Assembly: GCA_024648695.1 (NCBI GenBank)
Contig: JACAVV010000020.1
Coordinates: forward strand, 1-64,000
Reading direction: 5' to 3'
Length of the DNA stretch: 64,000 nt
DNA from: Nitrospina sp.
GTDB taxonomy: Bacteria > Nitrospinota > Nitrospinia > Nitrospinales > JACRGP01
The notes beneath the pieces are model-generated. The model was not told the origin of the DNA and did not search any database. It saw only the letters and a program-made list of their open reading frames with translations. This document shows positions 1 through 64,000 of the stretch, piece by piece; position 1 is the first letter of the stretch, and the number at the start of each line of letters is the position of its first letter. The translations under genes were made by a program, and so were the position numbers.

Positions 1-156
1 GTGAAAAGTACCTCAAAAGTTCCCTAAATTTCTTGGTCGAAATTCGGGCGCGTTTTAAAATCGGGTTTCGCCGCTTCATAACTACATTTTAGCCCTCTTT
101 GGAGGACGTTAACTAGTCATGAACCTATTTTAAATATTGTTTTCGGTAAATTTCCC

Positions 157-312
157 GAGTTATGGATAATAAGGGGGAAACCCAAAAAGACGTTAAAATG
201 GGTCAAAGAACTTTTTAAGGACTCTAAATTGTGGGCCTTTGGCCTCATTTATCCCCCTTACCTTAGTCCTCTCACTCCTGGGAAGAGGGTGACTTCTTAT
301 CCATAACCCCGG
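157..312. repeat. MITE-like repeat, copy A
   Basis: The left end reads GTTATGGATAATAAG (159-173) and the right end CTTCTTATCCATAAC (293-307). The second is the reverse complement of the first with one mismatch, so the ~155-bp unit has terminal inverted repeats. The interior holds a GC-rich stretch with CCCCCTTACC and GGGAAGAGGGTGA. The whole unit reappears in opposite orientation at 63240-63382. No coding capacity is seen. The rest of 1-556 holds no recognisable gene. Confidence 0.6.
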
Positions 313-556
313 TTAAACAGGCTTTGCACTCAAATCGTCAATTTGGAAATCTGATAGCGTTAAGTAATAATTCAGGTTAATTGGTAAAATGACCTATTTA
401 TCTATCCCTTGTCTTTTTAAAAGACAGGGTCCGTGATAAAATACGATTTATACACTGGCGCAACTGGTAGTTGATCTCACCATACATTGAATTTAATCTA
501 TCGTTAAACATCTCTCCATAAAACATTTCAACCCAACAAAAGAAGGAGTGCTCAAA

Positions 557-874
557 ATGAAGAAAATCCTGATCTGCTTGGCAATGTGTATCAGCCTGAT
601 GGGACTCATCGGTTGCGGAACGGTAGGCAAGGATTTTAATGAAACCCAGGTCAATCAAATCGTGAATGGTCAGACCACCCGGGAGGACATCCTCTCCATG
701 TTTGGACAACCGTTCAAGAAAGGGATATATAACGGCCGGCCGATCTGGGTGTATGAGTACAACTACTATCACAGCCTGGGTGATGACACATCTAAAGACC
801 TGATCATCACCTTCGACTCGAATGATGTGGTGAAAACCCATCAATTGATGGCCAATTACCCGCTCAATCAGTAA
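557..874 (+). CDS. small SmpA/BamE-like lipoprotein
   Basis: Predicted 105-residue lipoprotein. Residues 1-19 form a signal peptide ending in a lipobox (L-I-G) before Cys20. The mature part has the pattern of the SmpA/OmlA/BamE fold: a helix with 'VNQIVNGQTTREDILSMFGQP', then a strand-rich region with 'WVYEYNYY' and a final strand containing 'VVKTHQ'. Such proteins sit on the inner leaflet of the outer membrane; the exact partner is unknown. A GTG nine bases upstream is also in frame, but AGGAG at 544-548 is spaced correctly for the ATG at 557. It lies 22 bases upstream of the transporter gene and could be co-transcribed. The family assignment is by pattern only. Confidence 0.75.
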   Translation: MKKILICLAMCISLMGLIGCGTVGKDFNETQVNQIVNGQTTREDILSMFGQPFKKGIYNGRPIWVYEYNYYHSLGDDTSKDLIITFDSNDVVKTHQLMANYPLNQ

Positions 875-896
875 TACCGCAATCCTTAAAATCAAT

Positions 897-2357
897 ATGT
901 TCGGCATTCAGGGAAAACAGGCGAGAATTTTACACCTCACCTGGATCTGCTTTTTCCTGACCTTTGTCGCCTGGTTCAACATGGCGCCGTTCAACACCAC
1001 CCTGAAAGCAACACTGGGTATCAGTTCAGAACAAATCAACATTTTGATGATTTGCAATGTGGCTCTCACGATCCCCGCGCGCATTTTGATCGGGTCGCTG
1101 GTAGACTTTTGGGGTCCACGCAAAGTGTTCTCGGGTTTGTTGATATTCACCGCTCTGGTTTCCCTGCTCTTCGCCCTATCGACCCAGTTTTGGCATTTAT
1201 TAGTGACGCGCCTGTTAATGAGTATTGTAGGTGCCGGTTTTGTGGTGGGAATCAAAATGATCGGCGAATGGTTTCCGCCGGAGAAAATGGGAACCGCACA
1301 GGGGGTCTATGGTGGTTGGGGCAATTTCGGAGCGGCCGCGGCCACTTTTTGTTTACCTTTGATTGCTTTGCCTTTTTCTACCGATGTGGGCTGGCGGATC
1401 GCCACAGGGGCTCTGGGTCTGGTTTGTTTGGCCTGGGCTTTTGTCTATTTTAGATTTGCCGATGATTCTCCAGGTCACCATCAAGCAATAAAAAAACCTG
1501 CCGAAAAAACACTGGATGTTGCTTCCTTCAGGGACTTGATTCTATACATCATTCTTGTTATCCCGGTTTATGGATCCTTGATCTTGTTTGTGTGGAAACT
1601 TTCCGGCCACCCTTTACCATTGATCTCTTCTGAAGTGGCCTGGGCCTTGGGCGCTCTGGTGATGGTGTTCTTTGCGATTCAAGTCCGGAAAATTCTGGCA
1701 CACAATCTGCCCCGACTCTCTCAGCCAATTTCTGAAGACCAACGTTATGAATTTTCCCGGATTTTAATTTTGAGTTTAGTGTATGCTCTCACCTTCGGTT
1801 CGGAACTGGCGGTGATCTCCATGTTTCCAGAATACCTGGAATCAATGTATCATCTGTCAGTTGCCAGTGCCGGCGTATTGGGTTCTGCGTTTGCTGTTTT
1901 GAATCTATTCACCCGGCCCAGCGGTGGATGGCTCTCGGACACTTTTGGCAGGCGGCGCAGTTTGTCCCTGTTGATCCTGGGAGCAGGCGTGTCATTTTGG
2001 CTCCTGAGCGGCATTGATGGTTCTTTCCCCTTATGGGGAACGGTTACTCTGGCTTTGATTGCTTCCGTTTTTATCCAGTCCGGAAATGGTGCCTGCTTCT
2101 CAATGGTTCCCCTGATCCGCAAGGATCTCACAGGCCGCTTGGCCGGCATGGCGGGAGCTTATGGAAATATCGGAGCTGTGGTCTTTTTGACCTTGCTCAG
2201 TTTTGTGGAAGAACCGGTATTTTTTAAAATCATCAGTGTGTACGCGTTTTTTGTTTTGGGTTCTTTGATGTTTCTCAAATCCTTCCAGCAACTGCATCGC
2301 TCTTTCGGCCCAGATCTGGTGGAAGGAGCAACGGCAGACGCTAAAGCCACACGATAA
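897..2357 (+). CDS. narK: NarK-family nitrate/nitrite transporter (MFS)
   Basis: A 486-residue major facilitator protein with about 12 membrane segments, of the nitrate/nitrite porter (NNP) family. Two glycine-rich nitrate-signature-like motifs are visible: 'GGWGNFGAAAATF' near residues 139-151 and 'AGAYGNIGAVV' in the second half. An Arg in the early helix context 'PARILIGSLVD' (Arg62) matches the position of the anion-binding Arg of this family, and 'RPSGGWLSDTFGRRRS' is the usual MFS cytoplasmic loop. It probably moves nitrite in or nitrate out across the inner membrane; direction cannot be read from sequence. With nirK nearby it supports a nitrogen-oxide metabolism. Start ATG at 897 follows the lipoprotein gene by 22 bases. 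Confidence 0.85.
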   Translation: MFGIQGKQARILHLTWICFFLTFVAWFNMAPFNTTLKATLGISSEQINILMICNVALTIPARILIGSLVDFWGPRKVFSGLLIFTALVSLLFALSTQFWHLLVTRLLMSIVGAGFVVGIKMIGEWFPPEKMGTAQGVYGGWGNFGAAAATFCLPLIALPFSTDVGWRIATGALGLVCLAWAFVYFRFADDSPGHHQAIKKPAEKTLDVASFRDLILYIILVIPVYGSLILFVWKLSGHPLPLISSEVAWALGALVMVFFAIQVRKILAHNLPRLSQPISEDQRYEFSRILILSLVYALTFGSELAVISMFPEYLESMYHLSVASAGVLGSAFAVLNLFTRPSGGWLSDTFGRRRSLSLLILGAGVSFWLLSGIDGSFPLWGTVTLALIASVFIQSGNGACFSMVPLIRKDLTGRLAGMAGAYGNIGAVVFLTLLSFVEEPVFFKIISVYAFFVLGSLMFLKSFQQLHRSFGPDLVEGATADAKATR

Positions 2358-2386
2358 AATTTATCAATTAGAAAGAGAAAACGATT

Positions 2387-3484
2387 ATGGGATTCACATG
2401 CGGTTTCGTGGGCCTGCCCAATGTGGGCAAGACCACTTTGTTCAATGCCCTGACCCAGGGCCATGCGGAGGCTTCCAATTACGCGTTCAGCACCATCAAA
2501 CCAAACATTGGTGTGGTGCAGGTTCCGGATAAACGGCTTGACGAGATTCATGAGTTGATTCCGGCTGACAAAAAAACGCCGACCACGATGCAATTCGTGG
2601 ACATCGCCGGCCTTGTGAAAGGGTCTTCCAAAGGTGAAGGTCTGGGCAACCAGTTCCTCGGCAATATTCGCGAAATGGATGCATTGGCCCATATTGTTCG
2701 CTGTTTTAAAGATCCCAATCTGGGCGACGAAGGGGAAACGCCCGATCCCGTCTCGGATATCGATATCATCAATACGGAATTGATGATCGCCGATCTGGAA
2801 GTTCTCGAAAAAAGAAAACAGAAACTCGAAAAACTTGCCAGGTCCGGAGACAAGGATGCGCGTGCGCAAATGAATGTACTCACGCAGTTGATTGACGCAT
2901 TGTTTGACAACCGACCCGCCCGCACGGTTCAATTCGATATGGCAGTGGACCAGGCCTATGTGAAATCACTGGCGTTGATCACGACCAAACCAGTGCTTTA
3001 CGTTTGTAATATTGCAGATCCTGCCGATACCGATACCGAAGCCGTTAAGAAAGCGAAACAGTACGCCGAATCGGAGGGCAATCAAGCGGTGGTTTTGTGC
3101 GGTCAACTGGAACAGGAGATTCAGGAAATTGAAGATTTAGAAGAACGCGCGATGATGATGGAAGAAATGGGACTTACCGAAACCGGTTTGCATGCCATGA
3201 TAGAAGGGGGATATCGGCTATTGGATCTGGTCACCTTCTTTACGGTGGGTGGGTCAGAAAACCGTGCCTGGACGGTGAAGGCTAATACTAAAGCGCCACA
3301 GGCCGGGGGCAAAATTCATTCCGACCTGGAAAAGGGGTTCATTCGCGCCGAGGTGTACAATTTTGATGACCTGGTGAAATATAAAACCGAGCAGGCCATC
3401 AAGGAAGCGGGATTGTTTCGCCTGGAAGGTAAAGAATACACCGTTAAAGATGGCGACTGCCTGCACATCCGGTTTAATGTTTAA
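2387..3484 (+). CDS. ychF: YchF/OLA1-family ribosome-associated ATPase
   Basis: A 365-residue protein of the Obg-like P-loop family, the usual length for YchF. The G1 motif is GLPNVGKTT near residues 8-16. G3 is 'DIAGLVKGSSKGEG', where the family carries a non-glutamine residue, and 'VCNIAD' replaces the GTP-selecting NKxD, as expected for an ATP-preferring member. The C-terminal TGS domain holds 'FFTVGG', 'RAWTV' and the closing 'VKDGDCLHIRFNV'. YchF binds ribosomes and takes part in translation quality control and the oxidative stress response. The reading frame is intact. It ends 5 bases from the convergent ABC ATPase gene. Confidence 0.97.
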   Translation: MGFTCGFVGLPNVGKTTLFNALTQGHAEASNYAFSTIKPNIGVVQVPDKRLDEIHELIPADKKTPTTMQFVDIAGLVKGSSKGEGLGNQFLGNIREMDALAHIVRCFKDPNLGDEGETPDPVSDIDIINTELMIADLEVLEKRKQKLEKLARSGDKDARAQMNVLTQLIDALFDNRPARTVQFDMAVDQAYVKSLALITTKPVLYVCNIADPADTDTEAVKKAKQYAESEGNQAVVLCGQLEQEIQEIEDLEERAMMMEEMGLTETGLHAMIEGGYRLLDLVTFFTVGGSENRAWTVKANTKAPQAGGKIHSDLEKGFIRAEVYNFDDLVKYKTEQAIKEAGLFRLEGKEYTVKDGDCLHIRFNV

Positions 3485-3489
3485 TCCAT

Positions 3490-4257
3490 TTACCCAGCGG
3501 GTGTTTGCAGGGAGGCTACAATGGATGGCAATTCAATGTCACCGGTGATTTCGAGAAAGATGTCTTCCAGGTCGCCGTGGGCGTTTTGTGCGACATTACG
3601 CAATTCCTCGACGGACCCCAGGGCAACCACTTCTCCCTTTTGAATGATCCCGATGCGATGGCACATGGCCTCAGCGATTCCCAGGGAATGAGTCGACATA
3701 AAAACCGTAACGCCCTTTCGGCAAAGGTCCAGGAATAACTGCTTCACTTGTCGGGCTCCTTTGGGATCGAGTCCCACCAAAGGCTCGTCTACCACCACCA
3801 CTTTAGGATCATGAATGATCGCTCCGGAAATGATCAGTTTTTGCTTCATCCCGTGCGAGTAGCCTTCGATCAATTCGTCTGAAAAGTCGGACAAATCAAA
3901 AAACTCAAGGAACTGTTCGGTGCGTTCCTCTGCAAGGGCTGAATCCACAGCATACAAGTCTGCAATAAACTGCAAGTATTCGCGACCCGTAAGTTTTTCG
4001 TAAATAAAGGGTCGGTCGGGAATGTAACCCAGCAAGCTTTTTGCGGATACCGGATCCTGAGTGATGTCAAATCCGCCCAGAGTGATGGTGCCTGCGGTGG
4101 GTTTCAGCAAACCGGCCATCATTTTTATGGTGGTGGTTTTGCCCGCTCCGTTTGGCCCCAAAAATCCGAAAAATTCTCCAGCGGGAACTTCAAGGTCCAG
4201 ATGTTTTACTGCCAGAGTCTGGTTGTATTTTTTTACAAGGCCCTTGATTGAGATCAC
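3490..4257 (-). CDS. ABC transporter ATP-binding protein (ABC-2 type), orphan
   Basis: A 255-residue nucleotide-binding subunit. It shows Walker A GPNGAGKT, the Q-loop region 'GYIPDRPFIYEKLT', the signature 'YSHGMKQK' (SHGMK instead of LSGGQ), Walker B 'VVVVDEP', D-loop 'GLDP' and the switch His in 'STHSLG'. The 'GYIPDRP' and 'GMKQK' variants are typical of ATPases serving ABC-2 type exporters. No permease gene lies next to it in this window, so the transported substrate is unknown. It is followed on the same strand by nothing and convergent with ychF; upstream lies acylphosphatase, 21 bases away, so a loose operon is possible. Confidence 0.9.
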   Translation of the reverse strand: MISIKGLVKKYNQTLAVKHLDLEVPAGEFFGFLGPNGAGKTTTIKMMAGLLKPTAGTITLGGFDITQDPVSAKSLLGYIPDRPFIYEKLTGREYLQFIADLYAVDSALAEERTEQFLEFFDLSDFSDELIEGYSHGMKQKLIISGAIIHDPKVVVVDEPLVGLDPKGARQVKQLFLDLCRKGVTVFMSTHSLGIAEAMCHRIGIIQKGEVVALGSVEELRNVAQNAHGDLEDIFLEITGDIELPSIVASLQTPAG

Positions 4258-4278
4258 TTTATATGGAAAGACAGAGGG

Positions 4279-4554
4279 TTAGTGGCGGATTTCAAATTCC
4301 TTTAATCCTTGAGGGGATGCATCCTGGATTTTAACATCTGAAACCCGTGCGGCAGGGGGACCCTTGCGACACCAGGCGATCAAATTATCGAACAGGGCAG
4401 GATCGCCTTCCGCGAACAATTCTACTGAGCCATCTGTTTCGTTACGGACCCAGCCGGCCAAACCCAGTTCCCGAGCCTTTTCAGCGGCACTGGCCCGATA
4501 ATACACTCCTTGAACGTCTCCCAGTATCCGTAAATGGACCGCAGAGTGACTCAT
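4279..4554 (-). CDS. acyP: acylphosphatase
   Basis: A 91-residue cytoplasmic enzyme of normal family length that hydrolyses acyl phosphates such as acetyl phosphate or carbamoyl phosphate. The phosphate-binding loop 'GDVQGVYYRA' carries the catalytic Arg20, and Asn38 in 'GWVRN' is the second catalytic residue; both are intact. 'DGSVELFAEGD' is the conserved central strand pair. It lies between the ABC ATPase gene and a small unknown gene, 7 bases from the latter, on the same strand. Confidence 0.93.
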   Translation of the reverse strand: MSHSAVHLRILGDVQGVYYRASAAEKARELGLAGWVRNETDGSVELFAEGDPALFDNLIAWCRKGPPAARVSDVKIQDASPQGLKEFEIRH

Positions 4555-4561
4555 GTCTCAA

Positions 4562-4798
4562 TTATTTTTTCCGGTTGGCATCATCGAACAGGTGCTGGAC
4601 CTCCCGATAGATAGCAAATTTGGATCCTTCGCCAATCTTGTCTCCAAATTTTCCGAGATCCCGCATAACCCGTTGAAACTCGGAGGTTTCCCCCTTGAAT
4701 TTTTCTATGAGAGGCCCGAAATAGGCTTGTTCATCGGGGTCGAGGCGTTCATTGATTTTTCGCAAGCGTTCTTTAAGGGGTTCAAAGTTTTTTTCCAT
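4562..4798 (-). CDS. small charged helical protein, unknown
   Basis: A 78-residue protein I do not recognise. It is highly charged and predicted to be almost entirely helical, with heptad-like spacing in the first 35 residues (KNFEPLKERLRKINERL). It has no cysteine, signal peptide or membrane segment, so it should be cytosolic. It lies 7 bases upstream of the acylphosphatase gene on the same strand, which suggests co-transcription and supports it being a real gene. No function can be assigned. Confidence 0.55.
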   Translation of the reverse strand: MEKNFEPLKERLRKINERLDPDEQAYFGPLIEKFKGETSEFQRVMRDLGKFGDKIGEGSKFAIYREVQHLFDDANRKK

Positions 4799-4965
4799 AA
4801 GCCAACCGCCGGAAAATCCGGCTAAAAATGAGAGAAAGTTTTAATGAGTCTACCAGCCCTTCCACATTTAACCCGAGACTGGGCAGGGAAAGGTTTTGCG
4901 AATGCAAAGCGACCGATTCCAGTTACTACTTCAAATATTTGCAATGAGTCTCAAGGGAGAATACC

Positions 4966-5310
4966 TTATTTACGAACCCAACGGTACTCTTTATTCTCTT
5001 TGACGCGAGAATCCATTATCTTTCTAATATACTGCACACCAGGATCGGTTTCAGGCAGTTTTTGAAATTCTTTTCGAGTTAAAACCCTTAATTCGCAATC
5101 TTCAAGTGCGATTGCTGTGGCGGTACGGGGCCAACCCGCCACCAAGGCCATTTCTCCAAAAATTTCATCCTTCTTTAAAATTGAAATGACATCTTTATTA
5201 CCCTCGGCATCTTCCCGGGAAATTTCCACTTTTCCTTTTTCAATAAAATAGGCAGTGGTTCCACGGGCTCCCTGACGAATGATCACTTTACCTTTTTTGA
5301 ATTTGCGCAT
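4966..5310 (-). CDS. single-domain cyclic nucleotide-binding protein
   Basis: A 114-residue protein consisting of one cNMP-binding (CAP-effector type) beta-barrel domain. It opens with 'FKKGKVIIRQGARGTTAYFIEKG' and has a phosphate-binding cassette 'FGEMALVAGWPRTATAIA', in which the Glu and the Arg are the ligand-contacting positions. No DNA-binding helix-turn-helix, kinase or channel follows, so it must act in trans or just sense a nucleotide. The next ~30 residues are charged and helical. There is no close neighbour on the same strand. Confidence 0.8.
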   Translation of the reverse strand: MRKFKKGKVIIRQGARGTTAYFIEKGKVEISREDAEGNKDVISILKKDEIFGEMALVAGWPRTATAIALEDCELRVLTRKEFQKLPETDPGVQYIRKIMDSRVKENKEYRWVRK

Positions 5311-5682
5311 TCTGTTCGGGTCTCCAAGGGATTGATTGAAAAATTTTATTTTAACCTAAAAGGATTAGATATAAAAATGGGTAAAACGTTGCATTCCAGG
5401 ACTGTCTTTTTTGTCTGAACCGGTCAATGCCTCGGTTAAGTCTTATAAAATCAATCAGCCGAATTTTTAGATTCGCGTAGATTGGCCATGCACTATTTTC
5501 GCATGGGTTTGGAAAAACAAATTTTTGCACTGAGCGTGCGCTTGTAAGACGAAAAAAAAATTGTCAGGCGTTATCAATCAGTATTCCCCCCTTACAGCCA
5601 TTGTGACCCGGTCTCAGGCAAAAAACAGAATTATGCGCCATTCCACATTGTTTTTATCCAGTTCAGACAAAATACCTGTCAA
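5311..5682. other. intergenic, nothing recognised
   Basis: This 372-base AT-rich stretch separates the cNMP-domain gene from the interrupted nucleotidyltransferase gene. I see no RNA gene, repeat copy or credible open frame in it. Confidence 0.5.
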
Positions 5683-6483
5683 TTATTTTCGTTTTTTTTG
5701 CTGAATAGTTACTGGCAAGGTTTTTCTGATAAATTTTTTCAGCACTTTTGCTAAATTGAGCAACCTGGGGACATGCCTGTTTCCCAGAACATAAATGGCG
5801 GTTACCGGGTTGTGCTTCAGACTAAGGTCTGGAAAACGTTTTTTTAGACGTTTATAGCGTTCGAGCAAATTTCCTACCGAATTCCATATGTCCACAGAAT
5901 GCCACACATAGGGGTACGGCGCGTAGATTTGGTTTTTGACGTGGTCGTGAAAACATACATCCATCCAGGTTTCGCCATCGGCATTCATGGCGGCCGCATT
6001 AAAAGGAGCGTCCGCCTCAAGAAGAATCCTCAGGCACACAGGAATTTCGGGATTGAAGGAATTCCTGAAACTATAGCTGATATCTTAGATGATTAAAGTT
6101 GGAATCATGCGCTTGTCCAGGCAAATGAAGTTTGCACGGTCGATGTCGCCGTTTTTTTTTCGTTCAATTTCGCATAGAAAAACTCCCATTTGCTCCAATA
6201 AAAAATCCCGGCAGGATGCAGGCGGTTCATGGTTTCCATGGGTAAGATTTTCAAGGTCATTCAGAAATTTTTGAGCATTCTCCGTAGTCGCTCCCCAAAT
6301 TCTAATATCCAGATCATCAAAAGAGCCCTCTCCCATATAAAGGTCCCTCAATGCGCCACCCCGGAGAACGGGTTCCCTGAACCCCGCAGACCTAAGTTTT
6401 TCCAGCGCCTCCTGGAAAAACGCCGGAAATTTGAAAGGAATGCCCTTTCGAAAATTTCGTTTTTTTATTCTAACAACAGACAT
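5683..6483 (-). pseudogene. nucleotidyltransferase (poly(A)-polymerase head-like), split by an in-frame TAA
   Basis: Two open frames on the minus strand (6483-6085 and 6039-5683) lie in the same reading frame, separated by one TAA at 6085-6087 and 15 sense codons. The upstream half has the nucleotidyltransferase core: 'LRGGALRD' followed by 'DDLDIRIWG', the GG-x(n)-DxD metal site. The downstream half has 'DAPFNAAAMNADGETWMD', matching the position of the conserved segment after the active site in tRNA-nucleotidyltransferase/poly(A)-polymerase heads, then a basic 'ERYKRLKKRFPDL' helix. The two halves make one ~266-residue domain. Alternatives are a sequencing error, readthrough, or two separate proteins started at the downstream GTG (6039). 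Confidence 0.6.
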
Positions 6484-6711
6484 GTTCCATCAGCTCAAAA
6501 TGTCGCTATTGGTTTCTTTTTAGAATTATATTTGTTTTGTATGCGTAGAGGAAGTGATTGAATGGCAGAATGCGGTTGGCGCATCAACGGTTGAACTGAA
6601 GAATCAACCGTGGCCAATTCGGGAAGGGTTGACTTCAAATGTGTTCCAGTTAATGGATTTCAGAAAAATTCGAATAGGCCCAATATTTCGGCTTTAAAAG
6701 ATAAAAGGATA

Positions 6712-6740
6712 TTGACATCTTAATTTAGAATTCGTATATT
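6712..6740 (+). promoter_or_regulatory. sigma-70-type promoter of nirK
   Basis: TTGACA at 6712-6717 and TATATT at 6735-6740 are separated by exactly 17 bases, close to the housekeeping consensus. The predicted start is near 6747, giving a ~136-base leader before nirK. The rest of 6484-6882 shows no gene. Confidence 0.65.
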
Positions 6741-6745
6741 ACGTA

Positions 6746-6768
6746 AAAAAGGATAAGAATATCTTTTT
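6746..6768. promoter_or_regulatory. inverted repeat at the nirK transcription start
   Basis: AAAAAGGATA (6746-6755) and TATCTTTTT (6760-6768) are inverted with a 4-base spacer and one bulged G. A related AAAAGGATA also occurs at 6703-6711, just upstream of the -35 box. The placement over the predicted start suits a repressor operator, but the protein is unknown. Confidence 0.35.
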
Positions 6769-6882
6769 ATCTCTAAATGAATTTTGCGCTTTAAATTTTT
6801 ATGCATATTTAAATGGTGAGCCTTCAACTCGCGAGGTTTCTCAAACAACTACCAATAATCACACTATGAAAGGAAAGTTATA

Positions 6883-7869
6883 ATGAGACCAGGAACTATC
6901 GGAAAAATTCAACTTTTAACAGCGATTACTTTTTTATTTTACGCAGGGCAAAGCTTTGCGGATGTCAAAGCGGTCCTTACTTCGGCTCCAAAGGTTCCTC
7001 CTGCTATTGGAAAACGCGCGGCCCAAACCGTTCATGTGAGTTTCGAGGCCAAAGAGTTCAAGGGACCCATCAATGACGATGTCCAGTATGAGTTCTGGAG
7101 CTTTAATGGCACGGTACCGGGTCCGATGGCCCGTGTTCGGGTCGGCGACGATGTCCAATTCCATCTTTCCAACCACAAGAACAACATTCAGCCTCATAAT
7201 ATTGACATTCACGCGGTGAATGGTCCTGGTGGCGGAGCGGCTGTGAACACGGTGAGCCCTGGGGAAACGAAGACCTTCACCTGGAAAGCGCTCAACCCTG
7301 GATTGTATATCTACCACTGCGCCGCAGGGTCTATAGTGGACCACATCGCCAACGGCATGTACGGTTTGATTCTGGTGGAACCTGAAGGGGGACTGTCTCA
7401 AGTCGACCGCGAGTTTTATGTATTCGAAAGCGAGTTTTTTGCTTCCGATCCTGAAGACGGAGTGGCCGCTTTTGACATCACCAAAGGTCTGGAAGAGCAT
7501 CCAACCTACGTGGTTTTTAATGGAAGGGATGGAGCGTTATTAGGCAAAAATGCATTAAAGGCCAAAGCGGGAGAAACGGTCCGCATCTTTTTTGGCAATA
7601 TTGGCCCCAACGGTATTTCTTCTTTCCATGTGATCGGCGAAATTTTCGACAACGTTTATCACGAAGGGGCTATCAATGGATTGATGAATCATAATGTCCA
7701 GACCACCCTGGTTCCTTCTGCCGGGGCTACCATCGTGGAATTCAAGGTGGATAACCCCGGAACCTACGTTCTGGTGGATCACAGTATATTCCGCGTGGCC
7801 AAAGGTTCAATCGGCCATCTGGTGGTGGAGGGTAAAAAAGATTCTTCCATCTTCAGGGAAGGAAAATAA
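6883..7869 (+). CDS. nirK: copper-containing nitrite reductase, NirK type
   Basis: A 328-residue periplasmic two-cupredoxin protein with a signal peptide (about residues 1-26, ending SFA). All expected ligands are present: type-1 copper His105, Cys146, His154 and Met159 ('YHCAAGSIVDHIANGM'); type-2 copper His110, His145 and His300 ('VDHSIF'); the catalytic pair Asp108 ('PHNIDIHA') and His249 ('SSFHVIGE'). The length and two-domain order match trimeric NirK, which reduces nitrite to nitric oxide. A good Shine-Dalgarno (AAAGGAAAG) precedes the ATG. It has its own strong promoter. In a nitrite oxidiser it could work in NO signalling, detoxification or electron balance; that is inference. A laccase-like multicopper oxidase is less likely because of the NirK-specific Asp/His pair. 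Confidence 0.9.
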   Translation: MRPGTIGKIQLLTAITFLFYAGQSFADVKAVLTSAPKVPPAIGKRAAQTVHVSFEAKEFKGPINDDVQYEFWSFNGTVPGPMARVRVGDDVQFHLSNHKNNIQPHNIDIHAVNGPGGGAAVNTVSPGETKTFTWKALNPGLYIYHCAAGSIVDHIANGMYGLILVEPEGGLSQVDREFYVFESEFFASDPEDGVAAFDITKGLEEHPTYVVFNGRDGALLGKNALKAKAGETVRIFFGNIGPNGISSFHVIGEIFDNVYHEGAINGLMNHNVQTTLVPSAGATIVEFKVDNPGTYVLVDHSIFRVAKGSIGHLVVEGKKDSSIFREGK

Positions 7870-7914
7870 TCTGGATATTTCATAAGGCTATCCAGAAACA
7901 GGAAATAGGTATTG

Positions 7915-8030
7915 TGTCCTCCCCGCGAACCTCCCCGCGTTGGGGAAGAGGGTAGTGTACATCCCTTCTCCCCAGGCGGGGAAATGCAAGAATGCAGGGA
8001 GACCTGTGAGGTCGAAGGTCCAACCCCGAG
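7915..8030. repeat. degenerate intergenic repeat (family copy)
   Basis: This stretch contains CTCCCCGCGTTGGGGAAGAGGGTA and, in the opposite sense, TCCCTTCTCCCCAGGCGGGG followed by GAGGTCGAAGGTCC. The same motifs occur in the interior of the TIR-bounded repeats, so it looks like two abutting partial copies in opposite orientation downstream of nirK. It can fold into stable hairpins. Confidence 0.45.
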
Positions 8031-8120
8031 TCCTCTGTAAAATTTTTGGCTCGTATTATCTAACATGGGTTATGGGCAAGAGAATTAAAATTTAAAAATT
8101 CTAATTGGCCTAATACTTAT

Positions 8121-8235
8121 TCGGGGACTTTATTGGGGACTCTATCAAGTTGGCCTTCGACCTCATTATTCCCCCTCACCCTGGTCTTCTCCCACCCGGG
8201 TAGAGGGGGTACTCTTAAACCAGTTACCGGGATTA
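8121..8235. repeat. degenerate intergenic repeat (family copy)
   Basis: It runs GGGGACTC..TTGGCCTTCGACCTCATT..CCCCCTCACCCTGG..CCCACCCGGGTAGAGGGGGTA..CCGG, parallel to the 225-312 interior of copy A (GGACTC..GGCCTTTGGCCTCATT..CCCCCTTACC..GGGAAGAGGGTGA..CCGG). It has no coding potential and lies between nirK and the carbonic anhydrase gene. Confidence 0.5.
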
Positions 8236-8294
8236 CCTGGGCCTGGCCATAATTGTGATAATTCCTGATACTTAATAGACCTGGATTCATTGTG

Positions 8295-9092
8295 ATGAAA
8301 TCAAACAATAAGATTCGATTAACATTTGCCTTGGTCCTGCTTGTCTCACTTTCTGTTTTGGTCGGATTCGCCCTGCACGGAATAGCCAATGAAAATGATG
8401 GCCATGAACCGCAATGGGGCTATGAAGGTGGTACGGGTCCTTTGCATTGGGGAGGCATGGAACAGGACCACGACAAGCACCTGCTGTGCCGAGACGGGGT
8501 TCGCCAGTCTCCCATTGACATTGGCAAGGTCCTCGGTTTTGAATCGCTTCGCTTGCAAAGCCACTATTTTGAAACTCCGGTGCAAATCATTCGAAATTCA
8601 CATACAGTCCTTTTGAAATATGAACAGGGAAGTTATATTGAATGGGGGGACGAAGTCTTCGAACTCATTCAGTTTCACTTTCATCATCCAAGCGAGCACC
8701 GGGTTTCGGGCCGGTCTTATCCCATGGAGATTCATTTTGTCCATAAAACGGAAAGCCAAGAGTATGTGATCATAGGCGTTCTGGTCAAGTTTGGGAGTTA
8801 TAACCCGCATGTTCAAAAGGTATGGGATCTGATACCTGACGAAATCGACAAGGAAACGATTTATGAAAACACGCGATTGAGAGCTAACCATTTTCTGCCT
8901 TCATCGAAGAAATATTTTCATTATGCCGGTTCTCTCACCACGCCTCCGTGCACTGAAAATGTCACCTGGCTGGTCCTGGAAGAACCCATTGAAATTTCTG
9001 AAAAGCAATTGGCGCAATTCCAGAAATACATCGATCATAATGCACGTCCCATTCAAAAACCCCATCACCGAATCGTTGTGAAGCTGAAATAA
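8295..9092 (+). CDS. alpha-type carbonic anhydrase, exported
   Basis: A 265-residue protein with an N-terminal signal or anchor (residues ~8-30, ending near GIANE). The alpha-CA motifs are 'QSPIDI' (71-76), zinc ligands His128 and His130 in 'QFHFHHPSEH', His147 in 'MEIHFVHK', and the substrate loop 'SLTTPPCTENVTW' with Thr215. Cys65 and Cys219 are placed for the usual disulphide. It interconverts CO2 and bicarbonate in the periplasm, which suits supply of carbon to the DabAB system further along. An in-frame GTG at 8292 is the only alternative start; the ATG at 8295 is preferred. nirK and the PNPOx gene are on the same strand but well separated. Confidence 0.93.
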   Translation: MKSNNKIRLTFALVLLVSLSVLVGFALHGIANENDGHEPQWGYEGGTGPLHWGGMEQDHDKHLLCRDGVRQSPIDIGKVLGFESLRLQSHYFETPVQIIRNSHTVLLKYEQGSYIEWGDEVFELIQFHFHHPSEHRVSGRSYPMEIHFVHKTESQEYVIIGVLVKFGSYNPHVQKVWDLIPDEIDKETIYENTRLRANHFLPSSKKYFHYAGSLTTPPCTENVTWLVLEEPIEISEKQLAQFQKYIDHNARPIQKPHHRIVVKLK

Positions 9093-9196
9093 TTTCGATG
9101 GGCTGTGGGTTATCGCGGTATTATAAAAAAAGACTTTTTTGAAAAAGTTACTGAAACATAAACAAAGCTCAGGCAAAATACCTATTTGAGGTTTTT

Positions 9197-9802
9197 ATGA
9201 GTAGCCCCGGCTCCAAAGGCGAGCATAGCTTACAAAAACAATACAAGTCACAAAGACGCGCTTTGGATTTTTATAAGAACCAGGTGCTGGATTATATGAA
9301 CCCCGCAATGCAGGAGTTTGTTTCCAACCGGACCATGGTGTTTGTTGCGACCTCGGATTCGCAGGGGGAATGCGATTGTTCATTTCGGGCGGGAGCTCCG
9401 GGTTTTATAAAGGTATTGAGTCAGGACTGCCTGGCCTATCCCGAGTATAGAGGCAACGGCGTATTAGCCAGTCTGGGAAATATTTTAGAAAACCCGCATA
9501 TCGGATTGTTCTTCGCCGATTTTTTTGAAAGCACCGTCGGTCTTCATGTCAATGGAGAAGCAAGGATACTGGAGAATAAAGAAATCCTGGCGGATAAAGA
9601 AAGTTTCCAGGAGCTAAAACAGGCAATCAATGTGAAAGGCGGGCAAAAACCGGAACGTTGGGTTCTGGTAAAAGTGGAAGAAGCCTATATCCACTGCTCG
9701 AAACACATTCCCCTCTTAAAAACCCTGGATAAAAATATCCACTGGGGTACGGACAATGAAAAGCAGAAAAAAGGAGACTTTTTTAAATCTAAAGGTTCCT
9801 GA
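9197..9802 (+). CDS. pyridoxamine 5'-phosphate oxidase-fold (FMN-binding split barrel) protein
   Basis: A 201-residue soluble protein of the PNPOx-like split-barrel family. The core strands are 'RTMVFVATSDSQGECDCSFRAG', then a loop 'YPEYRGNGVLASLGNILENPHIGLFFADFF', and 'LHVNGEARIL'; 'GNG' plus 'NP' is the usual FMN/phosphate-contacting region of this group. The substrate is unknown; relatives reduce or oxidise small molecules with FMN, F420 or haem. The ATG at 9197 follows GAGG. It lies ~100 bases after the carbonic anhydrase gene. Confidence 0.75.
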   Translation: MSSPGSKGEHSLQKQYKSQRRALDFYKNQVLDYMNPAMQEFVSNRTMVFVATSDSQGECDCSFRAGAPGFIKVLSQDCLAYPEYRGNGVLASLGNILENPHIGLFFADFFESTVGLHVNGEARILENKEILADKESFQELKQAINVKGGQKPERWVLVKVEEAYIHCSKHIPLLKTLDKNIHWGTDNEKQKKGDFFKSKGS

Positions 9803-9921
9803 CTCTCAGGGGATTCAGGCGATTTATAATTTATTCCAGTTATGGGAATCAACATTTATCCCAAAAGGTTTTTTTACAAAACCGGGGGAAAACACCCCGT
9901 CTCCATCCCGAAAATCAGTTT

Positions 9922-11712
9922 CTATTGAAACTCTTTCATCCAGGGCACTTTCGATTTAACCACTGCACTGGGTCCTAAAATTTGAGGTTCCTGCCGGTAG
10001 CCGAGATCCTCCAGAAGTGATCCGGCTTCATCCACAAGTTTTTCAAAGCTGATATTTTTTTTCTCCCGCAAAAGTTTCGCAAAGGAATAAGTGAACGCTC
10101 CATAGCTGGTAACGCCGTGCCGGTATTCATAGGACAATTCTTCTTCCTGACAGGCTTCTATGATTAAGGGTAGGTAAGGACCGAAAATCAAATTATCGGT
10201 TAATTCTTTCAACCAGTCCTTTTCGGTTTGGTTCCTCACTCGGGAACCTCGTCCTAGTTTTTGGGTGGCCCCGTTTTTCCCGAAATACCGCGCATTTATT
10301 TTTTTATCTTTTGAAAAGCCCGGATTGCGAGGGCGAAAAGTGCGTTCAATCCACATTTGATTATTTATATCCCATTTCAATTCGCGGTGCCGTATATCGT
10401 CCGGTGGCGTCAATCCGCGAGCACGCTTGCCCCCTTCCCGGTGCATACCGCCGGAATGGCAACAATCGAGGATCATGGCAAATTTGGTGTCATAGGGAAG
10501 TTGGCTGTAGAGGGAGAAGATTTTATCGTCGGTCACCGCGGTTTCCTGCGACCATTCGAAATCGTAAGGAACCAGGGTTTCCTGAAGTTGGTCCGGTTCA
10601 CCATTTTCCCCATACTCCGGAATGGTTGCCCCATGTCCGCTGTAATAAAATACGCGAATGTCATCAGGGCCCGGATCGTCCAGCAACCACTCCAGGCGTT
10701 CCATGATGCCCTGACCTGTAGCCCGGTCATCCAGACACATGCGAATGCTTTCGGGCGGAAACCCGCATTCCTGCAGGACCGAGCTCATGAGAAAGCAATC
10801 ATTCAAACAGCCTTCCAGGCGATCCGATTCCGTGGGATAATCGTTGATTCCCACCAATAAAGCACGATGCCGGTAGCTGTCTGAAACAACACTTCGCGCC
10901 CTGGCTTTGGTTTTAGGTTTTAAGCCTAATGACCTCACTCTGGAAGCGGGATTAAGCGTTTCCTCCGCGATGGGTCGCCAAATTTCGGTAATGCTCGCGG
11001 AATGTGACAGATAACTTTCCGCACAAGGGTCGCCTGTAACTTCAGGGTCATTGAACGTTGTGGCGATCTCGCGATAATTTGGCATGTTCCAAACTCTGAA
11101 TGAGTCGGTAAAACCACTGTCTTTACAATTGAACAGATGGTACCAGTATTTAACATCCAGCGGTTCGATTCTGCCCCTGGTCAGGTTGGAAATCACAAAC
11201 ATATTTCCGATTTGGGAACCCAGGGCCACAAAATTTACTTTTTTGAGAGTCCGCTTGATTTCAGGTTTGCTGGCATCCGGGTGGGAGAAGGCGTTGTAAG
11301 CAATCAGAGAGCCTAAACTGTGGGCCAACACGATATCCGGTTGATATTTTTTGACAGAGTCAAGAATTCGTTTTCGGGTCTTTTTCTTGAGAGTTTCATT
11401 TTCCAGCCAGGCTACAAGGTAGCCCGCGGTCCAATGAATTGTATCTGAAACATCGCCAGGACTTCCCCTGCGTTTTCGAAACGGTTGCGCTGTGCCGCTT
11501 CCCATGAGTTTAGTAACCGCTCCCCGGATTTCCAATGGATCCAATTCGACCTTGGCGAAAAGGTCATCGTAATCTACAAAATCAAAATCCAGTTCGATAC
11601 CTTCAATGTTTGGAAAAGAATTGCGTACGGAATCTTCCCAGGAGCTTTGCCAGGTTTTATTCCGATGATCCCCCAATCCATGCACGCATTGAATTTTTAC
11701 AAGCTTTGTCAT
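9922..11712 (-). CDS. alpha/beta-hydrolase - caspase-like protease fusion
   Basis: A 596-residue protein without signal peptide, in two parts. Residues 1-255 look like an alpha/beta-hydrolase: an opening strand and oxyanion region 'CVHGLGDH', the nucleophile elbow 'LAHSLGSLIAYNA' with Ser132, and a late 'YLSHSASI' giving the likely catalytic His237. After a basic linker (256-280) residues 281-596 form a caspase/metacaspase p20-like domain: 'RALLVGINDYP' strand, 'CLNDC' loop, 'VFYYSGHGAT' with catalytic His360, and 'AMILDCCHSGG' with catalytic Cys418 next to the HSG triad. The end contains 'LIIEACQEEE', 'GAFTYSF' and 'PQILGP', normal for bacterial caspase homologues. Both active sites appear intact. 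It stands alone, with no partner gene close by. The substrates are unknown; a toxin-like or cell-death role is only a possibility. Confidence 0.85.
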   Translation of the reverse strand: MTKLVKIQCVHGLGDHRNKTWQSSWEDSVRNSFPNIEGIELDFDFVDYDDLFAKVELDPLEIRGAVTKLMGSGTAQPFRKRRGSPGDVSDTIHWTAGYLVAWLENETLKKKTRKRILDSVKKYQPDIVLAHSLGSLIAYNAFSHPDASKPEIKRTLKKVNFVALGSQIGNMFVISNLTRGRIEPLDVKYWYHLFNCKDSGFTDSFRVWNMPNYREIATTFNDPEVTGDPCAESYLSHSASITEIWRPIAEETLNPASRVRSLGLKPKTKARARSVVSDSYRHRALLVGINDYPTESDRLEGCLNDCFLMSSVLQECGFPPESIRMCLDDRATGQGIMERLEWLLDDPGPDDIRVFYYSGHGATIPEYGENGEPDQLQETLVPYDFEWSQETAVTDDKIFSLYSQLPYDTKFAMILDCCHSGGMHREGGKRARGLTPPDDIRHRELKWDINNQMWIERTFRPRNPGFSKDKKINARYFGKNGATQKLGRGSRVRNQTEKDWLKELTDNLIFGPYLPLIIEACQEEELSYEYRHGVTSYGAFTYSFAKLLREKKNISFEKLVDEAGSLLEDLGYRQEPQILGPSAVVKSKVPWMKEFQ

Positions 11713-11916
11713 TTCAATCTCCCTTTGATTCCGTTTTTGGACATGAGCATTAAAGCATGTTTTTTAAAGAAATCCATTTTATAGCAAAAGCCCGATCCAA
11801 ATGTTTAAAATTTGGCGCAGGTCCTTTGATCATGCCCTAATTTTAGATTGAGTTACTTACTCAACAAACCGGGAACGAAGCTGGTTCAGGATTACTAGGG
11901 TTGGGAGTGGATCAGG

Positions 11917-14900
11917 TTATTGACCCGCTTTGGACAGGTCTGAGGGGAGGGTCAGGATTTCTTGCGGCGTTTGGAGGAGACCCTGAAAGGTGCCTACCAA
12001 TTTTCTTTCCAGGGATTTTAAGGGGATGGCGGAGATCTGAGGATTGCTGAAATTTCCTCTTAATGTATGGTAACTTTTCACCAGGCTTTCTTCGTCGCCT
12101 CCAGTGAGGATGGGTCCTACTACCGGAATTTTAACCAGGATCTTATCAAGACCCGGCATGGGCGCAACGCCTACCACGGCGTCCATTTGGCTTCTACCCA
12201 GATCAAACCAGCCCACCATTGTGGCGCGCCTTGATCCTGTGGCATATAACAGGTTATTGGTTTTGGCGATTCCCTGCCGGATGGTGAAGTCGCCTTGCAG
12301 ACGTTCGAAAGGCGACACCTGATCGGCGTCTGCGCCTACCTTCTTCATCACGGGTCCTTTCGTTTCCCCTGCTAGACGGCCAAGCGCCTGCTTTAACCGA
12401 AACGAGTCCAAAGTGCCCGAATGAAAATCAAAGGACACTTTACCCACCAGGGATTTTCGAATTTCTTCCTTGTTGGCCCCGCCTCCTCTTAAAACGATTT
12501 CAAGATAATTCCCTTTACCGGTAAGGGCTCCCTTGAACGCGGGTCCCAAAGGACTGATCAGGTTGTTCAATCCGATGCGTTTGGTCAAGATATAGCTTTC
12601 AAACTCCAGCTTTTTCGGGTTGGCAAAGGAGACCGATCCCTGGCCCCGAATGCCCTGGTCGCGAACGGGGTAGAGGTTGAATTTTTCGATATCCAGTCGT
12701 TTGTCCTTGAAGGTGAGGCTTCCCGACACGTTGTTAAGGTGCCAGAACTTATAATTCATTTGTTCCAGGTTGAGTTCCACCTTTGACGTGCCCCGCGACA
12801 ACAAAGCCGATTGTGCAACCATTCGCTGGGGCTCTGATTTGGCCTGCATCGGAAAAAAGTCCTGCACATCCAACGTTCGACCCAGAATATCCAGATTCAG
12901 ATAAGGTTGGGGGCCTTCGCGAAATTCACCACTGACATTCACATTGGAATTGGCTGATACCACTTTCAGGTTTTTGAATTTGTAATGTTTTTTGCCGAAT
13001 TCCAGATTGCCGCTCAGGTTGACCGGCCGATTCATGCCAGCGCGCTGGTACCGGAATCGCTTCAAGTCCGCCAGAGCAGAGTATTGAATGGACCCCGCCT
13101 GATTACCATGACCTTGAGCCTTCAACCTTAGATCTAGGTTGCCTGACATATTCTTTTTAGGTTTTTTAAGGTAAGGATTGAGGGTTTCCATTCTCATGTC
13201 CTTACTGGTGAGCATTAGCGAATAAGCCGGATCATCGAAACTTTTCATTTGCGCCTTGCCGATGAAGCGGTTGCCGCCCAGCACATACTCGAATTCGTTG
13301 ACGGTAATCGGTTGGCCCTTTTTCTTGTGGCCCCGGAAGAACAACTGGTTACTTTCATGCAAAGGTTTGTTCAGGAATCCTGGAATCTGATAGGACGCAT
13401 TTTTAAATTCCACCTGTTTTTCAAAGTGATGCGAACCCGGCATGCCTTTCAGGTTCATATCGACATTCATAAAACCCTTCACGTCCCAGGACTTCACCCA
13501 CCCCAGGTTTTGAATGTCCTGCGCCGCAAAGCTGTCCGAGTGGGCTTTGATCGTATAATTCACAGGTCCTTTGACCGGTTTCAATACCGCCCCCTCCCAT
13601 TGCACGGGAGAGGTTCCGTACAAGCCTTTCATGTTTCTCATGCCGAGGTTACCCGGCTTATAATTGATTGCTCCGAACAAGCCGGTCATCGTTTGATAAC
13701 CTTTAGGTAAAGACACGGTAACGTTTTTCAAGCTGAGGTCCGTTTGTTTTTTAGAACTATTCTCATCAAGAGGATTGCCCTCGGCCTTATACTTCATCCA
13801 CACCTCGCCGCCTGTGAACGACGACTGCCGGATGAAACTTTTTAAATCCTTGTCCATCGGAAACAGTGAGACCAGTGCGGAAGAATAATCACCCGGCAAG
13901 AGTCTGAAATCTCCAGAGTAATGCAAATACGGTTTGCCTTTGACCACGCTAAAATCGCCGCGCAATTTGGTGAAAGAACTTTCTTTAAAATTGCCAGTCA
14001 TGTCGCCGAACTTAAGATACCAGGGCCGCTGAAGGTAATTTCCTTTCTTGTCTTTTTTCGCAGGCGGCATGTCGAAGGTTCCGGACCCCTTCAAATTAAC
14101 CACACGCTTGACCAGCCCGTCTTGCTCAAAGGATCCTTTATCGATATCCAGCGAACCCGAATAGCGAATTTCTTTCGGTCGCTTCAAAGGACCTTCCACA
14201 TTAAGTATGAAATACCCGTCGCCAGCAACATTCTTGTATCGGTCCAGCAGATTCCCCACCATGTCGTTCTTGAGAATCACCGGCAAAGCCTGATGGAACG
14301 GCCCCACTTCCACAGGCGTCTCAACTTTCCAGTCAAGGGTCGGGTTAGGTGATGTTAAATTGAAAATATCACCCTTCAGCCGTTTTACCGGCAAGCCGGC
14401 ATAAGTCGATTCATACAGGTCGACCACCGCATTGCCGGAATTCAGTTTAAATGAGCCGGTGGCCTTTTTGAAAGGCGGCAAGGGTTTTGACCAGTTCACC
14501 TTGCGCAGGGTGATCTCGCCCTGGAGCCGACTCAGATTGTTATTACTGGTGATATTCTTGAGTTGATTCAATGTCCCGCCAAAGTGCAGGGAGTTGATTT
14601 CCACGGTTCCCCCGACAAAAGCTTTTTGCAACATTCGGTGCGATTTGCGAGGAAAGATTTTCAAAGGCGGATAACGGTCGCTGATACCCGGTTCAAACTG
14701 GTTGCTTTGCAAGGTAACATCCACCCGCGGATTGCCCCCGGCGAATCCCGCCAATTGACCGTTGGCCTGAAAAACGAAATCACCTACACGATAAGATATA
14801 TTTTTGAAGTGCACTCGCTTGTTGTTAGCAAATAAATCGAATTGAATCGTTCCACGCCCCGGAATCTGTGCAACCGCGCCTCGCGGCCGAGGGTTCACTT

Positions 14901-15783
14901 GGGCATAGCGCAGTTTGCCTTTGGACTCGATTCCTTTTTGCACCTGGCCCGAAATTTCTGTGGTCAGGGTCAGGCGGCTGTCCTGCGGGATGGTGGAAAG
15001 GATAGGAAACTTTTTGAAATTGGGTAAATAACTTTTGTACTTCGCGAAATCCAGATTTTCGACATTCATCTCACCATCTATCGACATCAACGACCAACTC
15101 GCCATTTTCCAGGGATTGCGCACCTTGCCCGCAAAGCGGAACGATCCCTTTTCAGGACTCTGCGGCACCTCGCCACTGACCTTGATATCCAAATGGGGTG
15201 ATAGGAGTCCACGTTCAATAGATAATCCCAGGTTGTATAACTGGAACGTTTCCGGCTGGCCTTCGGGTCGGTTGAATTGATCCTGAAAATGCACCTGGCT
15301 TTCGCTTATCTTTAAGGTATCGAACACCTGAATCTGGGGCATGCGGAACCAGCTTTCGGGGTCCGTATTCGACTTTAGGAGCAGTTCTTTCAGATCATAA
15401 ATATTGTAATTGCCCTCGGCATCCCGACTCAGTTTCAGTACTGAACCCTGGACGATCACTTTCTGAATTTCCAGTTGCTGGTTGAGTAAAGGGATGGGAT
15501 TGATCACCACCCAAACATCGGCCGCTGTGAAATCCGGTTGACCACCTCCGAGACTGCCAATGGAAACATTTTTCAGGTTAACGCTCAATCCTTCAGAAAA
15601 ACTGATTGCGGCATCACCGATTTCCACTTTGCGTTTGGTTTTGGATTCCAGCCGCTGGACGACTAATGCTTTGATATTTTCCAGGTCGCTCAATTCTTTA
15701 TAAACGAGGTAACTAAGTAAAGAACCGAGAACTAAAAAGAGAACAAAGGATAGGACTAAAAATTTTTTAAAGGAGGGTCGCAT
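11917..15783 (-). CDS. large AsmA-like (AsmA/YhdP-type) envelope protein
   Basis: A 1288-residue protein anchored by one N-terminal membrane segment (about residues 9-30) and otherwise periplasmic. It starts with the AsmA pattern, 'VVQRLESKTKRKVEIGDAAIS', and continues with long beta-rich repeats (many 'G.L.F.....' strands). The C-terminal AsmA-like region includes 'LTGKGNYLEIVLRGGG', 'GKVSFDFHSGTLDSF', 'LQGDFTIRQGIAKTNNLLY' and 'PVVGPILTGG'. Members of this group bridge the inner and outer membranes and assist phospholipid traffic or outer-membrane assembly. The ATG at 15783 (MRPSFKK) is preferred over a GTG at 15801 because the charged residues then sit just before the anchor. The frame is intact. 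It is a single gene, with ~200 bases to the caspase fusion. Confidence 0.85.
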   Translation of the reverse strand: MRPSFKKFLVLSFVLFLVLGSLLSYLVYKELSDLENIKALVVQRLESKTKRKVEIGDAAISFSEGLSVNLKNVSIGSLGGGQPDFTAADVWVVINPIPLLNQQLEIQKVIVQGSVLKLSRDAEGNYNIYDLKELLLKSNTDPESWFRMPQIQVFDTLKISESQVHFQDQFNRPEGQPETFQLYNLGLSIERGLLSPHLDIKVSGEVPQSPEKGSFRFAGKVRNPWKMASWSLMSIDGEMNVENLDFAKYKSYLPNFKKFPILSTIPQDSRLTLTTEISGQVQKGIESKGKLRYAQVNPRPRGAVAQIPGRGTIQFDLFANNKRVHFKNISYRVGDFVFQANGQLAGFAGGNPRVDVTLQSNQFEPGISDRYPPLKIFPRKSHRMLQKAFVGGTVEINSLHFGGTLNQLKNITSNNNLSRLQGEITLRKVNWSKPLPPFKKATGSFKLNSGNAVVDLYESTYAGLPVKRLKGDIFNLTSPNPTLDWKVETPVEVGPFHQALPVILKNDMVGNLLDRYKNVAGDGYFILNVEGPLKRPKEIRYSGSLDIDKGSFEQDGLVKRVVNLKGSGTFDMPPAKKDKKGNYLQRPWYLKFGDMTGNFKESSFTKLRGDFSVVKGKPYLHYSGDFRLLPGDYSSALVSLFPMDKDLKSFIRQSSFTGGEVWMKYKAEGNPLDENSSKKQTDLSLKNVTVSLPKGYQTMTGLFGAINYKPGNLGMRNMKGLYGTSPVQWEGAVLKPVKGPVNYTIKAHSDSFAAQDIQNLGWVKSWDVKGFMNVDMNLKGMPGSHHFEKQVEFKNASYQIPGFLNKPLHESNQLFFRGHKKKGQPITVNEFEYVLGGNRFIGKAQMKSFDDPAYSLMLTSKDMRMETLNPYLKKPKKNMSGNLDLRLKAQGHGNQAGSIQYSALADLKRFRYQRAGMNRPVNLSGNLEFGKKHYKFKNLKVVSANSNVNVSGEFREGPQPYLNLDILGRTLDVQDFFPMQAKSEPQRMVAQSALLSRGTSKVELNLEQMNYKFWHLNNVSGSLTFKDKRLDIEKFNLYPVRDQGIRGQGSVSFANPKKLEFESYILTKRIGLNNLISPLGPAFKGALTGKGNYLEIVLRGGGANKEEIRKSLVGKVSFDFHSGTLDSFRLKQALGRLAGETKGPVMKKVGADADQVSPFERLQGDFTIRQGIAKTNNLLYATGSRRATMVGWFDLGRSQMDAVVGVAPMPGLDKILVKIPVVGPILTGGDEESLVKSYHTLRGNFSNPQISAIPLKSLERKLVGTFQGLLQTPQEILTLPSDLSKAGQ

Positions 15784-16122
15784 TAATGGGTAAAGTTGCA
15801 CCGAAAACCGGTTACAATAATCCTTTCCTCCCGGATAGGGAAGTTATTAATAGGCGTATTGGGCTGATACTCCATCTAATCAATTTGACGGGGGAAAAAT
15901 AGCCTTACTATATATATCACGAACAGGCCTTGAATTCAATGTTAACTCAAAAAAATCAACTGTTTTCGTCAACTGAAAACAGGGTTCGGAAATTGATTTT
16001 CAAGGACTTTTACGGAAGTGGGCCAGGCATTTTTTTTCGATAAGAAAAAGACTGAACAAACACACGATAGAAAAATCACTCTCTGCCCTCATCAGGGCGG
16101 AACCCTATCAAAGGAAATAATT

Positions 16123-16875
16123 TTGAAATCTGATCGATCCGATCATATCATCCACGGCATTCATGCTTTGAATGAAGCGTTGAAATCGTCTCGCACCTGT
16201 CGGCAAATTCTGGTGGAAGAAGGAAAGTCCAATAAACGGATTGAATCTCTCTTGAACGAAGCCCACGACCGCAATATTGCAGTAGAATTTTTACCGAAAC
16301 CTGCTTTCTCTCAAAGATTCGGAAGCCAACATCAGGGAATCGCCGGAATTTTTTCTGCCAAAGCGGTGATGGACCTGGCGCAATTGATTGACCACGCTCT
16401 GGCTCAATCAACTACCCCCACACTGGTGCTTCTGGACGGGATTCAGGATCCGCAGAACCTGGGCGCCATTATCCGGTCTGCTGAAACACTGGGGATTCAC
16501 GGCCTCATTGTGCCACAAAACCGGTCAGCGCGAGTGAATTCCACGGTGGCCAAATGCGCCGCCGGGGCTTTGGAGTTACTGCCTGTAACTACGGTCAGCA
16601 ATCTGGGAAATGCGTTGAGAGCGCTTAAAAAAGCGGGGTTCTGGTGCGTCGGACTGGACATGGCGGGGGAAAGCTCGTGTTTTGACTACCGCTTCGACGC
16701 GCCAACGGCTCTGGTCGCCGGAGGTGAACATAAAGGACTGAGACCCATCATCAAAAAAGATTGCGATACGCTCATTCGCATTCCCATGCAGGGCCAAACG
16801 CAATCTCTGAACGTCTCTGCCAGTTGCGCGATAGTGTTTTATGAAATTTTACGACAGAACAAAAAAGCCGAATAA
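16123..16875 (+). CDS. rlmB: 23S rRNA (guanosine-2'-O-)-methyltransferase RlmB-like (SpoU family)
   Basis: A SPOUT-fold methyltransferase with all three SpoU motifs: 'DGIQDPQNLGAIIRSAE', 'NSTVAKCAAGALELLPV' and, at the end, 'VAGGEHKGLRP' plus 'QSLNVSASCAIVFYEILRQ'. The N-terminal substrate-binding domain begins 'IIHGIHALNEAL'. The frame is open from a GTG at 16018, but that gives 35 extra residues of non-conserved sequence. A TTG at 16123 preceded by AAGGAA at 16111 gives 250 residues, the normal length, so I use it. It methylates a ribose in 23S rRNA using SAM. A TrmH-like tRNA specificity cannot be excluded. It ends in a terminator shared with the convergent rpsU. Confidence 0.88.
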   Translation: MKSDRSDHIIHGIHALNEALKSSRTCRQILVEEGKSNKRIESLLNEAHDRNIAVEFLPKPAFSQRFGSQHQGIAGIFSAKAVMDLAQLIDHALAQSTTPTLVLLDGIQDPQNLGAIIRSAETLGIHGLIVPQNRSARVNSTVAKCAAGALELLPVTTVSNLGNALRALKKAGFWCVGLDMAGESSCFDYRFDAPTALVAGGEHKGLRPIIKKDCDTLIRIPMQGQTQSLNVSASCAIVFYEILRQNKKAE

Positions 16876-16890
16876 CCCCGCATTTCAGCA

Positions 16891-16937
16891 GGCAAAAAAA
16901 AACGGCCGGAACTTTTAGGTTCCGACCGTTCAAAATT
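16891..16937. terminator. bidirectional intrinsic terminator (rlmB / rpsU)
   Basis: The arms AACGGCCGGAAC (16901-16912) and GTTCCGACCGTT (16919-16930) pair with one mismatch around a 6-base loop. The run of A at 16894-16900 becomes a U-tract for rpsU transcripts on the minus strand; the rlmB side has a weaker T-rich tail. Confidence 0.8.
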
Positions 16938-16953
16938 CTTTTGTCTAAAAAGC

Positions 16954-17151
16954 TTAAGCCATCATTCTTCGGCTACGATTCGCGGCCCGCTTCTTCTTTT
17001 TCGCTTCTTTTTGCTTGCGCTTCTTTTTAACAGATGGTTTTTCGTAAAACCGTCTTCGCTTCAATTCTTTAAGCAAACCTTCTTTAGTCATTTGCCGCTT
17101 CAAAACTTTCAAAGCTTTTTCAACCTGATTCTGGTAAACCTGAACTTCCAA
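16954..17151 (-). CDS. rpsU: 30S ribosomal protein S21
   Basis: A very basic protein with the S21 pattern: 'VEKALKVLKRQMTKEGLLKELKRRRFYEKPSVKKKRK' followed by a lysine/arginine-rich tail. It is a component of the 30S platform that helps initiation. The frame opens with an ATG at 17169, but S21 proteins begin a few residues later. A TTG at 17151 preceded by a GGGGGGG run (17158-17164 on the plus strand as C) and a T spacer makes a 65-residue protein of usual length. This start is inferred. A strong terminator follows the gene. Confidence 0.92.
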   Translation of the reverse strand: MEVQVYQNQVEKALKVLKRQMTKEGLLKELKRRRFYEKPSVKKKRKQKEAKKKKRAANRSRRMMA

Positions 17152-17518
17152 AAAAAACCCCCCCTTCAAACTGGAATCGTTACCTTAAAGCATGTTTCAA
17201 TTGAAATATAAAAATATAAATATCAAAAGGATGCCAAATCTGTAAACCTGTTTGACAATTCCTTGCAGGCGTTGAATCGCCTGGTCATCCCAATCATTAT
17301 GTGGTACCCCAATAGCCCGAATAAATATTATGTTGGATTTTTATTAATAAGTCAAGTTTTAGCCTGTTTCCACTTGCCCTCCCGGTTTCAAATACTTCCT
17401 GGCCTTCTCACTGGAATGGAGCATTGCCTTATGTCATAATAAATCCTCATTTGGAAGGTATGTTTATATTTTTTCATCCCATTTTTGTCCCTTGACCTTT
17501 GCCTGAACCAGGACTCCT
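17152..17518. other. intergenic, nothing recognised
   Basis: The 367 bases between the divergent rpsU and ChaN-PDZ genes should hold the promoters of both. A small GGCG-TTGAAT-CGCC hairpin is visible near 17269. I see no RNA gene or repeat copy. Confidence 0.4.
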
Positions 17519-18706
17519 ATGTTTTTTCATTTTCGATCCATTTACATATTGATGTTCGTTGTACTAAGCCCCGTCTCGATGGCCTTTGCGGATTTTGAAG
17601 TGCCCAATTCGGGGTCGCCATACCGGGATCTTGGGGAATTGAAACACGATCAAATCCTTCACCTGCCTACGGGATTGATCGTAAATAAAACGCAATTGCT
17701 CGATGTAATTTCCCATTCCCGAGTTATTTACCTCGGTGAGACGCACGATAATCTGGAAGCGCACCGGATTCAACTGGAGGTCATTCAGGGATTGCAGGAA
17801 CGTTTTCCCGGCAAACTGTCTGTGGGCATGGAAATGTTTCGTCAATCCGCCCAGCCGGAACTGGACGCCTGGCTGGAAGGTCACCTTTCGCAGGAAGCTT
17901 TCAACAAAGTGTTTTATAAAAACTGGGGCGGCGGCTATCGCTGGTATAAGGACATCACGGATTATTTAAAGAAGCACCACATTCCTCTCATCGGATTAAA
18001 ATCAAATCGCGATGTGGAAGCACGTTTGCGCAAAGACGGCACCGGCGCGGAGGGTTTGCCGGACATGGAATTGAACGACACGCACCACAAGGCTTCCTCC
18101 CTGGCTATTTTCGGAGGACATCAATCGAATCCGGGCATGATGCTGAAACCCTACCACATGCTGGTCCTGTGGGAAGAGTCGATGGCCGAGCGGGTGGCGG
18201 ATTTCTTAAGAGACAATGCCCAAAATGATAAAAAGATGATCGTGCTGGCCGGCGGTTTTCATGTGCAGTACGGGTTTGGCATTCCCAAACGTGCGTTTCG
18301 GCGCGTACCGCATCCATATTCCATCATTTTGCCCGCGATCACCGAGGTCACGCCGGAGACGGAAGGCCGGCAGATGGACGTCGAACATGTGGCCATTCCC
18401 CTTTACGCCGCTGATTTCGCCTGGAAAGTTCCTTATAGACTGCCACCAAAGAAAATCAAACTCGGCGTGTTTCTGGAAGAGCTGGCGCAAGGACTGCGCG
18501 TGAAATCGGTTCAGGATAATTCCAACGCGGGCCGCGCGGGACTGGTCCAGGGCGACGTTCTGCTGGCGATGGATGGCGCTTCGCTGGATTCGGTGATGAG
18601 CCTGATTCAACGTTTGCAAAAGAAAAAAGCGGGATCATCAATCGCCCTTACCGTGCAAAGGGATGATACAATCCTGACCATTGATGTCCATTTGAAATCT
18701 CCTTAA
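17519..18706 (+). CDS. ChaN-domain (haem-binding type) protein with C-terminal PDZ domain
   Basis: A 395-residue exported protein with a signal peptide (residues ~1-24, ending MAFA). Residues ~50-275 match the ChaN/DUF399 fold: 'RVIYLGETHDNLEAHRIQLEVI', 'LSVGMEMFRQSAQPELDAWL', 'YRWYKDITDYLKKHHIPLIGL' and 'MIVLAGGFHVQYGFGIPKR'. ChaN of Campylobacter is an iron-regulated haem-binding lipoprotein; relatives also resemble TraB/PrgY and EreA folds. Residues ~315-395 are a PDZ domain ('LGVFLEEL', 'GRAGLVQGDVLLAMDG', 'IALTVQRDD'), so the protein may bind C-termini of partner proteins in the periplasm. No protease domain is present. It is followed by the ankyrin gene after 43 bases. Confidence 0.82.
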   Translation: MFFHFRSIYILMFVVLSPVSMAFADFEVPNSGSPYRDLGELKHDQILHLPTGLIVNKTQLLDVISHSRVIYLGETHDNLEAHRIQLEVIQGLQERFPGKLSVGMEMFRQSAQPELDAWLEGHLSQEAFNKVFYKNWGGGYRWYKDITDYLKKHHIPLIGLKSNRDVEARLRKDGTGAEGLPDMELNDTHHKASSLAIFGGHQSNPGMMLKPYHMLVLWEESMAERVADFLRDNAQNDKKMIVLAGGFHVQYGFGIPKRAFRRVPHPYSIILPAITEVTPETEGRQMDVEHVAIPLYAADFAWKVPYRLPPKKIKLGVFLEELAQGLRVKSVQDNSNAGRAGLVQGDVLLAMDGASLDSVMSLIQRLQKKKAGSSIALTVQRDDTILTIDVHLKSP

Positions 18707-18749
18707 ACACATTAATTATTTTCGTTCTCGATAATTTTGAATTCCTGAA

Positions 18750-20399
18750 ATGAAAAAATTCCCATTGTTGAATGTATGCTTGCTCCTGATGTGGACGACA
18801 AGCTTGCCTCTGACCGTTTATGCAAAAGACAATACCACACCACTCCACAAAGCAGTTCGTAGTGGAATGATAGAAAAGGTCCGAAAACCTGCAGGCAACA
18901 AATCCTGGATCAATTCCCGTAAAGATCCGGGAGGCGCATCGCCTTTGCATTGGGCCGCCCGATTGGGCCATCGAGAGATCGCCGAGTTACTGATTAAGAA
19001 AGGGGCCAACATTCAACCGGGAGCGGAAAACGGCCGCACGCCCTTGCACTACGCCGTTCAGTTCAATCACCCTGAAATTGTCGATTTGCTTTTGGAACGA
19101 AACGCGCCTCTCGGTTCCAGGGACATGAACGGGTTCACCGCCCTGCACCTGGCCGCTATACACAATCGGTCGGGCCTGGCCAAACGCCTGATCGATGAAG
19201 GCGCCAAGGTCAATGCCAAAAGCTATGTAAAATCAACGCCCCTGCATTGGGCGGCGGCGAAGAATTTACCGGACCTGATCCAACTGTTGATCGATGCGGA
19301 TGCCAAACCCGATTCCAGGACCACCAAAGGGTTGACCCCCCTGCATTGGGCTGTGTTCAACAACTGTAAGGAAGCGATTTCGAAATTAGTCGATAACGGA
19401 GCGACCATAAATTCCCTGGATAAACAAGGCCGCGCGCCTCTGCATTGGGCGGAACGTTATCCCGAAGTGGCCTCACTGCTGGTCCAGCTGGGTGCGGATA
19501 TTAATATTAAAGACAATTTCGGCCAGACACCGCTGTTCCAGCCGGTCATCAATAACATTCCAGAGGAAATCAGCCGCCTGCTCGACTTGGGTGCAGACAT
19601 CAATTTGCAGGACCATCAAGGTTATTCCGTTTTGCATTGGGCAACATTGAAAGCGAATTTGAAAGTCACGAAACACCTGCTGGAACACAAGGCGAATCCT
19701 TCGCTTAAAGACAAGGAAGGCCTGACCGCCCTGCATTGGGCGGCGATTAAAGGTTTGCTGAAAATTTGCGAATCCCTGCTGGACCATGGAGCGGCCTTAA
19801 TGGAAAAAGACAACTCCGGGTTCACTGCAATGGACTGGGCGGTCATAAACAATCGAAAAGCAGTGGCTCAACTATTGATCGACCGGGGAATGCCGTTCAA
19901 TACCGCCGACGCAGAAGGCAGGACCTGGCTTCACAAAGCGGCTAAGGATGGAAAGGCCTATAAAATCAAATTGCTTATTTCCCTGGGCGCAGAAATCAAC
20001 TCCGAAGACCACGCAGGCAAAACGCCCCTTCACCTCGCACAGGGACCCAAAGAAACCATCGATTTATTAGTCAACTTGGGCGCACGAATCAATGCCGCTG
20101 ATAAAGCGGGGCGAATCCCCTTGCACGACTCCATCGTCGCAGGCGATGCCAAACGCGCCAAATGGCTCATGAAGCACGGGGCCAATGTGAACCTGGCCGA
20201 CAAACAGGGCCTTTCGCCTCTGCACCTGGCCATTCAATCGGGACAACTGGAGATTGCCAAAACCCTCATAGAATCCGGGGCCAATGTCGACGCCAAAGAT
20301 AAAACCAAAACCACGCCACTGAAACTCGCCGAACAAACCAATCAGCCTGAGTTTACTGAACTACTGATTAAATCCGGTGCTTCTTTAAAAGTGAAGTAG
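18750..20399 (+). CDS. exported ankyrin-repeat protein
   Basis: A 549-residue protein with a signal peptide (residues 1-26, ending VYA) followed almost entirely by about 15 ankyrin repeats of ~33 residues. Repeats carry the canonical 'G.TPLHWAA..G....A..LI..GA.IN..D' pattern; the 'LHWA' variant recurs at least six times. One repeat is shortened to 'APLHWAERYPEVASLLVQ'. The fold is a stacked helical solenoid for protein-protein binding, here in the periplasm. The partner is unknown. The gene lies between the ChaN-PDZ gene and a pentapeptide-repeat gene on the same strand. A second exported ankyrin protein lies at the right edge of the window. Confidence 0.92.
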   Translation: MKKFPLLNVCLLLMWTTSLPLTVYAKDNTTPLHKAVRSGMIEKVRKPAGNKSWINSRKDPGGASPLHWAARLGHREIAELLIKKGANIQPGAENGRTPLHYAVQFNHPEIVDLLLERNAPLGSRDMNGFTALHLAAIHNRSGLAKRLIDEGAKVNAKSYVKSTPLHWAAAKNLPDLIQLLIDADAKPDSRTTKGLTPLHWAVFNNCKEAISKLVDNGATINSLDKQGRAPLHWAERYPEVASLLVQLGADINIKDNFGQTPLFQPVINNIPEEISRLLDLGADINLQDHQGYSVLHWATLKANLKVTKHLLEHKANPSLKDKEGLTALHWAAIKGLLKICESLLDHGAALMEKDNSGFTAMDWAVINNRKAVAQLLIDRGMPFNTADAEGRTWLHKAAKDGKAYKIKLLISLGAEINSEDHAGKTPLHLAQGPKETIDLLVNLGARINAADKAGRIPLHDSIVAGDAKRAKWLMKHGANVNLADKQGLSPLHLAIQSGQLEIAKTLIESGANVDAKDKTKTTPLKLAEQTNQPEFTELLIKSGASLKVK

Positions 20400-20442
20400 C
20401 AAGATAACCTTCCGGATTTAATAAACCCAACATTTCATTATT

Positions 20443-20928
20443 ATGCAAAAACAGGATATAGAATCGAATAAGGACAAACAAGCGGGAGCGAACTTGATGC
20501 GGACCGATCTGGAAGGTGCGGAATTGAGTTCCGGAAACTTTGAAAAGGCAAACTTGCGCAAGGCCAGGCTTCGAGAGTCGCGTCTCGGTGAGGCCAATCT
20601 GAAAGGGGCCGCGCTCAGTATGGCCGACCTCACAGGTGCGGATTTAAAGGGTGCCGATTTGAGCGGAGCAGAACTCATCGCCGCCAATTTGAGTTCGGCG
20701 GACCTTAGCGGTGCGACTTTGCACAAGGTCACTTTAAGCAAGACAAAGTTTCATGAAACCAATTTGTGCGGCGCCGATTTGTCCTTTGCTTTGAATCTCA
20801 CATGCGAACAACTGGCGTCTACTCTCATCGATAGGGACACCCGGCTTCCGGACTATTTGAAAATCACCTGGACTTCCGATACCAAGTTTGAATGCTGTGA
20901 TTCCGTGCAGAGAATTGAAGAGATGTAG
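20443..20928 (+). CDS. pentapeptide-repeat protein
   Basis: A 161-residue protein without signal peptide. Residues ~16-110 are A(D/N)LXX pentapeptide repeats ('ANLMRTDLEGAELSSGNFEKANLRKARL', 'ADLTGADLKGADLSGAELIAANLSSADLSG'), which fold as a right-handed quadrilateral beta-helix. The tail 'LTCEQLASTLIDRDTRLPDYL' is a common cap of such proteins. Roles range from DNA mimicry (as in Qnr) to scaffolding; none can be chosen here. It follows the ankyrin gene by 43 bases and ends 8 bases from the convergent DsrE-like gene. Confidence 0.9.
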   Translation: MQKQDIESNKDKQAGANLMRTDLEGAELSSGNFEKANLRKARLRESRLGEANLKGAALSMADLTGADLKGADLSGAELIAANLSSADLSGATLHKVTLSKTKFHETNLCGADLSFALNLTCEQLASTLIDRDTRLPDYLKITWTSDTKFECCDSVQRIEEM

Positions 20929-20936
20929 GGTAACAA

Positions 20937-21422
20937 TTAGGGCTTGATATACAGGTATCCTTCTTGCTGAAGGTCCGCGATGCGTTTTACGGCTACGGGG
21001 TGACCGGTGGGTTTGAAGCCGGGAGCCAGTTTGTCCAGCGGGGTTTCAAATAGCTTCATCGACACCTGGCACATTTCCGCATCCACACCTTTGTCGATGA
21101 TCTTTTTCAGTCCAGCCTTTAAACCGGGATCAATGCTCTCGACCTTGAACAGGTTTAGCGCCGGTCCGTGGACCACCAGCTTCACGTCTATTTTGTCGGG
21201 TCCGCCCTCAGCCTCGATGTGTTTGTTGATGAGCGCCATCGCGTATTTCGCCGTTGCCAGGTCTTTGCCATCGACATGGTAGAGCACTTTTACTTTATGC
21301 GCTTCGTCATCATGAGCGCCAGCGAGTGACACATTCACGCTCAGAACCAGAAAACCCATCAACAGGGCCAGGGCAATCAACACCCAGGTTTGTTTGCATT
21401 CGTTGGTCTTTTTAAACATCAT
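20937..21422 (-). CDS. exported DsrE/DsrF-like protein
   Basis: A 161-residue protein with an N-terminal signal or anchor (residues ~12-35, ending SLAGA). The mature part resembles the DsrE/F fold: 'KVKVLYHVDGKDLATAKYAMALINKHIEAEGG', 'IDVKLVVHGPAL', and 'IIDKGVDAEMCQVSMK', in which one cysteine sits where sulphur-carrying members have theirs. Secreted members occur in several sulphur- and metal-related systems; the role here is unknown. It starts 15 bases after the ilvB stop on the same strand, suggesting co-transcription with an enzyme it has no obvious link to. Confidence 0.75.
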   Translation of the reverse strand: MMFKKTNECKQTWVLIALALLMGFLVLSVNVSLAGAHDDEAHKVKVLYHVDGKDLATAKYAMALINKHIEAEGGPDKIDVKLVVHGPALNLFKVESIDPGLKAGLKKIIDKGVDAEMCQVSMKLFETPLDKLAPGFKPTGHPVAVKRIADLQQEGYLYIKP

Positions 21423-21437
21423 TGTCTCCTTTAATTT

Positions 21438-23228
21438 TTACTTCTGGATTCCCTTTTTCTTCCAGTATTCCCGGAGGGTATGCGTTTCATCGACCAGGGT
21501 GTCGAGATAGCTGTGGTTTGCCGGAATCATCGGCATTACGTGCCCCCGGCTTTTGTCGTTGTACGGATACTTGACATCCAGTACGTAGGGTCCTTTGTGC
21601 TTCAGCATGCGTTTGAGCGCGGGAACCACCTCTTCGGGCTTGGAGATGCTTTCTGCCTTAACACCAAAGGCATGGGCGATTTCGCGAAAATCGGCGTCTC
21701 CCAAAAAGGTGTGGCCGCGTATTGATTTGTAAAACCGGTCCTCCCATTGCGCCACCATCCCCAAATGGGCATTATTCAGAACAATGGTTTTGACGGGGAT
21801 CTGCTCGCGTTTCAGGGTTTGCAGTTCCTGGATGTTCATGAGGAAACTACCGTCGCCGTCGATATTGATGACTTGCCGTTTCGGATACGCCACCTGCGCA
21901 CCCATGGCCGCCGGCAAACCGAACCCCATAGCGCCTAGTCCAGAGGAGCACAACCACGCGCGCGGTTGATTGAAGCGCCAGTACTGCGCCGTCCACATCT
22001 GGTGCTGGCCAACGCCTACCGAAACGATAGCGTCTTCATCCGCCAGTTTCTGGCACTCGACGATGACGTGCTGGGGCACGATATCTTTATCCGATAAATC
22101 ATAATGGAACGGAAACTCTTTTTTCCACTCGTCGATTTGTTTGACCCAGGGGCCGATATCCTTTTTCTTGGACACCAGTTCCGTCAGTTTGGGCAAAGCC
22201 AGTTTCAGGTCGCCCTGAACGGGAACGTCTACCTTTATATTCTTGTTGATCTCGGTCGCATCGATGTCGATGTGAATGAATCGCGCATCTTTACAAAACT
22301 CGGAAAGTTTGCCGGTCACCCGGTCGTCGAAGCGAACGCCGAGGGCTATGACGAGATCGGCATGATTGATCGCGATGTTCGCATACACGGCACCGTGCAT
22401 GCCCAGCATCTGCAAAGACAGTGGATCGTCCATCGGGTAGGACCCGAGGCCCATAACGGTGCTGGTGATTGGGATTCCGGTTTTCTTCACGAATTTGCGC
22501 AGGTCCTTGTGCGTGTCACCCCAGATCGTGCCGCCACCCGCATAGATCAACGGGCGCTTGGCTTCCATGATGGCGTGGGCGGCTTTTTTCAACTGTTGCG
22601 GAGCGGGCTTGACGTTGGGTTTGTAACTGGGCATGTTCAGGACCACGTCAAAATTCGGAACAGTTTCCTGTTGCTGAATGTTTTTGGGAATGTCGACCAA
22701 CACAGGTCCTGGTCGGCCCGTTTGGGCGACATGAAATGCTTCTTCGATAACCTGCGGAATATCGTTGATGTCCTGCACCAGATAACTGTGTTTCACCAGG
22801 GGAAACGACGACCCCATGATGTCGGTTTCCTGAAAGGCATCGCTTCCCAGCACCGTTGACGGAACCTGTCCGGTGATGGCAACCATGGGGATGGAATCCA
22901 TTTTTGCATCCATGATACCGGTGAGCAGGTTCAGAGCTCCGGGTCCGGAGGTTGCCAGGCAGACACCGGCTTTACCGGTACAGCGGGCATAGCCACAAGC
23001 GGCGTAGGAGCCACCCTGTTCGTGACGCGGAAGCACCATGCGGATTTTTTTGCTGAGTGTGAGGCCTTGATGGATTTCCATCGATGCGCCACCGGGGTAA
23101 CCAAATATGGTATCGACGCCTACATTTTCCAGGGCTCTAACGAGGATGTCGCGGCCTTTCATGGGCAGGCCATTGGATTTTGGGGTGGCGGATTTTTGGG
23201 TTTTTTTGGGTGCAGTTTTCGTAGCCAT
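21438..23228 (-). CDS. ilvB: acetolactate synthase, large (catalytic) subunit
   Basis: A 596-residue thiamine-diphosphate enzyme that condenses two pyruvates (or pyruvate plus 2-oxobutyrate) in branched-chain amino-acid synthesis. It shows the catalytic Glu in 'PRHEQGGSYAACGYAR', the FAD/central domain 'GVRFDDRVTGKL', and the ThDP/Mg motif 'GDGSFLMNIQELQTL' followed by 'NNAHLGMVAQWEDRFY'. The first 20 residues are a Lys/Thr/Pro-rich extension that most homologues lack. The regulatory subunit gene (ilvN) is not next to it. Instead a DsrE-like gene follows 15 bases downstream. Confidence 0.95.
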   Translation of the reverse strand: MATKTAPKKTQKSATPKSNGLPMKGRDILVRALENVGVDTIFGYPGGASMEIHQGLTLSKKIRMVLPRHEQGGSYAACGYARCTGKAGVCLATSGPGALNLLTGIMDAKMDSIPMVAITGQVPSTVLGSDAFQETDIMGSSFPLVKHSYLVQDINDIPQVIEEAFHVAQTGRPGPVLVDIPKNIQQQETVPNFDVVLNMPSYKPNVKPAPQQLKKAAHAIMEAKRPLIYAGGGTIWGDTHKDLRKFVKKTGIPITSTVMGLGSYPMDDPLSLQMLGMHGAVYANIAINHADLVIALGVRFDDRVTGKLSEFCKDARFIHIDIDATEINKNIKVDVPVQGDLKLALPKLTELVSKKKDIGPWVKQIDEWKKEFPFHYDLSDKDIVPQHVIVECQKLADEDAIVSVGVGQHQMWTAQYWRFNQPRAWLCSSGLGAMGFGLPAAMGAQVAYPKRQVINIDGDGSFLMNIQELQTLKREQIPVKTIVLNNAHLGMVAQWEDRFYKSIRGHTFLGDADFREIAHAFGVKAESISKPEEVVPALKRMLKHKGPYVLDVKYPYNDKSRGHVMPMIPANHSYLDTLVDETHTLREYWKKKGIQK

Positions 23229-23341
23229 AAATTGAAAGTATTCTTATAGGATCGGGTTTGAAAAAATGGGATTAATAATATTACAGTTATTATGAAGTAA
23301 AACGGATTTCAAGCCAACCTTTATAGATGGAAAAATTGCAT

Positions 23342-24298
23342 TTATTTTCCCAAATTCCCCAAAGCCTTCAGAAGGATGCCCTCGCGAAGGCTGTATTCGC
23401 TGACTGTGATCCCGGTCCCGCCAAAACAATCCAACGTTTCCAGGACCAGGGCGATGCCGGCGATGAGAACATCCTCGCGCCCCGCTTCAATCGGTTTTAA
23501 AGCCAGGCGCTCTTCTTTACTCATGCCACACAAACGGTCGAACTGCGATTGAATTTGCTCCCGCGTCAACACCATGCCATGGACTTTTTCCGGGTCGTAG
23601 GGGAAAATATCACCTTCCAAAGCCGCCAGGGTGGTGACCGTTCCAGCTGTGCCGATAATGCGTTCGGGCGCCGGTGCTTTCAATTGCTGATGAACCGATT
23701 GCAATTCCTTTCGTAAGAATAAGGATAGCGATTCCAGTTCCCCGTTGTCCACCGGATGCCGGTGGATGTATTTTTCCGTAAGGCGCACGATACCCAGCTT
23801 GGTGCCCACACTGCCCACCCTGGTTTTACCGCGAGCCAGAATGAATTCCGTACTGCCGCCGCCGATATCGAATATCAGGCTGGTCTGCCCCTCATCGGGA
23901 ATGCTCCAGAACACCCCTTGCAGAGTCAGTTGTGCTTCCTCCTCCCAGGGAATGACGTCAATAGAAATACCCGTAGCCTCCCGCACGTGTTGGACAAACT
24001 CGTCCCGGTTTTCCGCTTCACGCACAGCGCTGGTTGCCACCGCGTGAATGGGCACGTTTCCCAACTCCCGGCACTTGTCCCGGAACCGCGAAAGCACCTC
24101 GATGGTATTCTCGATTCGATGCGGGAGCAGGCGGCGGTGAACATCCATGCCTTCGCCCAGGCGCGTGATGCCGCGGTCGGTCAGGATCTCGCGAAAGTGG
24201 GATTTGCCATCGGTTTCCACCACAAGAAGGCGGACAGTATTGGAGCCAATATCGATGGAGGCGATGGTTTCAGGTGGAATAGAATGTGTCACTTTCAA
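23342..24298 (-). CDS. Ppx/GppA-family phosphatase
   Basis: A 318-residue member of the exopolyphosphatase / pppGpp phosphohydrolase family in the ASKHA fold. Motifs: 'ASIDIGSNTVRLLV' (phosphate 1), 'ATSAVREAENRDEF', 'LIFDIGGGSTEF' (phosphate 2), 'GTAGTVTTLAAL' and the C-terminal 'VSEYSLREGILL'. It is short and lacks the extra C-terminal domains of E. coli Ppx, as in many single-domain members. It hydrolyses polyphosphate or pppGpp; sequence alone does not decide. It is the last gene of a minus-strand set whose members are separated by a single base. Confidence 0.92.
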   Translation of the reverse strand: MKVTHSIPPETIASIDIGSNTVRLLVVETDGKSHFREILTDRGITRLGEGMDVHRRLLPHRIENTIEVLSRFRDKCRELGNVPIHAVATSAVREAENRDEFVQHVREATGISIDVIPWEEEAQLTLQGVFWSIPDEGQTSLIFDIGGGSTEFILARGKTRVGSVGTKLGIVRLTEKYIHRHPVDNGELESLSLFLRKELQSVHQQLKAPAPERIIGTAGTVTTLAALEGDIFPYDPEKVHGMVLTREQIQSQFDRLCGMSKEERLALKPIEAGREDVLIAGIALVLETLDCFGGTGITVSEYSLREGILLKALGNLGK

Positions 24299-24299
24299 A

Positions 24300-25415
24300 T
24301 CATGTCGGCAGAAGCGTTTCGCTGTCCATGGTCAGAATCAAATACAATCCTGCCGCGGCGAATAAAGCCAGCGGTCCCCAGGCGGCCATAGTAGGACTGA
24401 AAGTGCCGCTATGCCCGAGGGAAATTCCCATGGCATAAAAAAAGGAAAACGACAAACCCACCGCCAAACTCACCCCCACGCAAAACAGCAAACCGCCGCT
24501 CCGGCTGGTGCGTAGCGATAACGGAATCCCGATCATTGCCAGAATCACCGTCACAAAGGGATAGGATAACTTCTGTTGCAAATCAACCCACTTTTTGGTT
24601 GTGTCCGTCCCCTCATGGGTTTCATCCAGAATTTCCTGATACATCTCTCGGATACTCATCTCCTCGGGTTTCTTTTTGACCTTTTTAAAATCGTCAGGCT
24701 TTTCTGTCACCAGAAACACTTTCTTTTTAAAATATTCCGTTTCCGCTAGACCGTTGTCTCTAAATGTCCGAATATAGCCGTCCAGAAACTCCCAGTTTCT
24801 GCCGTTCCAGAACACGGCTGAGGAATCGATCCGCCGCTGAATAAAATTTTTGCCGTCGTAGACAAAAATACTAACGTTCTTCATCATAGAGCGGTCGGGA
24901 TCATAAAAATCGATGTTCCAGATCGAACCGTCTGCGGAGCGGAACCAGATGTTGTCGCGTTTGAATTTGAACTTCACCGGTTTGCCGCGCACCTCTACCT
25001 TGTAAATATGGTTCATCGTTTCCGTCGCCGTGGGCATGAGGAACTCGTTACTCGCCAGCACCAGAACGGAAATCACCAGCGAACTCACCAAAATAGGGCT
25101 GGTGGTTCCGGTGACCCCAATCCCGCAAGCTTTCATCGCGGTGATCTCATGAGTCCGCGAGAGGGTGGTGAGCGTGATAACACTGGCCAGCAAAATAGCC
25201 TGCGGCGCCATGTACGAAAACACCAGGGGAATTTTGTAAAAATAATACGAAGCCCACTGGTTCAGTTCGGCGTCGTGTTTGACGAATTCGTCGGCGCGCT
25301 CGAAAAAATCGATGATCTCGAAAATACCCATAAACCCGAACAGGGTAAGCAGGTAGATCTGCAAAAACCGACCGAGAACGTAGCGCTTCAAAATTTTCAT
25401 GGGAATTTTTATCAA
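24300..25415 (-). CDS. lptG: LptF/LptG-family permease (LptG-like)
   Basis: A 371-residue inner-membrane protein of the YjgP/YjgQ family. There are three membrane segments at each end around a periplasmic beta-jellyroll domain (about residues 130-260). 'LKRYVLGRFLQIYLLTL' and 'RTHEITAMKACGIG' (the coupling-helix region contacting the LptB ATPase) are typical, as is 'KLSYPFVTVILAMIGIPLSLRTSRSGG' near the end. It works with LptF and LptB2 to extract LPS from the inner membrane. No lptF is adjacent. It lies one base from both flanking genes, so all three are one operon. Confidence 0.9.
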   Translation of the reverse strand: MIKIPMKILKRYVLGRFLQIYLLTLFGFMGIFEIIDFFERADEFVKHDAELNQWASYYFYKIPLVFSYMAPQAILLASVITLTTLSRTHEITAMKACGIGVTGTTSPILVSSLVISVLVLASNEFLMPTATETMNHIYKVEVRGKPVKFKFKRDNIWFRSADGSIWNIDFYDPDRSMMKNVSIFVYDGKNFIQRRIDSSAVFWNGRNWEFLDGYIRTFRDNGLAETEYFKKKVFLVTEKPDDFKKVKKKPEEMSIREMYQEILDETHEGTDTTKKWVDLQQKLSYPFVTVILAMIGIPLSLRTSRSGGLLFCVGVSLAVGLSFSFFYAMGISLGHSGTFSPTMAAWGPLALFAAAGLYLILTMDSETLLPT

Positions 25416-25416
25416 A

Positions 25417-26478
25417 TCAGGAGTCCGATCCCTCCACCTCGGGAATCACCAGGCTGAGAGATTCGCGTAATGGAGCCAGGTCTGGCCGTTTGTCGAAAGT
25501 TTTTTTAACGTAACCCAGGGTGGGCGCGATGTATTGCAAATACCGGTCGTTTTGTTTCTCGACACTTTGGAACGCAAAAGTCCCTACCGCTTTCATGTTT
25601 CTTTGAATAGACATCAAATCGAAAATTTCCCAAAACGCGTCGCGATCGATGGTTTCCCCGGACTCTTCTTTAAGCCCAATAAAATGATTGATCATCTCCT
25701 CAACAAAATCATCCTCCAGGGTCACATAGGAATCCCTTAGCAGAGAGACCAAATCATATTGGCAGGGTCCCATCCGGGCGTCCTGGAAATCCAGCATCAC
25801 CAGCTTTCCATTTTTGAGCATCAGGTTTCGACTATGGTAATCACGGTGGGCGAAATACAATTTTTGAGTAGCGAGTGTCTGACAAAGCGGTTTGAATCTG
25901 GACCGGATCACGCTTATCTGGCCCGGCGACAGAGCACGCAGTTTCAAGCCCTGCAAATAATATTCGATCATAAAATCGATTTCCGCCATCAGTTTGTCCA
26001 CATCGAAGCGCAAATAAAACACCGGGCAATCGCCGCCGATATTTTGGGTTGCCGACTTTTGCAGGGAGGCCAGCAATTCGACCGCCTGGCGGTAGAGCAC
26101 CTTTTTTTCCTCTAAAGAAGCGTCGCGGATACCCGTTTCCAGAGTGACGTCCCCACAGTCCTCCAGAAACAGCAAACCGTTACTGCCGTCAAATGCATGC
26201 AATTGCGGTACAGGAAGCCTCAATCCTTGCAGGTAGGTGAGAATCATGGAGAAATCATTTTGGTCGCCACAGGGTTTTTCCAATTGCATTACAATGACGC
26301 TCTGTTTATCCTGAGAACCGTTCTCCAGATGAAAACCGACGCGGAAATAGTTTCGGGTCGATGCGTCTCCCTGTAAAGGAGCGAATTCGATTTCAGTGGT
26401 TTCGGAACGATAGATTGATTTTAGTTGTGACTGCAAATAGGCCACGTCGAAACGTGCCTTGGCTTGGGATGGTTCCAT
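25417..26478 (-). CDS. AmgK-like sugar kinase (aminoglycoside-phosphotransferase fold)
   Basis: A 353-residue cytoplasmic kinase. 'LQGDASTRNYFRV' forms the nucleotide-binding strand pair, 'FAHRDYHSRNLML' is the catalytic Brenner motif with Asp and Asn, and 'MLDFQDARMGPCQYDLVSLLRDSY' carries the metal-binding Asp. This arrangement, especially the last motif, is typical of AmgK and its close relatives, which phosphorylate the anomeric carbon of MurNAc/GlcNAc in cell-wall recycling. The usual partner MurU is not in this window, so the substrate is inferred. It is the first gene of the operon with lptG and ppx, linking it to the cell envelope. Confidence 0.82.
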   Translation of the reverse strand: MEPSQAKARFDVAYLQSQLKSIYRSETTEIEFAPLQGDASTRNYFRVGFHLENGSQDKQSVIVMQLEKPCGDQNDFSMILTYLQGLRLPVPQLHAFDGSNGLLFLEDCGDVTLETGIRDASLEEKKVLYRQAVELLASLQKSATQNIGGDCPVFYLRFDVDKLMAEIDFMIEYYLQGLKLRALSPGQISVIRSRFKPLCQTLATQKLYFAHRDYHSRNLMLKNGKLVMLDFQDARMGPCQYDLVSLLRDSYVTLEDDFVEEMINHFIGLKEESGETIDRDAFWEIFDLMSIQRNMKAVGTFAFQSVEKQNDRYLQYIAPTLGYVKKTFDKRPDLAPLRESLSLVIPEVEGSDS

Positions 26479-26646
26479 TGGGTCCAGGCAAAAAAGGTGC
26501 GGGTTTGGGAACGTTCAATCTGTTACGGACTATTATATGAAAAATTTTTCAAATTGAGAATGATGAGAAAAAAATAAATCAATATCGGAATTTGTAACAT
26601 CTAAACAGGCGTTTTGCCAAGTAAATCATATTTAGGAGGAATTGCA

Positions 26647-26973
26647 ATGCCAAAACCTGCTTATCATATCCTTGTTTGTACCAACCAAAGGCCTCCGGGG
26701 CATCCCAGAGGATCCTGTGGTGAAAACGGGGCAGGCCAGGTGCTTGAAAAACTGAGCATGGGAATCGAGCAAAAAATGTTGTTCGACAAGGTTATTTTAT
26801 CCACCAGTTCCTGTCTGGGGCCGTGCTCCATGGGACCGGTGGTGATCGTTTACCCTGACGGAGTGTGGTACAACAAAGTCAAGCCGGAAGATGTCGACGA
26901 AATTCTCGATTCCCACATCGGCAACGGCCAAAAAGTGGACCGACTGGAAATCTCAGACGCTATTTGGGGATAA
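26647..26973 (+). CDS. thioredoxin-like [2Fe-2S] ferredoxin
   Basis: A 108-residue soluble protein of the thioredoxin-fold 2Fe-2S ferredoxin family. The four cluster cysteines are visible: Cys11, Cys24 ('HPRGSCGENG'), Cys56 and Cys60 ('SSCLGPCSMGP'). 'VVIVYPDGVWYNKVKPEDVDEILDSHI' is the conserved C-terminal half. It transfers electrons in the cytosol; the partner is unknown. The ATG at 26647 has a near-perfect AGGAGGA six bases upstream (26634-26640), so an upstream in-frame start at 26614 is rejected. An intrinsic terminator follows. Confidence 0.93.
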   Translation: MPKPAYHILVCTNQRPPGHPRGSCGENGAGQVLEKLSMGIEQKMLFDKVILSTSSCLGPCSMGPVVIVYPDGVWYNKVKPEDVDEILDSHIGNGQKVDRLEISDAIWG

Positions 26974-27009
26974 GGTTCGGTTACTATTGAGCCAGAGAAC
27001 AGCACAATG

Positions 27010-27041
27010 CCCGTCCCTGGGTTTCAGGGGCGGGTTTTTTT
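27010..27041 (+). terminator. intrinsic terminator of the ferredoxin gene
   Basis: CCCGTCCCTG (27010-27019) pairs with CAGGGGCGGG (27025-27034), apart from one mismatched position, around a 5-base loop, and is followed by TTTTTTT. Confidence 0.8.
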
Positions 27042-27061
27042 ATGTGCACCCCGCAGGGCGC

Positions 27062-27094
27062 AAAAAAAAAGGGCGCCAGCTTTTGCTGGCGCCC
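27062..27094 (-). terminator. intrinsic terminator of the flagellar operon
   Basis: GGGCGCCAGC (27071-27080) and GCTGGCGCCC (27085-27094) form a perfect 10-base stem with a TTTT loop. The A9 run at 27062-27070 becomes a U-tract on the minus strand, just past the flgE stop. Confidence 0.9.
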
Positions 27095-27110
27095 GAATTT
27101 AAGGTTTCTG

Positions 27111-28352
27111 TTATCTTACCAGGTTGACCGTTTCTGTCAGCAGGTCGTTGGACGAAGTGATCACTCGTGCGTTGGCCTGAAACGCTTGCTGGGTTTGAAT
27201 CAGCGTCACAAATTCGTTCGCAAGATCGACGTTGGACAATTCGAGAGACGCCCCGATCACAGAACCAAATCCACCGGTCTCGGCGGTACCGATAATCGGT
27301 TGGCCTGATTGGGCAGACTCTGCGAAGAGGTTTCGACCGGTTCGCGTCAGGCCGGTTGGTGACAGAAAATCTGCCAATGCTACCTGGAACAAATTTTCCG
27401 TTTGGCCATTATTGAACAAGCCGCTGATGATTCCTTCCTGATCTGTTGCGAGACCGATCAATACGCCTGTGCTGAATCCGTCCTGTACAAAGGAATTATT
27501 GTTCGACGGTGCGGCAAATCCGGTCAATCGCCCATTGGTGCCACCTGTAGTCGCATCGGTCAACGCCCAGTTCAGCGACTGATTCAATGCAGGGGGATCG
27601 GATGCGGAATAATCGATATCGATGGTGATATCTGACAAGCCGCCGCCATTGACCCCGGCCAGGTTTCCGCTATCGTCAAAAGTGACGCTACCGGTACTGC
27701 CTGAGGTCACCACACCATCTGATGGGTTGGCGACAAAGTCCCAGGTATTCGATCCTGCCTGTTTAGTGAAATTGAGGTTTAAAATGACTTCGGAACCGAC
27801 CGAATTAAAAAGTGATATCGGGGACGTGAATGTGGTCCCGGCAGAAGCCGAGGCGTCCAGATTGGCGCCTAAAATAAACTCGGTGGAAGCCGCGGGCGCA
27901 GATTGAGCGCCTGCCAAGTCTACATCTTCCAGAGATGTTCCTGTCACTCCCTGTGATATTCGGAACCCTTGCAGGATTTCACCGGTCACATTTTGCGCCA
28001 ACCCGTCGTCGTTGATCCGGAACTGACCGGCCCGGGAATAAAAGTTCCCGATGCCGTTATTCACGATGAAAAATCCGCCGCCATCCATGGCCAAATCCAG
28101 TGCGTTCCCAGTGGATTCAAATGAACCCTGGGCAAAAGACTGCAGGACCCCTTGCAACTGCGTCCCGCGTCCCACCTGAAAATTAGTGGCGCCATTCGAT
28201 AACACCACGCTGAATATATCGCTGAACACGGATTTGCTACCTTTGTAACCCACCGTGTTCACGTTGGAAATGTTGTCACCAATCACGTTGAGAGCGTTGG
28301 CGTTACTGCTTAAGCCGGAGACCCCTGTAAAGAGTGCGCTGATAAGTGACAT
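27111..28352 (-). CDS. flgE: flagellar hook protein FlgE
   Basis: A 413-residue flagellar hook/basal-body protein. The N-terminal rod motif 'ALFTGVSGLSSNANALNVIGDNISNVNTVGYKGSKSVFSDI' and C-terminal 'GASLELSNVDLANEFVTLIQTQQAFQANARVITSSNDLL' form the coiled D0 domain; the centre holds the FlgE D1/D2 beta domains. It polymerises into the hook after export by the flagellar type III system. It is the last gene of fliK-flgD-flgE, 30 bases after flgD, with an AAAGGAAA ribosome site and a strong terminator behind it. Confidence 0.96.
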   Translation of the reverse strand: MSLISALFTGVSGLSSNANALNVIGDNISNVNTVGYKGSKSVFSDIFSVVLSNGATNFQVGRGTQLQGVLQSFAQGSFESTGNALDLAMDGGGFFIVNNGIGNFYSRAGQFRINDDGLAQNVTGEILQGFRISQGVTGTSLEDVDLAGAQSAPAASTEFILGANLDASASAGTTFTSPISLFNSVGSEVILNLNFTKQAGSNTWDFVANPSDGVVTSGSTGSVTFDDSGNLAGVNGGGLSDITIDIDYSASDPPALNQSLNWALTDATTGGTNGRLTGFAAPSNNNSFVQDGFSTGVLIGLATDQEGIISGLFNNGQTENLFQVALADFLSPTGLTRTGRNLFAESAQSGQPIIGTAETGGFGSVIGASLELSNVDLANEFVTLIQTQQAFQANARVITSSNDLLTETVNLVR

Positions 28353-28382
28353 GATCGTTTCCTTTAAAAGTTAAAATATGGC

Positions 28383-29042
28383 TTATTGACTGATTCGAGT
28401 GATTTCGCTTGCCGAGACTTTACTGCCGTTGACCAGGGCATAGGTTTCACCATCTTCAAACAAGATATCCGTGACCGTTCCGGATGAAAAAGTTTCCACT
28501 TCGACATCCTCGCCGTCGGCATCGACCGCTGACACGATAAAGGAATAGAGGCCTTCCGGAACATCATCGAGATCGTTATCCTTACCGTCCCAAACGATTT
28601 GATTGGTTCCCGCCAATGGACTTTCTTCGGTAAGCGTTCGCACCAGTTGGCCAGCGGAGTTGTAAATTTCTATCGTCGCCGTTTCCGCGGATTCCTCCAG
28701 ACTATAGCTAAGTGTCGGTGTGGTTTCCGGTTCGAAATCGATAGCGTCTCCTGGAACGTTGATGGATTTACCGATCAGGTTGATCATCGATGCGTTGGTA
28801 GACGCGGTATTAGATGATTGCAGATCTTCAATGCCCGTATTGATGTTCGTGAGTTGTTCCAGACTGCTGAATTGCGCCAACTGGCCTGTGAACTCCACGC
28901 TTTCCATCGGCTCCAGAGGATCCTGGGCTTCCAGTTGCGCGACCAGCAAAGTCAAAAAATCTTCTTTTCCTAATTCCTGGCTGGGGCCGGAGGCCGTAGA
29001 AAGTGTGGTTTGGTCTACCGGTACCGGGGATACGTTAAGCAT
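28383..29042 (-). CDS. flgD: flagellar hook cap protein FlgD
   Basis: A 219-residue hook assembly scaffold. The N-terminal segment 'LGKEDFLTLLVAQLEAQDPLEPMESVEFTGQLAQFSSLEQL' is diagnostic of FlgD. The rest has the FlgD Ig-like fold 'YNSAGQLVRTL' and 'VWDGKDNDLDDVPEGLYSF'. It caps the growing hook and is replaced by the junction proteins. It lies between fliK and flgE on the same strand. Confidence 0.95.
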   Translation of the reverse strand: MLNVSPVPVDQTTLSTASGPSQELGKEDFLTLLVAQLEAQDPLEPMESVEFTGQLAQFSSLEQLTNINTGIEDLQSSNTASTNASMINLIGKSINVPGDAIDFEPETTPTLSYSLEESAETATIEIYNSAGQLVRTLTEESPLAGTNQIVWDGKDNDLDDVPEGLYSFIVSAVDADGEDVEVETFSSGTVTDILFEDGETYALVNGSKVSASEITRISQ

Positions 29043-29084
29043 GATGAAGATTCTCCATGTTCCAGATAATATTCATTACGGTTC

Positions 29085-30674
29085 TTAAGCGAACACGCTG
29101 ATCGATTGCGATTCGTCAAACCAGGCACTTCTCGCGTAGGGAACTGTATCCTCTATCGCCTCAGGAGCATACGCATTGTCCGTAGCGGGGAGTCCGCTGA
29201 AAGACCGGTCGGCTTGTGATTGCGATCCGAATCCTTTTTGGCCCGGATTGCCGCCCACCAGCACGGTGAAGCTTTCAACTTTCAGTCCCTGATCGCCGAT
29301 TGAGTCCCTCAAGGCGGATAAATTGTTTTCGATAACTTGTTTGACTGCCTGTGTTTCCGTTACAACCGTCGCGCGAACCGAATCACCAACGGTTGAAATG
29401 TTCATACGTACAGAACCCAGCGAAGGCGGATCCAGTTTGATGAATACCTCGTTTTTCAGTCCATTACCCTTAAAGGAAACGCGGTCGACGATACGGTTGA
29501 TAATGGCTTTTTCGTTGACTGTGCGGGAGGCGATGGTTTCGTTGGTCACCGCTTTCACACCGTCCAGAGCCTTAATCGAAACATCTTTCACCGAACCCGT
29601 GCCTTGTGCCAGGTTGTCCGCCACCTTGATAGTGGGAGCCGTCCCGTTATTCAAGCCTTCCAGCAAAGAGTGCGTGCTGGGCGAATTCGAAAGCGAATTG
29701 CTGATGTTTAAAGAGTCGGCGGACGTGAAAAACTGAAACCCGGTTTTATTCAAAGAGTTTCCGAACCCCAGGGAGTCCGGGCTGGAATCAAGAGAATTGG
29801 AAATGTCCGAGTTCAGTTTAAACTGGGAAAAAAAGTCCGATTTGCTTTGTGACTGCGACTGATTTTGCGACAGGTTTTGTTTGCTCAACAAATCATCGGA
29901 AGAAATTTCCACCGAATCCGAGGCCACGGTAGCTGAGTTATTCAGGTTTGCGTTGATGTTCTTGAACAAGCTTTCGCCGTTGGGAAGTTTGGTTTCCAGC
30001 TTGGCTTGTAAATTCTTGAGTAGATTTTTCGCTTCCGTTTCACTGAGACCCGATTGCTTTAAAAAATTCAGAACCAGAGCTTCCTTGTCTTTTAATTGCG
30101 ACAAGAAATTTTCCAGATCAGCCACACTCTGAATATCCGCTTCAGATTGTATTGCGTTGGTGTCGCCTTTCGTCAGGGCATTGAGGAGAGCGTAGTATCC
30201 CGCTTTAGCTTCGGCGCTGAGGACTTCTTCGATATCCTCTACATTTTCTTCATTGTCATCCAGCGTTTTCAGATGATCCCGAACCTCTTCTTCCTGATTG
30301 CTATAAGAAGTTTCTTGAGGTTCAGTATCCTTATGAGAAACTGTTTCGCTGGATTCGTGTTGTTCTTGAGTGGTGCGAGTGGATTCGGAAGTTTTTGTAG
30401 ATGCAGGAGTTTTTTCGGCCTCTTTAGGTTCGGGTCGATTCTGGGTTTGGGCAACCGTTGAGGAAGATTGAATGGTGGTGGCGGCCAGAATAGTCTGAAA
30501 GCTATCGCCTTTCTGTTTCCCTTTCCTGGGCTTACTGATCGCATCCGGCTGAGAGCTGGAAGCCAGGAACTCTAGAATGTTAGCTTTGGTTTCCACGAAT
30601 AGGTTGTTTCCACAAGGTTCAAAGAAATTTTTGTTCACTGCCAATAGAGCAAGCACTGTGCCAAAGCAATTCAT
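29085..30674 (-). CDS. fliK: flagellar hook-length control protein FliK
   Basis: A 529-residue protein with a long low-complexity Ser/Asn/Gln/Glu-rich N-terminal half (the molecular-ruler part) and the conserved C-terminal FliK domain: 'VFIKLDPPSLGSVRMNISTVGDSVRATVVTETQAVKQVIENNLSALRDSIGDQGLKVESFTVLV'. The 'LDPPxLGxVxM' motif is diagnostic. It is exported and switches substrate specificity at the FlhB gate. The start is uncertain: the first ~26 residues are atypical and a GTG at 30596 is possible. A hairpin AAAAGGC/GCCTTTT (30682-30702) lies just upstream of the frame. Only three flagellar genes are in the window. Confidence 0.88.
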   Translation of the reverse strand: MNCFGTVLALLAVNKNFFEPCGNNLFVETKANILEFLASSSQPDAISKPRKGKQKGDSFQTILAATTIQSSSTVAQTQNRPEPKEAEKTPASTKTSESTRTTQEQHESSETVSHKDTEPQETSYSNQEEEVRDHLKTLDDNEENVEDIEEVLSAEAKAGYYALLNALTKGDTNAIQSEADIQSVADLENFLSQLKDKEALVLNFLKQSGLSETEAKNLLKNLQAKLETKLPNGESLFKNINANLNNSATVASDSVEISSDDLLSKQNLSQNQSQSQSKSDFFSQFKLNSDISNSLDSSPDSLGFGNSLNKTGFQFFTSADSLNISNSLSNSPSTHSLLEGLNNGTAPTIKVADNLAQGTGSVKDVSIKALDGVKAVTNETIASRTVNEKAIINRIVDRVSFKGNGLKNEVFIKLDPPSLGSVRMNISTVGDSVRATVVTETQAVKQVIENNLSALRDSIGDQGLKVESFTVLVGGNPGQKGFGSQSQADRSFSGLPATDNAYAPEAIEDTVPYARSAWFDESQSISVFA

Positions 30675-30942
30675 AAATTTGAAAAGGCCTTTAAAGCCTT
30701 TTTAAAATAAGCACTTAGAAGTTTCAGGAAAATTGTTCGGGAACAACAACTGCCCTGAAAAAATTTCCCCCACCAGGAAAAAAGCTCCCGTTTGGCCTCC
30801 TGGGATCAGGATTCAAAATTGCAACCAAGGGAGAATCGGAAATTTAGAGAATTAAATTAACCAAAGAATAAATTTTAATAACGTTTTAAGCTGAAAAATA
30901 GTAGTTTACCTGATGGTTTTTTGGGATAGGGTATTCGAACTC

Positions 30943-30962
30943 GATCACTTTTTAATGTGATC
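30943..30962. promoter_or_regulatory. palindrome upstream of the degenerate protease gene
   Basis: GATCAC (30943-30948) and GTGATC (30957-30962) are perfectly inverted with an 8-base AT spacer, ending 42 bases before the next start codon. The half-site order is not that of CRP/FNR. It may be an operator. The rest of 30675-31004 shows nothing. Confidence 0.3.
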
Positions 30963-31004
30963 TAATTAATAAGACCCACTCAGTTAAAGTAGAAATGAGG
31001 AATC

Positions 31005-31697
31005 ATGCCAAAAGTAATAATCACAGCCCTGATAGGGGGTCTTTTAATTGGCCTTTTGATATGGAGCACCCCGGTAGCGCGGCTGGGTGCCGGATTTTTG
31101 ATCGGGGACGGCCGCTTGGTGTTCACTTACTATGACCTGGTTCTGGATGCTGAGAATTTCCTGGTCAAATTTCCAAATGAAGATGATATTCCGGCACAAT
31201 CGATTTTTAAGGACAAAATGGAAAATCTGGCGATTCTGGAATTGGAGGAGTCTCCCAAAATTAAAAGAGAACCGCTTTCCCTTAATGCAGGAAATGCCGG
31301 CCTAGAGGGAAAATACGTTTTCTTTTTGGGTTACCCCTGGACCAACACACTTGAGGATCGACATACTTTTGTGGAAGGATCTCTCACGTCTTTGGTTGCC
31401 AATGCTAACGGTTTATTGGAAATTCAGATGGAAGTGGACCCGATCCACAGTGGCAGTCCACTATTCAACGAGAATCGGGAAGTCGTGGGAATGGTTATCT
31501 CGGCGCAAACGATGGGGGACCGTAGTGATTATAAAGGCAAATTGAATCTGGCGATTCCCGCTCCGGTTTTGAACGAAGTGTTGCTAACCCAAAAAATAGC
31601 CATGCACTCCAACTCAACCGCAACCCTGAATAACCTTCCAATAGAAGAATTCATTGAAGCCTCAAGAAATAATATCGTCCTGATCGAGGCACGGTGA
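31005..31697 (+). CDS. membrane-anchored HtrA/trypsin-like protein with a degraded catalytic triad
   Basis: A 230-residue protein with one N-terminal membrane segment (residues ~3-20), then a chymotrypsin-fold domain like HtrA but without PDZ. 'GAGFLIGDGRLVFTYYDLV' aligns with 'GSGF.I..G...TN.HVV', putting Asp44 where the catalytic His belongs. 'ENLAILELE' aligns with the 'DLAL' strand, so Asn74 replaces the catalytic Asp. 'PIHSGSPLFNENREVVGMV' keeps Ser149 of 'GNSGGPL'. With two of three residues lost it is unlikely to cut peptide bonds and may be a binding protein. It stands alone with long non-coding flanks. The alignment was made by eye. Confidence 0.65.
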   Translation: MPKVIITALIGGLLIGLLIWSTPVARLGAGFLIGDGRLVFTYYDLVLDAENFLVKFPNEDDIPAQSIFKDKMENLAILELEESPKIKREPLSLNAGNAGLEGKYVFFLGYPWTNTLEDRHTFVEGSLTSLVANANGLLEIQMEVDPIHSGSPLFNENREVVGMVISAQTMGDRSDYKGKLNLAIPAPVLNEVLLTQKIAMHSNSTATLNNLPIEEFIEASRNNIVLIEAR

Positions 31698-32130
31698 AAT
31701 TTTTAGCATAAAAGAAGGTTCAAGGATTCTTGTAAACATGACAATTAAACCGCAAATGAGTGAAAATTAAGCACTTTAGGGAATATTTTCACCAAAACGC
31801 CAATCCCTTCCCTGCATAAGTAAACTGTTTTTTCAGCTACTAAAAAAAATCCAGGAATAAACTTTGTTCAAACGCTATCTTAACCATAACGCCTATTAAG
31901 GATAAGATTGTCCGAATAGATTTTCTTTTATTTCAGAGAAAGGCTATTGGGGTTAATGGCTTGATTCAGGATAAACCGGGAGGTGAGCGGACCAAAATTC
32001 TTTGCAGGCATATGTTTCCGGAAGCCTTCTCTCAGGAAGGATGAGGTCTGGGGCATGTTTACCAAGCCAATTTTGAATATTGAAATTTGTAATGCTTCTC
32101 AGGCTTGGTGATTCTTTAGCGATTGAAAAA
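31698..32130. other. intergenic, nothing recognised
   Basis: This stretch of over 430 bases holds no credible open frame, RNA gene or repeat copy that I can identify. I looked in it for a lost N-terminal half of the following sigma-like gene and saw none. Confidence 0.4.
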
Positions 32131-32162
32131 ACCTCAAACCCATTGTTTAAATAGTTTGAGGT
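32131..32162. promoter_or_regulatory. perfect 9-bp inverted repeat before the sigma-4-like gene
   Basis: ACCTCAAAC (32131-32139) and GTTTGAGGT (32154-32162) are perfectly inverted with a 14-base AT-rich spacer. The repeat ends 18 bases before the start codon at 32181. It could be an operator, or a hairpin in the leader that affects translation. There is no U-tract, so it is not an ordinary terminator. Confidence 0.45.
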
Positions 32163-32180
32163 CAGGTTTTATGAATAGCT

Positions 32181-32402
32181 ATGGAATTTTCGAAGAGGAT
32201 AACTGCAGAAAGTCTTAATTTATTAGAACCAATGATTAAAGAACTAATGGAAATGCATTACATACAAGAAATGTCCCCGAATGAAATTGCCCAGAGGCAG
32301 GGGCTTCCAATAGGGACTGTTATTTCACGGATTGCTCGAGGAAGGTATTTACTTAAGAGACAATGGATACTGGATAAAAAATTGCAGGAAAAGGTTTCTT
32401 GA
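32181..32402 (+). CDS. solo sigma-70 region 4-like helix-turn-helix protein
   Basis: A 73-residue protein whose body is a single sigma-factor region-4 type helix-turn-helix: 'IKELMEMHYIQEMSPNEIAQRQGLPIGTVISRIARGRYLLKR'. The 'GLPIGTVISRIARGRYLL' recognition helix is that of ECF sigma factors ('G.P.GTV.SRL.R.R..L'). Region 2, needed to bind the -10 element and core polymerase, is absent. It may be a small regulator that binds DNA, an anti-sigma-like decoy, or a remnant. A perfect palindrome lies just upstream, which favours a living, perhaps autoregulated gene. Confidence 0.6.
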   Translation: MEFSKRITAESLNLLEPMIKELMEMHYIQEMSPNEIAQRQGLPIGTVISRIARGRYLLKRQWILDKKLQEKVS

Positions 32403-32415
32403 AAAGTATTCAACC

Positions 32416-32456
32416 TGTACTTTTCCCCTCCCACTCGCGGGAGGGGAAATGACAAA
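32416..32456. repeat. short intergenic repeat (family copy)
   Basis: TTTTCCCCTCCCACTCGCGGGAGGGGAAATGACAAAGAGG contains a 9-bp stem CCCCTCCC/GGGAGGGG and resembles the core of the dispersed family. It may also act as a terminator between the two convergent small genes. Confidence 0.4.
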
Positions 32457-32464
32457 GAGGCAAA

Positions 32465-32797
32465 TCAGAATTTGGAATTACACTCCTTTTCGACATCCGC
32501 ATCAACAATCAAACCGCATTGGACCTTATTATTTCCCACCACAGCATAACAATAAGTTTGTAAATCCCGGTTTTTGATCAAAGAACAATAATAATTGCTA
32601 TGGTTTTTGTTTTGGTACCTGTTCTTGTTATCACTTTGCTTGGGATTGAATGCACGACAAAGATTGATTTTATCTTTTTCCTTTTCCTTATCGCACATCG
32701 GGTATTCTGCCTCCGTATCAGCAAACACTGCCTGAGGGGTTAATAGAGCCAAGCCCAAAAGCAAGGCTGTCAACCAGGGAGCGATAGAATGTTTCAT
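32465..32797 (-). CDS. small secreted six-cysteine protein, unknown
   Basis: A 110-residue protein with a clear signal peptide (residues 1-26, ending AVFA). The mature ~84 residues are polar and rich in Lys and Asn, with six cysteines (MCDK, LCRA, YCSL, TYCYA, QCGL, ECNS) spaced in a way that could give three disulphides. I do not recognise the family. A Shine-Dalgarno-like AAGGAGAA precedes the ATG. It is a single gene, convergent with the sigma-4-like gene. Confidence 0.65.
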   Translation of the reverse strand: MKHSIAPWLTALLLGLALLTPQAVFADTEAEYPMCDKEKEKDKINLCRAFNPKQSDNKNRYQNKNHSNYYCSLIKNRDLQTYCYAVVGNNKVQCGLIVDADVEKECNSKF

Positions 32798-33138
32798 CGT
32801 GTTCTCCTTTTGATTATGTCAATTGAACGGTGTCGATTCCCGCAAGGCTTCATTCCTACCAAATTCCAGCTAATTTAATAACAGTAAACTTTATCATAAA
32901 AATCGTATTTCGTGATATCAAATCACCGGATATCGTTGCTAAAATTTTTATCCAGCTCTCCCACGCCTTGTCTATGCTATTGTTTTCAAAAGGCCTGGGG
33001 TTTTTTGGAATCTGTTAAACCTTGCCCGCAAGGCCGGAACAGGCTTGTTCTGAAAGGGCAAAAGAGTTATCTTACCGGGTCGTGGCCATTTGACCGCAAA
33101 TGTGAATTGTAACTTTTTTGAAAGGGACTGGATAGGTT
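32798..33138. other. intergenic between divergent genes, nothing recognised
   Basis: These 341 bases lie between two divergent secreted-protein genes. A GCCCGCAAGGCCGG-like stretch near 33026 is GC-rich, but I cannot assign it. No RNA gene is seen. Confidence 0.35.
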
Positions 33139-34230
33139 ATGGGCAGGATCGGTTGGGTACTTTTTATTTTCCTGACAGGGTTTGGGGTAAGCGTTGATGC
33201 AGTTTATGCCACCGCGGAAGATCCCACCTGTTCAAAATGGCACAGTTGTCCCTCTGAAACCGGAAAATATGTCTGCGGTGATTTGGGGTTTTGTGCTTTT
33301 TGTCCAGACAACCAGTTTTGCCTGAAAGGGAAAATCCGTAAAGGGCGAATCAAGACCGATTTGGAAAAAGGTTCTGCAAGCACATCGCCTGGCATCATCC
33401 CCTCGCCCAATCCGACGACCCGGGATCTGGATTTATCCTCCCTTTACGACTCCATCTCCAGGCCGGAAAACCTGAAGGGTAAAAGAATCAGCGACTGGAT
33501 CGTCTATGGCGACGGCACCTTGCTGGATTTAAGCTCGGGACTGATGTGGATGGCCGAGGATTTCAGGTCTTTGAAGGGCAACCTTCCACTCAATTGGGAA
33601 CAAGCTATGGAATTTGCGGACAGGTCCAATGCCCAGGCGGTTGGTGGGTATGTGGACTGGATGGTTCCTGATATAAAGGAATATCAAACCCTTCTGCACC
33701 GACCCAAAACATTGTTCGCCCACTCCAGCAAGAACTGGTACTGGACACGTGAAAAAGTCGGACGGTGCCGGTATTATGATTTTGAAGGTGGAGAAACCGG
33801 CAACGAATACTGCTGGTTCGCACGCCCGGCTTCCAATGCGCGGCTGGTTCGAAAAGCGGGAACTCCGGAGGGCAAAATCGAACCCTCATCGCATCTTTTG
33901 AGTGATCAGGCCCATATTAAAATGGCCAGAACACAACTGCATAGAAAGGCATCCACTGCGCTCAAAATCTATGCCCGTTCCGTGCAAAGGATCATCATGG
34001 CCTATTGGGGCAAGGGGTATTCTGAAACTCCACAGGAGGTGCTTATCCATTTCACCCTGAATAAAGACGGCACCATCACACCTCCGGAACTCCAAAAGAA
34101 GTCAATCGACGAAAACCTCAACAGGATGGCATTGGAAGCTGTTCAATACTCCGCTCCCTTCCCTTCCATGCCCAGGGCAATCCAGGAAAAACAGTTGGGT
34201 TTTACCGTAAAATTCAGGTACACCCGATAA
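33139..34230 (+). CDS. secreted Cys-rich / DUF1566 / TonB-C fusion protein
   Basis: A 363-residue exported protein (signal peptide ~1-25, ending YATA) with three parts. Residues ~30-65 hold six closely spaced cysteines (TCSKWHSC, YVCGDLGFCAFC, FC), suggesting a small disulphide-bonded module. Residues ~115-240 match DUF1566 (Lcl C-terminal type): 'LLDLSSGLMWMAED', 'AQAVGGYVDWMVPDIKEYQTL', 'NWYWTREK' and a terminal 'NARLVRK'. Residues ~270-363 resemble a TonB C-terminal domain: 'GYSETPQEVLIHFTLNKDGTI', 'DENLNRMALEAVQYSAPFPSMP', 'LGFTVKFRY'. No TonB-type membrane anchor or proline-rich spacer is present, so it is not a normal TonB. The role is unknown. Confidence 0.72.
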   Translation: MGRIGWVLFIFLTGFGVSVDAVYATAEDPTCSKWHSCPSETGKYVCGDLGFCAFCPDNQFCLKGKIRKGRIKTDLEKGSASTSPGIIPSPNPTTRDLDLSSLYDSISRPENLKGKRISDWIVYGDGTLLDLSSGLMWMAEDFRSLKGNLPLNWEQAMEFADRSNAQAVGGYVDWMVPDIKEYQTLLHRPKTLFAHSSKNWYWTREKVGRCRYYDFEGGETGNEYCWFARPASNARLVRKAGTPEGKIEPSSHLLSDQAHIKMARTQLHRKASTALKIYARSVQRIIMAYWGKGYSETPQEVLIHFTLNKDGTITPPELQKKSIDENLNRMALEAVQYSAPFPSMPRAIQEKQLGFTVKFRYTR

Positions 34231-34238
34231 GGGATCAT

Positions 34239-34427
34239 TCACTCCTTTTTAGAGGGAATGTCGAAGCTGATCAAGCTTTGTTGTCCACGCGAAGATAATC
34301 CTTTACGCCTGGACTTCGCCAATAAATCCTTTATATCTTTCCTGGCCCCGGAGGATTCTGGTTCCTCCTTTTCAGACTTATCTGTCTCAACTTCAGGAGG
34401 TTGGTTATTTTTTGGATTCTCGGACAT
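34239..34427 (-). CDS. small hydrophilic protein, unknown
   Basis: A 62-residue, highly charged, probably disordered protein (MSENPKNNQPPEVETDKSEK...). The ATG at 34427 has AGGAG eight bases upstream, which supports translation from there rather than from an ATG seven codons earlier. Its end lies 8 bases from the convergent DUF1566 gene. No domain is recognised. Confidence 0.45.
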   Translation of the reverse strand: MSENPKNNQPPEVETDKSEKEEPESSGARKDIKDLLAKSRRKGLSSRGQQSLISFDIPSKKE

Positions 34428-34473
34428 TCTTGAACTCCTGTAAAACACTTTGCAATCCTACATTAAAAAAATA

Positions 34474-34650
34474 CCCTCTCTCAAGGAGAATCAGGGGAAT
34501 TGCGGCCAAAGGCCCACCTTGTACAGTTCTTTTATTCGATTTTCAGCATTTATAAAGTGGTTGTTAATAGTTGATTTCTTGACTTAACAGCATTTATCCA
34601 TAATTCGGGTTTCCTCAAGGAGAGGGTGACTTGTTGCCCTCTACACGGGT
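34474..34650. repeat. degenerate intergenic repeat (family copies)
   Basis: ACCCTCTCTCAAGGAGAATCAGGGGAATTGCGGCCAAAGGCCCACC (34473 onward) matches the interior of the TIR element in the orientation of copy B. ATTTATCCATAATTCGGGTTTCCTCAAGGAGAGGGTGACTTGTTG (from 34593) matches its end pieces, rearranged. It appears to be a decayed, scrambled copy. Confidence 0.4.
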
Positions 34651-34658
34651 TGGAATAA

Positions 34659-35129
34659 TCACTTCAGCAATCCCTCAAACTTCAGATCAGAAAAAAACAG
34701 TTTTTTATCTTCCGACTTTTTGATCTTCTCCCCGGCTTCTTTTGCCAGGACCAGAAAACGATTGCCGTCCCCTGAGCGTTTGTTCAAATAACTGGCGCGC
34801 GCCTGCGCTTCATAGGCGTAGGCTATGTCAAAATCTTCCATCTCCCTGGGGTATTTCAAGGTCAATTCCAGGCACTGCCCGGCGAATTTTAATGATTGCC
34901 GGGGCTCCTGGGCCACGCTATAAACGCGGGACAACAACCACAGTGCTCGCTGATTGTTCACTCGTTTTCCCAATTGTAACCAGTGGAAACACGAACCATG
35001 CGCCGCATGCACCATCATTTCAATATCTTCTTTGGAACGGCGGGTCTGTTCCAGAAACCTCCAAGCCAGGCTGTTTAAAGATTTGGCGAAGTGAAGGCTC
35101 CATTCATTTTCTTGATTGTCGGCACTCAA
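34659..35129 (-). CDS. helical repeat protein, unknown
   Basis: A 156-residue soluble, mostly helical protein. Segments such as 'ALWLLSRVYSVAQEPRQSLKFAGQCLELTLKY' and 'FDIAYAYEAQARASYLNKRSGDGNRFLVLAKEAGEKIKK' look like two or three TPR-like helix pairs. No family is recognised with confidence. It has no close neighbour on its strand and faces the dab operon divergently across a 373-base AT-rich gap. Confidence 0.55.
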   Translation of the reverse strand: MSADNQENEWSLHFAKSLNSLAWRFLEQTRRSKEDIEMMVHAAHGSCFHWLQLGKRVNNQRALWLLSRVYSVAQEPRQSLKFAGQCLELTLKYPREMEDFDIAYAYEAQARASYLNKRSGDGNRFLVLAKEAGEKIKKSEDKKLFFSDLKFEGLLK

Positions 35130-35502
35130 ATTAAAATATATATATTATGTTAATGAGAATTTGACGAAACTGAATTTTTTAAAAACTTATCCCCTGGATG
35201 GGAATCTAAAAAAAGCATTGGATCAATAAAATTGCTGGAACTATGATTTAAAAGCGCATTTGTTTATACAAAATTACTCATAAATCGCAAAATTTCCAAA
35301 TCTTTAATTATTGAGTTTCATCTCAAAACAAAACCAGGCTGTAAACGAATTTAAATGGTAGCTATATTTTAGTTTTATTTGCAATGAAAATCTTGCGAGC
35401 TAAAATTAACGAATTTCATCTTTTTCCTGATATGATGATTGTTTCTGAAATTGCCTTTGACTTCATTCAATGCCAGAATCAGGGAACCATACTTTCTAAG
35501 TC
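35130..35502. other. AT-rich regulatory gap before the dab operon
   Basis: These 373 bases are clearly more AT-rich than the flanking genes and must hold the promoter of dabB. I could not pick out a single convincing -35/-10 pair. No repeat or RNA gene is seen. Confidence 0.35.
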
Positions 35503-37197
35503 ATGACCATTCCATTTCTCATTATTCTGATTCCCCTTTTCGCTTCAATTCTCATTTGGGTTTTTGGAAAGCCACTGGATTCTCGTGTTGCAAAGCTCGG
35601 GATCACTGCGATATCGATTTCGTGTCTGTTTTCGGCCTTGACGCTCTACCATGTGAGCACTGATGGTCCCATTCATATCATGTGGTGGCCGGTAGATACG
35701 GACAATACCGCCATCTTCAAATTTGGCATATTGGTGGATCGGCTCACTGCTGTCATGATGATGTTGATCACAAGTGTCAGCCTGGTAATCCATGTGTATT
35801 CCGCCCGCTATCTGGAAGGTGATGCGGGCTACGCCCGATTTTTCGCGCTGTTAAGTTTTATTACCTTTGTGATTCTTGCCCTGGTCTCCAGTCCCAACCT
35901 GTTCATGCTGTTTATATTCTGGCAGTTATTGAGTTGGGCTCTCTACCTTCTTCTGGTGTTCAATTTTCCGCATCGTGACGCTTGCAGGAATGCGTTTAAA
36001 ACATTTATCGTTCACCGAGTCGGGGATGTTTCCTTTCTCCTTGGAATCTTCCTGACTTATAAATATTTCGGTACGCTGGAGTTTACGGAACTTTTCAAAG
36101 TGGCTTCGCAACAACCGCAAATGGTTTCGCTGTTGCCGGGCAACGGGTTGGAGATCAGTGCCGTTTCCTTGATCAGCGTTTTAATTTTTGTGGGGGCGAT
36201 GGCCAAATCCTCCCAATTCCCCTTACACGTGTGGTTGCCTGACACGATGGATTCCCCCACTCCCGTGTCGGCTCTCATGCACGCGGGGATCGTCAATGCC
36301 GGCGGATTTTTAATGAATCGATTGGCCCCGTTTTACGCCCTTTCACCTTCGACACTTCATATAGCTTTTGTGATTGGCGTCATTACGGTAGTGCTTGGCG
36401 CTTCTATCATGCTTGTGCAAAACGATATCAAGAAGACCCTGGGGTTTTCCACAATGGGCCAAATGGGCTACATGATTATGGAATGTGGGTTAGGAGGCTT
36501 TGCGCTGGCGATTTTTCATTTGATTGCTCACGGTCTTTTTAAGGCATCCCTGTTTTTGAGCGCAGGACAAGGTATCCATGATTCCCGTGAAGAACCCAAG
36601 TTTCCCGAATCCTCAGGACACGAAAAAGTGATTTTTCCACCGCAATTAACCTGGATCACGGGTCTCGTCCTCACGCTCATCATGCCGTTGATTATTCTAA
36701 TGGTGGCCCACGGTGTGCTGGACGTTCCACTGGAAGATGCTCATGGCGCGGTTATTTTTCTGTTTTTCGCCTGGGTCACGGCTTCTCAGGCTATGTTTAG
36801 TCTGTTTCGGCTTCATGCGGTGGCCTCCTGGAAAGTGGCGGGTGCCATGATTGCCGCTTTGTTTTTAATCGGATTTATCTATCTGTGGGCGGCAGAAGAG
36901 TTCACCCATTTTCTGTATCCCGAACCGGGGTTGGCGGATGAGTTTTTCATGGCCGCGGCGCTCAATCCACAGGTTTTTGATATGCTGGTTCTCCTGGCGA
37001 CCCTGTTCATTATTTTTGGCTGGGTGGTGCTTTACACCAACGCCAAGGGCCAGAGAATCTTTACCAGGGACTGGCTTCTGCCCATTCGAAATAAACTGTA
37101 CATCCTTTTGATCAATCGATGTTACGTAGATATTATTTACCTTCGTTGGAGCGAATGCATGATGCGATGGGCCCAAAAAGTAGCCCTTCGTTTTTGA
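35503..37197 (+). CDS. dabB: DabB: NuoL/MrpA-type proton-conducting subunit of inorganic-carbon transporter
   Basis: A 564-residue membrane protein with ~14 segments, of the NuoL / antiporter family. Proton-antiporter motifs are 'KSSQFPLHVWLPDTMDSPTPVSALMHAGIVNAGGFLMNR' (conserved Lys, His and Pro) and 'QNDIKKTLGFSTMGQMGYM' followed by 'AIFHLIAHGLFKASLFLSAG'. It is not a complex I gene, because its neighbours are dabA and a PII-like gene rather than other nuo genes. DabB pairs with DabA and is thought to let cation flow drive CO2-to-bicarbonate conversion. It is first in a four-gene operon. Confidence 0.9.
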   Translation: MTIPFLIILIPLFASILIWVFGKPLDSRVAKLGITAISISCLFSALTLYHVSTDGPIHIMWWPVDTDNTAIFKFGILVDRLTAVMMMLITSVSLVIHVYSARYLEGDAGYARFFALLSFITFVILALVSSPNLFMLFIFWQLLSWALYLLLVFNFPHRDACRNAFKTFIVHRVGDVSFLLGIFLTYKYFGTLEFTELFKVASQQPQMVSLLPGNGLEISAVSLISVLIFVGAMAKSSQFPLHVWLPDTMDSPTPVSALMHAGIVNAGGFLMNRLAPFYALSPSTLHIAFVIGVITVVLGASIMLVQNDIKKTLGFSTMGQMGYMIMECGLGGFALAIFHLIAHGLFKASLFLSAGQGIHDSREEPKFPESSGHEKVIFPPQLTWITGLVLTLIMPLIILMVAHGVLDVPLEDAHGAVIFLFFAWVTASQAMFSLFRLHAVASWKVAGAMIAALFLIGFIYLWAAEEFTHFLYPEPGLADEFFMAAALNPQVFDMLVLLATLFIIFGWVVLYTNAKGQRIFTRDWLLPIRNKLYILLINRCYVDIIYLRWSECMMRWAQKVALRF

Positions 37198-37216
37198 AAC
37201 TCGACGGATAAGCCTG

Positions 37217-38446
37217 ATGAACTTTGAAAGTATTCTATTTTTAATTTTTGCTCTGGGACCTCTTCTTCTTGGAATGGTTTGGAGAATCCAAGCTGGCTCC
37301 TTTTCGATGCTTCGTTATACCGGCATGATGGTGCTGGGTGCTATTGGCATGGGTTTGCTTGTGGTTAAATCTGCAGATCCCACCATCGTGATTTTGGAAG
37401 AAGCCGTTGTCCTTGCAGGCTTTTGTGTCTTGCTGAGCCAGAACGAAACGGAAGATAGCACCTTTATTTGTTCCACCGCTATGATTGTTCTGGGATTGGC
37501 ATTGGGATTTTTAACGCTGACGGGGATAATGAGCAAGGTGTTTCTGATTGGTCTTCTGGTATTTGCAGGAAAATCCATCTATCGAGACGATCCAGGCGCA
37601 GTTCGAACGAATCTGGCCCTTGGCCAAATCGCACTGACCATTCTTTGCTCATTAGTTTCCGGGTTCAGTGGAACCACCCTGCAGGCGATGATGGGTATTT
37701 TCATAACGGTGATTTTCTTGCCGCTGATTCCCCTCCACCAGCCTTTTTTATGTATCATTAAAAATGCCAAAGGAAGCCTTACCAGTTTTTGGATCATTGT
37801 GTGGTTGGCTGTGGGTATTGATGAATTGCATCTGATACACGACTCGATTCCGGCTGGAATGTTGTTCATCTTGCGCCTGCTGGCTTTCATAAGCGCTGGT
37901 TACGCTTCGTTAGTGTGTCTCGGACAACAAAGATGGAATTTGTTCATAGGCTCTGCTGTCATTGCGCATGTTGCATTGATTTGGGGTCTGCTGGAACCTT
38001 TTCCGGATTTCACCCAATGGGGAATGTCTTTTGGTGTGACCCTGGCCCTGGTGATGGGCGGACTGTGTCTCGCGTTTTCGTTCATTCGACAACGTTATGG
38101 CTGGCAAATCATTGGAAAACTTCCCGGCCTTGCTTCACCGATGCCCCGCTTTGGTACAGTCATGATTTTTCTTGTGAGTTTCGCTATGGTCCTTCCGGTA
38201 TTTCCCGCCATACCGGGACTGAATTCAATGCCGAGCGTTTTTAGTAAAGATATTCCGATTTTAATGACCTTGTTTATTATCCTGGTAGTCTGGTTGGCGG
38301 GCGGATGGTATTTTTCAAATATGCTTCATCAGACAGCCTATGGAACGGCCCGTTCTGATGTCACTTATACGGACCTGCGCCCGGCAGAATGTGTCGCCGT
38401 TACCGCCCTGTTGCTGGGGGCCACCTATAGTGGACTGGTCTACTAG
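37217..38446 (+). CDS. divergent NuoM/MrpD-like membrane subunit in the dab operon
   Basis: A 409-residue integral membrane protein with ~12 segments, placed 19 bases after dabB and 44 bases before dabA. It looks like a strongly diverged antiporter-type subunit: 'LPLIPLHQPF' recalls 'LPLHTWLPD', 'SAVIAHVALIWGLL' recalls the 'S.AH.G' helix, and 'GLASPMPRFGTVMIFLVSFAMVLPVFPAIPGL' recalls the NuoM 'GL....PR......F..A..GLPG..GF' segment. The buried Lys of the proton path is not obvious. It may be a second membrane subunit of the transporter. The relation is by eye and needs a profile search. Confidence 0.6.
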   Translation: MNFESILFLIFALGPLLLGMVWRIQAGSFSMLRYTGMMVLGAIGMGLLVVKSADPTIVILEEAVVLAGFCVLLSQNETEDSTFICSTAMIVLGLALGFLTLTGIMSKVFLIGLLVFAGKSIYRDDPGAVRTNLALGQIALTILCSLVSGFSGTTLQAMMGIFITVIFLPLIPLHQPFLCIIKNAKGSLTSFWIIVWLAVGIDELHLIHDSIPAGMLFILRLLAFISAGYASLVCLGQQRWNLFIGSAVIAHVALIWGLLEPFPDFTQWGMSFGVTLALVMGGLCLAFSFIRQRYGWQIIGKLPGLASPMPRFGTVMIFLVSFAMVLPVFPAIPGLNSMPSVFSKDIPILMTLFIILVVWLAGGWYFSNMLHQTAYGTARSDVTYTDLRPAECVAVTALLLGATYSGLVY

Positions 38447-38490
38447 ACACCGATTGTTAAACTCTTTCAGGAGGCCAACGAGTTAAAGCC

Positions 38491-41400
38491 ATGCCTGTGC
38501 TTGAGGAAAAAGAAATTTCAGCGTCCAATGAGTCGCAACGCATAGAATTACGGTCCTTGGTGAATCTTGCGGGTGAACCGATCTCGCATTTCTGGCCGAT
38601 GAAAACGTTTATTCATCACAACCCGCTTCATGGTCTGGAGCATTTGCCGTTTGAAAAAGCCATAAACGAAGCGAACCGGTTTTTTGGAGGCCGTGGTTAC
38701 CTTCCCAATGCAGAGTACCGGAATTATTTCAGGCAGGGCCGGATTACCGAAGAGGCCGTCGACGAAGCATTAAAAGAAATCGCACAGGATTCTGCGGTCA
38801 CTATCGGCGGTCGTAAACTCCCTCATCAGGAAATCCTGAAAACCATCCTCATTCATGGCACCGAAACCGTCGCGCCCGATGTGAGTTCGGCGCTTTTGCA
38901 ACCTTCTCTCAATAAAGCTGAAGTCCGGGATCTTCGCGAAAAAATTAAAGATTTATTAAATATAAGAACACCAAAGGAATTTCTGGTCGCCCATGCCAAC
39001 CGGGAGAAAGATGACCTGGCGACTCAATACACTCTGGGAAAATGGTGCGATCAATCTCTTGGGACTCGAGTGCAGGATCAAATCAACGGTCAAATCATCA
39101 AATGGTGTGCCGGCTTTCTCGATGAGGGACACGCTCCCTGGGCAATGCCTTTACGTAAGAAAACGTTTTATGGCGGTTGGAAAAATCTGGTGCTGGAGGA
39201 TGCCGCCGGTTCCATTTTGGGAATCAAGGATTGGAAAGCAAAAGTCCGGAAATTGCCGGACCGGCCTGAAGACGCGATTCTGGAAAGTCTGGACATACTG
39301 CACCTTCCCAAGAATTTGTGGATTGACTATTTCTCTTTGCATTTTGCCGATATGTCCGGATGGACCGGATTCATCAAATGGCGGTCGGAGCAAATGGACT
39401 ATGAGTGGCAAAACGCTTTTCCCATGGACCTTATCAAATACATGGCTGTCCGGCTTTTTTATGAACGTGAGTTTGTGGCGATTGCCTGCCGCGATAACCT
39501 CGGTATTCCCGGCACCTATGTGGCCATACAAGATTTCCTGAAAGATCATCCCGTTGGGTATGGTCTCTACAAGGAATTTCATACACTTGGATTGCCGGAT
39601 GAAGTTGCTGACTCAATAGATCCATCTTTGTTCCTTACCAATCCTCTGAATATCGATGCCCTCGATCAATGCGATTCAACAACCGTTTCCAATTGGAAAC
39701 AGATTCGCCTGCAACAAGAGGCCGATTGTAAAACCTTGACGGTTTTACATCTGTTGAAATCGTTGAATATTTCATTAAAGGATGCTCAGAACAGTTCGGA
39801 TGAAACACTGGAGACCTTGCTTGACTGGATAGGGCAGTTTCCGGAGTCACAGCACGGGCCCCTGTGGCTCAAGACTTTCGAATCTAGTTTTATCAGGAAT
39901 TTCGTGACGCGGTTTTCAACAAACATAGAAAAGCTGGCAAAAAACGATGAATCTGAAGAAGAGCCGCAAGAATCGCGGCCTCTGTCGCAATCCCTGTTTT
40001 GCATCGATGTGCGTTCGGAAAGCTTCCGAAGGCATCTCGAAGAAATTGGTGGCAACGAAACCTTTGGCTTCGCCGGGTTTTTTGGCATTCCCTTATGCTA
40101 CCAGGGCTTTACCAGCGAACAGCAAACCGATCAGTGTCCAGTCCTTTTAAAACCCAAACACGTGGTGAAAGAAATTCCACGCGCCTATCAGGCCAGGGCG
40201 GCTGAGAAATTTCTGGAAGGTCATCAACTGGCCAAAACGGGCCATACTCTGCTTCACGACTTGAAAGAAAACGTGATCACTCCGTATATCATGGTCGAAG
40301 CCATAGGCTGGTTCTTCGGGTTCCGCCTGTTTGGTCAGACCCTGCGACCCAAATGGTATGACAAAACCGTTTCCTGGATTAAGAAGAGTTTGGCCATTCC
40401 CATTAAAACCACTCTGACCGTGGATAAAATCGACCGGGAAGAGGCGCATCAAATGGTGGCTACCAAACACCGTGAAATCATTTACCGCCTGTTCATTGAA
40501 AAATACGGCCAGCATGGGGCCACGGTGCCTCATGACCAGGTGGAACGATTGCGGAAACTGGCGCTGGAAAAGGTTTCTTCCGATAGCCAGGAGGATGAGG
40601 AACTGTATCGACTTCTACAGTGGAATGAGTCCGACTTGCAAGCGTTTATTGTTGCGCTCAGAAAGGAATTCAATATCACCGAACGGGATGTGGACCGCCG
40701 GATCACTCAAGTGACGCAAACCGGGTTTACCGTATCCGAGCAGGCCCATTTTGTGGAAACGGCGCTCAGGATTTTAGGGTTCACAAAAACATTTGCCCGA
40801 CTGGTCCTCTTTTGTGCGCATGGAAGTACCTCAGACAACAATCCCTATGAATCTGCTCTTGATTGCGGCGCTTGTGGCGGGAATCATGGAATCTCCAATG
40901 CCCGTGCACTAGCCGTCATGGCCAACAAACCGGAGGTTCGCCAAATGCTGGTATGCCGCGGACTCCAGATTCCGCCGGATACGCATTTTCTTCCCGGCCA
41001 GCATGACACCACAACGGATGAAGTGGAACTTTACGATCTTGAAGATGTCCCTGCCACGCATCGCAAGGATTTAAACCGCTTGCAACGGGACCTTCTTGAG
41101 GCCGGTGAAAAAAACAGCCGCGAACGGCTCGCCCGGTTTCCCGATGAATCCCCCTTGAAGAAAGATGATTTAGCCCTGCCGCGCGCCAAAGAACGAAGCA
41201 TGGACTGGTCGCAGGTCCGACCGGAATGGGGCTTGTCCAAGCATACCGCCTTCATCGTTGGGCGTCGCCTTTTGACCCAGGGTATCAACCTGGAGGGCCG
41301 GACCTTTTTGCATTCTTATGATTACGCCCAGGATCCCACAGGGAAATATCTGGAAATAATCATGACCGCGCCAATGATCGTGGGTAACTGGATCAACATG

Positions 41401-41748
41401 GAACATTATTTTTCTACCGTGGATCCCGAGGTTTATGGAAGCGGCAGTAAGGTGTATCACAATGTGGCCAGCCGTGTAGGCGTCATGTATGGAACCGAGA
41501 GCGACCTGTGTGTGGGGCTTCCCGTACAAACCGTTCTGGATGGCGACAAGCCTTACCATGAACCCATGCGATTGTTCACCATCATTGAGGCTCCGCTGGA
41601 TAGAATTGCAAATATCGTCGCGGCCCATGATATACTTCAGAAATTAACAGGAAACCAATGGATAAATATTGTCGGTTTAAATCCCGAAGATATGGAATTT
41701 TATCTCTTTCAAGCACCGAAAGACTGGCAACTCATAAAACAAAACTAA
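38491..41748 (+). CDS. dabA: DabA (DUF2309): carbonic-anhydrase-like subunit of inorganic-carbon transporter
   Basis: A 1085-residue soluble, membrane-associated protein of the DUF2309/DabA family. The zinc site resembles beta-carbonic anhydrase and is complete: Cys504 and Asp506 in 'FCIDVRSESFRRHLE', His777 in 'LFCAHGSTSDNNPYESALDCGACGG' and Cys792. The spacing of 15 between His and Cys fits known DabA. 'SHFWPMKTFIHHNPLHGLE' at the start and 'IVGNWINMEHYFSTVDPEVYGSGSKVYHNVASRVGVM' near the end are family signatures. With DabB it hydrates CO2 in the cytosol in one direction, accumulating bicarbonate for carbon fixation. It is longer than the ~830-residue proteobacterial type. GAGG precedes the ATG. 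Confidence 0.95.
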   Translation: MPVLEEKEISASNESQRIELRSLVNLAGEPISHFWPMKTFIHHNPLHGLEHLPFEKAINEANRFFGGRGYLPNAEYRNYFRQGRITEEAVDEALKEIAQDSAVTIGGRKLPHQEILKTILIHGTETVAPDVSSALLQPSLNKAEVRDLREKIKDLLNIRTPKEFLVAHANREKDDLATQYTLGKWCDQSLGTRVQDQINGQIIKWCAGFLDEGHAPWAMPLRKKTFYGGWKNLVLEDAAGSILGIKDWKAKVRKLPDRPEDAILESLDILHLPKNLWIDYFSLHFADMSGWTGFIKWRSEQMDYEWQNAFPMDLIKYMAVRLFYEREFVAIACRDNLGIPGTYVAIQDFLKDHPVGYGLYKEFHTLGLPDEVADSIDPSLFLTNPLNIDALDQCDSTTVSNWKQIRLQQEADCKTLTVLHLLKSLNISLKDAQNSSDETLETLLDWIGQFPESQHGPLWLKTFESSFIRNFVTRFSTNIEKLAKNDESEEEPQESRPLSQSLFCIDVRSESFRRHLEEIGGNETFGFAGFFGIPLCYQGFTSEQQTDQCPVLLKPKHVVKEIPRAYQARAAEKFLEGHQLAKTGHTLLHDLKENVITPYIMVEAIGWFFGFRLFGQTLRPKWYDKTVSWIKKSLAIPIKTTLTVDKIDREEAHQMVATKHREIIYRLFIEKYGQHGATVPHDQVERLRKLALEKVSSDSQEDEELYRLLQWNESDLQAFIVALRKEFNITERDVDRRITQVTQTGFTVSEQAHFVETALRILGFTKTFARLVLFCAHGSTSDNNPYESALDCGACGGNHGISNARALAVMANKPEVRQMLVCRGLQIPPDTHFLPGQHDTTTDEVELYDLEDVPATHRKDLNRLQRDLLEAGEKNSRERLARFPDESPLKKDDLALPRAKERSMDWSQVRPEWGLSKHTAFIVGRRLLTQGINLEGRTFLHSYDYAQDPTGKYLEIIMTAPMIVGNWINMEHYFSTVDPEVYGSGSKVYHNVASRVGVMYGTESDLCVGLPVQTVLDGDKPYHEPMRLFTIIEAPLDRIANIVAAHDILQKLTGNQWINIVGLNPEDMEFYLFQAPKDWQLIKQN

Positions 41749-41772
41749 CTTATTGAGAAGGATTGAGACCAA

Positions 41773-42108
41773 ATGAGCAGTGTGAAACTTCACCCCATGA
41801 AAGAAGTTAAAATCATAATCGAAGGAGAGCACCTTCGTTTTGTGACGGACGTTCTGGACCGGATCAAGGCCAGCGGTTACACAATCTTTAGCAGTATTTC
41901 CGGAAAAGGTCATGGCGGTTTCCATGAAGGGCACATGATGTTCAATGACACCAGTAGCCTGCAAATGGTCCTGACCGTTGTTCCCGAAGAAAAACTCGAC
42001 CCGATTCTTTCCGGACTCAAACCCTTTCTGGAACGCCACTCCGGCAGTCTTTTTGTTCTTGATGCCTGCGTGCTTCGGCCCGATCATTTCGATCCCGCTG
42101 ATTCCTGA
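41773..42108 (+). CDS. PII-like protein of the dab operon
   Basis: A 111-residue protein with the PII/CutA-like ferredoxin fold: 'KEVKIIIEGEHLRFVTDVLDRIKASGYTIFSSISGKGHGG', an exposed T-loop-like segment 'HEGHMMFNDTS', then 'LQMVLTVVPEEKLDPILSGLKPFLERHSGSLFVLDACVLRP'. It lacks the Tyr-uridylylation motif of GlnB. PII-like proteins linked to inorganic-carbon transporters sense adenine nucleotides or bicarbonate and modulate the transporter; that role is inferred from position, 24 bases after dabA. A terminator-like hairpin follows. Confidence 0.85.
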   Translation: MSSVKLHPMKEVKIIIEGEHLRFVTDVLDRIKASGYTIFSSISGKGHGGFHEGHMMFNDTSSLQMVLTVVPEEKLDPILSGLKPFLERHSGSLFVLDACVLRPDHFDPADS

Positions 42109-42150
42109 AGCGGATATTTTAAAAAAAGCCCAACCGGGCAAACTTATTAT

Positions 42151-42184
42151 CCCTGGCCCTGCAACGGGCCGGCACAGGGCTTTT
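42151..42184 (+). terminator. probable terminator of the dab operon
   Basis: CCCTG (42151-42155) pairs with CAGGG (42175-42179), enclosing the inner pair GCCC (42156-42159) and GGGC (42166-42169), and is followed by CTTTT. It is 42 bases past the PII-like stop. Confidence 0.55.
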
Positions 42185-42269
42185 GCATATCTTCTTCCCG
42201 ATAGACTTGCCTTGAGGCTCGACTCTGACTTTCAAAAAAGCGGACGTCTCTTGCCATTATTTCGCACCA

Positions 42270-42581
42270 CTAAACATACCAAACCCCATTCGTCATCTGG
42301 CAGTCGATGGAATCCAGAACCATATGGATCACCAGTCCAATGCCAACAAGCCTCACCTTTTTAAAAAAAGTCAAAGACAGATAAACGGCGATAAGAAAAA
42401 AACCGTGCAAAGGATGAAAGCCGATACTGCACCGATTCGGGTCATACACAGGATCCGCCAGCAGGTGATCCACGTCCACAAGCATCGTGGCCATCAACAG
42501 GAAATACGCCCATTGCCAGTCCCGGCGAAAAAACAAACCGACAACAATCGCCGGAATGAGAAAATGTAAAAAAATATGCAT
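42270..42581 (-). CDS. small membrane protein with metal-binding motif (DUF6122-like)
   Basis: A 103-residue protein with about three membrane segments and a conserved set of polar residues: 'HIFLHFLIPAIV' at the start, 'ATMLVDVDHLLADPVYDPNRCSIGFHPLHG' in the middle and 'GLVIHMVLDSIDC' at the end. The His/Asp pattern (H, DxDH, HPLH, HxxLD) resembles membrane-embedded metal-dependent phosphatase/hydrolase-like proteins (YdjM and DUF6122 group). The function is unknown. It is convergent with the dab operon. Confidence 0.65.
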   Translation of the reverse strand: MHIFLHFLIPAIVVGLFFRRDWQWAYFLLMATMLVDVDHLLADPVYDPNRCSIGFHPLHGFFLIAVYLSLTFFKKVRLVGIGLVIHMVLDSIDCQMTNGVWYV

Positions 42582-42704
42582 GTTCTCTCTTTAAAAGTCC
42601 AGTTGACTCCCAATAGTAAAGCCCGTTAGTCTAGCAAAAAAAGAACAAAAGTTGTTAGTCTGTAAACTTTACAGAAACCATAAAAAATACCAGCTACGAA
42701 AAAA

Positions 42705-42775
42705 GCACACCCTCTCCACTGGGGGAGAGGGTTAAGGTGTGGGGGAGGGGTAAATAAGGCCGAAGACCTAACTTT
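42705..42775. repeat. intergenic repeat (family copy)
   Basis: CACACCCTCTCCACTGGGGGAGAGGGTTAAGGTGTGGGGGAGGGGTAAATAAGGCCGAAGACCTAA carries the same motif order as copy B's interior (CACCCTCTCCCC..GGGAG..AAGGGGAT..AAGGCCGAAGGTCC). A hairpin CCCTCTCC/GGAGAGGG is inside it. Confidence 0.5.
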
Positions 42776-42815
42776 AAGAATTCTATAAATCCTGACAAAC
42801 AAAAAGGAAAACACA

Positions 42816-43235
42816 ATGAACCTGCTCTGGGCATTCTATTTAATGGGAGCTTTTTCGGTCGTATTAGGAATCACCCATTTCTTCATGCCTATCCTGCTCG
42901 ATTTCCGCAACGCCATCCCTGAGGAAGGCCCTCCGATCAAACCCTTTCGTATCGGATCCTTCACCTACCGCACTCAACGCTCCGATCTTTACGGCATCGC
43001 CTGGGTGATGAACCATTGCGTCAGTTTCGTGATTCTGACAGTTGGGATTGTCGATCTATACGTAACAAAATGGATCAGCACACCGATGGCCCCAATCATT
43101 TGTACCTGGATTGCCCTCTGGTGGTTCCTCCGCGCCGCATGTCAATTCTATCTGGGCAAAAGGCGAGGAGACTGGGCAGTCTTCTTTTGGTTCGCATTTT
43201 TGGGAGTAGTGCATCTATATACAATGATTAACTGA
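42816..43235 (+). CDS. four-segment membrane protein, unknown
   Basis: A 139-residue integral membrane protein with four predicted segments ('LLWAFYLMGAFSVVLGITHFFM', 'WVMNHCVSFVILTVGIVDLYV', 'MAPIICTWIALWWFLRAACQFYL', 'WAVFFWFAFLGVVHLYTMI'). I do not recognise a named family. An AAGGAAAA ribosome site precedes the ATG, supporting a real gene. It stands alone. Confidence 0.65.
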   Translation: MNLLWAFYLMGAFSVVLGITHFFMPILLDFRNAIPEEGPPIKPFRIGSFTYRTQRSDLYGIAWVMNHCVSFVILTVGIVDLYVTKWISTPMAPIICTWIALWWFLRAACQFYLGKRRGDWAVFFWFAFLGVVHLYTMIN

Positions 43236-43403
43236 GCACCTTTCCCATTTTATGGCTCCTTCACATATTCTTTCTGGCAAAAAGTTTTAAGGAATCTATT
43301 TTGGGTATTTGATAATATTACCTTCACGGATTTTCTTATTTTCCTGTGGTACTTTCCGCCCGAAGGGAAAATAATTTTTTGGCGATTTTGAGGTTTTACT
43401 TTG

Positions 43404-44138
43404 ATGCTCCACTCCACATCTCACCGCCCCTATGCCATCCCTGATTCCACCTGGGTGATGCGAATGGCCTGGGAATCTGTATTGTTTATGCACTGGCGAA
43501 TCGACCCGGAAGTATTGCGTCCGTTGATACCTGAGAAACTTGAAATCGACACGTTTGATGGACAAGCCTGGATTGGTGTAGTGCCATTTATAATGACTGG
43601 GGTGACGCCGCGCTGGGTGCCGGAACTGCCCTGGGTGTCGTGTTTTCCGGAATTGAATGTGCGCACCTATGTGGTACACGACGGCAAGCCGGGGGTCTGG
43701 TTTTTCAGTCTGGATGCAGGCAATCCCCTGGCAGTGTGGGTCGCGCGCAAGACTTTTCATTTGCCCTATTTCAATGCACGGATGAAGTGTAGGCGGGTAG
43801 ACGGTTCAATCGTTTACCGCAGTGAGCGGACGCATCGGGGTGCCCCATTGGCTGTGCTTAAAGCCAGGTATCGACCGGTGGGCGAGGTGTATGGGTCTGC
43901 TCCAGGAAATCTGGATTACTGGCTGACCGAGCGCTATTGTTTGTATTCTGCCAATCCTGCGGGACGGGTGTATCGGGGAGATATTCATCATGCACCCTGG
44001 CCTTTGCAGAATGCGGAAGCGGAGCTTGAATTCAATTCGATGGTGAACGGGTTAGCAATCGAATTGCTGTCCGATCCGCCCCTATGCCTGTTTGCAGAAA
44101 AAGTCGATGTGGTGGCCTGGCCCCTGTTGGAGGTTTAA
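43404..44138 (+). CDS. DUF2071 (YqjF-family) protein
   Basis: A 244-residue soluble protein of the DUF2071/YqjF family, with characteristic 'FMHWRIDPEVLRPLIPEKLEIDTFDGQAWIGVVPFIM' at the start, 'CFPELNVRTYV' and 'GVWFFSLDAGNPLAVWVARKTFHLPY' in the middle. The fold resembles acetoacetate decarboxylase; no enzymatic activity is assigned to the family. The frame opens with TTG at 43401 but the adjacent ATG at 43404 is used. It is a single gene. Confidence 0.88.
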   Translation: MLHSTSHRPYAIPDSTWVMRMAWESVLFMHWRIDPEVLRPLIPEKLEIDTFDGQAWIGVVPFIMTGVTPRWVPELPWVSCFPELNVRTYVVHDGKPGVWFFSLDAGNPLAVWVARKTFHLPYFNARMKCRRVDGSIVYRSERTHRGAPLAVLKARYRPVGEVYGSAPGNLDYWLTERYCLYSANPAGRVYRGDIHHAPWPLQNAEAELEFNSMVNGLAIELLSDPPLCLFAEKVDVVAWPLLEV

Positions 44139-44332
44139 CGTGCTTACTTTAGAACTTCCATTGCGGGCAAAATGAAACCAGAGATTCTCTGGTGAGGTAT
44201 TTCTCTTCAACTGTTAGCAGGTCGTTCCAAATGCCTTTCAACATTTTTTAAATTGTCCTCTTTTACTAAGTCCTTTATAATCTCCCGGACTTTTGATTTA
44301 CATCACTAGCCTGATTTTCCATCCTTACTTAC

Positions 44333-45028
44333 ATGAAACTTTCTGTCATCATTCCTGTTTATAACGAAGAAGCCACTCTGGAAACGCTGGTGCAAAAGGT
44401 GCAAGCGACGGGTGTCGATAAAGAACTGATTCTCGTCAACGACGGTTCTTCAGACGGCACGCGGGAAATCCTCAACCGCTTGAAGGGGCAGGCGAATGGT
44501 GACTTTCAGGTACTGCATCATGAGACCAACCGCGGCAAGGGTGCGGCGGTGATCACAGGGCTCACAGCGGCACAGGGCGACCTGACAATCATTCAGGACG
44601 CCGACCTGGAATACGATCCAATGGAGTACCCCAGCTTGCTGAAACCTTTCGAAGACGATGAGGTGCAAGTGGTGTATGGGTCGCGCAATTTGCAGGACAA
44701 TCCGAAATCGTCGTTCGCGTTTTACTGGGGCGGACGCATTTTGAGTTGGGTGACCGGGTTCCTTTACAAAACACAACTGACCGACGAGCCTACCGGCTAC
44801 AAAGTGTTTCGCACGTCTTTACTAAAGGATCTGAAACTGGAGAGCCAGGGATTCGAATTTTGTCCGGAAGTGACGGCTAAAATTTTGCGGCGGAAAATTC
44901 CGATCCATGAGACGCCTATTTCGTATCGGCCGCGGTCCTGGGAAGAGGGTAAGAAGATTCATTGGCGCGACGGCTTCACCGCGATTCGTGTTTTGTTGAA
45001 GTATCGATTTGCGCGAATACGGCCTTAA
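44333..45028 (+). CDS. family 2 glycosyltransferase (dolichol/polyprenyl-phosphate mannosyltransferase-like)
   Basis: A 231-residue GT-A enzyme: 'LSVIIPVYNEEATLETLV' start, 'ELILVNDGSSDGTREIL', 'GKGAAVITGLTAAQGDLTIIQDADLEYDP' (DxD metal site), and 'TDEPTGYKVFRTSLL' with 'FCPEVTAKILRRKIPIHETPISYRPR'. This matches DPM1-like enzymes, which load a sugar onto polyprenyl phosphate at the membrane. It has no membrane anchor itself. The next gene, a GT-C membrane glycosyltransferase that would use such lipid-linked sugar, begins 7 bases later. Confidence 0.9.
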   Translation: MKLSVIIPVYNEEATLETLVQKVQATGVDKELILVNDGSSDGTREILNRLKGQANGDFQVLHHETNRGKGAAVITGLTAAQGDLTIIQDADLEYDPMEYPSLLKPFEDDEVQVVYGSRNLQDNPKSSFAFYWGGRILSWVTGFLYKTQLTDEPTGYKVFRTSLLKDLKLESQGFEFCPEVTAKILRRKIPIHETPISYRPRSWEEGKKIHWRDGFTAIRVLLKYRFARIRP

Positions 45029-45035
45029 TCCCGTT

Positions 45036-46811
45036 ATGGACTCCAGGGCCTTCACCCGGTCGCCGTTGTTCCTGTTTGTTTTGTTCGCAGTAGCTTTGGT
45101 GATTCGCTTGATTTACATGATCGAGTTTTCGAAAAGCCCCTACTTCGACCAGATCAATCCCGCCTTCGACCATTACAACTTCGATGTCGGGGCCATGAAC
45201 TTCGCGAACGGCGATTGGCTTGCCGACGCTCCCAACAATAATTACGCTCCCCTTTACAAATATTTTCTGGGAACGCTGTACGCGCTTTTCGGACGCGATT
45301 TTTTTGCGGTCTACATGATTCAATTCATCATGGGCAGTGTGGCGTCGGTGATCATGTATCTCATCGCCCGTGACCTGTTTGACTGGCGTGCGGGAGTGTT
45401 TGCGTTTTTAGGGTTTGCCACCTTCACCACCGAGATCATTTACGAAGGCATTGTACTGCGTGCCGCCTTCATCGCGTTCTGGGGCATCGTTTCTTTTTAC
45501 TTGCTGATGCGTTTGCGTGCGGCCCCCTCCTTGTCGGCCTTGATCTGGGCCACGCTTGCCTTGTCCATTTTTTTTCAGGGTCGGCCCAACACCCTGCTGT
45601 GCCTGCCTTTTGTGTGTTTTTATTTGTACAAATACGTTTTTCCGCACTGGCAGGGTCAGGCTCCGGCAAAAGCGTGGGTCTGGTTTGCGGGGGTATTGGG
45701 CCTTTCGTTCGTTCCCATACTTGTGCAATGTTATATCGTTCATGGCAAATTCGTGCTGTTCGATGCCAGCGGACCACACACTTTCATCTCGGGCAACCTG
45801 ACCGGGTATTCGGGCGTAGGATTCAATTCTGATTTGACGGACCGGTTTCAGGAAGAGCATGGTTTGAGTTATGGGTCGACTTTGGGTTTTTTGATAAAGG
45901 AAGTGTTTGTGCATCCCCTAGACTACACTTTGCTTTACCTGAGGAAAGTGTTTTTCTTCTTCAACGATAACGAAGCGCCTTCAAACATTTCCGTATATTT
46001 ATACCGCCAGTATGCAAGCTGTCTGGGATGGCTGAACAACCATTTTGCAGTGATATCCGGTCTGGCTCTGGCAGGCCTGGTATTGGCCATCAAACGGCGG
46101 AAGGACATTTTTCTGCTCACCTGTTTCGCGTTCGCCATGACCTTTTCGGTGATTTTGTTTTTGAACGAGTCGCGCTACCGGATACCAGCGGCGCCTTTTT
46201 ATATACTCTTCGCAAGTTTCGCGTTGAGCGAATGGGTACGATACCTGCGCGAAAAAAACTTTCGCAATGCAATAGTCCTTCTTGTAACGATGAGTGTATC
46301 CTGGTTTGCCTTTGCAGACATCGAGGGAACAGAACGCATTCGGGCAGTCGACTACAATAATATTGCCGCCGTGCATGCGAACCGGGGCGATTTTGAAATT
46401 GCCGATCGCTATTTAACGCGTGCCTACGGTATGGATCGCAACCAACCGATATTTTATTACAACAAGGGACAGTTCCATTTTGCCAAGGGGGAATGGAAAC
46501 TGGCGCTTCATTTTCTGGATCGCGTTGATGATTCGGCGAGGGACAACCCGGTGGTGGAGAATATGGTGCGAACGGCCCGGTATTTCATTGCAAGGGACTA
46601 CATGAAGCGCAAAAAATTTCAGCAGGCTCTTCCTCATTTAAAAACACTGGTGAAAGAAAATTCGCGGTCTCCGAAGATGTGGACCTTTCTTGCGGTGACG
46701 CTTTTTCAGTTGGGGCAAGTGGAAGAAGGGCGGCAGGCGGTTGATAAAGCGTTGTCAAATGATCCGACATTTGCACCTGCGCTTATGTTAAAGAGTCCTG
46801 GTGCGGGGTAA
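45036..46811 (+). CDS. membrane glycosyltransferase (GT-C, family 39-like) with C-terminal TPR region
   Basis: A 591-residue protein. Residues ~10-440 contain about 10-11 membrane segments of the PMT/ArnT-like GT-C fold; 'PYFDQINPAFDHYNFDVGAMNFANGDWLADAPNNNYAPLYKYFLGTLYALFG' has the early acidic loop and the 'PPLY' equivalent. Residues ~455-590 are soluble TPR repeats ('NRGDFEIADRYLTRAYGMDRNQPIFYYNKGQFHFAKGEWKLALHFLDRV', 'MKRKKFQQALPHLKTL'). It probably transfers sugar from a lipid carrier to protein or lipid outside the membrane. The ATG at 45036 is used; an overlapping TTG at 45009 is the alternative. It forms a two-gene operon with the GT2 gene. Confidence 0.85.
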   Translation: MDSRAFTRSPLFLFVLFAVALVIRLIYMIEFSKSPYFDQINPAFDHYNFDVGAMNFANGDWLADAPNNNYAPLYKYFLGTLYALFGRDFFAVYMIQFIMGSVASVIMYLIARDLFDWRAGVFAFLGFATFTTEIIYEGIVLRAAFIAFWGIVSFYLLMRLRAAPSLSALIWATLALSIFFQGRPNTLLCLPFVCFYLYKYVFPHWQGQAPAKAWVWFAGVLGLSFVPILVQCYIVHGKFVLFDASGPHTFISGNLTGYSGVGFNSDLTDRFQEEHGLSYGSTLGFLIKEVFVHPLDYTLLYLRKVFFFFNDNEAPSNISVYLYRQYASCLGWLNNHFAVISGLALAGLVLAIKRRKDIFLLTCFAFAMTFSVILFLNESRYRIPAAPFYILFASFALSEWVRYLREKNFRNAIVLLVTMSVSWFAFADIEGTERIRAVDYNNIAAVHANRGDFEIADRYLTRAYGMDRNQPIFYYNKGQFHFAKGEWKLALHFLDRVDDSARDNPVVENMVRTARYFIARDYMKRKKFQQALPHLKTLVKENSRSPKMWTFLAVTLFQLGQVEEGRQAVDKALSNDPTFAPALMLKSPGAG

Positions 46812-46882
46812 CACCGTTTTAAATTCAGAAAAATGAAATTATTATCAAACTAAATTAACCGGGTTAAGATATTCAAACGCCC

Positions 46883-49372
46883 ATGGTTTCTGGTTCTGCC
46901 TTGAAAGATAAACCCGACAAACTATTTGCTCAGGTGGTATTCAACCTTCCTCTCAAGGAAGCGTTCACTTACGAAATTCCACCGTCTATGGTGGGTGAAG
47001 TGCTGGTGGGGGTGCGCGTGTTCGTTTCGTTTGGCAGGCGCCGCATGACCGGGTATGTGATCGGCACCACGGCACATTATCCCAAAGGAATTTCCATCAA
47101 ACCGATTCAGGAGGTTCTTGATACTCATCCTTTGATATCAAAGGAAATTTTAACACTCACCAAATGGATTTCAGAGTATTATCAAGCGTCCTGGGGCGAA
47201 GCGATCAAGGCGGCACTGCCTGCGGGCTTCGATGAAAAAGGTGTGCAAACTCTCACACTCACCGAAAAGGGAAAGCAGGCGCTGGAAAACCTGGAACTCC
47301 ATTCTTTGTCGTGGTCGCTGTTGCAGGCTTTGTCCAGCAGGAAAAACATGTCGTTGAAACAGTTGGAACGGCAGATGCAGGAAGCTCCGAAGCTATCGCT
47401 TATCAATAAACTCAAATCGGATGGCCTGATTGAAGAAGAGTTCAAATTGTCGGCCAGCACGCGTAAGAAGAAATCGGAGACCTGGGTTCAGGCACTTCCC
47501 TATGGTTTCTCCAAAGACAACGACCCGTTAAAGCGGAGCCCGAAACAAAAGGAAATGTTTCAGTGGGTATCCGCGCAGGACAGAAAACTTTCCGATTTGA
47601 AGCAGAAGTTTCCTTCCAGTTCACAGACGCTTCAACAACTCATTAAAAAAGGCTTGGTCCAAAAACTGGAGAAAACCAGAGAGCCTGAGCATCTGGAAGA
47701 AGTTCCTTTCGAAAATTATGCCGTCGAACCCGTTGATTTGAAATTGACCTCCGAGCAGGCGCGGGTGTATAAATCCATTTGTGCCTCTGTAGATAAAAAC
47801 CAGTTCGAAACCTTTCTGTTGCACGGCGTTACCGGTAGCGGCAAGACCGAGGTGTACTTGCGTTGTATTCAACATGTTCTGGAGCAGGGCCGGTCGGCGA
47901 TTATGATGGTGCCGGAAATTTCTCTCACGCCGCAAACGGCAGAACGGTTCAAACAACGATTTGGTCCCAGAGTGGCCGTGTTTCATAGCGGCTTGTCCAA
48001 CGCCCAGCGGTTTCGCGAATGGGAAAAGATTCGCGATCAACGCGTGTCGATTGTGGTGGGCGCACGGTCGTCTGTGTTCGCTCCATTTAAAAATATCGGC
48101 CTGATCGTTATCGACGAAGAACACGACACATCCTACAAACAGGATTCCACACCGCGCTACCATGCGCGCGATACCGCCATTGTGCGGGCCAGGGTACAAA
48201 ACGCCGTAGTGTTGCTGGGCACCGCAACGCCGTCTCTTGAATCCAGAAATAACGCCGAAACGGGCAAATACTGTTACCTCACTTTGACCGAGCGCGTGAG
48301 GGAACGTTTACTCCCGATCATTCAAACCGTCGATATGAGAAAAGAGAAGCTGGAGAAAAAAAACTTCAGTATTCTTTCCTCTTATCTCAGCAATGCCATT
48401 CGCCACCGACTGCAACGCAAGGAGCAGGTGTTCTTATTTTTAAATCGGCGCGGCACAGCCAATTATGTGTTTTGCAGGGAATGCGGTTTTGTGTTTCACT
48501 GCATCCGATGTAGCGTTACCTTAACGTTTCATCGAAGCGAAGAAATATTGATCTGCCATTACTGCGATTACCAGACAGGGATTCCCGGAACCTGTGCCGA
48601 ATGCCAGGGCGAAGTGATCCGCTTTCAGGGGTTCGGGACGCAGAAACTGGAAGAAGAAGTCCGGCAACGGTTTCCTGAAGCCAGCGTGGTTCGGCTCGAC
48701 CGCGACACCACACGCAATCTGGCCGCATTTGAAACCATGTTTTCGCGCATGCACAAAGGCCAAATCGATATCCTCATCGGCACACAGATGATTACCAAAG
48801 GCCACGACTTTCCCAAGGTGACGCTGGTGGGCGTGGTGCATGCGGACTTGTCATTGAACATTCCGGATTTTCGATCCTGTGAGCGGTCTTTCCAGTTGTT
48901 GACCCAGGTGGCCGGGCGCGCCGGACGTGGAGAGACGCCTGGAGAGGTGGTCATTCAAACCTACAATCCGGAGCACTACGTATTTCATTTCGTTCGGGAG
49001 CATGATTACGAAGGATTTTATTCGAAGGAATTGCAATTTCGCAAGCGGTTGAATTTTCCTCCCTTTACACGTATTGCCGTGGTACACATGGAGTGCGCCC
49101 AGGAACGCCAGGGGGAAAGTTTTGCGCTCGACCTGAAAAAAGCATTGATCCCCGAAATCCGTCAGCGCCAAAACCTGGAATTTCTGGGTCCGTCGCGCGC
49201 CGCCTTGTACAGGATCAAAAACAAGTATCGATGGCACTTGATTTTGCGCTCTAAGATTAGTAAAGAACTGCAATTGTTTTTAAGCCAATCAAGCGCTATA
49301 AAGGAAGATAAAAACCGGTTTCGAAAAAACGTCAAACTGAGTATCGATGTCGATCCTGTTAACCTGCTTTAA
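46883..49372 (+). CDS. priA: primosomal replication-restart helicase PriA
   Basis: An 829-residue superfamily 2 helicase. The N-terminal 3'-DNA-binding domain ('FAQVVFNLPLKEAFTYEIPPSM', 'VRVFVSFGRRRMTGYVIG') is followed by a winged helix. Walker A is 'GVTGSGKTEVY' with Lys321, and the DExH box is Asp411-His414 (DEEH). The zinc-binding insert contains 'CRECGFVFHCIRC', 'CHYCDYQ' and 'CAECQ', giving the eight expected cysteines with the nearby ones. The final 'GPSRAALYRIKNKYRWHLILRS' is the PriA C-terminal domain. It reloads the replisome at collapsed forks. The frame is complete. Confidence 0.97.
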   Translation: MVSGSALKDKPDKLFAQVVFNLPLKEAFTYEIPPSMVGEVLVGVRVFVSFGRRRMTGYVIGTTAHYPKGISIKPIQEVLDTHPLISKEILTLTKWISEYYQASWGEAIKAALPAGFDEKGVQTLTLTEKGKQALENLELHSLSWSLLQALSSRKNMSLKQLERQMQEAPKLSLINKLKSDGLIEEEFKLSASTRKKKSETWVQALPYGFSKDNDPLKRSPKQKEMFQWVSAQDRKLSDLKQKFPSSSQTLQQLIKKGLVQKLEKTREPEHLEEVPFENYAVEPVDLKLTSEQARVYKSICASVDKNQFETFLLHGVTGSGKTEVYLRCIQHVLEQGRSAIMMVPEISLTPQTAERFKQRFGPRVAVFHSGLSNAQRFREWEKIRDQRVSIVVGARSSVFAPFKNIGLIVIDEEHDTSYKQDSTPRYHARDTAIVRARVQNAVVLLGTATPSLESRNNAETGKYCYLTLTERVRERLLPIIQTVDMRKEKLEKKNFSILSSYLSNAIRHRLQRKEQVFLFLNRRGTANYVFCRECGFVFHCIRCSVTLTFHRSEEILICHYCDYQTGIPGTCAECQGEVIRFQGFGTQKLEEEVRQRFPEASVVRLDRDTTRNLAAFETMFSRMHKGQIDILIGTQMITKGHDFPKVTLVGVVHADLSLNIPDFRSCERSFQLLTQVAGRAGRGETPGEVVIQTYNPEHYVFHFVREHDYEGFYSKELQFRKRLNFPPFTRIAVVHMECAQERQGESFALDLKKALIPEIRQRQNLEFLGPSRAALYRIKNKYRWHLILRSKISKELQLFLSQSSAIKEDKNRFRKNVKLSIDVDPVNLL

Positions 49373-49409
49373 TTCTTACCAGAACATTTAACCAACCAGA
49401 AAGGCTGTC

Positions 49410-49991
49410 ATGCTGAGAAAACTTTACGATTGGGTATTGCACTGGGCGTCAACGCCGTACGCGGTCCCTGCATTGGTCCTGATCTCTTTTGCCGAATCCT
49501 CTTTTTTCCCGATACCTCCCGATGTATTATTAATCGCTATGGTGGTGGCCGTTCCCAAACGTTGGTACAGCTTTGCCTTTTACTGTTCCATTGCCTCCGT
49601 GCTGGGAGGCATTTTGGGTTATTTCATTGGCTACAGTTTTATGGATATTCTGGGCAATCGGATCGTAGAGTTTTATCACTTCCAGGAAAAGTTTGATAAA
49701 ATAGGCGGACTGTTTAACGAATATCAGGCTTGGGCTGTGGCCGCGGCAGGGTTCACCCCGTTACCCTATAAAGTGTTCACCATTGCCGCTGGCGCATTTA
49801 AAGTCAACTTGCCTGTATTTATTTTTGCCTCGGCGCTCAGCCGGTCGGCGCGATTTTTTCTCGTGGCTTTCTTCGTGTATAAATTTGGGCCACCCGTAAA
49901 GGAACTCATAGAGAAATACTTTGGCCTGTTCAGCATTGTCTTTTTCATCTTGCTGTTTCTGGGATTTTACTTGATCAAATTTGTAATTTAA
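49410..49991 (+). CDS. DedA/VTT-family membrane protein (YqaA-like)
   Basis: A 193-residue membrane protein of the SNARE-associated/DedA (VTT) superfamily, YqaA branch. 'SFAESSFFPIPPDVLLIAM' and 'GGILGYFIGY' form the first re-entrant half, and 'AAGFTPLPYKVFTIAAGAFKVNLPVFIFASALSRSARFFLVAFFVYKFG' holds the conserved 'G....P.....AG' and 'R..RF' motif. DedA proteins are implicated in lipid scrambling and membrane homeostasis. The gene lies 37 bases after priA and 24 before cutA, all on the plus strand. Confidence 0.88.
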   Translation: MLRKLYDWVLHWASTPYAVPALVLISFAESSFFPIPPDVLLIAMVVAVPKRWYSFAFYCSIASVLGGILGYFIGYSFMDILGNRIVEFYHFQEKFDKIGGLFNEYQAWAVAAAGFTPLPYKVFTIAAGAFKVNLPVFIFASALSRSARFFLVAFFVYKFGPPVKELIEKYFGLFSIVFFILLFLGFYLIKFVI

Positions 49992-50015
49992 AAATTTTCA
50001 TAAGGAGAAAAGGTG

Positions 50016-50336
50016 ATGGAGGAGTTTATCATCGTTTACACCACTGCTGGTTCGAAACAGGAAGCTGATGATTTGGCAATCGGACTTGTCGAAAACCAGC
50101 ATGCCTTTTGTGTGACCACTGTACCGTCTGTCAAGTCTACGTATTATTGGGAAGGGATGATCAAGGAGGAAGAAGAACATTTGTTGATAATCAAAACGAG
50201 AAAAAGCCGGTTTGAGGTTATCGAACAGTGGATCACCAAAAACCACAGCTATAATGTTCCCGAGATTATCGCCGTTCCCATCAGTGAGGGATCCAAACCC
50301 TATCTTTCGGGTATGTCCGACTGGATTATGACATAG
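50016..50336 (+). CDS. cutA: divalent-cation tolerance protein CutA
   Basis: A 106-residue trimeric PII-like-fold protein. It has the family pattern 'IIVYTTAGSKQEADDLAIGLVENQHAFCVTTVPSVKSTYYWEGMIKEEEEHLLIIKTRKSRFEVIEQWITKNHSYNVPEIIAVPI', including the near-invariant 'YxWxG' and 'H.Y..PEI'. It is linked to copper and other divalent-metal tolerance. TAAGGAGA at 50001-50008 is best spaced for the ATG at 50016. It may be co-transcribed with the DedA-type gene. A small terminator follows. Confidence 0.95.
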   Translation: MEEFIIVYTTAGSKQEADDLAIGLVENQHAFCVTTVPSVKSTYYWEGMIKEEEEHLLIIKTRKSRFEVIEQWITKNHSYNVPEIIAVPISEGSKPYLSGMSDWIMT

Positions 50337-50353
50337 TCCTGTTTTTCAAGACC

Positions 50354-50374
50354 AGGGGCGTATCAGCCCCTTTT
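50354..50374 (+). terminator. short intrinsic terminator after cutA
   Basis: AGGGGC (50354-50359) pairs with GCCCCT (50366-50371) around a 6-base loop and is followed by TTT. It ends only ~10 bases before the msrP start, so it might also affect msrP translation. Confidence 0.5.
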
Positions 50375-50384
50375 CAAGGATCCA

Positions 50385-51362
50385 ATGGTCATGGGTTTGA
50401 TTAAAATTCCGAAGCCCTGGGAAATTGTTGACCGGGATGTAACGCCCGAATCGGTTTATATGAACCGCCGATCCGTTCTAAAAGGGATGGGTGTTCTTGG
50501 GCTTTACGCAATAACTCATACCGTGGGGTGCTCTCCCAATTCGGGGGCAGGCAACCGTGTATCCGAAGATCCTTTGTCCCCGGCTGAAAAAGCGGTATAT
50601 CCTGCCAAAAGAAATCCACGTTTTACTCTGGACCGGAGACTGACGGCGGAGGCAATCGCGGCCCGGTTCAATAACTTTTATGAATTTACTGACATCAAGA
50701 AGGATGTGGAAGTTCATGCCCGGGCTTTGAAAACCCGGCCCTGGACCCTTGAAGTATCCGGCCATGTTCAAAACCCCCGGACCTTCGACATCGACCAGCT
50801 TTTAAAAACCATGCCGTTGGAAGAGCGTTTGTATCGGTTGCGGTGTGTGGAGGCCTGGGCGATGGCGGTACCCTGGACCGGATTTCCTTTGAAGAAATTG
50901 CTGGAGCAGGTTCAGCCTCTGTCCAAAGCCACCCATGTTCGCTTCACCTCCTTTTACAAACCGTTCACAGCCCAGGGCCAATTGGCCTTCTGGAACCCAT
51001 GGCCCTACGCGGAAGGCCTTACATTAAAAGAAGCCCAAAACGACTTAACCTTTTTGGCTACAGGAATCTATGGCCACCCCTTGCCGAGGCAACACGGAGC
51101 CCCCATCCGTTTGGCGGTACCCTGGAAATATGGATTCAAGAGCATCAAATCGATTGTAAAAATTGAGTTGCTGGATTATCGTCCCGCCACATTCTGGAAC
51201 ACCGTTCAAGGACTGGAATACGATTTTCTCGCAAACGTGAACCCTAAAATCCCGCATCCCCGTTGGTCGCAGGCCAAAGAAAAAATGATAGGCAGTGGAG
51301 AAATCTTCCCGACTCAATTATTCAATGGGTATGGAGAGTGGGTGAACTCTTTGTATGCTTGA
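50385..51362 (+). CDS. msrP: periplasmic molybdopterin protein-methionine-sulphoxide reductase, catalytic subunit MsrP (YedY-like)
   Basis: A 325-residue sulphite-oxidase-fold molybdoenzyme. A Tat signal is visible, 'NRRSVLKGMGVLGLYAI', followed by 'VGCSPNS', so the mature form may be a lipoprotein. The molybdenum site is 'RLRCVEAWAMAVPWTGFPL', with the conserved Cys ligand, and cofactor contacts include 'FTSFYKP' and 'GHPLPRQHGAPIRLAVPWKYGFKSIKSI'. MsrP repairs oxidised methionine in envelope proteins. Its usual haem membrane partner MsrQ is not in this window, so electron supply is unknown. AAGGA precedes the start; a second ATG six bases later is possible. Confidence 0.92.
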   Translation: MVMGLIKIPKPWEIVDRDVTPESVYMNRRSVLKGMGVLGLYAITHTVGCSPNSGAGNRVSEDPLSPAEKAVYPAKRNPRFTLDRRLTAEAIAARFNNFYEFTDIKKDVEVHARALKTRPWTLEVSGHVQNPRTFDIDQLLKTMPLEERLYRLRCVEAWAMAVPWTGFPLKKLLEQVQPLSKATHVRFTSFYKPFTAQGQLAFWNPWPYAEGLTLKEAQNDLTFLATGIYGHPLPRQHGAPIRLAVPWKYGFKSIKSIVKIELLDYRPATFWNTVQGLEYDFLANVNPKIPHPRWSQAKEKMIGSGEIFPTQLFNGYGEWVNSLYA

Positions 51363-51440
51363 ATCGTTATTCGGCATATTTCAAATGATTAACAATAAGA
51401 AAGATTAATAAGGCCGTTTAAATTTACAAAAAAGTACACT

Positions 51441-51561
51441 GTCTGGTTGGCCTCCGTCCTCAAATCCCCTGACCCTCCTTAAAATATTTATGAAGAAATG
51501 CCGGGCTTTGCACGGCCTCGCCCCGGCCCTCTCCCTCCAGGGAAGAGGGTGATTTTTTAAT
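51441..51561. repeat. degenerate intergenic repeat (family copy)
   Basis: TCTGGTTGGCCTCCGTCCTCAAATCCCCTGACCCTCCTT and CGGCCTCGCCCCGGCCCTCTCCCTCCAGGGAAGAGGGTGATTTTTT resemble the core of copy A in the same orientation (GGCC..CCTC..CCCTTACC..GGGAAGAGGGTGACTT). No gene is seen in 51363-51704. Confidence 0.45.
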
Positions 51562-51704
51562 TTATTTATTACTTAATGGCATTGATCCGTACCGGAGATG
51601 GGTTAAAGAAATAGCGGCCAGAACCTTAAATTGTAAACCCCACTTTTTTGATGTCCGGTATAATAGGGCGGAAAAAATTATTGTCCTTTTGAATAACCAA
51701 TTCA

Positions 51705-52268
51705 TTGAGCCGTTTATTGTCTCGAATAAGCATTAAAAAATATATTTTCGTTTTGGGGAGTTTTTTTCTTTTATTTCTGTTCATGAGCCAGGCCGAAACC
51801 AGACCCGCTATTGAATACAGATTAAAAGCGGCATTCATCTACAAATTCGTTAATTTTGTGAGTTGGCCGGATTCCGCGTTCAAAAATCCAAGCTCGCCTT
51901 ACCGAATTGGCGTCTATGGGGATGGGCCGATTTTTGAATCCTTGCAATTGCTGAAGCACAAAACAGTCCAGGGCAGAAAATTTGAAGTACGAAAAGTCGA
52001 TCTTCCAAAACCGGTGCAATATTTTCATATCCTTTACATAGGAGGGTCGAATCGGGAAGACATTGCAAAGGTGTTGGGCGCTTATAATAAACTTCCCACG
52101 TTAACAATTGGAGAATCCGGAGAATTTAGTGAATTGAAGGGTATGATCCGGTTCTTCGTAAGGAAAGAAAAAATAAGGTTCACCATTAACAATCAGGCCG
52201 CGAGACGTTTGGATATCAGGATCAGTTCCAAGTTATTGCGTTTGGCCAGAAAATCGATAGCCCCTTAA
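51705..52268 (+). CDS. YfiR-like (DUF4154) periplasmic protein
   Basis: A 187-residue exported protein with an N-terminal signal (about residues 10-30, ending QAETR). The mature part matches the YfiR/DUF4154 family: 'EYRLKAAFIYKFVNFVSWPDSAF', 'YRIGVYGDGPIFESLQLL', 'LHILYIGGSNREDIAKVL'-like centre and a final 'IRFTINNQAARRLDIRISSKLLRLAR'. In Pseudomonas YfiR is a periplasmic inhibitor of the CHASE8 diguanylate cyclase YfiN. Here the next gene, 20 bases on, is a histidine kinase with a similar periplasmic sensor. The start is TTG at 51705; nearby TTG codons are alternatives. Confidence 0.85.
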   Translation: MSRLLSRISIKKYIFVLGSFFLLFLFMSQAETRPAIEYRLKAAFIYKFVNFVSWPDSAFKNPSSPYRIGVYGDGPIFESLQLLKHKTVQGRKFEVRKVDLPKPVQYFHILYIGGSNREDIAKVLGAYNKLPTLTIGESGEFSELKGMIRFFVRKEKIRFTINNQAARRLDIRISSKLLRLARKSIAP

Positions 52269-52288
52269 ACCAGGGATCTGGAAAAGTC

Positions 52289-53830
52289 ATGAAACTTTTT
52301 CAAAATACATCCATAATTCAAAAGCTCCACTCGATCATTCTGATCACCTGTGGCACGGCTCTTTTATTGGCAATGAGTGCGTTCACAGTTTATGAGTTCA
52401 CCACTTTTAAAGCATCCGAGGCGAGGGAAATATCGGGGCTTTCCCGGATTATAGGAATCAACAGCACCGCATCTCTGGAATTCAATGATCGGCAAGCGGG
52501 GAGGGAGATTCTGGATTCTCTCCGAGTGGACCCACGGATTGAAATAGCCGCCCTCTATTCCGCCGATGGCCGATTGTTTGCCAGCTACAAAAGGGGTATG
52601 TCGAATTCCCTGACCGTTCCCTTCAAACCCCTTCCGGATGGGGTATTCATAAAGAACGGTTATTACAATATGTTCAGTCCGGTCATGTTGGGCACAGAAC
52701 GTATTGGAAGCCTTTATATCAAAACCAATTTGAAGACTTTGAAAAAGCATATTCAGTTTTATGGCATTATCATGATTCTCGTATTGGCCGGTTCTCTGGT
52801 GGTAGCCTTCCTGCTTGCGTCCAGACTGCATAAAATGATATCGCAACCGATTTTAAATTTAGCCCAAACGGCCAATAAGGTGACGGAGCAAAAAAATTAT
52901 TCTCTGCGGGCAACCAAAACCAGCGAGGATGAGCTGGGCTCGTTGATCGATCAGTTTAATGAAATGCTGAACCAAATCCAGGCCAGAGACCACGCCATTT
53001 CGGAGGCTAAAAATGAACTGGACCAACGGGTCAAGGAACGTACCGAGGAATTGGAACGAGAAGTCCAGGTGCGCCAGCAAACCGAAGAACAATTGAAACT
53101 GTCTGCCAGGGATTTAGAGAGAAGCAATCAGGAATTGCAGGATTTTGCATTTATCGCCTCCCACGATTTGCAGGAACCTTTGCGCAAGATCATTACTTAT
53201 AGCACCAGAATTTCTAAAAAGTATGAAGGTCGTCTGGACGAAATGGGTAAAGATTATTTAGTCCGCATGCAAAAAGCTTCTATCAGGATGAAACGTTTGC
53301 TGGAAGACCTGTTAAAGTTGTCCCGGGTTTCCGTCCGGCACAATCCCTTTTCGGAAATCGATCTGGACAAAGTGGTGATGGAGGTTCTGGAGGACCTTGA
53401 AATCCGGATAAAGGGAACAAACGCCTGTATCCAGACCGAACCTCTGGGGCATATTGAAGCGGACCTGTCTCAAATATATATGCTGTTTCAAAACCTGATT
53501 GGCAACGCATTGAAATTTCATAAACCCGATACCCCCCCTCAGATAAGAATTGAAGGTGAGGTTTTGGATGAAACGACATTGGAAGTTCGAGTCCGGGACA
53601 ACGGAATCGGTTTTGAAACCAAACATGTTGAGCGTATTTTTAAACCCTTTGAACGCCTGCACGGTCGATCCCATTTTGAAGGCAGTGGAATTGGCCTTTC
53701 GGTGTGCAAAAAAATCATACAGCGCCATTCCGGAATGATTGAAGTCGACAGCGCACCCGGCGAAGGCAGTTCGTTCATTATCAGGTTGCCCTTGAAACAA
53801 AATGGGGCATCCGGAGAGAACACTGCTTGA
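52289..53830 (+). CDS. CHASE8-like / HAMP / histidine kinase
   Basis: A 513-residue sensor kinase. There are membrane segments near 15-40 and 160-180 around a periplasmic sensor of CHASE8 type ('EISGLSRIIGINSTASLEFNDRQAGREILDSLRVDPRIEIAALYSADG'). A HAMP domain (~185-235), coiled coil, HisKA with phospho-acceptor His292 ('FIASHDLQEPLRKI') and a HATPase_c with 'NLIGNALKFH', 'VRDNGIGFE' and 'GSGIGLSVCKKI' follow. The 'SHDLQEPLR' box is that of phytochrome-type kinases. No response regulator is in its operon. The YfiR-like gene just upstream probably controls it. It faces the hybrid kinase gene tail to tail. Confidence 0.9.
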   Translation: MKLFQNTSIIQKLHSIILITCGTALLLAMSAFTVYEFTTFKASEAREISGLSRIIGINSTASLEFNDRQAGREILDSLRVDPRIEIAALYSADGRLFASYKRGMSNSLTVPFKPLPDGVFIKNGYYNMFSPVMLGTERIGSLYIKTNLKTLKKHIQFYGIIMILVLAGSLVVAFLLASRLHKMISQPILNLAQTANKVTEQKNYSLRATKTSEDELGSLIDQFNEMLNQIQARDHAISEAKNELDQRVKERTEELEREVQVRQQTEEQLKLSARDLERSNQELQDFAFIASHDLQEPLRKIITYSTRISKKYEGRLDEMGKDYLVRMQKASIRMKRLLEDLLKLSRVSVRHNPFSEIDLDKVVMEVLEDLEIRIKGTNACIQTEPLGHIEADLSQIYMLFQNLIGNALKFHKPDTPPQIRIEGEVLDETTLEVRVRDNGIGFETKHVERIFKPFERLHGRSHFEGSGIGLSVCKKIIQRHSGMIEVDSAPGEGSSFIIRLPLKQNGASGENTA

Positions 53831-53884
53831 CCTCTATTCAACAAGATACAGACCCTTATAAAAGTAAGAGGGTAATGGCTGTAA

Positions 53885-56800
53885 TCAGGAGGGGACCTTT
53901 TTTAAAATTTCCTGAATTTTGGCAAAATCATATTTTTCTAAAAAAGGCTCCAGGGTTTCTACCAAATTTTTTCCATTGTCATCATTGCTGGATACTTGGG
54001 AAAGTAGCGATTCTATTTCAGTTAATTGGTACAGGTCGACCGCGTTTTTCAATGCATTCAACTTTTCTGCAGGGATTTTTATTTTTGAGGGATCGAAACT
54101 ATTTGCGGTATCGGGTTTTTCGGGAAGATCCATTTCTTTTTCATACTCAAACTCAACCTTAAGGAGTCTTTTTAGACAATTGAAAATATCATTGATTCTG
54201 AACGGCTTGTAAATAAAATCATCCGCCCCGGCGATTAAAAAGCTTCGACGGCGGTTTTGGATCACAGAAGCGGTGATAGCCACAATCTTGAGTTGATTCC
54301 GAGAAAACTTTTCACGAATTTTCGTTGTGGCTTTCATTCCGTTCAGGACTGGCATCCGGGCATCCATAAACACGATGTCAAAAGGGGGATCCGTTGAATA
54401 AACCAGATCCAGGGCTTTTTGGCCATTTTCCGCTTCATGCACCTCGACTCCCACTTCCTTCAGAATTTGCATCAACATATCTCGATTTTGAAATACGTCA
54501 TCCACCACCAAAGCACGGACATTGAAACCCGGAGCTAAATGCGAAACCTTTTTCAGGTTTTCTTCTGAAGCCAGTGGAATTCTATCCACTGGAGGTAATG
54601 GGAGCTCCACAATAAATTGGGCACCTTCTCCCTCTTTCGAATTTAACCTAAGGCTACCGCCCATCAATTCGATCTGGGTTTTTGTTATTGCAAGGCCCAA
54701 CCCGGTTCCTCCTTTTTTGTTTCCCGATTCGCTTTGCCAAAACGGATCGAAAATGTGTTCCTGAATATTAGAAGGAATTCCGGGTCCGCTATCGCTCACC
54801 TCGAATCGGAAAGTTTCTTCTTTAGTAAACCGGACATCAAACCGTACCCACCCCGAATCTGTAAATTTGACCGCATTGCCCAGCAAATTAATCAAAATTT
54901 GACGAACTTTGGTTTCATCTCCTTGAACCCAATATGCATTGCCCAAACCAGTCGAATGGAAATTTAAACCTTGGGTTGTACACTTATCATTGAACATGCC
55001 AAATAGGGATTCAACCATACAATTTAAATCAAAATCCCCCAGATTGATTTCCATTTTTCCAGCTTCAATTTTGGATATATCCAGAATTTCATTTAAAAGT
55101 GAAAGCAGGTGGTCACCACTATTGAGAATATTTTTCAAAGCTTTTTTGTCTTCTTCGTCCTTCAATTTTCGATTCAGGATTTGAGTATAGCCCAGAATAG
55201 CATTCATAGGAGTTCGGATTTCATGGCTCATATTGGCTAAAAAGGCACTCTTGGCTCGATTGGCGCTTTCCGCAACAAGCCGCGCGTTATGCGCTTCCTG
55301 CCTGGATTTTTCCGTGAGGGCTTCTATGGCTTTACGGTCTGAAATGTCCCGGGCAATTCCAATAAATAAGCATCTTTCTTCTTCTTGAACCGCGTTCACC
55401 CTCAGATCCAAAGGAAAGGTTTCTCCATTTTTTCGTTTGCCCACCACCTCCCGGCCGATACCAATAATCTTCGCAACTCCTGTTTCCCAATAGTTTTTTA
55501 AATAACTGTCGTGTTGGCTCGCATGGGGATCCTGCATAAGCATGTTCACATTTTTTCCAATGACTTTTTGTTGTGAATACAAAAACATTTTTGAGGCAGA
55601 GGTATTAAAAGATTGAACGATCCCATTTTTGTCAATGGTGATAACGGCATCGCTGATGTTATCAACCAAGGATTGTAATCGTCGTTCACTTTCTTTATGA
55701 GCAATGATTCTTTGCTCTACCTTTTCCTTCATAGTGTTGAAAGCTCCTACAAGCATACCTATTTCGTCTTCGCTTGATTTGGGCAGGGGCACATTGTATT
55801 CACCTTTCGCAAAATTTTGAGAGGCCTGGGTCAATAAACTCAATGGGCGAGTCAATAAACTTGAAAAGTAAAGTGCCAGGATGGTGGCCCCCACAATCAC
55901 CAGAACTACCAGGATAATTATTCCTTTTAAAGTTGCCTTTAATACGGAAAGCACTTCGTCGGATTCCAAAAAATGACCGAATAATAAAAAGCGCTCAGGG
56001 TTATTCGGGTCCAATCGTTTCTTCTCGAAGTGTCCAATCCTTTTTTCTTCTGTTTTCGAGGGCAATAAAGTAAAGTTCGCCTGGTACGATTCCAATTCGA
56101 ACAAGGATTGCAATCCTTCCAGATCATTTTGAATTCGATGGTTTTTGTTGAATTCAAAACCGAAAGTTTTTTGGGTGTCAGGATGCCTTAAATAATCCCC
56201 TCGTGAATTGGTAACATACAAAAAGAACCGTTGATTCTCGAATTCCTTAAGGATTTTTTGAAAACTCATATTAATGACCACCATCCCAAAAATTTCACCC
56301 AGGTCTGAAAAAACTGGAACAGCACTACGAATCATGGGAGTATGAGGTTCTATTATTTTTCCTCGCTCTCGATTCAGGGTTATTTTTGATAAATAATTAT
56401 CTCCCGGACTTAATTTCATGGTCTCTTTAAAATAAGGTTGGTTTCCTTTGGGCTGAAGTTGGTTTTCCGGAATAATAAAAATTCCATTACCTCTACGTTC
56501 CACACGAACGATTTCTTTTCCATATTCAGATTTTCCAATGTATCGAACCTGAACATAATGCGGTCTGGATTCAAGGATTTGCTTGAAAATAGTTTGTAGA
56601 CGGGATTTCAAATTTTCTTCAGAGGATTGGCCCTCCTTATCAAACCCTCCCCCCTCTCGAGACCTTATGATTCCTTGTATGGGGGGCATTTGTCCCAGAA
56701 AATAAACATCGTTTTGCAGGGTTTGAATCAAAAGCGTGAATTCATTGGATTTTTTTTCAAGGGAAAACTTCATGTCCCTTAGAGACTGGTCTATCAAAAG

Positions 56801-56902
56801 ATCGTAGGTCTGGTTATACAGCACCCATCCAATACCACCAGATGAGCACAGCACCAAAAGAAAGGAGAGCAAGCCAAATTTATGGCCAATTTTAAGTTTC
56901 AT
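53885..56902 (-). CDS. hybrid sensor histidine kinase (Cache-HAMP-PAS-HisKA-HATPase-REC)
   Basis: A 1005-residue multidomain kinase. Membrane segments near 12-30 and 325-345 flank a double-Cache-like extracellular sensor; 'VRYIGKSEYGKEIVRVERRG' and 'GMVVINMSFQKIL' are typical. Then HAMP (~350-400), PAS (~410-520, 'DAVITIDKNGIVQSFN', 'KNGETFPLDLRV'), HisKA with His560 ('NMSHEIRTPMNAILGY'), HATPase_c ('NLLGNAVKFT', 'DSGPGIP', 'GGTGLGLAITK') and a REC domain with Asp847 ('DIVFMDARMPVLNG'). A short C-terminal part may be a degraded HPt-like helix bundle. It detects a small ligand outside the cell. It lies 69 bases after the next gene and is in its operon. Confidence 0.92.
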   Translation of the reverse strand: MKLKIGHKFGLLSFLLVLCSSGGIGWVLYNQTYDLLIDQSLRDMKFSLEKKSNEFTLLIQTLQNDVYFLGQMPPIQGIIRSREGGGFDKEGQSSEENLKSRLQTIFKQILESRPHYVQVRYIGKSEYGKEIVRVERRGNGIFIIPENQLQPKGNQPYFKETMKLSPGDNYLSKITLNRERGKIIEPHTPMIRSAVPVFSDLGEIFGMVVINMSFQKILKEFENQRFFLYVTNSRGDYLRHPDTQKTFGFEFNKNHRIQNDLEGLQSLFELESYQANFTLLPSKTEEKRIGHFEKKRLDPNNPERFLLFGHFLESDEVLSVLKATLKGIIILVVLVIVGATILALYFSSLLTRPLSLLTQASQNFAKGEYNVPLPKSSEDEIGMLVGAFNTMKEKVEQRIIAHKESERRLQSLVDNISDAVITIDKNGIVQSFNTSASKMFLYSQQKVIGKNVNMLMQDPHASQHDSYLKNYWETGVAKIIGIGREVVGKRKNGETFPLDLRVNAVQEEERCLFIGIARDISDRKAIEALTEKSRQEAHNARLVAESANRAKSAFLANMSHEIRTPMNAILGYTQILNRKLKDEEDKKALKNILNSGDHLLSLLNEILDISKIEAGKMEINLGDFDLNCMVESLFGMFNDKCTTQGLNFHSTGLGNAYWVQGDETKVRQILINLLGNAVKFTDSGWVRFDVRFTKEETFRFEVSDSGPGIPSNIQEHIFDPFWQSESGNKKGGTGLGLAITKTQIELMGGSLRLNSKEGEGAQFIVELPLPPVDRIPLASEENLKKVSHLAPGFNVRALVVDDVFQNRDMLMQILKEVGVEVHEAENGQKALDLVYSTDPPFDIVFMDARMPVLNGMKATTKIREKFSRNQLKIVAITASVIQNRRRSFLIAGADDFIYKPFRINDIFNCLKRLLKVEFEYEKEMDLPEKPDTANSFDPSKIKIPAEKLNALKNAVDLYQLTEIESLLSQVSSNDDNGKNLVETLEPFLEKYDFAKIQEILKKVPS

Positions 56903-56971
56903 TCAGTCATCCGTTTAAAAAACTGAAGGATTCGTGGGTATTGTATTTTGAATTCATGGGGGAAAAACAAC

Positions 56972-58237
56972 TCATTTCTGATACCCATGAAGCGTGATAC
57001 CGAATCGGGAGCCTTTTCCCATTTCACTCTCCACTTCAATTTCGCCTTTCATTGATTCTATCAGGTGTTTGGCTATGGTTAACCCGATTCCTACGCCTTC
57101 CACCTTGAAATCGTGATTTTGCAAACGAATGAATGGTTCAAAGATCTCTTTTAATTTATCCTCGGGTATTCCAATGCCTGTATCAGAAACGATAATTTTG
57201 ATTTTTCCGGACTCTAAAAAATTACGTTCAAGGTAAATATTTCCACCATTTTTATTGTAATTGATAGCGTTGGTTAGCAGATTCACCAATGCCTGAGCGG
57301 CCCTGATGGGGTCAACAAAAATGAAAGTCGAATGCTCGGATGGAATTTGGTTTTCAATGGTTACACCCCTTTCACGAGCAAGGGAAGAAATCGCAGGCAA
57401 AACACGCTCATCAACTAACCTGGAAAGGGGGAACTCTTCCATACCAATGATCAAATTACCCGATTCAATGCGGCCTAAATCCGAAATGTCATTGATCAAA
57501 TTTTGAAAGTATTCTCCGGCAATCTGGATTTTTTCAAGACAAGAGCATTGTTCATCAGTCAAGGGTTGTAAATTATGGGTTTCCATCGATTGAGAGAAAC
57601 CAAGAATCACATTTAAGGGAGCTTGCAGTTCCTGACCCATTCGGGAAAGAAACCGGGTTTTGGAATTGTTGGCCAATTCTGCCTCTTCCTTTGCTTTTTT
57701 CAATACAGCGGTCCGTTCAACCACTTTTTGTTCCAGGGCCATATTCGACCTTTTCAACTCTTCCAGCAACTTTACCATCAGCTTGGCATGCTTGATTGCC
57801 TTTAGATGAACGACTACCCTGGCCAACACCTCTTTTCCAATAAAAGGCTTCGCTATATAGTCCACACAGCCTAATGAAAAACCTTTTTCAATATCGCTGG
57901 GTTGGTTTTTTGCAGTGAGAAAGAATAAGGGGATGTCCCTGGTTACCGGATTTTCCTTTAACAGTTTACAAGCCTCAAACCCATTCATTTCCGGCATCAT
58001 CACATCCATTAAAATGAGATCGGGTTGGATGACAGGCGCATTTTCCACTGCGACCTTGCCGTTGGGGGCCATAGAAAAATCCAGTTTTTCCGGCTCCAGT
58101 AATCTTTTGATGACATCTATATTGGTTCGGTTGTCATCCACCAACATGACCTTGGAACCTTCAATGTTGATATCGCCAGAATCGTTGTTCATCAAGTTAT
58201 TGTCTGGTATTGGGTTATTGGCAGTAGTTTGCAACAT
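56972..58237 (-). CDS. REC - HisKA-like - HATPase signalling protein lacking the phospho-acceptor His
   Basis: A 421-residue soluble protein. A REC receiver (residues ~28-145) has Asp78 ('DLILMDVMMPEMNG') and the switch Lys in 'IAKPF'. A coiled coil (150-195) leads to a HisKA-like dimer region, but where kinases read 'SHELRTPLN' this protein reads 'GQELQAPLNVILGFSQ': Gln202 replaces His (codon CAG). The HATPase_c domain is intact, with 'LLTNAINYN', 'DTGIGIPE' and 'GVGIGLTIAK'. It may bind ATP and be phosphorylated on REC but should not autophosphorylate. It is upstream of the hybrid kinase and likely works with it. Confidence 0.88.
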   Translation of the reverse strand: MLQTTANNPIPDNNLMNNDSGDINIEGSKVMLVDDNRTNIDVIKRLLEPEKLDFSMAPNGKVAVENAPVIQPDLILMDVMMPEMNGFEACKLLKENPVTRDIPLFFLTAKNQPSDIEKGFSLGCVDYIAKPFIGKEVLARVVVHLKAIKHAKLMVKLLEELKRSNMALEQKVVERTAVLKKAKEEAELANNSKTRFLSRMGQELQAPLNVILGFSQSMETHNLQPLTDEQCSCLEKIQIAGEYFQNLINDISDLGRIESGNLIIGMEEFPLSRLVDERVLPAISSLARERGVTIENQIPSEHSTFIFVDPIRAAQALVNLLTNAINYNKNGGNIYLERNFLESGKIKIIVSDTGIGIPEDKLKEIFEPFIRLQNHDFKVEGVGIGLTIAKHLIESMKGEIEVESEMGKGSRFGITLHGYQK

Positions 58238-58431
58238 TTCTTTTTAACTTCAATATGATGGGGTTTGCGAAACACCTCTTCCTATCCCAAAGGGATAACT
58301 GTAACAAAGGATTTCTTCACCTCTCGTTCTTTTTTCAAGTATAAAAGGGAAGGATTTAAAAAACAATATTTAAAGCGCAAGCAAATGTAAATTTAAACTG
58401 TAAACCCTTAAAAAATTTTTAAATAAAGGCA

Positions 58432-58749
58432 TTAGGGTTTTTTTAAAAATAATTCCATTTGGGCCGCTATAAACCCGGCAATCGCTCCTCCCGATCCTGC
58501 GGCCATGATGAGTATGTCTTTATCTCCCGATTGCGATCCCCAAAATCCGCCACCTGCCACTCCGAAACAAATGATCACCAGAAACCTCCGGCCCCCCAAC
58601 CAGCCTACCAGGGACCCGATCAGGATTCCCAACACTCCCGCTATCATCATCAAAACAGGACTGTTCAGAAAATACCCTATGAGCAATCCGGTGGTTCCCA
58701 TCAGAACGATTCCAAAAATGACATCTTGTTTGGCTGATTTGGGCTTCAT
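58432..58749 (-). CDS. small glycine-rich membrane protein, unknown
   Basis: A 105-residue protein with three or four predicted membrane segments rich in Gly, Ala and Ile ('IVLMGTTGLLIGYFL', 'VLMMIAGVLGILIGSLVGWLGG', 'FLVIICFGVAGGGFWG', 'ILIMAAGSGGAIAGFIAAQ'). The pattern suggests glycine-zipper packing. No family is recognised. It lies alone between the kinase pair and the divergent beta-propeller gene. Confidence 0.6.
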   Translation of the reverse strand: MKPKSAKQDVIFGIVLMGTTGLLIGYFLNSPVLMMIAGVLGILIGSLVGWLGGRRFLVIICFGVAGGGFWGSQSGDKDILIMAAGSGGAIAGFIAAQMELFLKKP

Positions 58750-58817
58750 GTTACACTGAGTTTGGGAATGAAGGGTTCAAAGATTACCGATACAGGCGTA
58801 TTCAGGATTACCCAGAT

Positions 58818-59669
58818 ATGAGACGACTTGTTAATTTCCTGCTGATGGGGGCATGCCTTTTCCCTTGCACCGGTTTTGCCGTGGAGTGGAGCGGTTTCAA
58901 ATCCCCCAACCACGTTATTTACGATCCTTCCACCAGGACCCATTATATTTCCAATATCAATGGCAAGTGGAACTTTAAAGACAATAATGGCTTTATCAGC
59001 AAAGTCCACCCGGAAGGAAAATCCACCAACCATCAATTCATCCGAGGCGGTCAGGATAACATACAATTGCACGCACCGAAGGGGATGTTGATCTTTAAAA
59101 ATGAATTATTCGTCGCAGATATCGATACCCTTCGGCGTTTTGACAAAAATACCGGCAAATTGCTGGGAACCATCGATTTAAAAGTTCTGGGAGCCCGCTC
59201 TCTGAACGGTATCACCCTCGATGGGCAAGGAATTCTTTACGTTTCCGATACCCTGGGAAACGCAATCTATAAAATCAACATGAGAAAATCTTTCCAGGTC
59301 ACGCGGCTGGTGCGATCTCGGAACCTGGGTCAACCCAGCGGAATTTTGTACGATCACAGCCTAAAAAAACTGTTTGTGGCCGCCTGGGGAACCGGGGGGT
59401 TGTTGCTTGTTGACAGGAAGGGAAAAATCGGATCCCTTCCAACTGTGAAACTGAAAACTCCCGATGGAATCGCCAGGGACCGCGAAGGAAACCTCCTGGT
59501 CTCAAGTTATTCCTGGGGGGCGGTGTATCGCATTATTGACCTTTCCAGGGTGGAGGTAGTCAAAGGCAAACTGCGAACCCCAGCGAAAATATATTTCGAT
59601 TATTCCACTAACCGTATATTGATCCCGCTTGTCCGACCCGGAAAGGTAGTGACCCACGCGTTAAACTAA
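58818..59669 (+). CDS. exported NHL/SMP-30-like beta-propeller protein
   Basis: A 283-residue protein with a signal peptide (about residues 1-21, ending GFA). The rest has repeating ~45-residue blades: 'SPNHVIYDPSTRTHYISNI', 'APKGMLIFKNELFVADIDTLRRFDKNTGK', 'LNGITLDGQGILYVSDTLGNAIYKI', 'QPSGILYDHSLKKLFVAAWGTGGLLLVD' and 'TPDGIARDREGNLLVSSYSWGAVYRI'. This is a six-bladed SMP-30/NHL-type propeller. No catalytic set is obvious, so it may bind a ligand rather than hydrolyse lactones. A bidirectional terminator separates it from pntB. Confidence 0.82.
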   Translation: MRRLVNFLLMGACLFPCTGFAVEWSGFKSPNHVIYDPSTRTHYISNINGKWNFKDNNGFISKVHPEGKSTNHQFIRGGQDNIQLHAPKGMLIFKNELFVADIDTLRRFDKNTGKLLGTIDLKVLGARSLNGITLDGQGILYVSDTLGNAIYKINMRKSFQVTRLVRSRNLGQPSGILYDHSLKKLFVAAWGTGGLLLVDRKGKIGSLPTVKLKTPDGIARDREGNLLVSSYSWGAVYRIIDLSRVEVVKGKLRTPAKIYFDYSTNRILIPLVRPGKVVTHALN

Positions 59670-59681
59670 TTCCAGCAATGA

Positions 59682-59730
59682 AAAGTCTCTCTCCCCGGGA
59701 GACTTCTTATCCGTGGCCCGGGCGCACCCG
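59682..59730. repeat. truncated intergenic repeat (family copy)
   Basis: GTCTCTCTCCCCGGGAGACTTCTTATCCGTGGCCCGGGCG retains the end motif CTTCTTATCC plus the GGGAG core found at the right end of copy A. It is too short to be a whole element. Confidence 0.4.
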
Positions 59731-59771
59731 AAAAAAAAACTCCTTTTCCTGTTTGGGAAAAGGAGTTTTCC
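59730..59771. terminator. bidirectional intrinsic terminator
   Basis: AAAACTCCTTTTCC (59736-59749) and GGAAAAGGAGTTTT (59756-59769) form a perfect 14-base stem with a 6-base loop. The A-run before and T-run after let it stop both the propeller gene and pntB. Confidence 0.88.
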
Positions 59772-59806
59772 ATTCTTTATTGCTATTAACTCAGCATGTC
59801 GCCGGG

Positions 59807-61207
59807 TTACTTGGAAAGCGCCGCGTAAACCTCTTCCAGGGTCGTTTTGGCGTTACCAAACAACATTCGGGTGTTCTCTTTGAAGAACAATGGATTCTGA
59901 ACACCCGCATAACCTGTCGCCATTCCCCGTTTCAGGACCACGGTCGTGTTTCCCTTCCAGCACTCCAGAACCGGCATTCCCGCTATGGGACTGTTCGGGT
60001 CAGTTAGCGCCGACGGGTTTACAATATCGTTCGCCCCGATAACGACCGAAACGTCAATATCCGGAAAGTCATCGTTGATTTCATCCATTTCAAAAACGAT
60101 ATCGTAGGGAACCTTGGCTTCCGCCAATAAAACATTCATGTGCCCCGGCATACGTCCAGCGACGGGATGAATGCCAAAGCGCACGTTCACTTTCTTCTTT
60201 TTAAGCAATTTGGTGATATCACAAACCACATGCTGGGCCTGGGCGACGGCCATACCGTAACCCGGAATGATCATCACTTCCTTCGCCTCTTCCAGCAGGC
60301 TTGCGACCTCTGGAGCTTCCAGAGCCACAACTTCACCCTGTTCTTCATCGGAACCTGCGGTACTTCCCGATGTCGTACCAAACCCGCCGGCGATTACCGC
60401 CAGGAATTTCCTGTTCATGGCTTTGCACATGATGTAACTCAGGATGGCGCCACTACTGCCCACCAGAGCGCCGGTCACGATCAGAAGATCGTTATTGAGC
60501 ATGAATCCCGTTGCGGAAGCGGCCCAGCCCGAATAACTGTTCAGCATCGAAACCACCACCGGCATATCAGCTCCACCGATCGCCATGACCATATGAATCC
60601 CAAAAACCAGCGCGATCCCGGTCATGATCAATAACGGCATCGTTCCCCCTCCGGCCGCAGACTGATCGACAAATTTCACGCAAAGCCAGAGGGATACGAG
60701 CAATAAACCCAGGTTGAGCCAGTGACGCGCCGGCAGAAGCACCGGATTTCCACTGATTTTTCCGCTGAGTTTTCCAAATGCGATGATCGATCCTGAAAAC
60801 GTGACCGCACCGATCAGGATTCCCAGATAAGTTTCCACGTCATGAATGGACAGCTCGACGCCCGCGTAGTGTTGAAGTCGGTCGGGATCCATAAAATTGG
60901 CATAACCCACCAGAACTGCGGCCAGACCTACCAGACTGTGCAGAATCGCCACCAGTTCGGGCATCTCCGTCATCTGAACGCGTTTCGCCAGTACCAGGCC
61001 TATAGAACCGCCGATCAGTAAACAGAGAATCAGAATTACAATATTCGCCGTGACTCCGGCAATCGTAACGATCAGGGCGATCGACATACCGATGATGCCG
61101 TACAGATTGCCCCGGCGGGATGTTTCCTGGTGACTCAAACCACCCAATGCTAGAATAAACAGAATTGTGGCCCCTATATAAGAGGCGGTTAAAACTCCTC
61201 CTGACAT
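59807..61207 (-). CDS. pntB: NAD(P) transhydrogenase, beta subunit
   Basis: A 466-residue subunit of proton-translocating transhydrogenase. The first ~280 residues hold about nine membrane segments ('[21 protein letters not shown]' is conserved). The C-terminal domain III binds NADP(H), with '[18 protein letters not shown]', '[23 protein letters not shown]' and '[13 protein letters not shown]'. With PntA it uses the proton gradient to make NADPH from NADH, which an autotroph needs for CO2 fixation. It follows pntA by 11 bases. Confidence 0.96.
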
Positions 61208-61218
61208 TTTCTCGCCTC

Positions 61219-62778
61219 CTATTTTCTGAACATGTCGAGCATACGCCGCGTTACCGCGAATCCGCCCACAATATTAACTGCTGTAATCAAAACGGCGAAT
61301 CCCGCTATCGCCGCGATCATGGTTTCTCCGGAACTTATTTGTAAAATGGCCCCGATAACGATAATACTGCTGATGGCGTTGGTGACGCTCATGAGGGGAG
61401 TGTGCAGAGCCGCGGTCACGTTCCAGATCACCATGTATCCGACAAAACACGCCAGCACAAACACCGTGAAATGCGCCATGAAAGATGCGGGAGCCACAGA
61501 TCCCAATCCAAGCAAGGCAAGCCCGCCAACACCGAACGTAATCAGAGGTGCCAGCCAGGCAGGCGCTGGTTCCTTTTTCTCCTCCGGCTGTACTTCTTCC
61601 TTTTTCTCTTCCTGTTTGGGAGGTGCGGCAGACAACTTGGGAGCAGGGGGAGGCCAGGTGATTTCCCCGTCTTTGACAACCGTCGCGCCCCGAATGACCT
61701 CGTCTTCCATGTCCACTGTAATATTGCCGTCCTTCTCCTTGCACATATCCGTCAACAGGTGACGCAGGTTAGTTCCATATAACTGGCTGGACTGGGCGGC
61801 AAGGCGACTTGGCAAATCGGTGTAACCGATAATATTGACGCCATGAACCTTTTTCACAACGCCCGCCTCGGTTAATTTACAGTTACCTCCCTGCTCGGCG
61901 GCAAGATCAACGATCACGCTACCGTCCTTCATGGAAGCGACCATTTCTTCCTTGATCAATTCCGGCGCCGGTTTTCCCGGAATCAGGGCCGTGGTAATGA
62001 TGATGTCCACCTCTTTGGCCTGTTCCGCGAAGAGCGCCATTTCCGCTTCAATAAATTCCTTACTCATGACTTTTGCATAACCGCCCGTTCCCGAACCTTC
62101 CTCTTCAAATTCGAGTTCCAGAAATTCGGCGTCCATGCTTTCCACCTGTTCCTTGACTTCCGGCCGGGTGTCAAAAGCACGCACGATGGCGCCCATGCTC
62201 TTCGCGGCACCGATAGCGGCCAATCCGGCAACACCGGCGCCGATGATCAGGATCTTGGCCGGCGGCACTTTTCCGGCGGCAGTGATCTGCCCGGTAAAAA
62301 ACCGGCCAAAATGGTGCGCCGCTTCTACAACCGCCCGGTACCCGGCAATATTCGCCATCGAACTGAGCGCGTCCATTTTCTGGGCGCGGGAAATACGCGG
62401 TACGCTGTCCATCGCCAGCGCGGTTACTTTTTTCTCAGCTAACTGCTTGAGCACGTCTTCGTTCTGCGCGGGCCAGATAAAGGTAATCAGCGTTTGATTT
62501 TCTTTCAGTAAATCTATCTCTTTAACGTGGAGTTCCGGGTGAACCTCCAGAGGTCTGATCTTCAATATAATATCGCTGTTTTCCCAGACGGCTTTCGGAT
62601 CCTTTTCAACCGTGACGCCGACCTCTTCATAGGTCGAATCCGAAAAATGCGCGCCTTCCCCGGCACCGGTTTCAATCGTTACCTCAAAACCCAGTTTCAT
62701 CAGTTGTTTTGCGACATCGGGCGTCGCCGCCACCCGTTTTTCGCCGCCATGAACTTCCTTTGGAATACCAATTTTCAT
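61219..62778 (-). CDS. pntA: NAD(P) transhydrogenase, alpha subunit (undivided)
   Basis: A 519-residue protein. Residues ~1-375 are the soluble NAD-binding domain I: '[20 protein letters not shown]', '[29 protein letters not shown]' Rossmann loop, and '[20 protein letters not shown]'. A Pro/Lys/Glu linker (~380-405) is followed by four membrane segments ('[26 protein letters not shown]'). It is therefore the E. coli-like undivided form, not split into PntAA and PntAB. Its GAGGG ribosome site lies before the ATG at 62778. The promoter should be in the ~150 bases upstream. Confidence 0.96.
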
Positions 62779-63236
62779 GTTTACCCTCTTTTTACGAGCT
62801 AGTTAAAAATCGTCAATAAATTTAAGAGCACATCTAACCACCCTTGCCCTTATCAAGGCCGGGGGTTCCAATACCATTGGACCGACTCCAAACCGCAAGC
62901 GATCATTAAAGATGCCCTTAATAACCTGAATAATCCAAGCTCAATAAAAGCGCCCTCCTGCAAGAAAACCACTATTTGAAACAGACCCCACACCCGACCT
63001 GAGTAGAGAATTCGGCCAAAAGTGCAAATGGATCTGAATAAACTTCAGGTTCCAGGAGGATTACTATAGCAGGAAAAATTAAAGGGATAGAGCATACCAC
63101 AGAATCCGGATTTCTACTAGATTTCCCACGAAATTTTCATATTTTTGGCAAGAAAAACTTCAACTTTTACCCCGATTTTGGATAAAAATACCTCTCTCCC
63201 GACAAGAGAGGACCAAGATGAAGGACGTAAATAAAC
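62779..63236. other. long intergenic stretch upstream of pntA
   Basis: These ~460 bases hold no gene I can support. A small palindrome, CCAAT-ACC-ATTGG, is at 62869-62881 and could be an operator for pntA. A short GGCCGGGGGTTCC near 62859 resembles fragments of the repeat family. Confidence 0.35.
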
Positions 63237-63239
63237 CAG

Positions 63240-63382
63240 GGTAATGGATAAGAAGTCACCCTCTCCCCTGCAGGGAGAAGGCAAGGGGATGATTCTTTGC
63301 TTTTTAAAGGCCGAAGGTCCGCAATAAGTGCTTTGAGTCATTAAAACGACTTTTGGGGTTTCCCCCTTCTTATCCTTAACTC
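63240..63382. repeat. MITE-like repeat, copy B
   Basis: The left end AATGGATAAGAAG (63243-63255) and right end CTTCTTATCCTTAAC (63366-63380) are inverted repeats. The interior has TCACCCTCTCCCC, AAAGGCCGAAGGTCC and TTTTGGGGTTTCCCCC in the same order as the reverse complement of copy A. It is about 143 bp, slightly shorter than copy A, with no coding capacity. Confidence 0.6.
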
Positions 63383-63478
63383 AGATAAAGCTAAATACTT
63401 CAAAAGATTTTGAATACTCAGAAACTGGGAACTTCTGGAAGAAAAATAAAAGCTTGATTGAAGAAAGTCACCTCCGGG

Positions 63479-64000
63479 TTATTCTTTCCCATGTTCCTCC
63501 AGAATCTTTAGAATTTCAGGGCGCTTGAATTGTCTGGCGACCTCAAAGGTGTCGCGTCCGAAGTCGTCTTTGATGCTGGTATCGGCTCCGAGTTCCAACA
63601 GCAATTCTACGATCTCGGGATAGCCTTTGGTGATGGCGAAATACAGAGGCGTCGTGTTAACCCGGGTCGGGATGTCCACGTCAGCACCTTTGTCGACCAG
63701 GTACCGGATCATATTGGCTTCGAAGTTGATCGCCGCCCAGTGTAATGGCGCGTAGGTGGCGTCATTGTCCTGATCGTCGATGTCGGCACCTTCGTCGAGA
63801 AGTTTTTGCGCTTTGGCGGTGTCGCCACTGCAAGCGGCTTCGTGGAGAGGCGACATCCTGCGTCCGCGCCAGCAGGGAATCTTTTCGCGCCCTGAATGTC
63901 GCACCGGTTTTTGTGCTTCCGAAGATGGCTCCGAGTTCGGCTTGTGCGTATTTTCAGGTGTTGCCGAGTCGGCTTTGGATTTTAATTTTCCCCCGCTACA
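63479..64000 (-). CDS. ankyrin-repeat protein, probably a lipoprotein (partial at right edge)
   Basis: The minus-strand frame is open from the window edge to a stop at 63479, 173 codons plus stop. The first visible residues are C-S-G-G-K, followed by ~38 polar residues, which would fit a lipoprotein cysteine with a flexible linker; the signal peptide would then lie outside the window. Four ankyrin repeats follow: 'SPLHEAACSGDTAKAQKLLDEGADID', 'APLHWAAINFEANMIRYLVDKGADVD', 'TPLYFAITKGYPEIVELLLELGADTS' and a final 'DTFEVARQFKRPEILKILEEHG'. The linker makes a GTG at 63904 an unlikely start. The binding partner is unknown. Confidence 0.8.
   Translation of the reverse strand, partial: CSGGKLKSKADSATPENTHKPNSEPSSEAQKPVRHSGREKIPCWRGRRMSPLHEAACSGDTAKAQKLLDEGADIDDQDNDATYAPLHWAAINFEANMIRYLVDKGADVDIPTRVNTTPLYFAITKGYPEIVELLLELGADTSIKDDFGRDTFEVARQFKRPEILKILEEHGKE

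Follow-up and report, generated by a model that had tools for sequence, protein, structure and literature searches.

A DAB1-type operon with a divergent antiporter-like third subunit in a Nitrospina genome without detected RuBisCO or carboxysome shell genes

What could a third membrane protein and a PII-like protein contribute to a transporter that, in the DAB2 form of Halothiobacillus neapolitanus, has two subunits only? The question is raised by four co-directional genes in the window, the 64,000-nt stretch of Nitrospina sp. DNA analysed here (contig JACAVV010000020.1, positions 1 to 64,000), which an earlier note had described as a four-gene DabAB operon at 35503-42108. That layout is borne out: the open reading frames are as described, all are on the + strand and, from dabB to the PII-like gene, they are separated by only 19, 44 and 24 nt. 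The first, dabB (35503-37197, 564 aa; PF00361 at 1e-59, and PF00662), encodes a NuoL/MrpA-like membrane subunit of proton-conducting type, and the third, dabA (38491-41748, 1085 aa), a long DAB1-type beta-carbonic-anhydrase-like subunit (PF10070 at 1e-261, 871 bits) that matches the DabA2 structure 9rd0. Between them is the gene for the third membrane subunit (37217-38446, 409 aa), which hhalign profile comparison and residue mapping point to as a degenerate NuoM/MrpD-type antiporter paralogue, and 3′ of dabA is a gene for a 111-aa PII-like protein of CPII type (41773-42108; PF00543 at 2.7e-21, 76 bits; matches to 5d4n and 5d4l).

Judged by their residues, DabB and DabA look active. Eight DabB residues, K235, S256, H260, K310, S316, H339, H343 and K347, alanine substitution of which impairs H. 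neapolitanus DAB2, are kept both across the Nitrospinota set and by Nitrobacter (K235 is replaced by R in one row). Position 151 is Leu, and DabB2 has Ile there, replacing the NuoL glutamate. The residues of the DabA zinc site, Cys504, Asp506, His777 and Cys792, are at exactly the positions that had been claimed for them and, together with R508, are invariant in 74 DabA sequences. E603, within a hydrophobic hairpin, is the putative membrane-finger glutamate, and its spacing is like that of DabA2 Glu444: it is 99 residues past the first zinc Cys (93 in DabA2) and about 81 ahead of the zinc His once an insert is removed (80 in DabA2). PF10070 with a complete zinc site, and an adjacent DabB with NuoL-type path residues, place the pair among DAC/DAB transporters. 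H. neapolitanus DAB2 (cryo-EM, PDB 9rd0) is alike in its DabA zinc site and DabB path residues, but its DabA is about 200 residues shorter than that of the window.

The reading of the locus as a two-subunit transporter extended in an unusual way is not supported: DAB1 with three subunits and a PII gene has been published before and, as described below, occurs in Nitrobacter too. The H. neapolitanus DAB1 order is NuoL-like protein, transmembrane protein, ~1,046-aa DUF2309 protein and PII (PMC4633670), so that, in a comparison made from the papers, hneap_0907-0909 and the PII gene have the same four-gene order as here. DAB1 has been described as a three-subunit DAC whose third protein is small (PMC13144422); the H. 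neapolitanus interstitial protein was assigned to PF00361, and dabAB1 with the interstitial gene complements carbonic-anhydrase-free E. coli (PMC7714395). That locus is between carboxysome-associated genes and has a small third protein, whereas here the third protein is 409 aa and there are no RuBisCO or shell genes. The main text of the COGNAT paper (PMC5700660) describes ybcC operons that have PII 3′-terminally, alongside ones in which there are extra membrane subunits. Its ‘clade B’ of YbcC/COG3002 operons has a nuoL homologue upstream of ybcC and a 3′ PII, as here, though in that text the middle subunit is not singled out.

Plasmid 1 of Nitrobacter hamburgensis X14 (NC_007959.1) carries these four genes in identical order, with a DabA of 1,037 aa and a CPII that is 48% identical to the window CPII. 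This operon adjoins cbbLS and csoS2, whereas the window genome has no carboxysome, and its middle protein is 253 aa as against 409 aa. Neither BLASTP nor hhalign gave a significant match between the two middle proteins; what links them is their place in the operon and a resemblance to antiporter subunits that each shows separately and to a different degree (hhalign scores of 64-94% for the longer and 32% for the shorter). [On the plasmid the dabB-middle-dabA-CPII operon is duplicated in tandem upstream of the carboxysome operon (L073 9548-22353), and the two middle proteins bear an identical protein accession.]

DabA has an insert of ~90 residues, at about 649-741, soon after E603. Of the two runs of this insert Nitrobacter DabA has 100% and 91%; 22 short DabAs and the second DabA of the same genome largely lack it. 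In a quick tree the long Nitrospinota DabAs join those of Nitrobacter through a long branch and with support of 89 only. Great length in DabA is not confined to this lineage, as both the H. neapolitanus protein and that of Nitrobacter, with the same insert, are of similar size. The earlier claim of an extra-long DabA thus stands with respect to DabA2 but not with respect to proteobacterial DabA1, than which it is not markedly longer. (Among 399 genomes of the phylum of genome G221, presumed to be Pseudomonadota because its RecA and E. coli RecA share 72% identity, no DAB1-type DabA was found, only other DabA clades.) Two features, the extra transmembrane gene that separates dabB from dabA and a long DabA with the insert of carboxysome-linked DabA1, place the operon in the DAB1 class of DAC complexes. 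The arrangement is mostly known already and, given the published and Nitrobacter parallels, the operon represents a known system, varied in this lineage. New points are the size of the third subunit, 409 aa rather than 253 aa, and the RuBisCO- and shell-free host with an ATP-citrate-lyase domain; also new is that the second DabA of the same genome is inside an Mrp-type operon.

Earlier cloning of DAB1 included its third gene, which was left without a name or an explanation. The protein of the window has about 13 hydrophobic segments, close to the 12 or so first proposed, and no Pfam domain above cut-off; phmmer and hmmsearch against PDB sequences gave no match. Comparison of profiles is more informative. 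A 17-row profile of the middle protein scored 96.5% (E 9.8e-10, 335 columns) by hhalign against a profile of 91 antiporter subunits, and the 17 proteins taken singly scored 64-94%. Twenty-five other polytopic proteins served as controls: two, both adjoining dabA and one of them carrying PF00361, scored 97.6-98.6%, the two identical Nitrobacter middle proteins gave a weak signal (31.9%, E 5e-4) in the C-terminal part, and the remainder were at or below 16.5%. The signal is seen only against the diverse 91-member profile, hhalign against a shallow DabB alignment giving nothing. Run over 291 genomes, the 17-row profile retrieved, apart from members of the family itself, just two distant proteins, both NuoM-like by sequence, and PF00361 weakly matches two of the 17 family members (best E 0.0017). 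From the profile score and the low-scoring controls, an antiporter-like subunit is the ancestor of the middle protein, which is a divergent antiporter subunit of NuoM/MrpD type, as had been suspected from its faint motifs.

Of 77 Nitrospinota genomes, 20 have the gene (11 of the 31 of good quality), with protein identity of ~50% across the 20 genomes that have the operon; with such recurrence it is not a chance open reading frame. At every locus where both neighbours are assembled it is between dabB and the long dabA, and, contig ends excepted, it was not seen without a long dabA among the 77 genomes. No BLAST relative was detectable outside the order. Absence of the gene from most orthologous operons, or its membership of an unrelated family, would have told against its being an antiporter-like subunit of the system, and neither was found.

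What has changed in this protein is the proton path. At the positions of DabB H260, K310, H339, H343 and K347, all 17 middle proteins have residues that are non-protonatable or unconserved. In the mapping, which rests on a remote alignment, the counterparts of DabB S256, H260, K310 and K311 are T/S/A, I/V/L, N/S/R and L/M/P, and those of S316, H339, H343 and K347 are A, F, L/V/I and M/L/I. The K235 position falls in a gap that adjoins a conserved ‘FLPxxPxH’ stretch without lysine, and few conserved charged residues remain in the family. Profile comparison and residue mapping thus bear out the suggestion of faint NuoM/MrpD motifs that lack the path lysine, and proton conduction has likely been lost. 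An AlphaFold model made from three sequences has a pLDDT of 39.9, and neither a DAB1 structure nor biochemistry of the third subunit was found in the PDB or the literature searched.

The loss of these residues bears directly on whether the middle subunit might still be an ion channel, by way of other residues, with more than one ion moved per CO2 and steeper bicarbonate gradients possible. Its antiporter ancestry would suit such a function, some DabA operons have two to four antiporter-like genes that are intact, and the COGNAT authors propose that ion number follows subunit number (PMC5700660). However, with the mapped path positions non-protonatable or unconserved in 17 of 17 relatives, the K235 position in a gap and few conserved charged residues left, we regard conduction by this subunit as unlikely. 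The whole polytopic protein, with BLAST relatives undetectable outside the order, could instead be a separate carrier, e.g. of bicarbonate, CO2 or a cation, with no tie to the complex beyond a common operon, and in the related genome G065 a SulP transporter gene does follow dabA. A free-standing carrier would not be expected to be so faithful in position, between dabB and dabA at all assessable loci and absent elsewhere except at contig ends, nor to be included in DAB1 constructs that work, and its ancestry is among subunits of larger complexes; this is the least probable of the alternatives.

A different doubt concerns what the complex as a whole does. It could be sodium-coupled, in the manner of MpsAB, for which Na+/HCO3- symport has been proposed (PMC13144422), or its role could be in homeostasis of pH or Na+ and not in the accumulation of CO2, and the hosts are probably a marine group. 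In DAB2, whose path residues are the same, Na+ is neither needed nor moved, and the long DabA groups with the carboxysome-linked DAB1, not with the Mrp-linked paralogue. A role of this kind, too, is improbable.

The reading that we prefer, and consider probable, is that the four genes specify a DAB1-type DIC-accumulating complex. DabA, with its zinc site of beta-carbonic-anhydrase type, would hydrate CO2 in the cytoplasm, and NuoL-like DabB would provide for proton entry. DabB and the DabA membrane finger with E603 would together couple the proton-motive force to hydration in one direction, with accumulation of bicarbonate as the consequence. The middle protein would most likely be beside DabB in the membrane as a structural or docking subunit, possibly in contact with the DAB1-specific insert that follows the finger in DabA. 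CPII most likely tunes the complex according to bicarbonate and adenylates. That an antiporter relative without a proton path may have become a scaffold or regulatory subunit is a hypothesis suggested by the phylum-wide set of 17 sequences. A more specific form of it, that the paralogue, its conduction lost, is a regulatory docking subunit through which CPII switches the vectorial carbonic anhydrase in hosts free of RuBisCO and carboxysomes, is put forward as a speculation with the balance against it.

The PII-like protein called in the earlier note is genuine and belongs to a specific family, CPII. Its best structural matches, 5d4n and 5d4l, extend over residues 1-106 with E about 4e-32, and by sequence family it is CPII. 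5D4N is the CPII of Thiomonas intermedia, a protein of the same family known as carboxysome-associated, whereas here there is no carboxysome. Wheatley's work of 2016, cited in PMC6458275, reportedly had CPII binding bicarbonate and adenine nucleotides. Since the present setting parts CPII and DAB1 from the carboxysome, it makes the PII-like protein likelier to be a regulator of the transporter than of the carboxysome. The gene is 3′ of dabA in 14 of the 16 loci with enough downstream sequence and is missing from genomes G065 and G033, so it is not obligatory. A single-sequence AlphaFold model of CPII has a pLDDT of 53. [In G065, where CPII is absent, a plain SulP-family gene is downstream of dabA (L068 161-1759); at another locus, L112 12615-14600, a SulP transporter with a fused P-II domain is downstream of a DabA operon.]

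Where the bicarbonate goes is suggested by the rest of the genome. The host, a member of Nitrospinota, is related to marine nitrite oxidizers, and its closest named kin are metagenome-derived genomes of Nitrospinia/Nitrospinaceae. A Pfam search of it found neither RuBisCO large subunit (PF00016) nor carboxysome shell protein (PF00936), and the citrate-binding domain of ATP-citrate lyase (PF16114) is present. The linkage of DAB1 to carboxysome or RuBisCO genes known elsewhere does not hold here; such linkage belongs to the setting and does not define the transporter. A reductive TCA cycle has been described for Nitrospina gracilis (PMC3578206), with which the single domain PF16114 and the lack of RuBisCO agree, and DIC-transport genes have been noted in organisms with this cycle (PMC10880623). 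With RuBisCO and carboxysome undetected, the simplest reading is that bicarbonate probably supplies carboxylases of the reductive TCA cycle, and the inorganic carbon pool the CO2 that the cycle needs.

DabA has other settings. The second DabA of the same genome (1006 aa; L072, G000:C5:15000-34000, 6341-17035, − strand) heads an Mrp/Mnh-type gene run, in which MrpE, F and G were recognized by eye and MbhD/E, MnhB and MrpC-like domains by Pfam, with three antiporter-like subunits; a DabA-Mrp complex is possible. Relatives of this DabA are present in many Nitrospinota genomes, and this may also be the cluster reported from N. gracilis as an ‘eight subunit Mnh antiporter’ (PMC3578206). In the presumed Pseudomonadota, loci L143, L144, L147, L148, L155 and L156 have dabA with four antiporter-like genes, one upstream and three downstream (in L147 partly in overlapping frames). 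In this DabA clade the finger-glutamate position is non-acidic in L133 and L143, the two rows inspected closely, so that the periplasmic half-channel may differ there. In genome G008 (L055) a DAB1-type operon is followed, side by side, by a short DabA and a further antiporter-like gene.
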